Virus record (IMG/VR): IMGVR_UViG_3300035698_003456
Location: 1 to 41,303 of that record
Origin: a virus
Strand: one strand, 5' to 3'
DNA length: 41,303 nucleotides
Part shown: positions 1 through 41,303 of the stretch, piece after piece
Position numbering within the stretch: the stretch's first letter is position 1
Layout: every line of letters begins with the position of its first letter
Notes under the pieces: model-generated
Databases searched by the model: none
Told to the model about the DNA's origin: nothing
The model's input: only the letters and a program-made list of their open reading frames with translations
Program-made: the position numbers and the translations under genes

Positions 1-2
1 CG

Positions 3-500
3 AACAAGATGGACAATCTAAGGTTGCTCTGTAAGCTCTGCAACAGCGAAAAAGGGGCTAAGATTCTCGCTGGTGACGCGCCGGGTACTCGCCAGGTACG
101 CGATGGTGACTCACCCCCGGAAGGGAAGGGAAGGGAAGGGAAAGGAATGGAAGGGAAGGTAAGTACCAGGAAGCGCGCGCCCTACGAAACACACTTCGAG
201 ACATTCTGGGAAGCGTTCCCCAAAGTTCGGCGCCAAGGCAAGGAAGCTGCTGCCGCGGCATATAAGCGAGCCGTCATCCGGCTCCGTCTACAGCCGGACG
301 CTCATGCCTACCTGCTGGAACGGCTGGCGTTGTTTGCTGAGTCGGATACTGCCAAGACCAAGTACTGCTGGGGACCGACGCCCTGGTTGAATCAAGGCCA
401 CTATGACGATGACCCGGCTGCCTGGGTACGTGGCGAGAACGAACCGGACGCCAAGCCGTTCCGTGCTGCTGACTTGAACTTGGATGGGGACGACGCATGA
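3..500 (+). CDS. Replication-type phage protein with HNH-like segment, 5' end outside window (partial)
   Basis: The frame is open to the window edge, so the ATG at 9 is probably internal. The first visible residues (NKMDNLRLLCKLCNSEKGA) look like the last third of an HNH nuclease motif with a CxxC pair (C8, C11 counted from the ATG at 9). A low-complexity Glu/Gly/Lys linker at about residues 38-50 follows. The C-terminal part (residues 62-140) resembles the C-terminal domain of phage replisome organisers: a helical FWEAFPKVRRQGKEAA block and a PTPWLNQGHYDD signature. The stop overlaps the next start as ATGA. I infer a replication initiation or helicase-loading role. A fusion of an HNH segment to a replication-protein tail is unusual and the missing N-terminus is needed to settle it. 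Confidence 0.65.
   Translation, partial: NKMDNLRLLCKLCNSEKGAKILAGDAPGTRQVRDGDSPPEGKGREGKGMEGKVSTRKRAPYETHFETFWEAFPKVRRQGKEAAAAAYKRAVIRLRLQPDAHAYLLERLALFAESDTAKTKYCWGPTPWLNQGHYDDDPAAWVRGENEPDAKPFRAADLNLDGDDA
121..160 (+). repeat. Pentanucleotide tandem repeat (AAGGN x8) inside the replication gene
   Basis: Eight consecutive 5-base units, six of them AAGGG or AAGGT and two variants (AAAGG, AATGG). It encodes the Gly/Lys/Glu linker. As the unit is not a multiple of three, gain or loss of one unit would shift the frame. A repeat in the middle of a replication gene also recalls the lambda origin, which lies inside gene O, but these units are GC-rich and no AT-rich unwinding region is beside them. 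Confidence 0.85.
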
Positions 501-1126
501 ACGCCAATGAATTTACCGACTGGCTCGAATACCACACTGAACTACATCCGGCACTCAATAAGTGGGTACAAGCCGCGATTCACCGGCCGGCACTCAAGGG
601 CTGGCGGAAGGTGCTTACTCACGCGGACCTGCCAGACTGCAAAGCGGCATCCGAAAACATGCTTGCGGGCGAACCGCGGCGGCCGTTCCTTGAGGACGAC
701 ATCGCGGCCGTCATTGCCAAAGAGGCGCGCCGGCTGAAAACCGAACGGCTCAAGGACAAACCAATTCAGTACGCCGACGGCCAGCAGACATACGCTTGCC
801 GGGAATGTCGCGACCAAGGCGTCCGATGCGTGTGGTCATCAAAAAGCATCAAGGCGGCACGGAAGGGCACGCTCGGGCAACCGTTCACCTTGTACTCGGC
901 TGTTGTCGCGTGCCCTTGCGGTGCCGGCGAGCAGTGGCGAACTGCCGGACTGCCACGATTTACCGAGGAACGGTTCTGTGAGTTGGTGCATTGGAGGGAC
1001 AGCCGTCGCAGCATCGGCAGCGTTGGCAATGCGGACGAGCAGGCACTATTGCAGGCGTGGGTGGATGAGCATTTCAAGGCAAAACAATTTGATGAATTCG
1101 CAGCGTTTGCGGGAGAAGGCCAATGA
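497..1126 (+). CDS. Hypothetical early protein with a zinc-ribbon-like Cys cluster
   Basis: The start is set by the ATGA overlap with the upstream replication-type gene, suggesting translational coupling. The 209-residue product has no signal peptide or membrane segment. Its centre carries Cys pairs C101-x2-C104 and C139-x-C141 with C111 between, a plausible zinc-binding ribbon. The N-terminal 90 residues are helical and charged. Position directly after a replication-type gene suggests a replication partner (loader or primase accessory), but I do not recognise the family. Just before the next start is a small hairpin (CGCA-5-TGCG, 1099-1111) running into GGGAG, a degenerate relative of the repeated start element found further on. 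Confidence 0.7.
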   Translation: MNANEFTDWLEYHTELHPALNKWVQAAIHRPALKGWRKVLTHADLPDCKAASENMLAGEPRRPFLEDDIAAVIAKEARRLKTERLKDKPIQYADGQQTYACRECRDQGVRCVWSSKSIKAARKGTLGQPFTLYSAVVACPCGAGEQWRTAGLPRFTEERFCELVHWRDSRRSIGSVGNADEQALLQAWVDEHFKAKQFDEFAAFAGEGQ

Positions 1127-1869
1127 CCAAGCTCCCTGCCTGTTACCGATGCGGAAAGCAACCCTGCGAATGCAAGGACGGCATTACGCTTTACAACTGC
1201 GATTGGCAGTTATTAGGGTCGATCGAGAGTTCTTTGGTAGCGACCATTTTCACCGATCCGCCGTATTCGAGCGGTGCCCGCCAGAGCGCTCAAATGCGGA
1301 GTCGTGGAAAGATGCGGCGCGAGAACGGAAAACACGAACAATGGATTGGCGGAGACAATCTGAGTGCCCATGGTTTTGCCATGATGGTTCGACTATTGGC
1401 CGTCGAGCTTTTTAGAGTCTCGGCTCGAGGGGGACATTTTTTCAGCTTCATCGACTGGAGGCAGTGGCCAGTTCTACATGGAGCAATTGAATCCGCAGGG
1501 TGGTCGGCTCGTTCGTGCTTAGTGTGGGACAAGATTCACTTCGGCATGGGAAACGGATTCAGGCAGCAGGCGGAATTTATACTTCATGCCTCGAAGGGGA
1601 CTGCCGATAATTTCATCCGTCACGATCTGGGTACTGTGTTTCGACACCGGCGGGACGGCGATGATATTCACCCCACAATGAAGCCTTTGCCGCTTGTTCG
1701 TGACATACTAAGCGCCACACCAGACGGCCTCGTCCTCGACCCCTTCGCAGGCAGCGGCACGACCGGCAGAGCCTGCAAAGACCTCGGCCGCAAGTGCATC
1801 ATGGTGGAAATCGAAGAGAAGTATTGCGAGATAGCCGCGAACCGGCTGAGGCAAGAGGTGTTATTTTGA
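1123..1869 (+). CDS. DNA N6-adenine or N4-cytosine methyltransferase (beta-type order)
   Basis: Transfers a methyl group from S-adenosylmethionine to an exocyclic amino group in DNA. The catalytic motif IV is TDPPY (D45-Y48) and the SAM-binding motif I is DPFAGSGTTG (206-215), preceded by HPTMKP (183-188). Motif IV before motif I gives the beta-type arrangement, with the target-recognition segment between. The N-terminus carries a short Cys cluster (C7, C10, C15, C17) that could hold zinc. At 248 residues it is a complete small phage enzyme. The start overlaps the previous stop as ATGA. No restriction partner is beside it, so an orphan anti-restriction or regulatory methylase is likely. DPPY fits both adenine-N6 and cytosine-N4 enzymes, so the base is not decided. 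Confidence 0.92.
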   Translation: MTKLPACYRCGKQPCECKDGITLYNCDWQLLGSIESSLVATIFTDPPYSSGARQSAQMRSRGKMRRENGKHEQWIGGDNLSAHGFAMMVRLLAVELFRVSARGGHFFSFIDWRQWPVLHGAIESAGWSARSCLVWDKIHFGMGNGFRQQAEFILHASKGTADNFIRHDLGTVFRHRRDGDDIHPTMKPLPLVRDILSATPDGLVLDPFAGSGTTGRACKDLGRKCIMVEIEEKYCEIAANRLRQEVLF

Positions 1870-1896
1870 CCAAGACTAAACCGAAAGGGAAAAACC

Positions 1897-2253
1897 GTGA
1901 GTGAAAACGAACTCAAAAACGCAGTAGCTACGATTCGCGAGTACGTGGGCGCTACACTTGTGTTTCAGTGCGACGACCTCGAAGCGAAAGTTGGCAACCG
2001 TCTCCGGGCACTTGCCGGAGACTTGTCTGGGTACAACGCGAAACTCGACGCAGCATTCGCAGCTATCGAGGCTGGCGTTGTCGAGATCAAGCGGCTGCAA
2101 GCACTCACAAAGGAACTGCTCGACAATCGCGAGCGGCTGGAAACAATGGCGGAGGATTATCCAATGGGACTTCCCGAGAGGCGGATGGCGGATGATTTAC
2201 TGGACGCGATTGGAACATACGAAGCCGCTGAAGCGGCGGGAGGTGAAGCATGA
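1897..2253 (+). CDS. Hypothetical helical early protein (GTG start)
   Basis: 118 residues from a GTG start preceded by AAAGGGA. It is predicted almost wholly helical and coiled-coil-like (for example KLDAAFAAIEAGVVEIKRLQ), with no Cys cluster or membrane segment. Its last ten residues, EAAEAAGGEA, are not part of the helical body: they are the translation of the repeated hairpin/ribosome-site element that serves the next gene. The stop overlaps the following ATG as ATGA. Function is not recognised; early-region context suggests a small host-takeover or replication accessory protein. Confidence 0.7.
   Translation: MSENELKNAVATIREYVGATLVFQCDDLEAKVGNRLRALAGDLSGYNAKLDAAFAAIEAGVVEIKRLQALTKELLDNRERLETMAEDYPMGLPERRMADDLLDAIGTYEAAEAAGGEA
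2221..2243 (+). promoter_or_regulatory. Hairpin + Shine-Dalgarno start element, copy 1
   Basis: GCCGC (2224-2228), loop TGAA, GCGGC (2233-2237), then GGGAGG (2238-2243), six bases before the ATG at 2250. The element lies inside the end of the upstream gene and encodes its EAAEAAGG tail. It belongs to a family of nine 23-bp elements seen only in the early region. Confidence 0.85.
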
Positions 2254-2531
2254 AACTCAAACAGCGATTCGACTGCGTAGAGGGTGATATCGACACCGAT
2301 ACCGACAAGTTAGTTTGTGTCGGCAATCGCAAATACGGCCGAGTTTCCTTGTGCTTTCAGGGAAGCATCAACATTACGTTCGCCAAAATCCAGTTGCACT
2401 CGCGAGACAGGGCGCAGGATGCGGAAGCCGTGTTCTGTGATGCTGTGCAACTTGGTCGCGAAATTGCACGGCGGTGGAATGAGTATCCAGAAGCCGCTGA
2501 GGCGGCAGGAGGAACCAATGGGCAAGACTAA
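2250..2531 (+). CDS. Hypothetical small early protein
   Basis: 93 residues, starting six bases after the Shine-Dalgarno of start element copy 1. The body (to about residue 75) looks like a small mixed alpha/beta fold with two Cys residues; no family is recognised. The C-terminus RRWNEYPEAAEAAGG closely matches the C-terminal tail of the next protein (GREWNEYPEATDAAG), so the 3' end was apparently acquired by duplication of that gene's end. It overlaps the next gene by 14 bases. Confidence 0.65.
   Translation: MKLKQRFDCVEGDIDTDTDKLVCVGNRKYGRVSLCFQGSINITFAKIQLHSRDRAQDAEAVFCDAVQLGREIARRWNEYPEAAEAAGGTNGQD
2490..2512 (+). promoter_or_regulatory. Hairpin + Shine-Dalgarno start element, copy 2
   Basis: GCCGC (2493-2497), loop TGAG, GCGGC (2502-2506), AGGAGG (2507-2512), five bases before the ATG at 2518. 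It decides the start of the Gp37/Gp68-like gene; the open frame extends upstream but the extension is a shadow of the previous gene. It is preceded by the 17-base block GTGGAATGAGTATCCAG (2474-2490) also found at 3729-3745 and, with one change, at 4254-4270. Confidence 0.85.
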
Positions 2532-3774
2532 AATCGAGTGGACTGAATCCACATGGAATCCGGTTACCGGCTGTACGAAGCTCAGCCCGGGCTGTGCACA
2601 TTGCTACGCGGAACGGATGGCGAAACGGTTTGCCGGGCGATTCGGTTACCCGGCAGACGATCCGTTTCGTTTGACGTTACATCCCGACAAACTAGCCGCT
2701 CCGTTGCGATGGAAAAAGCCGCGCATGATTTTCGTCGGCTCAATGGGCGACCTGTTCCACGAAGACGTGCCGGATGCGTTCATCGACAGGGTTTTCACCG
2801 TGATGGCTCTTTGTCCGCAGCATACGTTTCAGGTGCTGACGAAACGGCCGGAGCGGATGGCCAATTATTTGCAAAAACAGTGGGAGGGCGCGGGCCGCTC
2901 GCACTTAACGGCATGGGGAGTGTGGTGCAGTCAGATGGCCACCGAGGCATGCAATCGTGGCTTCCGCGATTACCATGCTACGGATGAAGACGAGCTTAGC
3001 ACCGACGACATCTACGACGAATTGATAAGGGCAACCTATCGGGGATACCTACAAAACGTCTGGCTCGGCACGTCCATCGAGAACCAGGAAACAGCCGACG
3101 AGCGAATCCCACACCTACTGGACTGTCCGGCTGCCGTGCGGTTCGTGTCGGCGGAGCCGCTGCTGGGTCCGCTGAATTTGGAACCTTACTTGCCACCGTC
3201 CTGGTCATGCATGGCTTGCGGATACGAAGGCAACGACAGCAAGGAGTTTTGTTCGAGTTGTCGGAAACCGTTCCCATCCGCGGACTCAGCAGGGAAAGAT
3301 GTGCCCTGTGATTGCGGTTGCATCCATTACGAGTGCGGATGTCCTGAATGTGAGGCAATTGAGGAGTTTGGTACGTGGGGCAACGAGGCACCGGGCTGCA
3401 AATGTGCGCCGCGACTCGATTGGGTAATCGTCGGCGGCGAGTCGGGCCCCGGCGCGCGACCGATGAAGCCGGACTGGGTGCGGTCGATACGCGACCAGTG
3501 CCAGGCGGGCGTGCCTTGGTTTTTCAAGCAGTGGGGCGCGTGGATGCCGGGCGAAGACGCTGGGGAAATGCACGGCAAGAAGGCATTGTGGGTATGCCGG
3601 TGCGGTGTAACCACCGAAGTTCTAGACGATGACACGAAATGCAAATGCCACGACCTGTACGACCAGGACTGGCAACGCATGGTTCCCGTCGGCAAGAAAG
3701 CCGCCGGGCGCTTGCTCGACGGTCGAGAGTGGAATGAGTATCCAGAAGCCACAGACGCGGCGGGAGATGAGTAA
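2518..3774 (+). CDS. Phage Gp37/Gp68-like three-Cys-motif protein (DUF5131 family)
   Basis: 418 residues. The N-terminus MGKTKIEWTESTWNP leads to the three-Cys motif C19-x6-C26-x2-C29 (CTKLSPGCAHC), characteristic of this family and reminiscent of radical-SAM iron-sulfur sites, although the activity is not established. Further family blocks are visible: MIFVGSMGDLFHE, FQVLTKRPERM, WLGTSIENQ, RFVSAEPLLGPL, DWVIVGGESGPGARPM, WFFKQWG and the closing KKAAGRLLDGREW. An insertion at about residues 231-297 contains 12 Cys residues in pairs, looking like two or three zinc ribbons, and a further CRC/CKC cluster lies near residues 361-380; these make it longer than usual. No TcmP-like partner gene is recognisable nearby. 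The stop overlaps the next start as TAATG. Confidence 0.88.
   Translation: MGKTKIEWTESTWNPVTGCTKLSPGCAHCYAERMAKRFAGRFGYPADDPFRLTLHPDKLAAPLRWKKPRMIFVGSMGDLFHEDVPDAFIDRVFTVMALCPQHTFQVLTKRPERMANYLQKQWEGAGRSHLTAWGVWCSQMATEACNRGFRDYHATDEDELSTDDIYDELIRATYRGYLQNVWLGTSIENQETADERIPHLLDCPAAVRFVSAEPLLGPLNLEPYLPPSWSCMACGYEGNDSKEFCSSCRKPFPSADSAGKDVPCDCGCIHYECGCPECEAIEEFGTWGNEAPGCKCAPRLDWVIVGGESGPGARPMKPDWVRSIRDQCQAGVPWFFKQWGAWMPGEDAGEMHGKKALWVCRCGVTTEVLDDDTKCKCHDLYDQDWQRMVPVGKKAAGRLLDGREWNEYPEATDAAGDE
3745..3767 (+). promoter_or_regulatory. Hairpin + Shine-Dalgarno start element, copy 3
   Basis: GCCAC (3748-3752), loop AGAC, GCGGC (3757-3761), GGGAG (3762-3766), seven bases before the ATG at 3774. One A/C mismatch interrupts the stem. 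It encodes the EATDAAGD tail of the Gp37/Gp68-like protein. Confidence 0.75.
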
Positions 3775-4220
3775 TGGCGGGACGTAAACGCGAAATACAT
3801 CAGAGCGGCGACGAAGATTGCGAAAGCCATCGGGGTGATTTTGGGACGTGTCCGCATTGCGGTCATGCCATGAAATATGATCGGTGGAAACGGATAGCAT
3901 ACATTTTGTGTTTGCGTCCACGAATATACAAAGAGGGATGTGCGTCCATCATAAGTGAATGTCCAAAATGCTTTGAGTCTTCTTGGGTTCATCTCGAGCT
4001 AGATAGTGTTGCGTACATGTCTGTGCCGAACTCCTGGAAGGATGCAGCCAAGGAGGAATCAGCAGCACAAAAATTGGCAGCACTGCGACAATGGGGTGAA
4101 TCGCTGTGCTATAAGTGCAAGTACCTAAAGACGGGTAGGATTGGACATTATGCGTTCTCTACATGCTGTTATCATACTGGGCCGGCCCAGACAGAGTGCT
4201 CAAGGTATAAGCCTTTATGA
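3774..4220 (+). CDS. Hypothetical Cys-rich protein
   Basis: 148 residues starting in the TAATG overlap with the gene before. It contains a CPHCG pair near residue 26, CPKC near 63, CYKC near 112 and CC near 131, in all about a dozen Cys residues arranged as probable zinc-binding pairs. No catalytic signature is visible. It follows a protein that itself carries inserted zinc ribbons, so the two could work together, but this is inference. The last 40 residues (CYKCKYLKTGRIGHYAFSTC) look like a compact separate metal-binding unit. Confidence 0.65.
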   Translation: MAGRKREIHQSGDEDCESHRGDFGTCPHCGHAMKYDRWKRIAYILCLRPRIYKEGCASIISECPKCFESSWVHLELDSVAYMSVPNSWKDAAKEESAAQKLAALRQWGESLCYKCKYLKTGRIGHYAFSTCCYHTGPAQTECSRYKPL

Positions 4221-4225
4221 AGCGC

Positions 4226-4270
4226 GCCGGGTGCTTGCTCGACACGGTAGAGAGTGGAACGAGTATCCAG
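4226..4270 (+). pseudogene. Remnant copy of the Gp37/Gp68-like gene 3' end
   Basis: This intergenic stretch is a near-copy of 3703-3745, the end of the Gp37/Gp68-like gene: both run GCCGGG[C/T]GCTTGCTCGAC, then a GGT..GAGAGTGGAA core and GAGTATCCAG. Here two extra bases break the frame and there is no upstream coding. It leads into start element copy 4, as the parent sequence leads into copy 3. It appears to be the scar of a duplicated or lost gene of the same family. Confidence 0.75.
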
Positions 4271-4283
4271 TAGCCGCAGGAGG
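4270..4283 (+). promoter_or_regulatory. Start element copy 4, hairpin arm deleted
   Basis: GTAGCCGC joins directly to AGGAGG (4278-4283), so the loop and right arm are missing while the left arm, the Shine-Dalgarno and the six-base spacer to ATG 4290 are kept. The previous 17 bases match those before copies 2 and 3. Confidence 0.75.
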
Positions 4284-4289
4284 AAAGCC

Positions 4290-4472
4290 ATGGAACTGAA
4301 AGAGCTTATCGGGAAACGTTTGGTGGCCGTGCAAGGACCTTGGGAAGGTGAATTTGATGAGGGTGAGATGCGCCTGACGTTTGAAGGCGGGGTGATTGTC
4401 ACTCTTTCGGCGGATACTGGTAACTGGCACACCTCGGCTGGTATCGAGATTGAGATTGAAGTCGCTGATTAG
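4290..4472 (+). CDS. Hypothetical 60-residue beta-rich protein
   Basis: The ATG at 4290, six bases after AGGAGG, is preferred over the in-frame ATG at 4254, which lies in the duplicated remnant and has no ribosome site. The product alternates charged and hydrophobic residues (LIGKRLVAVQGPWEGEFD, MRLTFEGGVIVTLSAD) as expected of a small beta barrel, and ends in IEIEIEVAD. It is acidic, with no Cys and no membrane segment. Function not recognised. Confidence 0.65.
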   Translation: MELKELIGKRLVAVQGPWEGEFDEGEMRLTFEGGVIVTLSADTGNWHTSAGIEIEIEVAD

Positions 4473-4517
4473 CGTTTGGGGACGACCAATGACACGCGAT
4501 GAACGGGAAGTGAGTCA

Positions 4518-5201
4518 ATGCAAAAACTGACTGTCGGCTCCCTCTTCGCTGGGATAGGCGGGCTGGAATTGGGCCTGGAGCGAACCGGCGGATTCAAAAC
4601 AATATGGCAGGTAGAAAATGACGGATACGCAACACGAGTTCTGGAAAAGCACTGGCCCGACGCGCGGCGATGGGGAGACATAAAGGAATTCAATAAATGG
4701 ATCGAATCGCTTGCGACATCATTACGGGTGGATTCCCCTGCCAAGACATCAGCAACGCCGGGAAACGCGCCGGCATTACCGGAGGCCGTTCGGGACTCTG
4801 GGGGGAAATGGTGCGAACCATTCGCCTGGTACGACCAAGGTACGCGCTCATGGAGAACGTGGCAGCGCTGTTGGGTCGAGGGATGGGAACGGTTCTCGGG
4901 GACTTGGCCGAGAGCGGGTATGACGCGGAATGGAGTTGCATACCAGCGGGTGCCTTTGGTGCTCATTTCCGAGGTGACCGCGTGTTTGTCCTCGCCGGTA
5001 GTGCCCCGTCCGGTATGCTGCGACGGCAAGGGGAGTGGGCGAATCCGTCTCGAGCGTTTGCAGGGGATGAATTTACGAGACTGGTGGAACGTGAATTATC
5101 GGTTTGTGTACCCGCCGGTAAGGGTAACCGAGTATCTGATGGGGTTCCCCGCCGAGTGGACCGACTTAGATGCCTCGGCAATGCCGTTGTGCCCCAAGTG
5201 A
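4518..5201 (+). CDS. Cytosine-C5 methyltransferase, N-terminal part (SAM-binding motif) plus dual-coded C-terminus
   Basis: 227 residues. The N-terminus carries C5-methyltransferase motif I (SLFAGIGGLELGLERTG, 8-24), a motif II-like VENDGYATRVLEKHWP (32-47) and a motif III-like WGDIKEF. Motif IV (PCQ) does not follow in this frame; it appears in the overlapping ORF starting at 4697. From residue 72 on, this frame instead reads DSPAKTSATPG, SWRTWQRC, GTWPRAGMTRNGVAY and TEYLMGFPAEWTDLDAS. From memory these resemble segments of ORFs annotated as phage DNA methylases, the last also being a common C-terminal motif. So the stretch looks meaningful in both frames. Alternatives: a frameshifted enzyme with a shadow tail, a sequencing indel near 4690, or a genuinely split enzyme. 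Confidence 0.7.
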   Translation: MQKLTVGSLFAGIGGLELGLERTGGFKTIWQVENDGYATRVLEKHWPDARRWGDIKEFNKWIESLATSLRVDSPAKTSATPGNAPALPEAVRDSGGKWCEPFAWYDQGTRSWRTWQRCWVEGWERFSGTWPRAGMTRNGVAYQRVPLVLISEVTACLSSPVVPRPVCCDGKGSGRIRLERLQGMNLRDWWNVNYRFVYPPVRVTEYLMGFPAEWTDLDASAMPLCPK

Positions 5202-5248
5202 CACAGTTCATAGGCGGAAGAATACTAGCAATGGAGTCGATGCCTTGA
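4697..5248 (+). CDS. Cytosine-C5 methyltransferase, catalytic part (motifs IV-X)
   Basis: 183 residues in the frame one base behind the 4518 ORF. It holds motif IV GGFPCQDIS with catalytic Cys15, motif VI ENV (53-55), motif VIII FRGDRVFVLA (91-100), a short target-recognition region and motifs IX/X (RVDRLRCLGNAVVPQ, about 152-167). It lacks motif I, which lies upstream in the other frame, so it cannot bind SAM alone. A TAA immediately precedes its ATG, and AAGGA (4683-4687) sits nine bases before it, so separate initiation is feasible and the pair could act as a two-subunit methyltransferase, as known for M.AquI. No canonical slippery heptamer was found at the junction. A simple frameshift mutation is the main alternative. 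Confidence 0.82.
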   Translation: MDRIACDIITGGFPCQDISNAGKRAGITGGRSGLWGEMVRTIRLVRPRYALMENVAALLGRGMGTVLGDLAESGYDAEWSCIPAGAFGAHFRGDRVFVLAGSAPSGMLRRQGEWANPSRAFAGDEFTRLVERELSVCVPAGKGNRVSDGVPRRVDRLRCLGNAVVPQVTQFIGGRILAMESMP

Positions 5249-5637
5249 CACGCGACGAGTGGAGCTTGAGCCAACCGATTTGCTGGATGTGTACGAGGCA
5301 AGCGTGCGATACCCACGAGATAGCGCGTGGACCTGCCAAGCAGGCGGCGATGCTGGAACCGGCTGCCTGGATTCGAGCCTGCCGGCGTTGCCACGATGAG
5401 CTAGATGATTACGCGATCTGGCCTATCGAGCGGCAGCTTGCGTTGAAACGATTGTGCGACCCGGTGAACTACAGTCGCCGGATAGTCAACCGGCTTCGGG
5501 GCCGGATGCCGAACGCCATTTCCAAGCGAGAAGTTGACCGGGCGTTGCCGAGTGTGATTTTACTGTTGGTGGAGCGGGGTGTTCCGCTTCATGTAATTCG
5601 GCATCAATTGGATTGGTGCGAGAACCAGGGAGGATAA
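5245..5637 (+). CDS. HNH-nuclease-like zinc protein (TTG start)
   Basis: I place the start at TTG 5245, which overlaps the methyltransferase stop as TTGA; the in-frame ATG at 5170 lies deep in the previous gene. The 130-residue product has two CxxC pairs (CWMC and CRRC) enclosing DTHEIARG and followed by CHDEL, the layout of small phage HNH endonucleases in which the motif is degenerate. A conserved-looking WPIERQLALKRLCDP block follows. Such genes often sit beside phage methyltransferases and could nick or cut DNA, but the second HNH histidine cannot be assigned with certainty. Confidence 0.65.
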   Translation: MTRDEWSLSQPICWMCTRQACDTHEIARGPAKQAAMLEPAAWIRACRRCHDELDDYAIWPIERQLALKRLCDPVNYSRRIVNRLRGRMPNAISKREVDRALPSVILLLVERGVPLHVIRHQLDWCENQGG

Positions 5638-5640
5638 GCG

Positions 5641-5997
5641 ATGAAGATTACAAGTCCACGACTAACGCTCAGTGGCGTTGGAGATTACGGCTGGCTAATG
5701 GCAAATACAGATTGGTTTGTCTGCGTGGAGCCACTCCTTCGCCTGTTTGAGTTTCCAGATGCAAGATACTACTGGCTGGAATTGTCAACAGAACCCAGCA
5801 AAGACAGCCAGCCAATCGAAATCCACAGAATAGAATCTGTCTTCGATGTATTCAAGGTCCGGGGAAAAGTGAGCCCGATAAAAAAGGCCACTCCACTTTT
5901 CCCATTGGCCGACCGCTTATTGTATATGCATAGCGGGGAATTCGGCATCACGACCGAGTGGAAAACATTTTACCTTCGCTTACTTTATGAGGATTGA
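5641..5997 (+). CDS. Hypothetical protein, 118 residues
   Basis: ATG eight bases after GGGAGG, whose 3' end overlaps the previous stop region. The sequence is rich in aromatic residues (YGWLMANTDWFVCVEP, YYWLELS, TFYLRLLYED) and looks like a mixed alpha/beta globular protein. No motif, signal peptide or membrane segment is seen. It lies between the HNH-like gene and a nuclease-like gene, which gives only a weak hint of a DNA-related role. Confidence 0.65.
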   Translation: MKITSPRLTLSGVGDYGWLMANTDWFVCVEPLLRLFEFPDARYYWLELSTEPSKDSQPIEIHRIESVFDVFKVRGKVSPIKKATPLFPLADRLLYMHSGEFGITTEWKTFYLRLLYED

Positions 5998-5999
5998 GC

Positions 6000-6410
6000 A
6001 TGGCCTACAAGCTCATCACCAACAAGACGGCGAAGATTCGTAGGACGCCGAAGCCCGAACGAAAGCACAAGCACAAGTACAACGCGCAAGCAACTTTTGT
6101 CGATGGGATTCGGTTCGCATCGAAGGGTGAAGCGGCGCGGTATATGGAATTGAAGTTACTCGCCGAACACGGAATGATAACCGACCTGGAATTGCAGCCG
6201 CGATACGAACTGAAGTCAAAGGCCACAACCGCGAAAGGCATCAAGCTGCGAGCGATAACCTACGTTGCCGACTTCGCGTACATGGAAAACGGGGTCGAGG
6301 TAGTGGAGGATTTCAAGGGCCACGAGACAGATATGTTCAAGCTAAAGCGGAAGATGTTTTTGCAACGGTATCCAAACAAAGAACTTCGGATAATCAAGAG
6401 GAGCCGCTGA
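6000..6410 (+). CDS. DUF1064-like phage nuclease (PD-(D/E)XK-type)
   Basis: 136 residues. ATG 6000 is chosen over the TTG at 5994 because GAGGA (5989-5993) is six bases away. After a basic N-terminus (KPERKHKHKYNA) come DGIRFASKGEAARYMELKLL, LELQPRYEL, ITYVADFAYMENG and VEVVEDFKGHETDMF, the pattern I recall for DUF1064 phage proteins. The E in KGEAARY, the D in VADF and the E-x-K of VEDFKG fit a PD-(D/E)XK core, so DNA cleavage or junction resolution is likely. The stop codon TGA is the loop of start element copy 5, so this gene, unlike its neighbours, does not gain the Ala/Gly tail. Confidence 0.78.
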   Translation: MAYKLITNKTAKIRRTPKPERKHKHKYNAQATFVDGIRFASKGEAARYMELKLLAEHGMITDLELQPRYELKSKATTAKGIKLRAITYVADFAYMENGVEVVEDFKGHETDMFKLKRKMFLQRYPNKELRIIKRSR

Positions 6411-6422
6411 AGCGGCGGGAGG
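6401..6422 (+). promoter_or_regulatory. Hairpin + Shine-Dalgarno start element, copy 5
   Basis: GCCGC (6403-6407), loop TGAA, GCGGC (6412-6416), GGGAGG (6417-6422), five bases before ATG 6428. Hairpin arms, loop and Shine-Dalgarno are identical to copy 1. The loop holds the stop codon of the gene before it. Confidence 0.85.
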
Positions 6423-6427
6423 TGACA

Positions 6428-6535
6428 ATGGACATTGAATTGGCAGCGATAGCCAGCGCGATAAAAAGCGGATGCGGCACTATTGCTACGGCAATTATTA
6501 TGGCGGCAATTATCAGGGCACTGTTTAACGAGTAA
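6428..6535 (+). CDS. 35-residue predicted membrane peptide
   Basis: A short ORF (MDIELAAIASAIKSGCG..., ending RALFNE) with an excellent ribosome site supplied by start element copy 5. Residues 16-32 are hydrophobic (CGTIATAIIMAAIIRAL), enough for one membrane span, with acidic ends and a single Lys. The reading frame fills the gap between two start elements almost exactly, which argues that it is a real gene. Function unknown; early expression and size would suit a small host-membrane effector or an immunity or superinfection peptide. Confidence 0.65.
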   Translation: MDIELAAIASAIKSGCGTIATAIIMAAIIRALFNE

Positions 6536-6536
6536 T

Positions 6537-6559
6537 AAAGCCGCGAACGCGGTGGGAGG
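6537..6559 (+). promoter_or_regulatory. Hairpin + Shine-Dalgarno start element, copy 6
   Basis: GCCGC (6540-6544), loop GAAC, GCGGT (6549-6553, one G-T pair), GGGAGG (6554-6559), six bases before ATG 6566. It begins two bases after the stop of the 35-residue peptide and is the only hairpin copy that is wholly intergenic. Confidence 0.85.
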
Positions 6560-6565
6560 AAAGGG

Positions 6566-6766
6566 ATGAAAATTAGTGAATTGCAAATCGGGCAAACAGT
6601 TTTAGTCCAGACTATCAGCGGCCAATGGATTCCCTGCACAGTTTTGGAGCGCGAGGACGGGGAATTCGTCATGGCTTCGCGGACACATGGTTACGCCATT
6701 CGCCGACACGTGCGAGAAATCAAAGCCGCAGGGGCGGCAGGAGGTAGCAATGAAACCAACGATTGA
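6566..6766 (+). CDS. Hypothetical 66-residue protein, small beta-barrel type
   Basis: The start follows start element copy 6. The body reads LQIGQTVLVQTISGQWIPCTVLEREDGEFVMAS, a pattern of short strands with a GQWIPC turn typical of small SH3-like barrels, then a basic segment HGYAIRRHVREIK. The tail KAAGAAGGSNETND is the translation of start element copy 7. It overlaps the next gene by 17 bases. No enzymatic motif; a nucleic-acid-binding role is possible from the fold and basic end but not shown. Confidence 0.65.
   Translation: MKISELQIGQTVLVQTISGQWIPCTVLEREDGEFVMASRTHGYAIRRHVREIKAAGAAGGSNETND
6722..6744 (+). promoter_or_regulatory. Hairpin + Shine-Dalgarno start element, copy 7
   Basis: GCCGC (6725-6729), loop AGGG, GCGGC (6734-6738), AGGAGG (6739-6744), five bases before ATG 6750. 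It fixes the start of the next gene at 6750 although the frame is open from 6687. Confidence 0.85.
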
Positions 6767-7043
6767 ACAGGTAGTCCACAGCGTCGTCAAGATCATCCGC
6801 AAAACAGACCTGCGACCGCTAACTGGCAACGACTCGCTGTTGCGGCAGATGCGGCACACGATTCTGTCGCAGGCCGACAAGATCAAGCGATTACAAACAG
6901 CACTCAAACCGTTCCTAGATGAGTGCGAAATGAAGACAACCTTTCGCGATCCATCATGGAATTCAGCCTACCATATCGAGATTACAGTAACGGTGGCCGA
7001 GGCAAGAGAAGCCGCAGAGGCGGCAGGAGGAAACGATGCTTAA
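6750..7043 (+). CDS. Hypothetical helical early protein
   Basis: 97 residues from ATG 6750, chosen for the Shine-Dalgarno of start element copy 7. The first 60 residues (IEQVVHSVVKIIRKTD, LLRQMRHTILSQADKIKRLQ) are helical and basic, followed by a short beta segment ending YHIEITVTVAEA. The tail EAAEAAGGNDA comes from start element copy 8. It overlaps the next gene by eight bases. No family recognised. Confidence 0.65.
   Translation: MKPTIEQVVHSVVKIIRKTDLRPLTGNDSLLRQMRHTILSQADKIKRLQTALKPFLDECEMKTTFRDPSWNSAYHIEITVTVAEAREAAEAAGGNDA
7008..7030 (+). promoter_or_regulatory. Hairpin + Shine-Dalgarno start element, copy 8
   Basis: GCCGC (7011-7015), loop AGAG, GCGGC (7020-7024), AGGAGG (7025-7030), five bases before ATG 7036. 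It encodes the EAAEAAGG tail of the upstream gene. Confidence 0.85.
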
Positions 7044-7680
7044 ACGATTCACGATTGACCAGGTGATGCCGTGGAGGCCGTGCTACAGCCGCGAAGAGGT
7101 CGCTGCCGTGTTCGGCCGTTACAAGTACATGACGCTTGCGAGACTTCTGGCGTCCAAACTTTCCGACGCAGACAAGCTCTGGTGCCTGCTTCGGCCGGAA
7201 GTTATCCCCGAGAAACAATTGCATTTACTAGCTTGCGAATATGCGGAACGTGCGTTGAAGCGTGAGCGTAAAGCCGGGCGGGAACCAGACCCTCGCAGTT
7301 GGGCTGCGGTAGAAACGAAGCGGCGATGGGTGGCGGGAGAGGCGAGCGACGAGGAATTATCAGCGGCACGGGCATCGGCACGGGCAGCGGCACGGGCATC
7401 GGCATCGGCACGGGCATGGGCAGCGGCATCGGCAGAGGCATCGGCATGGGCATCGGCATCGGCATCGGCATGGGCAGCGGCATCGGCATGGGCATCGGCA
7501 CGGGCATGGGCAGCGGCATCGGCAGAGGCATCGGCATGGGCATCGGCATCGGCATCGGCATCGGCATCGGCATGGGCAGCGGCATCGGCATGGGTATCGG
7601 CATCGGCATCGGCAGAGCGCAAGTGGCAACTGCAGCAGGCAATCAAAGCCACTGAGGCGGCGGGAGGGGAGAATCAGTGA
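7036..7680 (+). CDS. Phage protein with long Ala/Ser/Trp low-complexity region
   Basis: 214 residues. The first 110 are a normal globular domain (YSREEVAAVFGRY, LLRPEVIPEKQLHLLACEYAERAL, RSWAAVETKRRWVAGEASDEE). From about residue 112 to 195 the protein is built from Ala, Ser, Arg, Trp and Glu only, in patterns such as AWASASAS, and is probably one long helix. Phage proteins with an AERAL-type domain followed by Ala-rich repeats are a pattern I recall, with unknown function. The low-complexity part is coded by a GGCATC-type hexanucleotide array with a 90-base super-repeat. The last residues KATEAAGGENQ come from start element copy 9. Confidence 0.7.
   Translation: MLKRFTIDQVMPWRPCYSREEVAAVFGRYKYMTLARLLASKLSDADKLWCLLRPEVIPEKQLHLLACEYAERALKRERKAGREPDPRSWAAVETKRRWVAGEASDEELSAARASARAAARASASARAWAAASAEASAWASASASAWAAASAWASARAWAAASAEASAWASASASASASAWAAASAWVSASASAERKWQLQQAIKATEAAGGENQ
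7360..7614 (+). repeat. GGCATC-type hexanucleotide array with nested 90-bp repeat
   Basis: About 250 bases of GGCATC, GGCACG, GGCAGC, GGCATG and GGCAGA units. On a larger scale 7411-7470 is identical to 7501-7560 (60 of 60 bases), a 90-base period; the second unit then gains 12 bases before resuming. All units are in phase with the + strand gene. The array leaves other frames open on both strands, which makes several spurious ORFs. Confidence 0.9.
7645..7667 (+). promoter_or_regulatory. Hairpin + Shine-Dalgarno start element, copy 9
   Basis: GCCAC (7648-7652), loop TGAG, GCGGC (7657-7661) with one A/C mismatch as in copy 3, then GGGAGG (7662-7667), nine bases before a GTG at 7677. It is the last copy in the window and has the longest spacer. 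Confidence 0.75.
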
Positions 7681-7853
7681 GCGGGCTAACTCTCGGTCCG
7701 CCAGTGGCCTTCCTGCCGCAACTGTTGTCACTGGCCGACTATCAGACTAATCCCGGCTTGCCGATAGTCTGGGACTATGAGCGGCGTGAAGAGGGCAGTG
7801 AGGAACAGTTTGCAACGCTCCGGCTGTCGGGGCGAAAGGTGGAAACGAAATAG
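7677..7853 (+). CDS. Hypothetical 58-residue protein (GTG start)
   Basis: A GTG overlapping the previous stop as GTGA, downstream of start element copy 9. The product begins MSGLTLGPPVAFLPQLL and ends LRLSGRKVETK; it is short, with a proline-rich start and a charged middle (WDYERREEGSEEQ). No family recognised. It is the last gene of the early block: a hairpin with terminator features begins within one base of its stop codon. Confidence 0.55.
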   Translation: MSGLTLGPPVAFLPQLLSLADYQTNPGLPIVWDYERREEGSEEQFATLRLSGRKVETK

Positions 7854-7876
7854 CCCCAAGTCTCGCGGGGCTTTAA
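7852..7876 (+). terminator. Weak intrinsic terminator after the early block
   Basis: AGCCCC (7852-7857) pairs with GGGGCT (7867-7872) around a nine-base loop, followed by TTAA. The stem is only six base pairs and the T-run short, so termination would be partial. It overlaps the stop codon of the gene before and separates the start-element region from the genes leading to the terminase. Confidence 0.5.
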
Positions 7877-7900
7877 TGCGAGGCGACAAAGGAGAAAACC

Positions 7901-8560
7901 ATGGCCAAGGAAAAGAGTAATAAAAAGGGCGGCACCCAATTCCATGCCGAGGTGCTTGAAGGCTACGGCAAAATTCCCCGCTGGTGTTACAATTACCATA
8001 TGGAGATGTTGGCGGACAACCGGGGCGAGGAGTGGCGGCAAACATGGGATAAGTACATGAATGGTAATTTTGACAGCAAATCGCCGTGGAGAATAGCGCC
8101 GGCCGTATGTAAGCACATGGGACACGAAAACTGCAACAAGCTGGTCAGTAACGGCACGGTTGGGATGCGCCGGGAGGCGAAGATTCGTGAAGGCGAGCGG
8201 GGGTTCGATGCCACGGTTGGGACTTTGCCGCGGAAGGTTGAGTATGGCGAGGAATTGGATTGGGTGGCCACGCATCCAAAAATATCAGCCAGTCGCCGTT
8301 CCCTGAACAAGAATATCATTTTGACCGACGCGGACATCACGGATTCACCGAACGGCGCGTGCCCGTCGCAGCGGGCGGCCCGGTTGCTACAGCAGTTCGT
8401 AGATTCCCCGGGACTGTTCTGGAAATTGGTGCAAGAGTATCAGCGGCGTCTCGGTAAGGGGGAGGGCAAGGACGACAGCGGCGGGAAGGCAAAGGAAATC
8501 CCGGCGCAAGACCTGTCACTGGATGAAGTCGAACGTATATTAAGGGAGGTAAGCTCGTGA
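7901..8560 (+). CDS. Hypothetical protein upstream of terminase
   Basis: 219 residues. ATG 7901 follows AAAGGAG with a six-base gap. The N-terminus is basic (MAKEKSNKKGG), the middle contains WRQTWDKYMNGNF and a KHMGHENCNKL segment, and the C-terminal third is helical (ACPSQRAARLLQQF, LFWKLVQEYQRRL) with a Gly/Lys linker and a final DLSLDEVERILREVSS helix. Position before the large terminase makes a small terminase or packaging accessory conceivable, but there is no recognised motif. The stop overlaps the next start as GTGA. Confidence 0.65.
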   Translation: MAKEKSNKKGGTQFHAEVLEGYGKIPRWCYNYHMEMLADNRGEEWRQTWDKYMNGNFDSKSPWRIAPAVCKHMGHENCNKLVSNGTVGMRREAKIREGERGFDATVGTLPRKVEYGEELDWVATHPKISASRRSLNKNIILTDADITDSPNGACPSQRAARLLQQFVDSPGLFWKLVQEYQRRLGKGEGKDDSGGKAKEIPAQDLSLDEVERILREVSS

Positions 8561-8859
8561 GTGATGGAGCAAACGGCAAGGCAAAAAAACCACGGCCTCG
8601 TTGCGGGGCATTGGGCGCAAAGCGGTTGTACTGTTTCATTCCCAAGTCGGACATTACGACGTTTGAGTTGGCCGAAGCCCAGGAGATGCTTTTCTATGCC
8701 ACGGGTGTGGCGATAGGGAAGGTGCCGCCGGCCGTCTGCGATCAGGTATGGGAGACGATGGGCGAATCAAGCAAACGCCATTGGGAAACGAAAGACTTTC
8801 CGAAGATTGTAACTGCGGAAGGAATGAACGCATTTCGGTTGCCGGAAGGGAGGGGGTAG
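8557..8859 (+). CDS. Hypothetical protein, 100 residues (GTG start)
   Basis: The GTG at 8557 overlaps the previous stop and has GGGAGGT seven bases upstream. The N-terminus is basic (GKAKKPRPRCGALGAKR); the rest is mixed, with TTFELAEAQEMLFYATGV and a VPPAVCDQVWETM helix. No zinc pair, signal or membrane segment. Likely translated with its two neighbours. Function not recognised. Confidence 0.6.
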   Translation: MSDGANGKAKKPRPRCGALGAKRLYCFIPKSDITTFELAEAQEMLFYATGVAIGKVPPAVCDQVWETMGESSKRHWETKDFPKIVTAEGMNAFRLPEGRG

Positions 8860-8863
8860 ACTA

Positions 8864-9265
8864 ATGCCATGTCAAAGTGATTATCTAGCAGCCAGCGGTC
8901 AAGAATTCGAGTCAAAGCGAGTTTGCGGCCTGATCGTGTTCTTGCATAACTGCCTTGGCAAGGAGATTCCAGCATGGATTGCTGAGGCGGCTGAATACTA
9001 TTACGGCAACGTGAATCGTCTCGATGAGGCGACGAAGATTCTCTGCGAGTTATGCCGTAGCCTAACGGAAAACGAAGTTGAGCAATACATTTACAACGGG
9101 CGAAATAAAGATTCTCGACGATTGGCGGGCTGGTGGGAGCGACACCAGGAGTGGGATCGTCGTCGCGTAGGGGAAGAAGAAGAATCTCGTCGCACAATTA
9201 TGCTCAAAGATCGGGCCCTTCGGAAGTTGACCGTGGAGGAGCGTAAAGCTTTGGGCCTAGAATGA
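8864..9265 (+). CDS. Hypothetical helical protein directly upstream of terminase block
   Basis: 133 residues, ATG seven bases after GGAGGGGG. Mostly helical and highly charged at the C-terminus (WERHQEWDRRRVGEEEESRR, LRKLTVEERKALGLE). The EYYYGNVNRLDEATKIL and LTENEVEQYIYNGR segments look like helical bundles. Size, charge and position would suit a small terminase subunit, but no helix-turn-helix is clearly identifiable, so I leave it unnamed. Confidence 0.6.
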   Translation: MPCQSDYLAASGQEFESKRVCGLIVFLHNCLGKEIPAWIAEAAEYYYGNVNRLDEATKILCELCRSLTENEVEQYIYNGRNKDSRRLAGWWERHQEWDRRRVGEEEESRRTIMLKDRALRKLTVEERKALGLE

Positions 9266-9345
9266 AAGGATATAGAATGAAGATGAAATAGCTTAACAAT
9301 TCGACCCACGGAAGCGGGCGCGACGGCGTTCGTGGAAGTAATCCG

Positions 9346-9387
9346 AACCCCACTAGACTGCGCGCAGGTGGTCTAGTGGGGTTTTTT
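9346..9387 (+). terminator. Strong intrinsic terminator before the terminase gene
   Basis: AACCCCACTAGAC (9346-9358) and GTCTAGTGGGGTT (9371-9383) form a perfect 13-bp stem around a 12-base loop, followed by TTTT. This is the clearest terminator in the window. It lies in the 155-base gap 9266-9420, which otherwise holds no gene. It should end transcription of the preceding genes, so the terminase needs read-through, antitermination or a promoter I could not identify. Confidence 0.9.
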
Positions 9388-9420
9388 CGTGGGCTTTCAT
9401 AAACCAGCAAGGATGCTGTG

Positions 9421-11385
9421 ATGGATTATTACCAGGAATTGATCGTGGATCCGGGCCGCAAGGATTTGCAAAAGAATCTGGAGTACCGGGTTGAGATTCG
9501 CAAGCGATGCCTGAATGATTCTGCATTTCGGCAAGCGATAATCCGGGCCTGCCAGGACGATGTATTATTCTTCTTCAATGCTTTTTGCTTCCTCCAGGAG
9601 CCGCGACCCAGGCGCGATGCCAACGGCAAGTTGCTGCCGGGCATTGTGCCGTTCATAACGTGGCCGCACCAAGATCCCGTGATTCGCACGTTGCGGGAAA
9701 ATCTCGGCACGCGCGATATTGGCTGTGAAAAGTCCAGGGGCGAAGGAATGTCCTGGATCGCCGTTCTTTTGGCCGTGCATGATTGGGTATTTGCGAAGCC
9801 CGGCGTGCATTCAGTGAACATCGGCCTGCTTAGCCGCAACCTGGAATTTGCCGATACGCCCGGCAAGATGGCCAGCCTGGGAGCCAAGATTGATTTCGAG
9901 CTAAAGCGGCTGCCAACTTGGATGATTGGCGAGCAGGGCGTGGACTGGAAGCGGAACATTACGAACCACACTTGGATCAATTGCCGCAACGACGCGCTGA
10001 TTACTGCTTACGCTACTACAGGAGAAGCAGGGTCCGGCGATCGAGCTACCTACTTCATCCTTGACGAACTCTCGAAGTTTGCCGGGGAAGATGGACACAA
10101 GGCGATGGTCTCGATCCAATCGGTTACTGACAGCCGTTTGATTATCGGCACGCCCTACGGTTCGGAGGGTGCGTACTATGACGTGATGCATGAACCGAGT
10201 TCGATGATTAAGTTGATTTTGGATTGGAAGGCCAATATAACCCGGCGCAGTGGGTTGTATCGTCTTGTTCGCGGTCTCCCAGTTGCGGTCGATCCGGTAA
10301 ACAATCCGTTGAACGCGGATTACAATCCGCCCAACGAAGCGACCCTGGAGATTTTCGACCGCCTGCGCAAAAAGGGCTTTCGCCTAGACAAGGGGCAGCG
10401 CAGCCCGTGGTATGACGCCGAATGCGATCGGCCGAATGCGACTCCGTACAGTATCGCGCAGGAGTTGGACCGCGATTACGGGGGCACTTTATACAAGCTG
10501 TTCACGAATGATTTCTTCGAGAAAGCGCAACCTGACATTCGCCAGCCGTTGTCGCGGGTTCAGGTAACATACGACGACCAGCTTACGCCGGTAATTGATC
10601 GAGCGGCAAATGGGTTGTTGCCCGGCCTTTTGAGTTTATGGATGCCGCTGGACACGCACAATCGCCCGCCAAAGCACGAATATGCGGTTGGGGTGGATGT
10701 ATCGACCGGCCTTGGGGGAACTTATGTTTCCAATTCAGTGATTGAGATTATTGATCTGGTGAACATGGAACAGGTCGGGGAACTGGTTACGAACGTCGTC
10801 GAGCCAGACGATTTTGCCGACTTGAGCGTGGCGATTTGCAAGTGGTTGGGCAATGCCTATCTGGCGTGGGAGAAGAATGGCCCGGGAAATTTGTACCACT
10901 CCCGGATACTCAAGACGGGTTATTCCAATGTCTATTATCGCACCAAGATGTTCGAGCGCCGCCGCAAGAAGATCAAAGAACCCGGCTGGTGGACTGATGA
11001 CAAAACGAAGGAAATCTTGATGGGCGACTTTCGGCGGATGGTGGTGACTGGTGAGTTGAAGATTCACGGCAGTGCGCTATTGAAGGAATGCCAGCAGTAC
11101 ATTCGTGTTGGCAAGCAGATTAAATGTGCCGCCAACGTGCGCGGCAAGCGGGAAGGAGATACGGATGCGGCACACGGGGACCGCGTGATTGCCTTTGGGA
11201 TTGCCGTGCAGGCGCTGCGAGATCGACCGCTCAATCTGACTGTGGGGGAGGTGATGGCCGGGATCGAGCCGGGCTCCATTGAGGAGCGTGACTTGATGTG
11301 GCAGCGGAAGCAGCAACAGGAAGCAGACGATTGGGATGAACGCACGACTTGGGACTTAGCGCAAGGAGGGCGGCGAGGCTTCTAG
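9421..11385 (+). CDS. terL: Terminase large subunit (DNA packaging ATPase/nuclease)
   Basis: 654 residues from ATG 9421 (AAGGA seven bases upstream; a GTG three bases earlier is less well spaced). It drives DNA into proheads and cuts the concatemer. The ATPase domain has a deviant Walker A, GCEKSRGEGMSW (101-112), and a Walker B YFILDE (211-216), followed by a motif III-like LIIGTPYGSEG. The C-terminal RNase H-like nuclease domain has GVDVSTG and, near residues 581-592, TDAAHGDRVIAF with the late Asp cluster. Length is ordinary for phage large terminases. It stands between the strong terminator and the portal gene, as expected for a packaging module. Confidence 0.92.
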   Translation: MDYYQELIVDPGRKDLQKNLEYRVEIRKRCLNDSAFRQAIIRACQDDVLFFFNAFCFLQEPRPRRDANGKLLPGIVPFITWPHQDPVIRTLRENLGTRDIGCEKSRGEGMSWIAVLLAVHDWVFAKPGVHSVNIGLLSRNLEFADTPGKMASLGAKIDFELKRLPTWMIGEQGVDWKRNITNHTWINCRNDALITAYATTGEAGSGDRATYFILDELSKFAGEDGHKAMVSIQSVTDSRLIIGTPYGSEGAYYDVMHEPSSMIKLILDWKANITRRSGLYRLVRGLPVAVDPVNNPLNADYNPPNEATLEIFDRLRKKGFRLDKGQRSPWYDAECDRPNATPYSIAQELDRDYGGTLYKLFTNDFFEKAQPDIRQPLSRVQVTYDDQLTPVIDRAANGLLPGLLSLWMPLDTHNRPPKHEYAVGVDVSTGLGGTYVSNSVIEIIDLVNMEQVGELVTNVVEPDDFADLSVAICKWLGNAYLAWEKNGPGNLYHSRILKTGYSNVYYRTKMFERRRKKIKEPGWWTDDKTKEILMGDFRRMVVTGELKIHGSALLKECQQYIRVGKQIKCAANVRGKREGDTDAAHGDRVIAFGIAVQALRDRPLNLTVGEVMAGIEPGSIEERDLMWQRKQQQEADDWDERTTWDLAQGGRRGF

Positions 11386-11400
11386 GCCAATATTTTTTGT

Positions 11401-11428
11401 TTGGCTTGGGGGGTGGACGTGCTACAGT
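11401..11428 (+). promoter_or_regulatory. Putative sigma70-like promoter P1 (TTGGCT-16-TACAGT)
   Basis: TTGGCT (11401-11406) and TACAGT (11423-11428) are 16 bases apart, with a T-run upstream (TATTTTTTGTTTGGCT). The same T-run, -35 box, spacing and GTG[T/C]TA[T/C]AGT core recur at 14185-14212. Transcription would begin at about 11435, almost on the ATG at 11433, so the message would be leaderless or use a later start. Confidence 0.55.
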
Positions 11429-11432
11429 AAAT

Positions 11433-11975
11433 ATGCGTTTACAACAGAATTTAGAGGGAATTCGGTCTGCGAGTGACTTGGGGGAGGTGTTGATTTGCAT
11501 ATTGGGGCTGTGGGAAATGGGGTACACAGACGAGGTGATGATCGGCGACGTGCTGCAATGCAAGCCAGGGAAAATGCGGGCTTTTTGTCGCAAGATAGAG
11601 GACACGCGCAACCGCGTGCTGCGCAGGTTTTCGAGGCGCGGCTTGCCCGATGGGCTGTACGGCCGCCTTCCTTTCGGCGACAGCGTTTTGTGTACCAAGT
11701 GCGGCCGTTTGGTCCATTACGTCCCCTGCCCGGTGTGCAAGCAATTGACGCTGCGGGGTTTGATGCGTACCCCCGGCCAGTGCGAACCAGCCCTCTTGCC
11801 AGCATCCCCGACAATCGCTCGCCCCGGTTCACTGGCCAAGATTGAGATAATGGCAAAGCGTCTGGCGCGTGAAGAAGAATTATTTCACCCAGGCGATATT
11901 TTATTCCCCATGGAAGGGGGCGGCTATGAATCCAAACAAGGAAGTGGATCGCAATCGGCTTTTCCTTGCTCTTGA
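11433..11975 (+). CDS. HTH / zinc-ribbon protein, possible transcription regulator
   Basis: 180 residues from ATG 11433; an in-frame start at 11349 inside the terminase gene is unlikely. Residues 20-65 (LGLWEMGYTDEVMIGDVLQ, KMRAFCRKIEDTRNRVLRR) look like helix-turn-helix material. C87-x2-C90 and C99-x2-C102 form a zinc ribbon (CTKCGRLVHYVPCPVC). The C-terminal part has ARPGSLAKIEIMAKRLAREEELFHPGD. A small DNA-binding protein directly below a putative promoter and above the portal gene would suit a late-gene regulator, but that is inference. The last 50 bases overlap the portal gene. If transcription starts at 11435 the true start may be internal. Confidence 0.6.
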   Translation: MRLQQNLEGIRSASDLGEVLICILGLWEMGYTDEVMIGDVLQCKPGKMRAFCRKIEDTRNRVLRRFSRRGLPDGLYGRLPFGDSVLCTKCGRLVHYVPCPVCKQLTLRGLMRTPGQCEPALLPASPTIARPGSLAKIEIMAKRLAREEELFHPGDILFPMEGGGYESKQGSGSQSAFPCS

Positions 11976-13719
11976 ATGGTCTTATCGGGGCCTGGAGCCT
12001 TTCCGGCTGCTGGTTCATAATCTGGTCGCGGAATACGCGGGCAGCGGTTATGGCAAGGCGGGTACGCGCCCTCGATTCGAGACATTGTGTAACCTGATGG
12101 CGCAGACGGTGGACGCCTATACGATGTCGTTGGTAGCCAATCGGCCGCGGATCATGGCCAGCACCCCTCGCACTGAACTGCGGCACTTCGCGAATCGTTT
12201 CGCAACGGCAATGAATAATCTGATTGCCGAAATCCATTTGGAGTGGACGTTGCGGCAAAGTGTGCTGGATGCTTTCTTTTGCGTGGGGATTGTCAAGTGC
12301 CACATGGCCGAATCGGCAATGGTGCAATTGGAGCCGGACGTGTGGGCCGATCCGGGCACGCCGTTTGCCAGCAACATCTCGATCGACAACTGGGTCCACG
12401 ACATGGGGGCCACGAAGTATTCGCGCGTGCAATTCGCCGGAGACTGGTATCGGATTCCCTATGCGGATTTGAAAAGCGACATCTTCGACCAGAAGGTTGT
12501 GAAGGAACTAGACCCGAAGCCGACATCCAAGCACGTATTCGCCGAGTCGGACGAAAGGCTTGAACGGATCGCTCGCAGTGAGGATACGGACGCGGATGAA
12601 GTCGAGCCGATGATCGACGTGCTTGACGTGTGGATTCCGCGAGACAAACAGATTTACACTTTTCCAGTCAATCCCCAGCATCCATTCTCGGCGGGTATGA
12701 AGCCGATTGCCGCGATTCCTCCCGACGATCCAGACATGGGGCCTTACGATTTGCTGTCTTTCGGCGACGTACCGGAGAACATCCTGCCGTCCTCGCCGGC
12801 ATCCCACCTGTCTGCCATGTCCCGAATTATCAACAACGTAATGCGCAAGCAGGCTCGTCGCGCGCACAAGCAGAAGGACGTTACCACCTACACGCCCGCT
12901 GGGGCGAAGGATGCCGGGCGGGCGCAAAACTCCAGCGACCAGGCGATGATCCAGGTTCAGGAGCAGTCTGAGATAAAGGTAATGAAGTTTGGCGGGGTGG
13001 ACCAGCAGCTTCAGGCATACCAGACTGGGATGATCCAACTTTACGACCGGATGGCCGGTAATCTTTCCGCCATGATGGGGCTTGGCAATCAGTCTCCGAC
13101 TCTAGGCCAGGAGCAAATGATCCAAGGGGCCGTGTCCAAAAAGGAAGCGGCCATGCAATATCGCGTGGTGGATCATGCAAGGAGGATCGTCAAGCGGTTG
13201 GGCAAAATGCTCTGGGAAGACAAGGCCAAAGTGGTCCCCGGTTCGTTTACCCCTCCGGGATTGGAAAACTACGAGCCGCTGGACATGACTTGGACGCCGG
13301 ATTATCGCGAGGGGGAGTATCCAGATTACGACCTGAACATCGACATTTTCTCGATGCCGTATCAATCGCCAGCGACGAAGTTCAACACGATGATACAACT
13401 CCTCCAGACGGTGTTCCTGCCCGCCGGTCCCGCATTGGCACAACAGGGTGGCTCGATCAATTACCGCAAGATAGCCGAAACGGCGGCGGAATTACTCAAC
13501 TTGCCGCAACTGGAAGAGCTTATCGAATTCGGCAAGGTCATGCCGGAGGAACAGGCTGGAGGGCAGGGTGAAGGCGGGATGCCGTCGAGTACGAGCCGGG
13601 AGTATATCCGTCGCAATGTGCCGACTCAGGGGTCGCCGCAAAATCAGTCGTTGATGGAACAGCAGGCGTGGCTAGGTTCGCAATCGGAAGGCGAACCGCA
13701 AGCCGTGGCAATGGAGTAA
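11926..13719 (+). CDS. Portal (head-tail connector) protein
   Basis: 597 residues. ATG 11926 follows GGAAGGGGG; a GTG at 11869 lies inside the previous gene and is less likely. Placement between terminase and scaffold/capsid genes, size and composition fit a portal, the dodecameric channel through which DNA enters. Visible blocks include a helical N-terminus, VNPQHPFSAGMKPI, the long helix-rich AMSRIINNVMRKQARRAHK, a glutamine-rich stretch (MIQVQEQSEIKVMKFGGVDQ) and a C-terminal MIQLYDRMAGNLSAMMGL with EQMIQGAVSKKEAAM, typical of the stem/wing region of podovirus-type connectors. The last 50 residues are Gln/Gly-rich. Confidence 0.82.
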   Translation: MNPNKEVDRNRLFLALEWSYRGLEPFRLLVHNLVAEYAGSGYGKAGTRPRFETLCNLMAQTVDAYTMSLVANRPRIMASTPRTELRHFANRFATAMNNLIAEIHLEWTLRQSVLDAFFCVGIVKCHMAESAMVQLEPDVWADPGTPFASNISIDNWVHDMGATKYSRVQFAGDWYRIPYADLKSDIFDQKVVKELDPKPTSKHVFAESDERLERIARSEDTDADEVEPMIDVLDVWIPRDKQIYTFPVNPQHPFSAGMKPIAAIPPDDPDMGPYDLLSFGDVPENILPSSPASHLSAMSRIINNVMRKQARRAHKQKDVTTYTPAGAKDAGRAQNSSDQAMIQVQEQSEIKVMKFGGVDQQLQAYQTGMIQLYDRMAGNLSAMMGLGNQSPTLGQEQMIQGAVSKKEAAMQYRVVDHARRIVKRLGKMLWEDKAKVVPGSFTPPGLENYEPLDMTWTPDYREGEYPDYDLNIDIFSMPYQSPATKFNTMIQLLQTVFLPAGPALAQQGGSINYRKIAETAAELLNLPQLEELIEFGKVMPEEQAGGQGEGGMPSSTSREYIRRNVPTQGSPQNQSLMEQQAWLGSQSEGEPQAVAME

Positions 13720-13723
13720 GCCA

Positions 13724-14173
13724 ATGGAAGAGAAATATGCGTTCAGACGCGAAGAGTCGGAAGAAATCGTGTGGGTCGATTTTGCCACGATGATGCAACA
13801 GGTGGGCGGATTTATCACGCTCCCCGATGGCACGGAGGCCCGCCGCTGCGTCCACCTGGAAAATCGCACATTGCCGCGAGGAAAGCGAGAAGAGAATATC
13901 ACGGGCCCCAAGATGGTGAGCGATAGCTTGGGGTTCCCCGAGCAGGCGCTTGCGGAGAAAGAGCAGCAGCGGCAGCAATGGGGCTGTGCGGGCATTGAAT
14001 TCCGCGACGACCCCGAGGTTCCGGGCTTTATTCAAGTACACGCAGGGTCGCGGGCGGCAATGGAAGAATACACAAAGAGGCGGGGATTGGTAAACCGCAC
14101 CGGCAGCTTGGGCGGCGGCGTGCGGTTGAGTCAGGAGGACTTGGATCGGGCCGCCGAATTGGTTTCGCGGTAA
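13724..14173 (+). CDS. Hypothetical protein between portal and scaffold
   Basis: 149 residues, starting five bases after the portal stop. It has a charged N-terminus (MEEKYAFRREESEEI), a PDGTEARRCVHLENRT segment, SDSLGFPEQALAE, and a C-terminus FIQVHAGSRAAMEEYTKRRG and VNRTGSLGGGVRLSQEDLDRAAEL. From memory similar ends occur in small phage proteins encoded between portal and capsid genes, some with FmdB-type zinc ribbons, but the zinc Cys residues are absent here. Probably a head-assembly accessory; not assigned. Confidence 0.65.
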   Translation: MEEKYAFRREESEEIVWVDFATMMQQVGGFITLPDGTEARRCVHLENRTLPRGKREENITGPKMVSDSLGFPEQALAEKEQQRQQWGCAGIEFRDDPEVPGFIQVHAGSRAAMEEYTKRRGLVNRTGSLGGGVRLSQEDLDRAAELVSR

Positions 14174-14184
14174 TAAGTTTTTCT

Positions 14185-14212
14185 TTGGCTACGGAGAACT
14201 GAGTGTTATAGT
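14185..14212 (+). promoter_or_regulatory. Putative sigma70-like promoter P2 (TTGGCT-16-TATAGT) for scaffold/capsid genes
   Basis: TTGGCT (14185-14190) and TATAGT (14207-14212) are 16 bases apart and preceded by GTTTTTCT. The -35 hexamer and spacing are identical to P1 and the -10 differs by one base. It lies in the only gap between genes 13724 and 14237; transcription would start near 14219, giving a leader of under 20 bases that still contains AAGGAGG (14223-14229). Confidence 0.65.
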
Positions 14213-14236
14213 CAAAACTAACAAGGAGGGTACGTT

Positions 14237-15295
14237 ATGAGCATCGGCACGGAAGCCGATCCGCAACTTGCGGATGAACAGGTCATGGAAGACCAGAATG
14301 TAGAGTCACCCGAGGAAAGCGGCATGGAAGCCGCCGGCAAAATCGCCGAGGGCACGGATGCCCCTTCGGGTGACACTCCCGAGCCTCTTGAGCAAGAGGC
14401 TGAACCTTCGGAGGATAGTCCACGAGAGGCCGCCGAAGAACCTTCTGAGTGGATGACCGACGATCTAGTGGAGTTGGGTTCCAGCTACGGACTCACTGGC
14501 GAGGATATCGAAGAGTTCGGCGATGCCGCCACGTTTCAGCGCGCCTGCCGAATGGTCGATCGCCACCTGACCGCTGCGGCCACGCCGGAAGAGGAAGCTG
14601 CGGAAGAGCCGTCCGCCGAGGAACCCACGGAAGAGCCGCCGCCCGACCAGCCATCCGCCGAGAATGATTTCACGCTCGATCCGAGCAAGTACGTCGAGTA
14701 TGACGAAGAGACGCAGCGGCTCGTCAAGGTAGCAAACCATCTCCAGCAAGAGAACCGGCAGCTTCGTTCCGAGGTTACCGATGGGCTGTCCCAGTTTGAT
14801 CGGGAGATTCGCACTCTGAAGCAGGAGCGGCAGGAAGAACGGCATCACGTCGAGATCACGACGTTCCACGAGTGCGTGGACAAGATGGACCCAAAGCTAT
14901 TCGGCGGGACATCCAAACTGACTGAGGAAACCGACGGCCGACGCAAGAAATTATGGGAAGCCTACAATACGGTTCGCGATGCGGCGGTTCGATCGCCGGG
15001 CACGGGCGGTAGACCCGCCAGGATGCCGCTGACGAAGGCACTGGTTGATCGTGCGGCCCTGCTGGCCTTCGGCGACGAGATCATTGAACAGAATCGCCGC
15101 GACATCCACCGTTCGATTCACGAGCAATCACGCAAGGTGCGCCCGCGCCCAGGCAAGGGCAAGGCGCGATCTACTCCGCCGACCAAGGCGGAGCCCCAAA
15201 CTGTCCACGAGGCATCTCAGGAGATTGCGAATGATCCCGAGATTGTCTCGCTTTTTGATAGGGTTTCTGAAAAAAGCGGAAACGCACCGCAGTAG
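14237..15295 (+). CDS. Capsid scaffolding protein
   Basis: 352 residues with a perfect AAGGAGG eight bases upstream. The first 160 residues are strongly acidic and Pro/Glu-rich (repeats such as EAAEEPSAEEPTEEPPPDQP) with an interspersed DDLVELGSSYGLTGEDIEEF helix. Residues about 160-205 form a coiled coil (HLQQENRQLRSEV, REIRTLKQERQEERHH). The C-terminus is basic (RKVRPRPGKGKARS). Acidic disordered start, central coiled coil and position immediately before the major capsid gene are the usual marks of a scaffold, which guides capsid assembly and then leaves. A promoter motif lies just upstream, allowing strong late expression. Confidence 0.8.
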   Translation: MSIGTEADPQLADEQVMEDQNVESPEESGMEAAGKIAEGTDAPSGDTPEPLEQEAEPSEDSPREAAEEPSEWMTDDLVELGSSYGLTGEDIEEFGDAATFQRACRMVDRHLTAAATPEEEAAEEPSAEEPTEEPPPDQPSAENDFTLDPSKYVEYDEETQRLVKVANHLQQENRQLRSEVTDGLSQFDREIRTLKQERQEERHHVEITTFHECVDKMDPKLFGGTSKLTEETDGRRKKLWEAYNTVRDAAVRSPGTGGRPARMPLTKALVDRAALLAFGDEIIEQNRRDIHRSIHEQSRKVRPRPGKGKARSTPPTKAEPQTVHEASQEIANDPEIVSLFDRVSEKSGNAPQ

Positions 15296-15321
15296 GTGCA
15301 AGTTTATAGGAGTGCCGTGTA

Positions 15322-16380
15322 ATGGCATATCTCACCCCAGACGGGATCGACGATCTCGTCACAAATACCACCAAACGATTCCACAAAGGAAAGTGGACCG
15401 ATATTTCGCTGGACTACCAACGGTATGTCTCCGGCGATGTGATTACCAAAAAGCGTGTCGTCGAACAGGGCGGCACGGAAATCCAGTGGCAGCTTCAGGT
15501 CTCCAACACCGGCACGGCAATCAACAGCGGACTTTACGCTGAAGACGTGACGGCAGTTGATGACATCACCATCGACGCCTCGGTTCCGTGGAGTAAGCAG
15601 ACAGTTTCGTGGTCTTACGACGTGGACGAAAAGGGCTTCCAGTCGGATCGGGAAACTATTGTGGAAATGCTCCTGGTGCGCGAACACGCGGCCATGAACA
15701 AGATGCACGAGTTGAACGAGGTTAATCTCTGGTCGGGTCCGTCGAGTACGACCGACAAGCGGCCGCAGGGCGTTCCCTTCTGGATGCAGAAGGATGCCTC
15801 GACGACGCCGGGCGGTGCCTTTAACGGAGGCAATCCGAGTACGCATTCGGGCGGGTGTGCGGGAGTTTCCAGCACCACCTATCCGAATTGGCGGAACTGG
15901 ACGTTCGGTTATTCCAGCCCCGCCGACGGGGCGGTGACGGTGGATGATCTGGTACGGAAGCTGAAGAAGTCCTTGCGGTACACCAACTTCGTACCGCCGG
16001 ACCCGCACCCGACGCTGGGCTTCGGTCAAGCGGCTCGCACCATCTACACCGTCTACGACGTGGTGGAAGGCTTGGAGCGGCTGGCGGAAAATCGCAACGA
16101 CAACCTCGGTGCGGACGTGGCCCGGTACTTGAACCGCGTCACAGTGGGCGGCGTGCCGTTCCGCGACGTGCCGTACCTGACCGAGAACGACAGTTCGTAT
16201 CCCCTTTACGGGATCGACTGGGATACGTTCCGGCCGTTCCTGAAAAAGGGTTGCGATCGGCGTCGTACCGGTCCGGTTCCGGCTCCCAAGCAGCATACGG
16301 TTCGCAATATGTTCATCGACACATGGATGGGCTATATGTGCATCGACCGGCGGCGAAACTTCGTTGGTAGCGTAGCGTAG
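15322..16380 (+). CDS. Major capsid protein
   Basis: 352 residues (MAYLTPDGIDDLVTNTTK...), AGGAG ten bases upstream. It follows the scaffold and has the composition of a HK97-fold coat protein: an N-terminal KRFHKGKWTDISLDYQRY segment, a beta-rich VVEQGGTEIQWQLQVSNTG, the long spine-helix-like ETIVEMLLVREHAAMNKM with NLWSGPSSTTDKRPQGVPFW, and a C-terminal AARTIYTVYDVVEGLERLAE with RTGPVPAPKQHTVRNMF. The fold assignment is by pattern and position rather than by a diagnostic motif. It is followed by a 124-base gap with hairpins. Confidence 0.82.
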   Translation: MAYLTPDGIDDLVTNTTKRFHKGKWTDISLDYQRYVSGDVITKKRVVEQGGTEIQWQLQVSNTGTAINSGLYAEDVTAVDDITIDASVPWSKQTVSWSYDVDEKGFQSDRETIVEMLLVREHAAMNKMHELNEVNLWSGPSSTTDKRPQGVPFWMQKDASTTPGGAFNGGNPSTHSGGCAGVSSTTYPNWRNWTFGYSSPADGAVTVDDLVRKLKKSLRYTNFVPPDPHPTLGFGQAARTIYTVYDVVEGLERLAENRNDNLGADVARYLNRVTVGGVPFRDVPYLTENDSSYPLYGIDWDTFRPFLKKGCDRRRTGPVPAPKQHTVRNMFIDTWMGYMCIDRRRNFVGSVA

Positions 16381-16401
16381 TGTCCTCCTCGCGGCTCCCT
16401 T

Positions 16402-16451
16402 GCCCCAGTGGCGGATCTGGGGCGGGGGGCCTGCGGGAAGGCCTGTGGCCT
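16402..16451 (+). other. Intergenic hairpins after the capsid gene
   Basis: In the gap 16381-16504 GCCCCAG (16402-16408) pairs with CTGGGGC (16417-16423), and AGGCC (16439-16443) with GGCCT (16447-16451), the latter followed by GTTCGGGTTTTAC. These could attenuate transcription after the abundantly needed capsid message or stabilise its 3' end. No proper T-run follows the first stem. No gene is seen in the gap. Confidence 0.45.
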
Positions 16452-16504
16452 GTTCGGGTTTTACAACAGGTGGTTTCACGGTTTTTTACGAAGGAGTTTC
16501 AGTA

Positions 16505-17368
16505 ATGTTTGATTTTCTCTCCCACAACCTATACACCGGGCATAACGCACAGAATACGACCGGGCAATCGCCACGGCTCTGGGGCCAAGTGACCGGAACC
16601 ATGATGTCCAGTTGCGGCGATAAGCGACTGGTCCTGTACGGCGACGACTTCGGCGCGATTCATCACTCCGGTACGATGACCGATTTGTATAGCGAAATAC
16701 CCTACGTCTTGTACGCGGACGACACCAGCAACCATACTGCTGTCGGTGCGGCGGACGAAAAGGGCGGCGTTTTGCAACTGGGCATCGACGGCAGCGCTGC
16801 GGCAAACGAAGAGATTGGTATCGAGGCCGGCGACGGCACGGGCCAACTCTTGCAGATTTCCGATACCGCTGCGGACGCCCACTTGACGGCGTTCGAGTGC
16901 CGAATCAAGGCCAGCAGCATTACCACTGGCCAGCTTGGGCTGATTGCCGGTTTGGCCAGTCCGGGCACGATCGGCAACGGCGGTATTGTGGATACAAGCG
17001 GTATCCCGAAGGCGGCCAGTGCGTTCATCGGGTTCAACATTAAGGCCGACGACGGCAACGCGATCGACTTCTGCTATCAGGGCGCTGCCCAAACCAGGCA
17101 GGACACGATCGAGGGTGCTGGCGTGCCGACCGCCGACACATTCATCAAGCTGGGATTCATCTACGATCCCGGCGCGGCTGCCAGCAAGCGGATTACGACG
17201 TATGTGGACAATGTAGAGCAGTCCACCTACGTCACCAGCACCAATATCGCTGCGGCGACCTTCCCGGACGCCGAGGCGCTGACTTTTGTGTTCGGCATGA
17301 AGGGCATCGCGGGCAGCGTGGCCTTGGAGGATGCGATTGATTGGTGGGCGGCGGCTCAACTGTTTTAA
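16505..17368 (+). CDS. Virion structural protein, lectin/ConA-like beta-sandwich candidate
   Basis: 287 residues from ATG 16505 (AAGGAG upstream); the frame extends back to 16400 but without a ribosome site. The sequence is beta-rich with Gly/Ala/Thr/Asp turns: HLTAFECRIKASSI, GQLGLIAGLASPG, AASAFIGFNIKADDG, IKLGFIYDPGA, RITTYVDNVEQSTY and LTFVFGMKG. Alternating strands and a closing WWAAAQLF resemble ConA-type laminin-G sandwiches used as capsid decoration or carbohydrate-binding domains. Position right after the capsid gene suggests a decoration or head-surface protein. Specific function not established. Confidence 0.65.
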   Translation: MFDFLSHNLYTGHNAQNTTGQSPRLWGQVTGTMMSSCGDKRLVLYGDDFGAIHHSGTMTDLYSEIPYVLYADDTSNHTAVGAADEKGGVLQLGIDGSAAANEEIGIEAGDGTGQLLQISDTAADAHLTAFECRIKASSITTGQLGLIAGLASPGTIGNGGIVDTSGIPKAASAFIGFNIKADDGNAIDFCYQGAAQTRQDTIEGAGVPTADTFIKLGFIYDPGAAASKRITTYVDNVEQSTYVTSTNIAAATFPDAEALTFVFGMKGIAGSVALEDAIDWWAAAQLF

Positions 17369-17387
17369 CATGGGGGCGTTGGACGCT

Positions 17388-17443
17388 GGGGCCTAGCCCC
17401 GCAAGCAGGCGATCGGCATGGGAGCCCCACCGTGCCGGTCGCC
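17388..17443 (+). other. Strongly structured intergenic RNA segment
   Basis: GGGGC-CTA-GCCCC (17388-17400) is followed by an 11-bp stem (17408-17418 with 17433-17443, one G-T pair), whose loop can itself form TGGG-AGC-CCCA (17419-17429). The Shine-Dalgarno GGAGG at 17454-17458 lies just beyond. There is no T-run, so this looks more like an mRNA processing or stability element than a terminator. Confidence 0.55.
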
Positions 17444-17464
17444 AATTTATTACGGAGGAACACT

Positions 17465-18112
17465 GTGATTATCAAGGCTGACGAAGATTCGCTCGTGCGG
17501 ATGCTGGGCATTAGGGCAGACGAGATTCCGGCGTCAGTGATTGCGGAATATGAGTTGCGCCTGAGAATGTTCCACGGCGATGGAAATAGCGGGCCGATGG
17601 GCACGCTGGGGATCATCGACTTGCTGCGGAGTATGAAGCTTGGGCCGCCGGCACGGAAGCCGCAAGAGGCGGTGATGGACTGGGCGCGGGTGCCTATGGA
17701 CGGCAGTGTGCGAGTCGAGGCGCGGAAGCATAATGACGGCGAAGCCAAGTGGTTCGCCGGAACTTACATGGGACAGGTCGGCGCGGGGACGCTAGCGGTA
17801 CGCCTTGACGGCCGGGAATGGGTTGATGAGTTCAGCCGCAGGAATGTGCGGTTGGAGCGAGACAAACCGGCGGAAGCCTACGTTGAACCGCCGACCGAGC
17901 AAGAGGCGGAAGTGGACGTTTTGCTTCCCTTGGCAAAGCCGGGCGATCGTGTGTGGATTGACGAAGAGGGCGACTACAAGGCAGCCGAGTTTGGCGATTA
18001 TGACGGAGCAATGGTTTCCATAAAAGTCGAAGGCGAATCGGCTTCTCGCTGCGTGCCGGCAAGCGTCGTAGCTTGCATGAACCGATCGACTAAAGAAGAG
18101 GTTTCGCAATGA
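17465..18112 (+). CDS. Hypothetical head-region protein (GTG start)
   Basis: 215 residues from GTG 17465, which has GGAGG six bases upstream; a GTG at 17432 lies within the hairpin and lacks a ribosome site. The N-terminus is helical and acidic (IIKADEDSLVRMLGIRADEI). The middle has beta segments (WFAGTYMGQVGAGTLAVRLD, EWVDEFSRRNVRLERDK) resembling small SH3-like or Tudor-like barrels, repeated near the C-terminus (PGDRVWIDEEGDYKAAEFGD). No catalytic motif. It overlaps the next gene as ATGA. Probably a structural or assembly factor. Confidence 0.6.
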   Translation: MIIKADEDSLVRMLGIRADEIPASVIAEYELRLRMFHGDGNSGPMGTLGIIDLLRSMKLGPPARKPQEAVMDWARVPMDGSVRVEARKHNDGEAKWFAGTYMGQVGAGTLAVRLDGREWVDEFSRRNVRLERDKPAEAYVEPPTEQEAEVDVLLPLAKPGDRVWIDEEGDYKAAEFGDYDGAMVSIKVEGESASRCVPASVVACMNRSTKEEVSQ

Positions 18113-18468
18113 TCCAAAAATATACGGCGACAATTACGACAGACGGGAGCGGGGATGCCACGGTGTATCTCGGCAGCAGTATTCGCGGTCGGGTGTTGGC
18201 GATGAAGTACGCTCCGGGCAATATTGCTACCGGAGCCAAGTTGGTAATCAGCGGCGAGTCCAGCGAGGTGCCGGTCTTGACGAAGAACGGCGCGGGAACC
18301 AGTACCGTGTGGTATCACCCGTTGGCGCCGGCGACTAAGGTGGCCGACGGCGGCGCATCGGCGCTGATGGAAGTTCCCGTGCATCTATATCGAGAACGAG
18401 CCAAGCTGGTAGTTTCCGGCGGCGGCGATACCAAAAGTGGAGAGATCACGCTGTACGTAGACGAGTGA
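18109..18468 (+). CDS. Small beta-rich virion protein
   Basis: 119 residues starting in the ATGA overlap. It reads as successive short strands: YTATITTDGSGDATVYLGSS, GRVLAMKYAPGN, AKLVISGESSEVPVLTKNG, EVPVHLYRERAKLVVSGGG and GEITLYVDE. From memory this pattern is common in small phage virion proteins encoded among head and tail genes. I infer a head or tail minor component; nothing points to enzymatic activity. Confidence 0.68.
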   Translation: MIQKYTATITTDGSGDATVYLGSSIRGRVLAMKYAPGNIATGAKLVISGESSEVPVLTKNGAGTSTVWYHPLAPATKVADGGASALMEVPVHLYRERAKLVVSGGGDTKSGEITLYVDE

Positions 18469-18475
18469 TGGTCGC

Positions 18476-19069
18476 ATGAATAAGACGCGAACAATACAGT
18501 ACTCCGATGCACGGCCGGACATCCGCACTGGCGACCTGTTTCTCTATCGGCCGGCACGCTGGAACGAGCCGTTGAACAAGCTCATTGCACGCGGCGGGCC
18601 CATCGACCAACTCGAAGACTGGCAGCGCTATGCACATGCCGGCATGGCCGTGTGGAACGAGGGCGTGCTGCAACTGGTCGATGTGGTTCAGTGGATCGGC
18701 GGCAGGCATATCAAGCTCTCGCGAGAAGTTTCCCGCTACCCCGGCCAGTACGATGTGTACCGGGTTCAAAACTTGCGGCATATCCACGTCGCGGCAAACG
18801 TAATGGTTGGCCTTGCCGGGTCGCCTTACGGATGGAGCTCGCTTGCTTACGCCGCCGCTTCCCAGGCCGGTATCTTGCCGCCGATTGCCGACGATGACCT
18901 TAACGGCTGGGCTCCCCAGTGTGCCCAGGCCGTATCCCGTGCGTTGCGGACGGCTGGTTGCGACCCGTTGAAGGGGCTTGCTGATAGATGCACGACTCCG
19001 AACCACCTGGCGGTTCCGGGTTTCTCTAAATACCAGATGACGTTGGGGAAAGACTCATGCGACCAATAA
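18476..19069 (+). CDS. Papain-like (NlpC/P60 or YiiX-type) peptidase, probable cell-wall enzyme
   Basis: 197 residues. The pattern fits the permuted NlpC/P60 (YiiX-like) fold: TGDLFLYRP (18-26), YAHAGM with candidate catalytic His54, a YGWSSLAYAAAS segment and WAPQCAQAVSRALR with candidate nucleophile Cys149, followed by CTTPNHLAVPG. In this permuted group the His precedes the Cys, as here. Such enzymes usually cut amide bonds in peptidoglycan or lipoprotein links. There is no signal peptide, so release would need a holin or the enzyme may be packed in the virion. The next gene, also a papain-like peptidase, overlaps by 13 bases, and small membrane proteins follow, so a lysis role is likely. 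Confidence 0.72.
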   Translation: MNKTRTIQYSDARPDIRTGDLFLYRPARWNEPLNKLIARGGPIDQLEDWQRYAHAGMAVWNEGVLQLVDVVQWIGGRHIKLSREVSRYPGQYDVYRVQNLRHIHVAANVMVGLAGSPYGWSSLAYAAASQAGILPPIADDDLNGWAPQCAQAVSRALRTAGCDPLKGLADRCTTPNHLAVPGFSKYQMTLGKDSCDQ

Positions 19070-19644
19070 TCCTAACCCTGACGGCCGTCCTGATGCTTAC
19101 CGGTTGCGACGGCACAATCACAATCGGCGAGCCGCCGCGATGCCCGAACGGGGAATGTCCGGCCGTGCCCGAATCGCAGTGCCCATACAAAAGCGTGCCG
19201 CCGATGGACCTGCCGGTGGAATTGCGGGAGCGGAACTATGGCGGCTCTTGCGTTCATGCTTCGATGGTTTCCATTCTCCGATGGCAACACTTATTCACGT
19301 TGGCCGATTGGTGGCGTGCAACATTCAGCGGCGGTGAGGGGCTTGGCGGGTTGGTCGCGAAGTGTGAGAAGATCGACCTGGAATTTGCCTACACGGGTGA
19401 AGGTGACCCGGCATTTCTCGAATGGTGTTCGAGGACGAAACGCGGCGCGGTTATTTTCTACTACAAAAATCATTCAATTTCATTTTGTGGTTTCGTCGGG
19501 TCCGATGCGGTCGTGATGGACAACAATCGCACAGACAAGCTAATACGGATTCCCAAGGCGGAATTCATCCAGCGTTGGAAAAGCTATGGCGGCGTTGCAT
19601 TGACGCCGGTCTACGATCCTGCCCCTCCGAAACCGTGGTGGTAA
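19057..19644 (+). CDS. Lipoprotein with papain-like cysteine peptidase domain
   Basis: 195 residues. The N-terminus MRPIILTLTAVLMLTGC is a classical lipoprotein signal with lipobox LTGC (14-17), so the mature protein should be tethered to a membrane from Cys17. A Cys/Pro-rich linker follows. The domain has NYGGSCVHAS with candidate nucleophile Cys65, NHSISFCGF with candidate His139 and VMDNNRT with Asp155/Asn156, in the papain/C39 order Cys-His-Asn/Asp. It probably cuts a peptide or peptidoglycan link in the periplasm. It is co-translated with the upstream peptidase. Alternatives are a superinfection-exclusion lipoprotein or an outer-membrane spanin-like factor; no standard spanin features are seen. 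Confidence 0.72.
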   Translation: MRPIILTLTAVLMLTGCDGTITIGEPPRCPNGECPAVPESQCPYKSVPPMDLPVELRERNYGGSCVHASMVSILRWQHLFTLADWWRATFSGGEGLGGLVAKCEKIDLEFAYTGEGDPAFLEWCSRTKRGAVIFYYKNHSISFCGFVGSDAVVMDNNRTDKLIRIPKAEFIQRWKSYGGVALTPVYDPAPPKPWW

Positions 19645-19649
19645 ATATT

Positions 19650-19790
19650 ATGGAAGAATCGCTCCGCATAATCGCATCGGTGTTGGGCGGCATGTTTGTG
19701 CTTGTGATAGGTATTGGTCTTGCCTTAGCTCACATCGGTTACAACCTCGAACTGATCCGCAAAAAACACTGCAAGGACGATGACAAATGA
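19650..19790 (+). CDS. 46-residue membrane protein, holin-like candidate 1
   Basis: ATG 19650 lies five bases after the lipoprotein stop. Residues 7-30 (IIASVLGGMFVLVIGIGLALAHIG) form one membrane span, followed by a charged tail LELIRKKHCKDDDK. The tail closely matches that of the next small protein. One span with a charged cytoplasmic end and location after two peptidases suggest a holin or antiholin. The stop overlaps the next ATG as ATGA. Its ribosome site is poor, so coupling to the upstream gene is likely. Confidence 0.65.
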   Translation: MEESLRIIASVLGGMFVLVIGIGLALAHIGYNLELIRKKHCKDDDK

Positions 19791-19927
19791 ATGCAATAGC
19801 CGTACAGCTATGCTTACTCGTCTTTGCGGTATTGCACATGACTTGGGTGTTTTCAAAGCTACTGGATATTATTGCCAAAGAATTACGATTGATCCGCAAG
19901 CACTTCTGCAAGGACGAGGACGAGTGA
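19787..19927 (+). CDS. 46-residue membrane protein, holin-like candidate 2 (paralogue)
   Basis: Starts in the ATGA overlap. A hydrophobic segment (VQLCLLVFAVLHMTWVF) is followed by LLDIIAKELRLIRKHFCKDEDE. The last 13 residues align with those of the previous protein (L-x-LIRK-x-x-CKD-x-D-x), and the DNA around TGATCCGCAA and CTGCAAGGACGA is also shared, so the two genes are tandem duplicates with diverged membrane spans. Equal length (46) supports this. A holin/antiholin pair is one reading. Confidence 0.65.
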   Translation: MNAIAVQLCLLVFAVLHMTWVFSKLLDIIAKELRLIRKHFCKDEDE

Positions 19928-20022
19928 TGGCAGGGTGTATGACCACGATTGTTATTTGTGTTGGAGTGATGTGCATGGTTGGACTGCTTACCATGATTCG
20001 CATCATACAACTTACGAAATAA
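19927..20022 (+). CDS. 31-residue membrane peptide
   Basis: The ATG overlaps the previous stop as TGATG. The peptide MAGCMTTIVICVGVMCMVG then LLTMIRIIQLTK is almost wholly hydrophobic with a short basic end, enough for one span. Its phase-perfect overlap with the two genes before it is the main reason to call it. It could be a third member of a lysis set or a leader for the next gene. Confidence 0.5.
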   Translation: MAGCMTTIVICVGVMCMVGLLTMIRIIQLTK

Positions 20023-20066
20023 AGTACAAAAACCAATACCCTTTTCTCTTTCTAAGGAGTCTCAAA

Positions 20067-20771
20067 ATGGGAGACGACAAGTTACGCCTGGCCGGGTGGC
20101 TGGGGATGGCAACGCTGGGGTGCGTGCTGGTGGTCGGGCTGAAATACGCCATCGACACCGGCCAGAATGAGCAGGCCAATGTTGCTCACCTTCGCAGTAC
20201 GATGGAAGCAGTTGCCCAGCGGGTGGAGGGCCGGGTTATCAACTTGCCGGAAGACGGCAAGGCATGGTATCTCAGCTTGTTTGTTCACACCGATTGGAAG
20301 GACCGGGCAAACGAACGCGAGATGGTGGCATGGTTCTATTCGGAACCGCGCCTGCAGTCGCTCAGGACTCAAACCCATTACGCTCTGTATTCGCAAAGCT
20401 CGCCGATGTACCAGTCGCGATGGCGGTCGCATATTCCCGCCGATAAGTTTCCGGCAATTCAATTACAGAGCCAGGACGGCAAGATTGTCTACAAGGTATC
20501 TGGCGACAACATGCCGACCCATGCCGACCAGGTTGCCGATGATGTAAGCCAGCTAATTCAAAAGGGCTGGCCTTGTCCGCACCCGCAACCCGAGCCGGAC
20601 GTTACCCCGGACCCGACGCCGGATACGATCCCCGATGCCATCCCGGACATTACACCGATTCAAACGGAGACATCCAACGACTTTCCGTGGGCGTTACTCG
20701 TTATCAGTATCGTTGCCGCGTGTGGCGTCGTGCTGATTATCCACTTCAAGAAACCCGGCGGCCTTGCATAG
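20067..20771 (+). CDS. Two-span membrane protein with Pro/Asp-rich linker
   Basis: 234 residues from ATG 20067 (AAGGAG upstream); the frame extends back to 19935 only as a shadow. A span near residues 6-28 (LAGWLGMATLGCVLVVGLKY), a soluble domain (WYLSLFVHTDWKDRANEREM, YSQSSPMYQSRWRSHIPADK), a Pro/Asp linker (PDVTPDPTPDTIPDAIPDI) and a second span near 206-227 (FPWALLVISIVAACGVVLII) follow in order. If both ends lie in the inner membrane the soluble domain faces one side only. No family recognised; the linker recalls proteins that bridge the periplasm, so a spanin-like or envelope-binding role is possible. Confidence 0.62.
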   Translation: MGDDKLRLAGWLGMATLGCVLVVGLKYAIDTGQNEQANVAHLRSTMEAVAQRVEGRVINLPEDGKAWYLSLFVHTDWKDRANEREMVAWFYSEPRLQSLRTQTHYALYSQSSPMYQSRWRSHIPADKFPAIQLQSQDGKIVYKVSGDNMPTHADQVADDVSQLIQKGWPCPHPQPEPDVTPDPTPDTIPDAIPDITPIQTETSNDFPWALLVISIVAACGVVLIIHFKKPGGLA

Positions 20772-20781
20772 GAGAATTACC

Positions 20782-21198
20782 ATGCTATTTGCTTTCACTC
20801 TGACTACTCAAAATCTCACGATTGTCGTGCTATCGGCAGTGTGTGCCGCGCTTTTGGCCGGCTTGCTTTTGCGGAAAGATACGGCCCTGGAGAAGTACAA
20901 GAAGGGTGTTATGAAGCTGGTTTCAAGGTTGCGCCAGTTGAACCACATTCCCGGCGGGCTGATCGACCAGTTTTGCAACTTCTTTGCCGACATTGTTGTA
21001 TCGGACGCGAGTGGGTTGTTCCAGTCTGCCGAAAAGCTGGCTGACAAATTCGACGAACCCGATGCTGTTATGCGGATGCTGCGCGAAGACTTCAAGGCGC
21101 AGTTTCCAACGATCTTAGATAAGCCTGAGGTCGGCCAGTGGATCGTGGACGAGGTCCATAGGTGGGAGGCTGGCAAGGCCGCTACTCCAGCCAAGTAA
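20782..21198 (+). CDS. N-terminally anchored membrane protein
   Basis: 138 residues from ATG 20782, with AGGAGA seven bases upstream; a TTG at 20764 is less likely. One N-terminal span (TIVVLSAVCAALLAGLLL) is followed by a basic segment (EKYKKGVMKLVSRLRQLN) and a helical soluble part ending in VDEVHRWEAGKAATPAK. The layout resembles small phage membrane proteins of lysis or tail-injection modules, but no specific family is recognised. Confidence 0.6.
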   Translation: MLFAFTLTTQNLTIVVLSAVCAALLAGLLLRKDTALEKYKKGVMKLVSRLRQLNHIPGGLIDQFCNFFADIVVSDASGLFQSAEKLADKFDEPDAVMRMLREDFKAQFPTILDKPEVGQWIVDEVHRWEAGKAATPAK

Positions 21199-21208
21199 GG
21201 GAGTAGTC

Positions 21209-21460
21209 ATGGCAAACGGTAACGGAAACGGCAAATTGCTCAGGGGCATCGCGGCGGTACTTGCCGTGGTGGTAGCAATGATCGGCAGCGGCTTCAGCGG
21301 TGCGTATCTGGCAGGCTCGCGTCGCTCTGCCACGGAGGCGGCAATTCAGCAGAACACGGAATGCCGCAAGGACCACGAGCAGCGAATCCGCCTGATTGAA
21401 TCCACGCTATCGCGGATGGATGCGAACCTTGAATGGATTCGGCAATCTTTGGAGAAGTGA
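21209..21460 (+). CDS. Membrane anchor plus coiled-coil protein
   Basis: 83 residues after GGGAG. A Gly/Asn-rich start is followed by one span (LLRGIAAVLAVVVAMIGSGF) and a coiled coil (QNTECRKDHEQRIRLIES, TLSRMDANLEWIRQSLEK). The arrangement resembles XhlA-type haemolysin/holin accessory proteins, but with the span first rather than last. It closes a run of six membrane-associated genes. The stop overlaps the next start as TGATG. Confidence 0.62.
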   Translation: MANGNGNGKLLRGIAAVLAVVVAMIGSGFSGAYLAGSRRSATEAAIQQNTECRKDHEQRIRLIESTLSRMDANLEWIRQSLEK

Positions 21461-22215
21461 TGGCAGAATACGCCCTGAAAATCGGCGATACTTCCACCTA
21501 TGACGATGGGGATATTCTCTGTGCGTTCACGGATCGGCATATTCAAGCTACGCACATGCAGCACCTTACGCATAAGCGCCTTGCCGCGAAGGACGGCCAC
21601 GGCTTGATTCCGCCCGACTCGCTTATCCAGGCTCGGTTGGAGCGTGTCAGTCAGTTTCGGTTTGAGCGATTAGACAAGCGGACGATTCAGCGCATTGTGA
21701 TTGCCACAGAGCAGGCAGTGAAGCTAAGCCACACGCCGAACGCCGATGGTGAATATATTGACGTGCCAGAGTTCGTCGCCCGTCGATTGAAGGCCGGCAC
21801 GCGGCCGATGTTCGGCCGCCCTGGTCGCGAAGTCTGGTACGGCGGCAACACAGACTACAGCCAGGCGGCCGTCGATGATGTCTGGCACCACATCGAAACG
21901 CATACCGAACACCGCAAGGCGAATTACGATCTATTCCCCGCCGGTACGCGAGACCTCATCGACCATTTCTTTGTTGTCACTGATTCTTTCGACGATGCAA
22001 CGGCCAACGAATTGGTGGCTCCGTTGCTTAATGACAAGGGTGAGATGGTCAAGAAACGCAAGCACCAAGTCAAGTGGGGCGAGTTGCCGGGTATCTCAGC
22101 CAAGACGCGAGACGATATCCGCGACAAAAGCAGGAGCGTGGACGGCAGACGCAAGGGCAGTTTCCGGCGTGCTGACATCGTAGTTGCAAAATCCCTGACA
22201 GCGGTAATCGACTGA
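21460..22215 (+). CDS. Hypothetical late protein, 251 residues
   Basis: ATG 21460 overlaps the previous stop. The product begins MAEYALKIGDTSTYDDGDILCAF and contains DRHIQATHMQHL, RFERLDKRTIQRIVIA, RRLKAGTRPMFGRPGREVW, FVVTDSFDDATANELVAPLL and a basic C-terminus (SRSVDGRRKGSFRRADI). It is soluble and slightly basic, with no repeats. The neighbours on the 3' side are appendage proteins, so a minor structural or assembly function is plausible. It overlaps the next start as TGATG. Confidence 0.6.
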   Translation: MAEYALKIGDTSTYDDGDILCAFTDRHIQATHMQHLTHKRLAAKDGHGLIPPDSLIQARLERVSQFRFERLDKRTIQRIVIATEQAVKLSHTPNADGEYIDVPEFVARRLKAGTRPMFGRPGREVWYGGNTDYSQAAVDDVWHHIETHTEHRKANYDLFPAGTRDLIDHFFVVTDSFDDATANELVAPLLNDKGEMVKKRKHQVKWGELPGISAKTRDDIRDKSRSVDGRRKGSFRRADIVVAKSLTAVID

Positions 22216-23204
22216 TGGCAACCATCACAAAAAAGATTGGTTCGGATGGTGCCCCAACCAGGGACTATGCCACCGCTACGCTCCACGAAGCGGCCCTGGG
22301 CGGTGCGGCCGGCGGGGCGGGAAACGATGCTGTTGGCGACTGCTATGACGATAGCGATTTCGCGGAGGTGGTACGCTACGATGATGAGACGCCCGATGCC
22401 ATTTTGATAAAGGCAGCCGACGGCGAGGAACACGACGGCACGGCGGGCACGGGTGTTACATTCACCGCTGGCAGCAATACGGCCGGCGTGTTTGAGGTGT
22501 CGGCATGCGCGAAGCCGTTCGAGGTGCGGGGCATCGTAATAAAGCCCACCGCAGCGGGCACGCTGGCCACGCGAAAAGGAATACACCTAGCCCGGAACGG
22601 TACGGATAGAGTTGTCCGCTGTATAGTCGATGGCGTGGGTTTGGAGGGCACAGGCACAGGCCACATCGGCATATGCGGTTATCGCGATGATGCAATAATT
22701 CTCGACTGCATCGTGCTGAACATCCCGCGTGCAAGCAGTCATGGCGTGCTGCTGGGTGGCTACGCCGAGGATTCCTACGTCCTGAACACGACCGTCTACA
22801 ATGTTGCTGGCGAGGGCATTTCAGACGAGGACGAAACCGCGACAACCGTTCGCAATAATATAAGCGTCGGTAACGGTACTGATTTTGCCGGGGCTCCGAA
22901 TGTCGCATCGAATAATCTATCGACCGACTTGACCGCACCGGGGGCCAATTCGCTCACGGGTAAGGCGGTTGCCGACCAATTTGTTTCGACTGTTGGCGGC
23001 AGCGAAGACCTCCACCTGAAAGCCGGAGCCGATGCGATTGGGGTTGGCGTGGACCTTGGGCAAGTGCCGGCTGATGTAGAGTTCGATATTGACAATTACG
23101 ACAGGCACACGGCGGCTGTGGTCTGGGACATTGGAGCGGATCAGTATGTAGCTGTGGCAACCGGCAACCGTCGCCGCCGTTTTTTAGTATCCTGTGGGGC
23201 TTGA
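22215..23204 (+). CDS. Right-handed beta-helix appendage protein (tailspike-like)
   Basis: 329 residues. After an N-terminal block (DGAPTRDYATATLHEAALGG) the sequence shows stacked short strands and turns typical of a parallel beta-helix: FEVRGIVIKPTAAG, KGIHLARNGTDRVVRCIV, GHIGICGYRDDAIILDCIVL, SHGVLLGGYAEDSYVLNTTV and TTVRNNISVGNG. Such folds bind or cut surface polysaccharide in phage tailspikes. A catalytic pair is not evident, so binding is as likely as depolymerisation. The C-terminus DIDNYDRHTAAVVWDIGADQ recalls the end of DUF1565-like helices. Confidence 0.7.
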   Translation: MATITKKIGSDGAPTRDYATATLHEAALGGAAGGAGNDAVGDCYDDSDFAEVVRYDDETPDAILIKAADGEEHDGTAGTGVTFTAGSNTAGVFEVSACAKPFEVRGIVIKPTAAGTLATRKGIHLARNGTDRVVRCIVDGVGLEGTGTGHIGICGYRDDAIILDCIVLNIPRASSHGVLLGGYAEDSYVLNTTVYNVAGEGISDEDETATTVRNNISVGNGTDFAGAPNVASNNLSTDLTAPGANSLTGKAVADQFVSTVGGSEDLHLKAGADAIGVGVDLGQVPADVEFDIDNYDRHTAAVVWDIGADQYVAVATGNRRRRFLVSCGA

Positions 23205-23205
23205 T

Positions 23206-26076
23206 ATGTACGCAAAATTAGCTACAGCAAAGACAATCCTTTTCGGTCCAATCCTGGATACGGACGGGGATGAATATACGGGTGCGGCGGTTGGCGACCT
23301 CAAAATCTGCAAGAACAACGGCACGCCCGCAGCCCTGAACGGATCGGCAACCCTGACTCACAAAGAGGTCGGGATGTATGAGTTGGTGCTGACGACCAGC
23401 GACATTTCAGCAGTAGGCGTTGCGACAATCCAGCTAAGCAAGACTACCTACGTTGCCGCACCGGTTCACCTGGACGTTCTGCCGGCTAAGATTTACGACT
23501 CGCTGGTAGGCGGAACTGATAACCTCGAAGTGGACCTGCTGCAAATTCTCGGTCACCTACTCACGCAGACTGGAACACAACTGGCCGACGGCTTCGAGCA
23601 TTTCTTCGACGTGGGCACGCCTACTGGTACGGTGGATAGTTTGCCTGCCGCCGCCCCTGGAGCAACGGGCGGTCTTGCCGTTCGAGGTGGTGCAATTCCC
23701 GATGCCGCTGCCGACGCTGCTGGTGGCCTGCCGGTCAGCGATGCTGGCGGGTTGGATATGGACGCGATTTTGTCGAGTGTGAAGAAAATCGCAAGCGGTA
23801 CGGCGGCGATCAGTACCACGGCGTTGGCTGCCGATGGTGGATTCGTAATCACCACAGGCACAAACGAAAACAACGACGAAGACTCTACGCATCAACTGAA
23901 CGGCACGACGCACGACCTGGAACCTAATGGCGGAACGACCGACTGTTATTACATCTTCGATGTCGGTGGTAGCGGTGTACCTGTTACGGTGACGTGGCAG
24001 GGATACGTCAACGCTCAAGGCGACACTTATACCGTTCACGCCTACAACTTTGGCACGTCTGGCTGGGAACAAGTGGATTCGATAGACGGAGCCAGTGGTT
24101 CGACTGTGTTTCCCAAAGTTTTCGATTTGACAAATGCTCACGTCGGAACGGGTGCAAATCTCGGCTTGGTTCATTTACGATTCTACTCGACTGACGGAAC
24201 AAAGCTCGCCACTGATAGAATCTTTTGCTCTTATTCCGTGGTTTCGGAGTCCTCCGGCTACCAAAACGGCGCTATTTGGGTCAAGGCCGCAGGCACCTCT
24301 GGGACAGAGTTCCTTGTCAACGGGACAGCAGGCAATCCGTGTCCATGGGCTGACGCTCTTGTCATCGGTTCCGCGAATGGTATGAGCCGCTTCCATATCA
24401 TCAACGGGGAGACAATTACGCTAACTGCCGGACTCACGAATAGCACGTTGGAAGGCAACGAGTGGACTCTTGCATTAGGCGCACAGGCTATCTCTGGCTG
24501 TCACTTCGAGGACGCAAGGGTATCGGGAGTATCCAGCGGCACCGGCAATCACTTCTGTAGGTGTGAGATCGACACGGGCTCCTATGCTGAATGCACTTTC
24601 GAGCTGTGTGGATTTGATGGCGGCTCGACGATCACTTTGCTCAGTGCTGCAACATACCGGATGGTTGATTGTTATACCAAGGGTCCGGCTCCGGCTCCGA
24701 TATTCGACTTCGGAGCGGCTGTTGCAAACACCACGGCGATGTTCGCTTATTGGGCTGGTGGCTTGGAGATTGCGAACTTCGGAGCGAACGGAACTGATAA
24801 GATTAACTTGCACGGGAGCGGCAGGCTAACCATTGCTGCCACTAGTACGGCTGGCACAATCGGGATGCACGGATTCTGGAACATAACGGATAACGTGGTT
24901 GGTGGATTCGTTGCGGGTGGCGGTACTATCAATGATGATGCCCGCTACACCGTGGACCAGATCAACGCCGAGTGTGATTCGGCTCTGAGTGATTGGGGCA
25001 AAACTGGGTTCAGTTTACTCTCAACTGGCATGAATTCAGTTGAGCTTCCCGCTGACATCATCACAGCCGCGTCGATCAAAACAGGGGCGTTCAGTGCGGA
25101 TGCCTTTGCTGCGGATGCTCTAGTGGCAGCTACGTTTGCTGCAAGCTCGCTGGACGGCAAGGGTGATTGGAGCACGGTAGTTCCTGATGCTGCGGGCGTT
25201 GTAGCGACCGCGCTGGGCAACCTCGAAACACACGGCGATAGCACATGGGCAACGGCGACGGGGTTTAGCACCCATACTGCGGCCAACGTGGTAACGGAAC
25301 TTGGAACTGGTAGCACGCTTACAGCCTGCATAACGGCTGTGGGTTTCAGCACTCACGATGCCGCTGCCGTGGTCACGGCCTTTGGGACCGGCGACTGGCT
25401 CACTGCTTGCCTTACCGCCACGGGCTTCTCGACACATGACGCTGCCGCTGTAGTGACGGCACTTGGGACCGGCTCGACGCTCACGGCTTGTCTCACTGCG
25501 ACGGGCTTCAATACCACGGCTCCCGACAACGTCAATATCGGTGTAGCTGCCACGCAAGCCACGAACGCCGCTGCCGATGCGGCTACCATCAAGGGCGACT
25601 ACGCCCGGCGTACCGGCGATTACAACACGGCGGTTCCCGACGTGGCCGGCACTGCGTCAACGCTTATCGGCAACTTGCATGACTTTGATCCGGTGAATGA
25701 TACCGTGACGACTGATTCGGACAGCCGCACGGCAAGCAAGGCTGATGTAGGCGAGATCAAGGCCAAAACCGACGGGCTGAACTTTACCGGCAGCGACGTG
25801 AAGGCAACCCTCGATGGCGAAGAGGTCACAACCGACAGCGATAGTCGCACGGCCAGCAAAGCGGATACGAGCGGACTCGCCACGGAGGCGAAGCAGGACA
25901 CCGCCAAGACCGCTATCGACGGTATCAAGACGCAGACGGACAAGCTGGCTGACACACTGGAAGACGATGACGGCACGTATCGGTTTACCGAGAACGCACT
26001 GGAAGAGGCTCCTACAGGCGGCGGGGCGGAGACCGTCAACGTGGAAATCGAAGCAGACGAAATCACAATCGAATAG
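23206..26076 (+). CDS. Large repeat-containing appendage/tail protein
   Basis: 956 residues from ATG 23206 (a GTG at 23194 is an alternative; neither has a strong ribosome site). The N-terminal 90 residues (ILFGPILDTDGDEYTGAAVG, KEVGMYELVLTTSDISAVG) form a beta-sandwich resembling the start of the 26086 protein. The centre has CBM-like strands and beta-helix-like turns. Near residue 686 begin three 27-residue repeats (GFSTHDAAAVVTALGTGSTL type), then a helical DSRTASKADTS region and an EDDDGTYRFTENALEEAP end. I infer an elongated fibre or baseplate-like appendage that binds the host surface. Confidence 0.68.
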   Translation: MYAKLATAKTILFGPILDTDGDEYTGAAVGDLKICKNNGTPAALNGSATLTHKEVGMYELVLTTSDISAVGVATIQLSKTTYVAAPVHLDVLPAKIYDSLVGGTDNLEVDLLQILGHLLTQTGTQLADGFEHFFDVGTPTGTVDSLPAAAPGATGGLAVRGGAIPDAAADAAGGLPVSDAGGLDMDAILSSVKKIASGTAAISTTALAADGGFVITTGTNENNDEDSTHQLNGTTHDLEPNGGTTDCYYIFDVGGSGVPVTVTWQGYVNAQGDTYTVHAYNFGTSGWEQVDSIDGASGSTVFPKVFDLTNAHVGTGANLGLVHLRFYSTDGTKLATDRIFCSYSVVSESSGYQNGAIWVKAAGTSGTEFLVNGTAGNPCPWADALVIGSANGMSRFHIINGETITLTAGLTNSTLEGNEWTLALGAQAISGCHFEDARVSGVSSGTGNHFCRCEIDTGSYAECTFELCGFDGGSTITLLSAATYRMVDCYTKGPAPAPIFDFGAAVANTTAMFAYWAGGLEIANFGANGTDKINLHGSGRLTIAATSTAGTIGMHGFWNITDNVVGGFVAGGGTINDDARYTVDQINAECDSALSDWGKTGFSLLSTGMNSVELPADIITAASIKTGAFSADAFAADALVAATFAASSLDGKGDWSTVVPDAAGVVATALGNLETHGDSTWATATGFSTHTAANVVTELGTGSTLTACITAVGFSTHDAAAVVTAFGTGDWLTACLTATGFSTHDAAAVVTALGTGSTLTACLTATGFNTTAPDNVNIGVAATQATNAAADAATIKGDYARRTGDYNTAVPDVAGTASTLIGNLHDFDPVNDTVTTDSDSRTASKADVGEIKAKTDGLNFTGSDVKATLDGEEVTTDSDSRTASKADTSGLATEAKQDTAKTAIDGIKTQTDKLADTLEDDDGTYRFTENALEEAPTGGGAETVNVEIEADEITIE
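25261..25503 (+). repeat. Three 81-bp tandem repeats in the appendage gene
   Basis: Units start at 25261, 25342 and 25423, each encoding 27 residues beginning GFSTH and ending LTAxxTA. A diverged fourth start (GFNTT) is at 25504. The second and third units are most alike. Confidence 0.85.
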
Positions 26077-26085
26077 GAATCGACA

Positions 26086-27360
26086 ATGGGATCAAGGACG
26101 ATCCGAGCCCGATTTAAGGTAAATGGAGTCTTGACCGACCCGACAACGGCCAAGCTCTCTGATGCTGATGGTACGTATGGCGTCAAGCGTGACGACACCG
26201 ATGCGGTAGTGGTCGCCGATGGTACGGACATGACTCAGGAATCGGCGGGCATCTACTCGTATACCTTCGATTCCGTGGAGGGCGTTGCCTATACGGGCTG
26301 GGCGGAATTCGTATACGGCGGCAACACCTACCGTCGCGAATATCAGTTTGCGGCTGCCAGTTCGTCCACCAGTGCCGATCTGACCGTGACCTACGGGTCG
26401 CTGCGCCGGGAAATCGGCCGCTTCCTCGGTTACGGCCGCGACCCGAGCGAATGGGAGTCCAGTTCAGAAGAGTATATCGACGTGGAGGATGTGCTTAAAA
26501 GCGGCATCCGAAAGGTGCTGAATCCACCACCCCTGCCCCGCGAAAAATACGCCCATGAATGGTCGTTTTTGCGCCCCAATGATTCCTTTTCTACGGTAGC
26601 TCCCTACACCACAGGGACGGTCGAGGTCGTCGATGGCGTGGTCACGCTCACTGGCGGCACTTGGCCGTCCTGGGCCATTCAGGGGCATCTGACAATCGAG
26701 TCCGGCACCTATTCGGTGGCGACGCGCAGCGGTGACACGGAGATCATTTTAGACGACACCACGGTCGATGCTAATGCCGCGACTACCTTCAGCCTTGGCC
26801 GCACCGTGTACGATATGCCAGACGATTTCATGGACATCGAGGGGCGATTAACTTACGCCACGGGCCAATCCCTACTGCGAAGCGTTGTAGTGCGGATAGC
26901 CGTGCAGCAGGTACTCAAGGAGTTGACCTACACCTACAGTTCCGGCTATCCGCGAAAGTTCGCCATTCGGCCCAAGGCGATCGACATGACTGCGGCGACG
27001 AAATACGAGATGCTCCTCTGCCCAACGCCGGACGCCGCCTACACTTTCAATTACCGCTACCGGATTGCGATACCGGGGCTCGACGAATCAAACACTACTC
27101 CGCCCGGCGGCGATGCGTACGGCGAACTGTACCTGGAAGCCTGCCTAGCGGCGGCTGAACAGAAGCTTCACGACACCGGCGATTTACATTCAGCCCGATT
27201 CACGGAATGCTTGGCGGCGGCCGTGTCGCACGACCGACAGGTGGCGTGTCCCGATACGCTTGGCATCAACCATGATTATTCCGACGGTCCCGCGTTTGAC
27301 TCCGAGGACCATCTTTTCACCAACACGGGGCTTACCCGATACGACGGCTATCCGCCGTAA
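26086..27360 (+). CDS. Head-tail adaptor/connector-like protein with N-terminal beta-sandwich
   Basis: 424 residues, AGGAA upstream. Residues 1-90 form a small beta-sandwich (FKVNGVLTDPTTAKLSDADG, ESAGIYSYTFDSVEG, GNTYRREYQFAA) like that at the start of the preceding protein. The rest (YGSLRREIGRFLGYGRDP, IDVEDVLKSGIRKVLNPPP, TVYDMPDDFMDIEGRLTY, AYGELYLEACLAAAEQKL, ECLAAAVSHDRQVACPDTLG) resembles phage adaptors that sit under the portal, with the helical end typical of tail tubular protein A-type gatekeepers. The N-terminal domain would be a decoration. Assignment is by pattern. Confidence 0.65.
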   Translation: MGSRTIRARFKVNGVLTDPTTAKLSDADGTYGVKRDDTDAVVVADGTDMTQESAGIYSYTFDSVEGVAYTGWAEFVYGGNTYRREYQFAAASSSTSADLTVTYGSLRREIGRFLGYGRDPSEWESSSEEYIDVEDVLKSGIRKVLNPPPLPREKYAHEWSFLRPNDSFSTVAPYTTGTVEVVDGVVTLTGGTWPSWAIQGHLTIESGTYSVATRSGDTEIILDDTTVDANAATTFSLGRTVYDMPDDFMDIEGRLTYATGQSLLRSVVVRIAVQQVLKELTYTYSSGYPRKFAIRPKAIDMTAATKYEMLLCPTPDAAYTFNYRYRIAIPGLDESNTTPPGGDAYGELYLEACLAAAEQKLHDTGDLHSARFTECLAAAVSHDRQVACPDTLGINHDYSDGPAFDSEDHLFTNTGLTRYDGYPP

Positions 27361-27398
27361 ACTTCTGACAACTAATTGTTCTTTTTCGGAGAGTAAAA

Positions 27399-27770
27399 AT
27401 GAGTGGTCATCGCCTTCCCCATGACTTGATGATGTCCTCCTACGAGAAGGCCGATCCCGGAACGGGAAACGCTATCGTAGTGGACCGCTGGAACTTAATG
27501 GTTCCGTTTACTATCGTTGCTTCGGCGTCGGAAACCAACACCCTGGCGACTCCGACCAGACCCGGCCAGAAACTTAGTCTGGTTGCGGTTTCGGTCGGGG
27601 GTGGTGGTTCACGGGTTGTTACGGCGGCCAGTGCGGTAAACCAGAATGGCGACACCGCAATGACCTTCGATGCGGTGCGAGAATTGGTGCAATTGGAGTC
27701 AATTCCAATCGGCAGCAGTTCGTACCGTTGGCAGATCATGCTCAACGAGGGTTCCGTCGCATTGTCCTGA
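27399..27770 (+). CDS. Small virion protein, beta-rich
   Basis: 123 residues after CGGAGAG. It contains short strands (MVPFTIVASASETNTLATP, KLSLVAVSVGGGGSRVVTAA, GDTAMTFDAVRELVQLES, YRWQIMLNEGSVALS), the usual look of small virion proteins repeated many times per particle. It is the last structural gene before the glycan island. A 5-bp hairpin (27769-27782, GACCA-ATTT-TGGTC) overlaps its stop codon. Confidence 0.65.
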   Translation: MSGHRLPHDLMMSSYEKADPGTGNAIVVDRWNLMVPFTIVASASETNTLATPTRPGQKLSLVAVSVGGGGSRVVTAASAVNQNGDTAMTFDAVRELVQLESIPIGSSSYRWQIMLNEGSVALS

Positions 27771-27805
27771 CCAATTTTGGTCCTTGCCCGCAGAGGGTGT
27801 GTATT

Positions 27806-28840
27806 ATGCGAGTGTTGTTTTTGACTCCGGGATTGGGTCTCGGTGGTGCCGAATGGTGGATCCTCACGCTTTGCAAGCATTTTCAACGGGTAGATGTGGC
27901 TGGCATTTATGCCTGCACCCGCAGCTACCACCGGATCATGGTGAGCGAAGCGCGGCGGCTGGGAATCCCGCTTTTGGTGCCTACGGAAGAGGTCCAGTTC
28001 GATGCGGTGATTACGTGGGGAAACGATGCCGTTCGGCAGGTTATCGGGGAGTTTGCAGGCCCCGTGATCGAGGTTGCCCACAATTCGCCGGAGCTAAAGG
28101 AGGTGCCCCCGTACTTGGACAGGATGTGCGAACAAGTCACTCACTACGCCGCAGTGAGTGCATCCGCCGCGCGCGGATACCCTCCAGAGTACCGGGACCG
28201 GGTTCGAGTGATCGAAAACGGTGCGGACCCGGATCGCCTGGTGCCCCTGCATACCCCGGAATTCTACCGGGAACGATGGGATTTGCGGCCGGATAGCAAG
28301 ATTGTCTTGCAGATGGGCCGCATGACACGGAATAAGCGGCCCGACCGGCTGATCTCCGCTTGCTCCCATCTGCCGGACAACTGGGTTCCGGTGATCTGCG
28401 GCGAAGGGCCTGAGTTGTCGATTTCCGTGGAAATGGCGAAGCAGAGCGGCCGGAAGATGATATTTTGCGGGGCCACGCCGGACATCGGCGGATTGCTCCA
28501 GATAGCGGATGTTGTCTGCCTGCCCAGTGAATCCGAGGGAATGCCCCTGGTGCCCCTGGAAGCCTGGCTTGCCGGAACTCCAGTGGTAACTACTCCTTTT
28601 CCGGCGATGAAGGACTTGCATGATCGCTGGGGGAAGGTGGTATGTCTGGTGTCGGAGAATCCGCAACCCGAAGAGCTTGCCGCCGCAATCGTCAGTGCGA
28701 GCCATACCGTTGATGTTCAGCACGCATTTAATGTGGCCAGCGAGAACTATACGGCCGAAGTTATGACCCGCCGATGGGAAGACTTTCTCTTGGAAGTGGG
28801 CTCAAAAGTGACCCCTGAACCGGAGTATTGCCATGTCTGA
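27806..28840 (+). CDS. GT4-family glycosyltransferase
   Basis: 344 residues from ATG 27806 (GAGGGTG upstream). The product transfers a sugar from a nucleotide donor to an acceptor with a GT-B fold. The N-terminus MRVLFLTPGLGLGGAEWWI is the usual acceptor-lobe start. VIENGADPDRLVP and LQMGRMTRNKRPDRLISA mark the interdomain and donor lobe, and CLPSESEGMPLVPLEAWLAG carries the E-x7-E-type donor-binding motif. No signal peptide or span is visible. It opens the glycan island. It overlaps the next gene by eight bases. Confidence 0.88.
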   Translation: MRVLFLTPGLGLGGAEWWILTLCKHFQRVDVAGIYACTRSYHRIMVSEARRLGIPLLVPTEEVQFDAVITWGNDAVRQVIGEFAGPVIEVAHNSPELKEVPPYLDRMCEQVTHYAAVSASAARGYPPEYRDRVRVIENGADPDRLVPLHTPEFYRERWDLRPDSKIVLQMGRMTRNKRPDRLISACSHLPDNWVPVICGEGPELSISVEMAKQSGRKMIFCGATPDIGGLLQIADVVCLPSESEGMPLVPLEAWLAGTPVVTTPFPAMKDLHDRWGKVVCLVSENPQPEELAAAIVSASHTVDVQHAFNVASENYTAEVMTRRWEDFLLEVGSKVTPEPEYCHV

Positions 28841-29462
28841 TCTTAGCCCAGACCAAGCGTTTGAGTTATTGGGTAAACCACATCCGGTGGTTTTGGAGAT
28901 TGGCGCTAATGACGGTGAAGACAGCGCTCGTTTCGTGGAACGTGGAGCCAGGCTACTTGCCTTTGAACCGGACCCGCGGGCGGCAGCCAAGTGGCGCGAG
29001 CGAATTGGGGAGAGGCCCAACGCATGTCTCTTTGAGTATGCGATATCCAACCATGACGGCACGGCGACATTTTATCAGTCGGGCGGGCAGCCGCCAAACC
29101 GTCCCGACGTGGACGACTGGGACAAGAGCGGGTCGCTGTGCAAGCCGACTGGGCACTTGTCCTATTCGCCCTGGTGCCACTTCGACAACGAAATTGTGGT
29201 ATGTACTAGCAAACTGGATTCCTGTACGGAACATTGGGGCTGTCCCCTGATAGATTTAATCTGGATGGATGTGCAGGGTGCCGAAGGGGAAGTGCTAAAG
29301 GGCGGCCAAGAGACGCTTCCCAAGGTACGATGGATTTACATGGAATGTCACGACCAAATCCTCTACGACGGGCAGTTGACTCAAACCGAACTGGAAGCCT
29401 TGATACCCGGATTCAAGTTACACACGAAGTTTTCTTATAACCTACTGTACGAAAGAGAGTAA
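28833..29462 (+). CDS. FkbM-type SAM methyltransferase 1
   Basis: 209 residues. VVLEIGANDGEDSARF (19-34) is the SAM-binding motif I, LLAFEPDPRA the acidic motif II, EYAISNHDG and LDSCTEHWG typical later blocks, and LIWMDVQGAEGEVLKGG the FkbM signature. The family usually O-methylates sugars or polyketides. Together with the neighbouring glycosyltransferases it probably caps or tailors a sugar. A central insertion (QPPNRPDVDDWDKSGSLCKP) is longer than usual. Confidence 0.85.
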   Translation: MSDLSPDQAFELLGKPHPVVLEIGANDGEDSARFVERGARLLAFEPDPRAAAKWRERIGERPNACLFEYAISNHDGTATFYQSGGQPPNRPDVDDWDKSGSLCKPTGHLSYSPWCHFDNEIVVCTSKLDSCTEHWGCPLIDLIWMDVQGAEGEVLKGGQETLPKVRWIYMECHDQILYDGQLTQTELEALIPGFKLHTKFSYNLLYERE

Positions 29463-29464
29463 AC

Positions 29465-30181
29465 GTGCGGAAATTTATCCCGAACCAGCATCTTGAGACT
29501 TCTTATCCGGTCAACCGCAACACGGTGAACTTGGTTATTTTCGGGGTGCCCAGATCGGCGAGTACCTTCACTTGGCAAGTGATGAGCGACATCTACGAAA
29601 AAGGGGTGATTCGCACGCATTGCTTCTTCGACATCTCGCCGGCCATTCCCGTGGTTTGCACGGTGCGCGATTGGCGGGATGCCATCGTGTCCTACTGGCG
29701 GTCCCATTATCCGGACGTAACCTGCATGGAGCAAGAAGACATTTACCAGTACGTGGCCCGTTATCAGGAGTTTATTTGGACCCTGCGAGCTTGGATGCAA
29801 GCCCACCCCAATTCTCCCGTGTTGCGTTATGAGAACACGATTGCTCACCCGGAATGCTTATTCAAGGTGGCAGAGGATTTGCGCGGCCCGCAGGTGACGC
29901 CCGAACGTCGCGAGACAATACTGGAGGCTCATAGTGTGCGGGTGAATCGAGCCATCGCTAATAATCTCAAAGTGCAGGACAGAAACACCCTTTTAGCACC
30001 AAGACACGTCCACGAAGCCGAGTCTGGCAAGTGGCGAGACTTCGTGGATGACAAAGGGGCCGCGCTGTTGACGGACTTGTTGCGAGAGGAACTAGAGGAA
30101 TGGGGGTATGATGCGAGTGATCCCAGTACCAAAAAGCCTACAGAACCGCAGCCAGCAAAGCCTAAGCCGGACGCGGGGTAG
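29465..30181 (+). CDS. PAPS-dependent sulfotransferase
   Basis: 238 residues from GTG 29465 (AGAGAG upstream). The 5'-phosphosulfate-binding loop is GVPRSASTF (27-35), and the 3'-phosphate-binding motif is TVRDWRDAIVSYW with R68 and S76. A C-terminal HVHEAESGKWRDFVDD fits the usual G-x-W-region of the family. It should transfer sulfate from PAPS to a hydroxyl or amino group, here most likely on a sugar made by the neighbouring enzymes. Residues 220-238 are a Pro/Lys-rich tail (KKPTEPQPAKPKPDAG). Phage-encoded sulfotransferases are uncommon. The host must supply PAPS, as no sulfate-activation genes are in the window. Confidence 0.82.
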   Translation: MRKFIPNQHLETSYPVNRNTVNLVIFGVPRSASTFTWQVMSDIYEKGVIRTHCFFDISPAIPVVCTVRDWRDAIVSYWRSHYPDVTCMEQEDIYQYVARYQEFIWTLRAWMQAHPNSPVLRYENTIAHPECLFKVAEDLRGPQVTPERRETILEAHSVRVNRAIANNLKVQDRNTLLAPRHVHEAESGKWRDFVDDKGAALLTDLLREELEEWGYDASDPSTKKPTEPQPAKPKPDAG

Positions 30182-30479
30182 AAATTGTGAAGAGGCGATG
30201 CTTGATTGGAAGGAAACCAAGCAAGCAAAGTCTTCGTGGACGTTTCTTCCCGTTACCTGGTGGATGAACGGTGTTCGGCAGCAGGTTCGCGAGCATCACA
30301 AGGAAATTCGAGCGGTTCCTGAAGTTCAGGACTTTCTCGACGGTCTGCCGCCGGGAAGATATGTCACGGTTGCCAGGGGAGATGACGGGCCTTACGAGCG
30401 ATTGCCAAGGGAAACGATAGTGTTTGGCGCGGACTGCGGGGATATTCCAGTGCCACTTTTGCCACCGGAAGCCAGATGA
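30108..30479 (+). CDS. Half-length paralogue of the next gene (exostosin N-terminal lobe)
   Basis: 123 residues. The start at 30108 is chosen because similarity to the next protein extends to it (IPVPKSLQNR vs IDVPNELQAK; RGRNCEE vs RGWNIEE), although this makes a 74-base overlap with the sulfotransferase. The core matches clearly: (F/Y)(L/V)PV-x-WW, R-x-VP-x-V-x-x-F, LP-x-x-R-x-x-TV-x-RG-x-DG-x-YE-x-x-PR-x-x-x-VF. It then stops, lacking the donor-binding half of GT47. It may be a non-catalytic partner or decaying duplicate. The stop overlaps the next ATG as ATGA. Confidence 0.7.
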   Translation: MMRVIPVPKSLQNRSQQSLSRTRGRNCEEAMLDWKETKQAKSSWTFLPVTWWMNGVRQQVREHHKEIRAVPEVQDFLDGLPPGRYVTVARGDDGPYERLPRETIVFGADCGDIPVPLLPPEAR

Positions 30480-31402
30480 TTATAGACGTTCCAAATGAAT
30501 TGCAAGCGAAGCGGATGTCACCCGGCATGGACCGGGGGCGGGGCTGGAATATCGAGGAACATTTTCACAATTGGTTGCGGGTCAATGCTGTTGATCCGCC
30601 AATGCCTTACGTGCCGGTGTACTGGTGGAATAATGCCATGGTCGGCTACTGTGAGAACCCACGAGAGGGATTCCGTCGTGTGCCGGCCGTGGAGCAATTC
30701 ATTGAGACGCTTCCCCGCGATCGGTGCTTTACCGTATCGCGAGGAGCGGACGGAATCTATGAGGACGTGCCCCGCAAGATGCTCGTGTTTTCCTCCGGGG
30801 GCACCGGAGACTTTGCCATTCCATTGCTGTGTGAGTTAGAGGAAGGACCAACGATGGATAAGACCGTGCTGGCATCGTTTGTGGGCAATCTCTCTCCGGG
30901 CGGCCCCGAGGAACCGCGCCCGGTTAGACGATCGAGTTCCAATCTCAACGGAGTGGGAACCCGCATACGGCGGAAAATGGCGGAAGCGTTCGAGGGGCAA
31001 AAGGACTGTGTGATTCGAGAACAGCACATGATGAGTTGGTCGTCAAGCGAAAGGGTTCGCCATCAGCAGTTCTGCGATATTGCCGCTTCAAGCTGGTTTG
31101 GATTGGCACCACGAGGTTACGGTAAGACAAGCTACCGGCTCTACGAGATGATGCACTTAGGGACCATACCAGTATACATCTACGATGAGCCGTGGCTGCC
31201 ATATCTGGATCAGTTGGATTGGCGGCGGATTGCCGTATTGTGTCACGAATCGGAATTGCCGGAACTGCCGGATCGTTTACGGGCGATTTCCATGGGCCAA
31301 CGCCAAGCGATGTTGGCTCGCGCCGGGGAATTGCTTGAAGATTACTTTACCCACGACGGCGTGTGCCGACAGATTATCCAATACATGGAGCAAATGGGAT
31401 GA
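30476..31402 (+). CDS. Exostosin-like (GT47) glycosyltransferase
   Basis: 308 residues. The N-terminal 115 residues are the lobe shared with the previous gene (YVPVYWWNNAM). The C-terminal half has the GT47/exostosin donor-lobe pattern: FCDIAASSWFGLAPRGYG, TSYRLYEMMHLGTIPVYIYD and a WRRIAVLCHESEL block. Exostosin-type enzymes transfer sugars such as glucuronate, galactose or GlcNAc; the donor here cannot be decided. Together with a sulfotransferase it brings to mind sulfated glycan synthesis. The stop overlaps the next start as ATGA. Confidence 0.78.
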   Translation: MIIDVPNELQAKRMSPGMDRGRGWNIEEHFHNWLRVNAVDPPMPYVPVYWWNNAMVGYCENPREGFRRVPAVEQFIETLPRDRCFTVSRGADGIYEDVPRKMLVFSSGGTGDFAIPLLCELEEGPTMDKTVLASFVGNLSPGGPEEPRPVRRSSSNLNGVGTRIRRKMAEAFEGQKDCVIREQHMMSWSSSERVRHQQFCDIAASSWFGLAPRGYGKTSYRLYEMMHLGTIPVYIYDEPWLPYLDQLDWRRIAVLCHESELPELPDRLRAISMGQRQAMLARAGELLEDYFTHDGVCRQIIQYMEQMG

Positions 31403-31941
31403 GCTTCCCTGTTGATGAAGCAAATAAACTCAGGCAAGAGTACGGATTGACGTGCTTCGTTGAATCCGGCACTGCCAACGGCCGCACAACCAAGCAGTGT
31501 GCCGAGTGGTTTCAAAAGCTGTGGACTATCGAGGTCAGCCCTCACGCATACGTCCGCGCGAGGCACACGCTCAAGGACTGCGAGAACGTGACCACTATGT
31601 TGGCGCAATCGGTTCACGCAATTCCCTTGATCCTTCCGCAACTGACTGGTCCAACGCTGTGGTGGTTGGATGGGCATTGGTCCGGTTCCGGGCCGCGGTA
31701 TGCAGTGGAATGCCCGCTCTTGAGGGAATTGCAGGAGATCGGCGGATTGCGCGAATCGGACGTGATCCTAATTGATGACGCCCGCTTGCTGATGAATCCG
31801 CCGGGCGACAATCATCGGCCGGAAGAGTGGCCGACATGGATGGACATGCAGGATATGTTGGAGGACTGGCCGGAAGAACCAGCGATGAGGCTTCTGGGAA
31901 ATGATACCCCCGACGATGTAATTGTATTGACGAAACCATGA
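31399..31941 (+). CDS. Class I SAM methyltransferase (TylF/Methyltransf_24-like)
   Basis: 180 residues from ATG 31399. CFVESGTANGRTTKQCAEWF is the SAM-binding loop, LWTIEVSPHAYVRARHTL the motif II region, TLWWLDGHWSGSG and VECPLLRELQEIGG the later blocks, and DVILIDDARLL the catalytic-side Asp pair. The pattern matches small O-methyltransferases of sugar and antibiotic clusters. It overlaps the genes on both sides by four bases, consistent with a single translational unit. Confidence 0.78.
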   Translation: MSFPVDEANKLRQEYGLTCFVESGTANGRTTKQCAEWFQKLWTIEVSPHAYVRARHTLKDCENVTTMLAQSVHAIPLILPQLTGPTLWWLDGHWSGSGPRYAVECPLLRELQEIGGLRESDVILIDDARLLMNPPGDNHRPEEWPTWMDMQDMLEDWPEEPAMRLLGNDTPDDVIVLTKP

Positions 31942-32624
31942 CCGATTTACTGAAACGCTTGGAGCCATTCCAACAAACCTATACCTATCGCGAGGTTGTC
32001 GCGCGGGACAATTACCGGATGCGGTTGATAGCATCTCCCGAGGCTATCTACGACATCGGGGCGAACCGCGGCATCTTTACTTTGTGGGCCAAGCATTGCC
32101 ATCCGAAAGCGGAGATAATCGCAGTTGAAGCCGATGCTGATAATTTTGCAACATTGGAAGGGGTCTGCCAGGGCATTGAGGGAGTCAACATTATGCACGC
32201 GGCATTGGGCAACGGCCCGATTTATCACCGCGTATCGGATGACCCGGGGAAGCATTGCTACCATTCAGAACAAGTGGGTTACAGTCGCGAATCGCTGGAG
32301 TCCTGCAAGTCGCTTCACCGGGTAAACGTAAGGGCCATATCTTTGGGCGAACTATTGCGGGACGAGAAGCGAAAGTATGCCTTGAAGATCGACGTGGAGG
32401 CCGCAGAGGGGGTGCTGCTTAACGATAGGCTGGCGGAAGTCGCGTTCCGTCGCGCGGAGTATGTGGCGATGGAGTTGCATTTCTGGGCGATGGAGAAGAG
32501 GCATAACGAAGAGGCGGCCACGGCTCGTTTGTGCTGGTTGGCACAGTTCCGCGACACTCACTGTTTGGAATTTCAGATGTGGAGGAGTGGCGGCATGGTC
32601 TGGATGACAAAGCGAGGAAAATAA
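31938..32624 (+). CDS. FkbM-type SAM methyltransferase 2
   Basis: 228 residues starting in the ATGA overlap. AIYDIGANRGIFTLWAKH is motif I, IIAVEADADNFATL motif II, and YALKIDVEAAEGVLLND the FkbM signature. The sequence is clearly different from FkbM methyltransferase 1 in the same island, so the two probably modify different positions. The stop overlaps the next start as TAATG. Confidence 0.82.
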   Translation: MTDLLKRLEPFQQTYTYREVVARDNYRMRLIASPEAIYDIGANRGIFTLWAKHCHPKAEIIAVEADADNFATLEGVCQGIEGVNIMHAALGNGPIYHRVSDDPGKHCYHSEQVGYSRESLESCKSLHRVNVRAISLGELLRDEKRKYALKIDVEAAEGVLLNDRLAEVAFRRAEYVAMELHFWAMEKRHNEEAATARLCWLAQFRDTHCLEFQMWRSGGMVWMTKRGK

Positions 32625-33541
32625 TGGGAGTTATCACGTTTTCGCAGTTCGGGCGGCACGGCCGCTGGGGAAACCAGCTTTGCCAATACGCCTTTCTGGC
32701 TTGCTATGCTCGCCGGTATGGATGCGAGTTGCAATTGCCTCCCTGGGTTGGCAATCATTTGCTGGATGCGGTGAATCCTCCAATAACGGCGCGGCTGCCG
32801 GCATACCGTGAGGTATTGTCGGATGGTCCGCACAGCCACCCGGTTGCGCCTGAAGGCGCGGAGATAGTCAATCACGAGTTCCGGGGATACGCTCAACACC
32901 ACACCGGCTGGTATAGCGAAGAGGAGCGGGACGCGGTACGGCTGTTGTTCGCACCATCAGGGGGCGCTTTGCAACAGGTGCAAGCGGCCACGGAGACGAT
33001 GGCACCGGATGAACATACATGGGTCGGTCTGCATTATCGCCTTGGGGATTATGGTCGGATGATCTTTCCGATTACTCCGCTGAACTGGTATCAAAAGTGG
33101 TTGGATTCACATTGGGAAGGGCTGGTGCGTCCCAAGCTGTTTATCGCCGCCGAAGACCCGAAGATCGTGGATGTCTTTCGCGAGTATGATCCAGTTACCA
33201 CAGCGGACCTCGGTGTTTCCCTCTCCGGCAAGCCAATGGATGGCTATTCGTACTTACGGCACGATCTGAAAGTTCGAGAGCCGTGGCAGATGGACTTCTT
33301 CCCCGACTGGTATCTGCTTTCGCGCTGCAATGTGATACTGGCACCCAACAGCACATTTTCGTTCACTGCGGCGATGTTGGCACCAAAGGTTCAATTGTGG
33401 CGGTCACATCTGCCAACACAGACGTTCCGCAAGATTGATCCGTGGGATGCCTGGCCGCTGCAACGCGATTGGGTGGAACATTATCCCGACGTATCTGGAA
33501 TCCGGCATCCAATGGGCAAGGAGAATCCACGATGGGATTAA
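32624..33541 (+). CDS. GT11-like (alpha-1,2-fucosyltransferase-type) glycosyltransferase
   Basis: 305 residues from ATG 32624. GRWGNQLCQYAFLACYARRYG (short form GRWGNQLCQYAF) is the typical GT11 N-terminus, VGLHYRLGDYG corresponds to the H-x-R-x-GD donor motif and LAPNSTFSFTAAMLA to the SNSSFSWW-type motif near the end. The second and third motifs deviate (Y for V/I, F for W), so the donor sugar may not be GDP-fucose. No GDP-fucose synthesis genes are in the window. Overlaps the next gene by ten bases. Confidence 0.75.
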   Translation: MGVITFSQFGRHGRWGNQLCQYAFLACYARRYGCELQLPPWVGNHLLDAVNPPITARLPAYREVLSDGPHSHPVAPEGAEIVNHEFRGYAQHHTGWYSEEERDAVRLLFAPSGGALQQVQAATETMAPDEHTWVGLHYRLGDYGRMIFPITPLNWYQKWLDSHWEGLVRPKLFIAAEDPKIVDVFREYDPVTTADLGVSLSGKPMDGYSYLRHDLKVREPWQMDFFPDWYLLSRCNVILAPNSTFSFTAAMLAPKVQLWRSHLPTQTFRKIDPWDAWPLQRDWVEHYPDVSGIRHPMGKENPRWD

Positions 33542-34293
33542 AAGTCACTGTTTGTTGCTGCACTTACCGTAGGCCGGTTCTACTGAGCCACATGATCGAG
33601 TGTTTTCAGCAGCAAAGCTACCAGAATCGGCACATGGTTATCCTCGACGATTCGCCCTGTGCCGTGGGAGCTTCCGGGGATCGGTGGGAAATCGTTACTT
33701 CGGCTCGTTTTCCCACACTGGGGGCGAAGCGGAATGCGTGCGCGGAAATGGCCTCGGATGATACCGACGCTTTGGTTGTCTGGGATGATGACGATCTGTA
33801 TTTTCCGTGGGCCTTGCAGGCGACGGCCGCCGCGTTGGAAAACGCCGATTGGAGCCGGCCGTCGGAGTTTTTGATGCTAGACGATGACTACAGATTGCAC
33901 AAACACGAAACTTTTAGCCGAGAGGATCGAAAAGATAAGTGCTGCCAATCGTCGTGGGGCATTCGCGTGGATACGTTTTGGAACGCGGGTGGATACGACA
34001 AGCAGTTGTCTATGGGGGAGGATAAGGCACTGGCTCTTGCAATCGAGGGGGCGGCGGAGTGTGATCCGATTACCCTTGGCTACGAGCCGTGGTACGTGTT
34101 TTCTCCGTACCATAATGTTCATTTGTCAGACCTGATTCAGGAGTATAATGATTTTGACGGGGGCGTGCGAAATTACCGGTTCGTTACCTTGGCAGCACTG
34201 AAAATGGAATCCGCGTTGCCGCGTGCAGAACAACGACCTTGGAAAACCGATTGGTACGGAGGCATGGATGCCACCCCGATTCAAAAAACGTGA
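33532..34293 (+). CDS. GT2-family glycosyltransferase
   Basis: 253 residues from ATG 33532 (AAGGAG at 33518). KVTVCCCTYRRPVLLSHMI is the GT-A start, MVILDDSP the donor-binding strand, GAKRNACAEMA the family helix and VVWDDDDLYFPWAL the D-x-D metal site. GGYDKQLSMGEDKALAL contains the ED catalytic region. It is a soluble enzyme. It closes the glycan island; its end overlaps the next virion gene by 26 bases, so the island is joined to the structural genes without a gap. Confidence 0.85.
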   Translation: MGLKVTVCCCTYRRPVLLSHMIECFQQQSYQNRHMVILDDSPCAVGASGDRWEIVTSARFPTLGAKRNACAEMASDDTDALVVWDDDDLYFPWALQATAAALENADWSRPSEFLMLDDDYRLHKHETFSREDRKDKCCQSSWGIRVDTFWNAGGYDKQLSMGEDKALALAIEGAAECDPITLGYEPWYVFSPYHNVHLSDLIQEYNDFDGGVRNYRFVTLAALKMESALPRAEQRPWKTDWYGGMDATPIQKT

Positions 34294-35896
34294 GTTACGG
34301 TTCCCGACCCGTGGCGTAGAACGCCGTCGCGAACACCGTGTCACCGTGGATTTTCAGCCGCCCTTCCCCTCGCCATGGGCGTGCAATGTTCGCCCGGAAG
34401 ATCATCTGGCCCGTCGCATTCGCGGCGGGTCTCGGCCGGGGCTGACCGAGTGGATGACCGACCTGAGCGGGCAGACAATCGCTGGGCTCGTCTCGATACC
34501 AATTGTCACGGAAGATGGGGCAGTCAATAAGCTGGCAGCGATTTCCGACGAAACCCTCGGCGTGTTTAGTGGAGGAGATTATTCCACCCCCACGGGACAA
34601 TTGCTGACGGGAGCCGGAGTCGTTATTCAAACCGAAGCCGAGGATGACATCTTAGTGGGCGCGGGAAGCGTGCCTGCGGGGAGTTTCAGCCAATGTACTC
34701 TTTTTGGTGCCGGACGAAGCGTATATGCAATCGCTTCCACGGGGTCAGTGACGCAAATGGACCTCACTACTGGAGCGGTCGATACCTTGACCGCCGAAGA
34801 CGGCACTGTTCCGGTGGACGCCACGCTCGGCTGCGCCTATCGAGCCCGCCTCGTGGTGGCAGGCGAAGACAACGCCATCTATATGTCCCGACAAGGCAAT
34901 CTTACCGATTGGGATTGTGGGGCCGACGTGGGCGACTCTGGCCGTCCGCTAGTGTTTCAACTTGCTGAAGCCGCCGAAATGGGGGCGCACCCAACCGCCC
35001 TGATTCCCTTTCACGATCAATCCTTATTGGCGGCAACCGAGTGGGGGCTGTGGCTATTGACCGGCGACCCGGCGGCCGACGGCGGACTGAGGAATATATC
35101 TCGCGGGATCGGCTGCCTGGGGCCGTCCGCGTGGTGCCACATCCTGGATGCGCAAGTGGGCGATACCCCCGTGCGGTATGCAGCGGTATTCCTGGGCAGC
35201 ACCGGGCTATGGATGGTGGCCTCCAGCGGGGACGGACTGCAATCACTCAGCGAGGATCGGTTGCCCGAAGAGTTGCGCGACGTGGATACGTCTACCACCA
35301 CGGTATCGCTCATCTACTCTCCGGCGGAACGCGGCATATACATCTTCCTCACGCCCGAGTCGGGGATAGGCACGCATTTCTTTTTCGATCTGGTTCGGAA
35401 GGGCTTTTGGCCGGAACGCTTTCAGTCTACCCACCAACCGCTGACGACTGCCTGGCACGAGGGGAAGGTGTTGCTGGCCGGTTCCGACGGGACGATTCGC
35501 TACGTGGGCGGCGACGACGACGACGGGGAAAACATCGAAAGCCATGTGTTGATCGGCCCCATGAGAATGGCGGGCCCGGACACGTTCGGCCTGCTGACGC
35601 GAATACACGGCATGGTCGCGGCCAGCAGCGGAACCGTGACGTGGCGAATCATTACCGGCGAAACAGCCGAGCAGGCATGTGACCGGGGGAAGCTCGCCAT
35701 CGAAGCCTACCAGGACGAAGATATTGCCGGGGCGGAAAAATATACGTCTTCGGGGGCGACTTGGGGGGCGGGCAGGGCGAACACTCGCTATCCGCGGGTT
35801 CGCGGAATGTGGATGTGTGTTTGGTTGAGGGCAACCACCCAGTGGGCTTACGAGAACATTACAATCGAGTCCCGCGAAGCGGGAAATTGGAGATAA
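34268..35896 (+). CDS. Beta-propeller-like tail protein (tail nozzle/stabiliser type)
   Basis: 542 residues from ATG 34268 (GGAGG shortly upstream). After a basic N-terminus (RFKKRELRFPTRGVERRRE) the sequence shows repeated four-strand units: SVYAIASTGSVTQMDLTTGA, ARLVVAGEDNAIYMSRQGN, QSLLAATEWGLWLLTGDP, TTVSLIYSPAERGIYIFLTP and GKVLLAGSDGTIRYVGGD. This looks like a propeller, as in podovirus tail nozzle proteins. It ends in a beta segment (WAYENITIESREAGNWR). Together with the adaptor-like gene it is the main reason to think of a short-tailed particle. Confidence 0.68.
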   Translation: MPPRFKKRELRFPTRGVERRREHRVTVDFQPPFPSPWACNVRPEDHLARRIRGGSRPGLTEWMTDLSGQTIAGLVSIPIVTEDGAVNKLAAISDETLGVFSGGDYSTPTGQLLTGAGVVIQTEAEDDILVGAGSVPAGSFSQCTLFGAGRSVYAIASTGSVTQMDLTTGAVDTLTAEDGTVPVDATLGCAYRARLVVAGEDNAIYMSRQGNLTDWDCGADVGDSGRPLVFQLAEAAEMGAHPTALIPFHDQSLLAATEWGLWLLTGDPAADGGLRNISRGIGCLGPSAWCHILDAQVGDTPVRYAAVFLGSTGLWMVASSGDGLQSLSEDRLPEELRDVDTSTTTVSLIYSPAERGIYIFLTPESGIGTHFFFDLVRKGFWPERFQSTHQPLTTAWHEGKVLLAGSDGTIRYVGGDDDDGENIESHVLIGPMRMAGPDTFGLLTRIHGMVAASSGTVTWRIITGETAEQACDRGKLAIEAYQDEDIAGAEKYTSSGATWGAGRANTRYPRVRGMWMCVWLRATTQWAYENITIESREAGNWR

Positions 35897-35900
35897 GGCA

Positions 35901-38648
35901 ATGGGATATGTAATTGGAGCCGACGGAAACCCCAGCGTATCGTCGCTGGTGGGAACGGAAATCTTCGTCTGCCGGCAGACTACGGTGAAGGACTGCACTT
36001 CGTCGATTATTGCCGGGTACGTGATAGACGAGTTGCTTGGGTCCGACGCGGCCGATCCGACCACCGGAGACAACCTGGTGGCCGAACGAGACGGCACGGA
36101 AAAGCTGATGGACCTGGACGATCTGGCGGCCTATTGCGTGGCTTCAGGTTGGGGTGTAGCCACGGAGGCGGACCCAGGCACGGCTGCCGACAAGTTCCTG
36201 GTCAACCGTTCTGGTACGGTCTACGAACTGGACATCGACACGGTTGCCACCTACATCTTGACCGGTATGCAGGGCGATGCCCTGGACATCTCCGGTCTTG
36301 ACGAAGCGACATTGACGCAAGCCGATCAGTATCTAATCGTCCAGGGCTCAACAGCCAAGAAGACTACCTGGGAAGACATTGCCGATCGGGCACACGATCA
36401 GTTTTCGACCTATTTGGGCACGTTGGGTGCTGCCAGTTCGGTCGGTAGTGCGGACAAGCTATACACCACGCAACTGGGGACGGCAAAATATGTCACTCCC
36501 TCCAGAATTGCAACTTACGTGCAATCGGCGATCTCCAGCGACGTGACGGAAACCATCTTTGATTCCGACGCTGTTGATCCCCTGCTGGGAACTGATGTAC
36601 TGCCCGCCGAGCGGAGCGGCACGGCAAAGACGGCCACGGGGGCGGTGGTTGCTGCCTATGCGGTTACGACGCTGGGCGATGCGGATGCGGTTGACCCGGC
36701 CACCACGGGAGATGATATAGTCCTCTTCCGTTCCGACACGGAAAAGCTGATGGACATCGACGTGCTTTCCTCGTATGTCGGAACGCAAGAGTTGGCAACC
36801 GCGTCGGGAACACCATTGACCAGCTTTGCCGAATCGGACCTCGTAGTGTTGGGGCGGGCAAATGCCTTGCGAACAATGGACTACGAGGACTTCCGATCTG
36901 GAATACTCAATATCAGCGGACTTAGTACCGCCACGTTGGCTGACAGCGATAAGTATTTGATCGTCCAGGGTACAACCGCCAAAATAAACACCTTTGCCAA
37001 TGTGGCGGAACGGGTACACGATCAGTTTAGTACGTATCTCGGCACGCTAAGCCCCACAACGTCGCTCAGTGATGCCGACAAGATTTACACCACTCACTTA
37101 GGCACCGCGAAATATGTTACTGCGTCGCGAATCGCAACTTACGTGGAGTCCGCGATCTCTTCGGACGTAATATCCACAGCCATGGATTCAGCCGCAGTGA
37201 ACCCGACACTGGGGACCGACATACTCATCGTCGAGCGAAGTGGCGTGCAAAAGACAGCTACCGGCGCGGTCTTGGCCGCTTATGCGGTTTCGGCCCTGGA
37301 CGATGCCAGCGCGGTTGACCCGGTAGCTGCCGGCGACGATTTCATTCTCTTCCGTTCTGGAACAGAGCAAAAGGCGGACATAGATGTGCTGGCCGCGTAC
37401 ATCGGTGACAAGGTGGCGGCGACCGAATCGGCATCGCTGGTAGACCCGGTAGTTGGCACGGATGCAGTGATGCTGGCCCGATCCGACGCGATGATTGCGA
37501 CCGACGTTGATACCCTAAGCGATTACGCACTTACCCAAGACGGTGAAGGCAGCGTGCTGCAAACCTCCGTGCTGACAATTGATGCACTGGGCGCTGCCAC
37601 GCTGGCCGATGCGAACTACCTTCTACTGCAAGACGGTACGCCAAAGCAGAAAACACTTGGGGACGTAGCCGACCATATCAACGACAAGATCGCTGCTTAC
37701 GTTGGGGACCAATCGGATGCCGACCCGATCGTGGATACCGATCTGTTTCTGGTTGATCGTGTTGACACGGCAATGTATATCGGGGCGTCGGACCTGAGCA
37801 ACTATGTGCAGAGCCGGGTGTGGGATCAAACTACCGATACCGATCCCGTTGCCGGGGATCAGATGTTGAGCTACCGTTCGGGGACCGGCTACTTGAAAAC
37901 TACCATGTCCGACCTCAAGGACTACGTGGTTGACGACCTGGAAGCGGCGGCATTGACCAGTGTGGCAAGCGGTTGGAACATAGTGGGCACTGACGATTAC
38001 ACCGCTACGCCAAGCAGTACCAGCCGAATCCTAATATCCGACACAACGAACATGGAGGTTGGCCTGCCTCTGCGCTACACCTATGACGGCACGGCCTATT
38101 ACGGAATCGTCGAAGAGGTGTCCACGAACTCGTACATCGACGTGCGAGGCGCAACGCTGGACACCGGCGAGGACCTTACGGAACTTGCCCACGGTTTGCC
38201 CAGTCTGGCGGAAACGGTGCGGTTGCAGATCGAAGGCTCCTACCTGGTGCCGTGGTATATCCCCGACTCGGATGCGGATGCGGATGGCGTGGGCGACTCA
38301 GAAGTGACGGAGGAATTGCTGGCGGATATTTCGCGGCGATATTTCAATTGGCGTGGCGGCCCGGCCCACTTGGTCGCGATGGCGGTTACCCAGCGCACGG
38401 CCGACGATACGGCACAGCCAAAGTTTGGCGTGCAGGTGGACTCCGTCGATGTGTTCAGCGAAGACACAAACAAAGGCCCGCAAATCTCCGCTACGTCGGG
38501 AACCTGGGCATGGAACTCCAAGGTGGCCGTTGCCACCGGGGCCTACAAGATTGAGACCGGGGATGACCTGGAGATCATCTGTACGGCGAACGGTTCCAGC
38601 GGCGAGGCTTCCGACGTAAGCGTTGAACTGGTCTTTGTCTACGAATAG
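35901..38648 (+). CDS. Long repeat-built tail fibre
   Basis: 915 residues, acidic, very rich in Asp/Ala/Thr/Val. It is made of about 40-45-residue units with the pattern VDP-x-x-GTD-x-L-x-x-x-RSGT ending in (L/V)AAY. On a larger scale a 208-residue block is duplicated (see repeat). The C-terminal 230 residues are different: TAYYGIVEEVSTNSYIDVRG, ETVRLQIEGSYLVPWYIPD and KVAVATGAYKIETGDDLEII form a beta-rich terminal domain that probably contacts the receptor, while the repeats form the shaft. GGAGATAAGG precedes the start. Confidence 0.78.
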   Translation: MGYVIGADGNPSVSSLVGTEIFVCRQTTVKDCTSSIIAGYVIDELLGSDAADPTTGDNLVAERDGTEKLMDLDDLAAYCVASGWGVATEADPGTAADKFLVNRSGTVYELDIDTVATYILTGMQGDALDISGLDEATLTQADQYLIVQGSTAKKTTWEDIADRAHDQFSTYLGTLGAASSVGSADKLYTTQLGTAKYVTPSRIATYVQSAISSDVTETIFDSDAVDPLLGTDVLPAERSGTAKTATGAVVAAYAVTTLGDADAVDPATTGDDIVLFRSDTEKLMDIDVLSSYVGTQELATASGTPLTSFAESDLVVLGRANALRTMDYEDFRSGILNISGLSTATLADSDKYLIVQGTTAKINTFANVAERVHDQFSTYLGTLSPTTSLSDADKIYTTHLGTAKYVTASRIATYVESAISSDVISTAMDSAAVNPTLGTDILIVERSGVQKTATGAVLAAYAVSALDDASAVDPVAAGDDFILFRSGTEQKADIDVLAAYIGDKVAATESASLVDPVVGTDAVMLARSDAMIATDVDTLSDYALTQDGEGSVLQTSVLTIDALGAATLADANYLLLQDGTPKQKTLGDVADHINDKIAAYVGDQSDADPIVDTDLFLVDRVDTAMYIGASDLSNYVQSRVWDQTTDTDPVAGDQMLSYRSGTGYLKTTMSDLKDYVVDDLEAAALTSVASGWNIVGTDDYTATPSSTSRILISDTTNMEVGLPLRYTYDGTAYYGIVEEVSTNSYIDVRGATLDTGEDLTELAHGLPSLAETVRLQIEGSYLVPWYIPDSDADADGVGDSEVTEELLADISRRYFNWRGGPAHLVAMAVTQRTADDTAQPKFGVQVDSVDVFSEDTNKGPQISATSGTWAWNSKVAVATGAYKIETGDDLEIICTANGSSGEASDVSVELVFVYE
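36288..37535 (+). repeat. Two tandem 624-bp units in the fibre gene
   Basis: The unit starting ISGL at 36288 recurs at 36912, exactly 624 bases (208 codons) later. Shared strings include QYLIVQG/KYLIVQG, HDQFSTYLGTL, LGTAKYVT, SRIATYV and AISSDV. Third positions differ widely, so the duplication is old. A shorter third relative follows (ANYLLLQDGTPKQKT, 37615 on). Confidence 0.8.
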
Positions 38649-38660
38649 GAGAATTAACCG

Positions 38661-41255
38661 ATGACAATGTCAGCTATGGAAGTCGTGTATCCTCCGTGGG
38701 GATGGACTAATTGGAGTATGACCCAAGCCTCAGATCCTAGTGTGGAGGCGTGGTTTGAATCGGAAGACGTTAGTGACATTCCAGAAACCGAAGTGCCGTG
38801 GCTGCTGGCGCAGGGGTGGAAGGTTGACGGCGTAGAGGACGATGATAACAAGCCGCCACTGAGAAAATTCGACCTTGTGCGCAATTCATTCAAGGCCCAA
38901 GAAGCCCTGGCTGCAATTCTGAGTTCCTACACTACGATGTTTAACGAAGCTCGTAATGCCAACGATCGGCAGTACGACGACGTGGTATTGTGCTGGTCGG
39001 ATGCTTTGGCGAAGACGCAGAGCCACCTGAACCGTATGGCTGCAAACTTCAACACTTACGAAGTTTTATATGTCAACACGCTGGATTCAATTGTAAACCA
39101 AGTGGAATGGCACGGTAATGTGATTGCCGCCGATGCCGTGGCCGGATTCAACGCTTCGGCCGCCCAACTGAACAACATCGTGACGGCATTAGCCGGACTC
39201 GAACCTGGTTACAATGAGTACGCTTCACGGCTTGGCACGATTTTGACCACCCAGGCCAGTAGCTTAGCGTCCTTCATTTCCGATGCGGTTGCAACCGCCA
39301 CACAGTTCGTTACAGACTACAATTCCCATGCGGCCGAAGTGGCCGGGCTGGAAACCGAATCGCGGGCTATTCTGTCCCTGCTTTCCACCGACTATGACAG
39401 CCGGGTTGCTACCCTGGCGACCTTGGAAAATGCGGCACTAAACGTAGCCTCGCAACTGGAGGCGGATCAAGCCCAGGACAAGAGCGATATTCGCGCGGTG
39501 ATCGCTAATGCCGAAACCGTTGTGGATCAAATGGAAACAGACCAAGCCGGGGATCAAACTGGAATCGACGGATTGGAGGCTGAAGCTGAAGAAATACTGG
39601 AGCTATTGGTAAGCGACAAAGCGACACACAAGGATACGCTCGACGATCTGGAGGCGACCGACATATCAAACTTGGCCTCGCATGTCAGCGCGTTTGAGGC
39701 AAAGTTGACGCAAATGGAAACGGCAGCGGCAACCGCTAGCGACGAACTGGAGGCGATTACCCCCAAGGCGGAAGATGCTTACAGCGGCTATCGCACGCAG
39801 GCATTAGCCGTGGTGGATGACATTGACTCCGAATTGGAATCGCTGCGTGGCACGGCTGATGGATTGCTGACGGATATGGATACGGCATTGACTGGCCACA
39901 CTGCGGACTACGAAGGAATCCTGGCGTTGATGTTGGCGGACTACGAGACTCACGCCGGGCTCACCCGCAACCTGCTGGTGGACTTCGACACTACCGAGCA
40001 GGCGCGTATCACCGAGCGGTGGGCAAGCGACCTGACCAAGCAGAAGCAGCAGTTGGTCAATAGGGGCTTCTTCGCTTCGTCGCTGATTACGGACATTACT
40101 ACCCGCAACACTCGCGAAAGCGGCGAGCAATTGACCGAACTGCGGGACAAGCTCAACCGGGAGAAGATCGAGCATGAACACCGCTTGTATGCCGAACTGA
40201 CTTCCGTGCGGGATAAGTACCTTGCCGGCGAAGTGTACGTGCATAGCGTGGAGGATAACGCATTGAAATACCGGGCCGATTGGGCTGCCCGACTATACGA
40301 ACAGGCAATGCAGGCCAATCAGATCATCGCCGGTTTGCACGGCAACATTCGCAGCGCCCGAATGGAGGTACTCGAACAGGAGAGGGTGATTTTGGAGCGG
40401 ACCTTTGCGTGGGCGCAGGATGCACGCAAGGCCGTTGCCGATGGGAAGGATAGGGTCTACCGCTTGCGGCATGGATTGCAGGAGTGGCGCGCAAATAACT
40501 CGAATATCCTTTCGGGTGAATTACAGAACGCCCGCAACGCTGCACTAAGTACCTACCGGTGGGAAGCGGACTCCCTGTTTAAGTTGGCCGCCGAATTGCA
40601 ATCCGTTCGCAATGCAGACCTGGATACCCATCGGTGGAAGGCCGATTCCTACTTTAAGTTGGCCGAGCAGTTACGCCGGGTCCGCGAATCCCTGCTGCAA
40701 CTGAAGCAGTGGCAGGCCGATCTCTCCGTGAAGTGTGCCGGAATGTTGGAGAATGTTCGCCAATTCTCCTTACGGGACTACCAATGGGAATCAGACAACA
40801 CATTCAAGTTGGCTGGGGAACTCCAAGACGCCCGGCGCGTCGATCTCGACGTGGAACGCAATGTGCTGGATGCGCGTAACGCTGCGGATAAGTTCGCGGT
40901 CGATGCACGCACGCGGATTATCGACGCCTTGAACAAGTACATCGCGCAATATGCCGCCGGGTTGTCGGATTACGCATCGCAAACGCGAGCTAATAGCGTA
41001 GCCTTAGCCGAGGTTCGGAACCAGGTAATTCGCAATACCATGGAGGCCCGGTTTAAGTATGCGTCGGGCCTGACGGAGGAACAGTTGCAGCAGTCGAAAT
41101 TGCACCAAGTCCAGATTGACGAACGCAATAATATGGCGTTGGGCCTGTTCGAGTTCATGGGCAAGCGAGAGTGGGAGGCACCGGCGATGCAGGAGTTTGG
41201 ACAAATGATCCTGGCGATGGGGGATGCCGGGGCAACGCAATGGGTTATGAGTTAA
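38661..41255 (+). CDS. Long coiled-coil virion protein
   Basis: 864 residues with AGGAGA upstream. A short N-terminal globular part (VYPPWGWTNWSM, VPWLLAQGWKVDG) is followed by about 750 residues of predicted helix with heptad-like spacing (AEVAGLETESRAILSLLST, EAEAEEILELLVSDKAT, ERWASDLTKQKQQLVNRGFF). Residues 620-720 hold four 25-residue repeats. The C-terminus is helical with IAQYAAGLSDYASQTRANS and NNMALGLFEFMGKREWEAP. It has no span and few Cys. It may be an internal ejection protein, tape-measure-like rod or fibre shaft; sequence does not decide. Confidence 0.68.
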   Translation: MTMSAMEVVYPPWGWTNWSMTQASDPSVEAWFESEDVSDIPETEVPWLLAQGWKVDGVEDDDNKPPLRKFDLVRNSFKAQEALAAILSSYTTMFNEARNANDRQYDDVVLCWSDALAKTQSHLNRMAANFNTYEVLYVNTLDSIVNQVEWHGNVIAADAVAGFNASAAQLNNIVTALAGLEPGYNEYASRLGTILTTQASSLASFISDAVATATQFVTDYNSHAAEVAGLETESRAILSLLSTDYDSRVATLATLENAALNVASQLEADQAQDKSDIRAVIANAETVVDQMETDQAGDQTGIDGLEAEAEEILELLVSDKATHKDTLDDLEATDISNLASHVSAFEAKLTQMETAAATASDELEAITPKAEDAYSGYRTQALAVVDDIDSELESLRGTADGLLTDMDTALTGHTADYEGILALMLADYETHAGLTRNLLVDFDTTEQARITERWASDLTKQKQQLVNRGFFASSLITDITTRNTRESGEQLTELRDKLNREKIEHEHRLYAELTSVRDKYLAGEVYVHSVEDNALKYRADWAARLYEQAMQANQIIAGLHGNIRSARMEVLEQERVILERTFAWAQDARKAVADGKDRVYRLRHGLQEWRANNSNILSGELQNARNAALSTYRWEADSLFKLAAELQSVRNADLDTHRWKADSYFKLAEQLRRVRESLLQLKQWQADLSVKCAGMLENVRQFSLRDYQWESDNTFKLAGELQDARRVDLDVERNVLDARNAADKFAVDARTRIIDALNKYIAQYAAGLSDYASQTRANSVALAEVRNQVIRNTMEARFKYASGLTEEQLQQSKLHQVQIDERNNMALGLFEFMGKREWEAPAMQEFGQMILAMGDAGATQWVMS
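40518..40817 (+). repeat. Four exact-period 75-bp repeats in the coiled-coil gene
   Basis: Units begin at 40518, 40593, 40668 and 40743, each 25 codons with the pattern (E/Q/M)L-x-x-(A/V)R ... W-x-(A/S)D-x-x-x-K-(L/C)A. A partial fifth starts at 40818. The Trp-x-x-Asp core and the KLA end are the most conserved. Confidence 0.85.
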
Positions 41256-41259
41256 GACA

Positions 41260-41303
41260 ATGGCACAGCGTACACGACGAGCCGCCGCGCCGCATTTCAA
41301 GAC
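41260..41303 (+). CDS. Start of a further late gene (partial, cut by window end)
   Basis: ATG 41260, four bases after the previous stop, opens MAQRTRRAAAPHFK and runs off the window. The first residues are basic. There is no good Shine-Dalgarno, so the call rests on the open frame and the tight spacing normal for this genome. Confidence 0.4.
   Translation, partial: MAQRTRRAAAPHFK

Follow-up and report, generated by a model that had tools for sequence, protein, structure and literature searches.

What does a virus gain from nine glycan-active genes set in the middle of its virion operon, and on what do their products act? The question arises from a viral contig of 41,303 bases (the window; G000), in which a sequence-only reading had marked the genes at 27806–34293 as a pathway for a complex methylated, sulfated glycan. 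The window is a fragment, because IMG/VR record IMGVR_UViG_3300005935_003148 is 100% identical to it across positions 22079–41303 and extends 96 bases beyond its end. Cultured phages yielded no match to its sulfotransferase, its GT11-like protein or the genes that border the cassette on the left (neck) and right, and a genome scan with the right-border gene profile returned no provirus.

A nine-gene cassette inside the virion operon

All nine open reading frames are present where the sequence-only reading had placed them, tightly coupled on the plus strand, and their setting held up, with a small virion protein on one side and, on the same strand, a conserved structural gene on the other (Table 1). 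With homology-supported starts for the third methyltransferase (31399), the GT11-like gene (32624) and the GT2 gene (33532), the junctions from GT4 rightwards are an 8-nt overlap, a 2-nt gap, a 74-nt overlap, overlaps of 4, 4, 4, 1 and 10 nt and, exactly as described, a 26-nt overlap into the right-border gene. Six of the nine are therefore overlaps of 1–10 bases. The 74-nt overlap between the sulfotransferase and the half GT47 is real, because homology of the half GT47 begins at its codon 4. Plus-strand frames of at least 120 aa cover 99.97% of 27806–34293, against 16% on the minus strand and a mean of 12% (maximum 52%) in 200 first-order Markov sequences, and none of the cassette frames is broken. 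Promoter-like sites in 26000–36200 showed no excess over chance.

Table 1. Genes of the cassette and of its borders in the window, with the evidence for each name.
Feature	Coordinates	Strand	Evidence
Structural "neck" gene, left slot border	26086..27360	+	weak PHROG match to head/packaging virion structural protein; relatives in 84 viral loci
smallB, small spike-fold virion protein	27399..27770	+	AlphaFold model, pLDDT 90
GT4 glycosyltransferase	27806..28840	+	PF00534 2e-25; 41% identity to L005 GT4; E-x7-E motif in sequence
FkbM-family methyltransferase 1	28833..29462	+	PF05050 2e-19; TIGR01444 4e-25; both above cut-off
Probable sulfotransferase	29465..30181	+	PF00685 (Sulfotransfer_1) 2e-4, 21.2 bits vs cut-off 22; PAPS-binding motifs GVPRSAST, VRDWRDAIVSY
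Half GT47, N-terminal part only, 123 aa	30108..30479	+	37% identity over 118 aa to N-terminal part of the 30476..31402 gene
GT47 exostosin-like glycosyltransferase	30476..31402	+	PF03016 3e-15, 56.6 bits vs 33.4 (above cut-off)
Probable class I methyltransferase (third)	31399..31941	+	Pfam 0.15, not significant; NodS-like 0.003; motif only
FkbM-family methyltransferase 2	31938..32624	+	PF05050 1.5e-8; TIGR01444 1e-16; both above cut-off
GT11-like glycosyltransferase	32624..33541	+	PHROG 2644 "glycosyltransferase" 2.7e-8; PF01531 0.06, 13.0 vs 23.9 bits; HxRxGDY-like motif
GT2-like glycosyltransferase	33532..34293	+	PF00535 2.4e-5, 24.8 vs 23.3 bits, marginally above cut-off; DDDD metal motif
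Conserved structural gene, right slot border	34268..35896	+	42–46% relatives beside the same neck and smallB genes

The names given to these genes are secure for GT4, both FkbM methyltransferases, GT47 and, marginally, GT2, all above Pfam cut-offs; they are weaker for the sulfotransferase, the GT11-like protein and the third methyltransferase. Neither the sulfotransferase nor the GT11-like protein matched a PDB entry. The product is probably sulfated, given a Pfam match just under cut-off and recognisable PAPS motifs. The full GT47 matched EXT1 (1e-6), EXTL3 and EXT2 in the PDB, with AO75L as a distant match, and shares 30% identity with a protein of cyanophage S-SKS1. Its shorter neighbour, a partial paralogue, drew no GT47 match from Pfam; with the conserved C-terminal half missing, it may serve as a partner without catalytic activity.

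As the sequence-only reading had stated, nucleotide-sugar synthesis genes are absent from the window genes scanned with Pfam, and the same scan found no PAPS synthesis gene. A phage-borne glycan pathway inside a virion operon is supported.

The flanking genes define the setting. The smallB model structurally matches phage tailspike domains (Acinetobacter phage Solidus, CBA120 TSP4), T4 gp9/gp10 and the Pa223 capsid spike (Foldseek E 3e-4 to 3e-2; Z 7–11). The right-border product had been called a propeller-like tail protein. Its fold is not established, with a model pLDDT of 45; that the gene is conserved and keeps its synteny with the neck gene is confirmed.

Cargo of the same slot in related viruses

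Using the neck gene as bait, we found relatives in 84 viral loci and kept 80. A profile search placed the right-border gene downstream of the neck gene in most kept loci, so that the synteny spans dozens of viruses. The slot interval was listed in 61 loci, some of them near-copies of one another; 38 of the 61 intervals are short, about 1 kb or less, and contain hardly anything except small virion proteins.

Different glycan genes occupy this position in at least 12 other distinct viruses. One holds a GT4 with a Stf0-type sulfotransferase (L005). Six hold GTx, a methyltransferase and two GT2 enzymes, accompanied in two cases by a sulfotransferase (L004, L008, L010, L014, L048, L059), and two more hold the GTx cassette type seen with one border (L012, L039); slot genes of L008, L010 and L012 were called by tblastn. 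The remaining cargoes are a set of eight genes that includes one for a B12-radical SAM enzyme (L061, L087), a single GT4 (L075, L077, L079), sialate-esterase-like (SASA esterase-like) proteins (L045, L085) and a trypsin-like protein (L017). Slot sulfotransferases belong to three Pfam families, one in the window, one in L004 and L059, and one in L005.

Slot content changes at least seven times on the neck tree. The window groups there with L017 and L018, both without glycan genes in the slot, and the nine-gene set was therefore either acquired on the branch of the window or lost from the other two. Apart from GT4, the glycan genes of the window have no tblastn homologue in the slots of relatives. 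Since only GT4 is shared, the slot is refilled by replacement with different enzymes, not by variation of one set. The sequence-only reading had proposed a search for the same gene set between tail genes of relatives. The nearest relatives lack the island, and more distant ones have different glycan cassettes there.

What was observed directly comprises the nine genes, how they are coupled, the slot, and the fact that relatives have refilled it repeatedly. The slot houses cargo that acts on glycans and, in the cases that allow a guess, the acceptor is a virion protein. The pattern suggests an exchange, among these viruses, of gene kits that sugar-coat their own particles.

Mucin-like tails and a GalNAc-transferase-like gene in relatives

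A candidate acceptor appears in the viruses with the GTx cassette, whose virion proteins carry long Ser/Thr/Pro repeats. The smallB copy directly before GTx ends in a mucin-like Ser/Thr/Pro C-terminal tail, most commonly closing on SPSAT, in 10 of 11 such viruses; the exception, L059, has the GTx cassette and no tail in the stretch covered. No mucin-like tail was seen in relatives shown to be without the GTx cassette. The spike or fibre fold modelled for smallB suggests that the tails of its relatives would lie at the particle surface.

The last GT2 of the GTx cassette, GT2b, is the candidate enzyme. Its profile hits polypeptide N-acetylgalactosaminyltransferases in the PDB (3e-12), best over positions 166–257 of 321. 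Across 118 dereplicated clusters, tails occur in 37 of 70 with GT2b versus 2 of 48 without, and both exceptions are fragments of GT2b viruses: L019 overlaps L004 at 97%, and the L086 record carries the gene. We also sampled from the tail side. Ser-Pro repeats sought as DNA patterns gave a noisy result, mostly off-frame hits or plain Pro-Ser linkers, so a mechanical tail filter was applied; GT2b then lay on the records of 5 of 11 tail loci versus 1 of 89 other loci. Some tail loci lack GT2b, for example L273 (an 84-kb record) and L280. Related viruses share both traits, and among phylogenetically independent pairs of cassette and tail (n=4) three to four agree and none opposes, which is not significant. 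For relatives only, the data strongly suggest that one cassette type comes with its acceptors, mucin-like Ser/Thr/Pro tails of virion proteins.

The window differs. It contains no mucin-like tail, tblastn with the enzyme found no GT2b in it, and the identical contig G044 gave no profile match. We therefore reject the window itself as a mucin-type O-glycosylation system, and the acceptor link seen in relatives does not carry over to it directly, because both tail and GalNAc-transferase-like gene are missing.

The likely acceptor, and comparison with known systems

We read the nine genes as a swappable glycan-modification cassette whose site in the virion operon is a conserved cargo slot, with virion glycosylation the best account of its role (probability about 0.6). 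The slot follows the neck gene and the small spike protein and precedes the structural gene, and the cassette would be expressed late, together with the virion genes. Its glycosyltransferases would assemble an oligosaccharide from host nucleotide sugars, which the methyltransferases and the sulfotransferase would then cap. The likeliest acceptor would be a surface-exposed virion protein: the spike-fold product of 27399–27770, the structural product of 34268–35896, or fibre-like genes downstream. The outcome would be a methylated, sulfated, strain-variable particle coat that could alter adsorption, stability or recognition. It is possible, at rather less than even odds, that the window belongs to an uncultured tailed-phage lineage with a dedicated glycan-cassette exchange site, in which a spike or fibre protein of the window's member would receive a glycan that is O-methylated and sulfated, and relatives would carry out mucin-type O-glycosylation with a GalNAc-transferase-like enzyme and repeat tails.

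The sequence-only reading had weighed decoration of capsid or fibres against a coat on the host cell. The latter is the main rival, in itself a doubtful one: the cassette would remodel a capsule, LPS or S-layer glycan during infection, for instance to block superinfection or aid release, and would sit in the late operon for timing only. GT4, GT47, FkbM and sulfotransferase genes are indeed frequent in clusters for host surface polysaccharides, the NCBIfam matches that the window's GT4 has below threshold include many exopolysaccharide or lipid glycosyltransferases, and the window offers no acceptor tail. This reading is weakened by the nine proteins themselves, among which Pfam found no flippase, polymerase, priming phosphotransferase or Gtr-type match. 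Relatives tip the choice towards the virion, since cassettes at this position in their genomes go together with mucin-like tails on a virion protein of spike fold; for a window with neither tail nor GalNAc-transferase-like gene that support is indirect, and action of its own cassette on the virion is our inference. It is improbable that the glycan is built on something that is not a surface protein, for instance on a lipid or on a small or secreted molecule, with the methyl and sulfate groups protecting the product. This reading draws on the roles that FkbM, GT4 and sulfotransferase enzymes also have in glycolipid and natural-product pathways, and it fits poorly with a cassette inside a virion operon and with the acceptor association in relatives.

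It is very improbable that the cassette is a recent passenger from a bacterial host, without function for the phage. The sequence-only reading had named two findings that together would point that way, relatives without the island and a host cluster matching almost exactly. The nearest relatives, L017 and L018, do lack the cassette; no matching host cluster was found. Codon usage in the island correlates with that of the virion genes (r 0.915) as closely as virion and early genes do with each other (0.917), and its GC equals that of the contig. The nearest relative found for GT4 is the L005 gene of another virus at the same locus, at 41% identity, versus at most 28% in sampled bacterial genomes and about 25–32% in cultured phages. 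A genome scan with the GT4 profile added two weak bacterial relatives only; that scan was pattern-based, so these comparisons are evidence, short of proof, that GT4 is of a viral lineage. Recent pick-up from a host is not favoured, because codon usage is that of the phage and the closest GT4 is viral and at the same locus. The tight coupling of the genes through the right border and their unbroken frames also count against a passenger.

If virion glycosylation is correct, phages would vary their particle surface chemically by swapping glycan cassettes, beyond changes in receptor-binding proteins, and sulfation and methylation by phage enzymes would bear on how cells and antibodies recognise phages. 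In the relatives, a phage-coded candidate polypeptide glycosyltransferase and a presumed acceptor tail encoded next door form a testable pair.

Phage-coded glycosyltransferases that alter a glycan are familiar from gtrABC clusters. Gtr systems act through the membrane proteins GtrA and GtrB and modify host O-antigen. The window cassette departs from them, with no Pfam match to the GtrA flippase or the GtrB bactoprenol glucosyltransferase in its nine proteins. A further comparison is with the mycobacteriophages Che8 and Rita, for which PMC11256854, citing Freeman et al. 2023, gives virion glycosylation by phage-coded glycosyltransferases as established. As in Che8-like systems, where such enzymes are thought to act on virion proteins, the window encodes several glycosyltransferases: GT4, GT47 and GT2 above Pfam cut-offs and the more weakly supported GT11-like enzyme. 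In some actinobacteriophages a methyltransferase accompanies the glycosyltransferase (PMC13313380). The mycobacteriophage systems differ in their small number of genes, which in Maravista lie close to the end of the genome; no sulfotransferase or GT47 is mentioned for them, nor do they have a conserved cargo slot that a neck and a spike gene enclose.

Larger virus-coded pathways offer other parallels. Chlorovirus PBCV-1 builds its capsid N-glycan with a multi-enzyme pathway that includes A075L, annotated as an exostosin and inferred to add xylose (PMC9614988) and a distant PDB match (AO75L) of the window's GT47; PBCV-1 is, unlike the viruses considered here, an algal virus, and that source does not describe its pathway as a slot cassette. 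Moumouvirus and related giant viruses have glycogene clusters with sulfate-metabolism genes (PMC9614988). These likewise join glycosyltransferases to methyltransferases or sulfate-metabolism genes in clade-specific sugar coats; they differ in that giant viruses make their own nucleotide sugars and the product is a fibril polysaccharide. The GT47 relative in cyanophage S-SKS1 lies in a gene run with a fucosyltransferase, in a 208-kb phage that has GDP-fucose synthesis genes and whose cluster, in the annotated stretch, is not between virion genes.

Sulfotransferase genes have been noted in viral contigs before (PMC8290583). The literature searched, with incomplete coverage, held no account of a glycan-cassette cargo slot in a virion operon, of phage mucin-like tails with a GalNAc-transferase-like gene, or of a phage GT47 with a sulfotransferase. 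Phage-coded virion glycosylation is known, then; novelty seems to lie in the slot, in the probable sulfation and in the pairing with mucin-like tails.

Mucin-like tails in related viruses

Several different proteins of a single virus carry mucin-like Ser/Thr/Pro tails (related loci L010, L008, L014 and L048; table), and several of these tails share the C-terminus SPSAT, whose sequence reads as if it were a tag. On L010, the tail is fused to the right-border protein, the conserved structural protein that closes the slot holding the glycan cassette. Its counterpart on L008 and L014 is a separate reading frame that begins at the end of the right-border gene; this frame may represent either a new gene or an extension of the protein by frameshift. 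Genuine Ser-x-Ser-Pro repeat tails are also present on L273, an 84-kb record, and on L280; GT2b, the last GT2 gene of GTx-type cassettes, was not found on either record. The L273 and L280 tails may be served by another enzyme, or their repeats may need none.

Other slot genes and overlapping contigs

Cassettes of relatives contain further genes, and sialate O-acetylesterase-like (SASA) proteins occupy the same slot (table). The N-terminus of one of these, from L085, is a smallB domain, smallB being the small virion protein encoded just upstream of the slot. Contigs L019 and L004 come from the same metagenome and share an overlap of 433 bases (97%); they are probably neighbouring pieces of a single virus or of closely related strains.

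Window genes outside the cassette

The fibre-like gene (35901-38648) contains internal duplications, with 36323-36781 and 36947-37405 sharing 68% identity over 459 bases. Repeats are also present within 23194-26076 (25251-25509), and an early gene (7036-7680) carries an Ala/Ser/Trp repeat tract (ASASASASAW).

Features of the window and of related loci
Feature	Source	Positions	Remark
Mucin-like tails	L010	9920-12343
	L008	11523-12338
	L014	11541-12410
	L048	19551-20210
HNH/NUMOD3 homing-endonuclease-like gene	L014	7009-7875	inserted in cassette, between methyltransferase and GT2 genes
B12-binding radical SAM enzyme	L061	6227-7471	within glycan cassette; methyltransferase-like profiles
SASA-like proteins	L045	11594-13450	same slot
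	L085	10720-12582	same slot
DNA methylase genes (N6/N4, C5)	window	1123-1869, 4518-5201	early region
DUF5131 gene	window	2317-3774	early region
DUF1064 gene	window	5994-6410	early region
Gene with lipoprotein-like N-terminus	window	19057-19644	weak LPAM_1 match; flanked by structural genes
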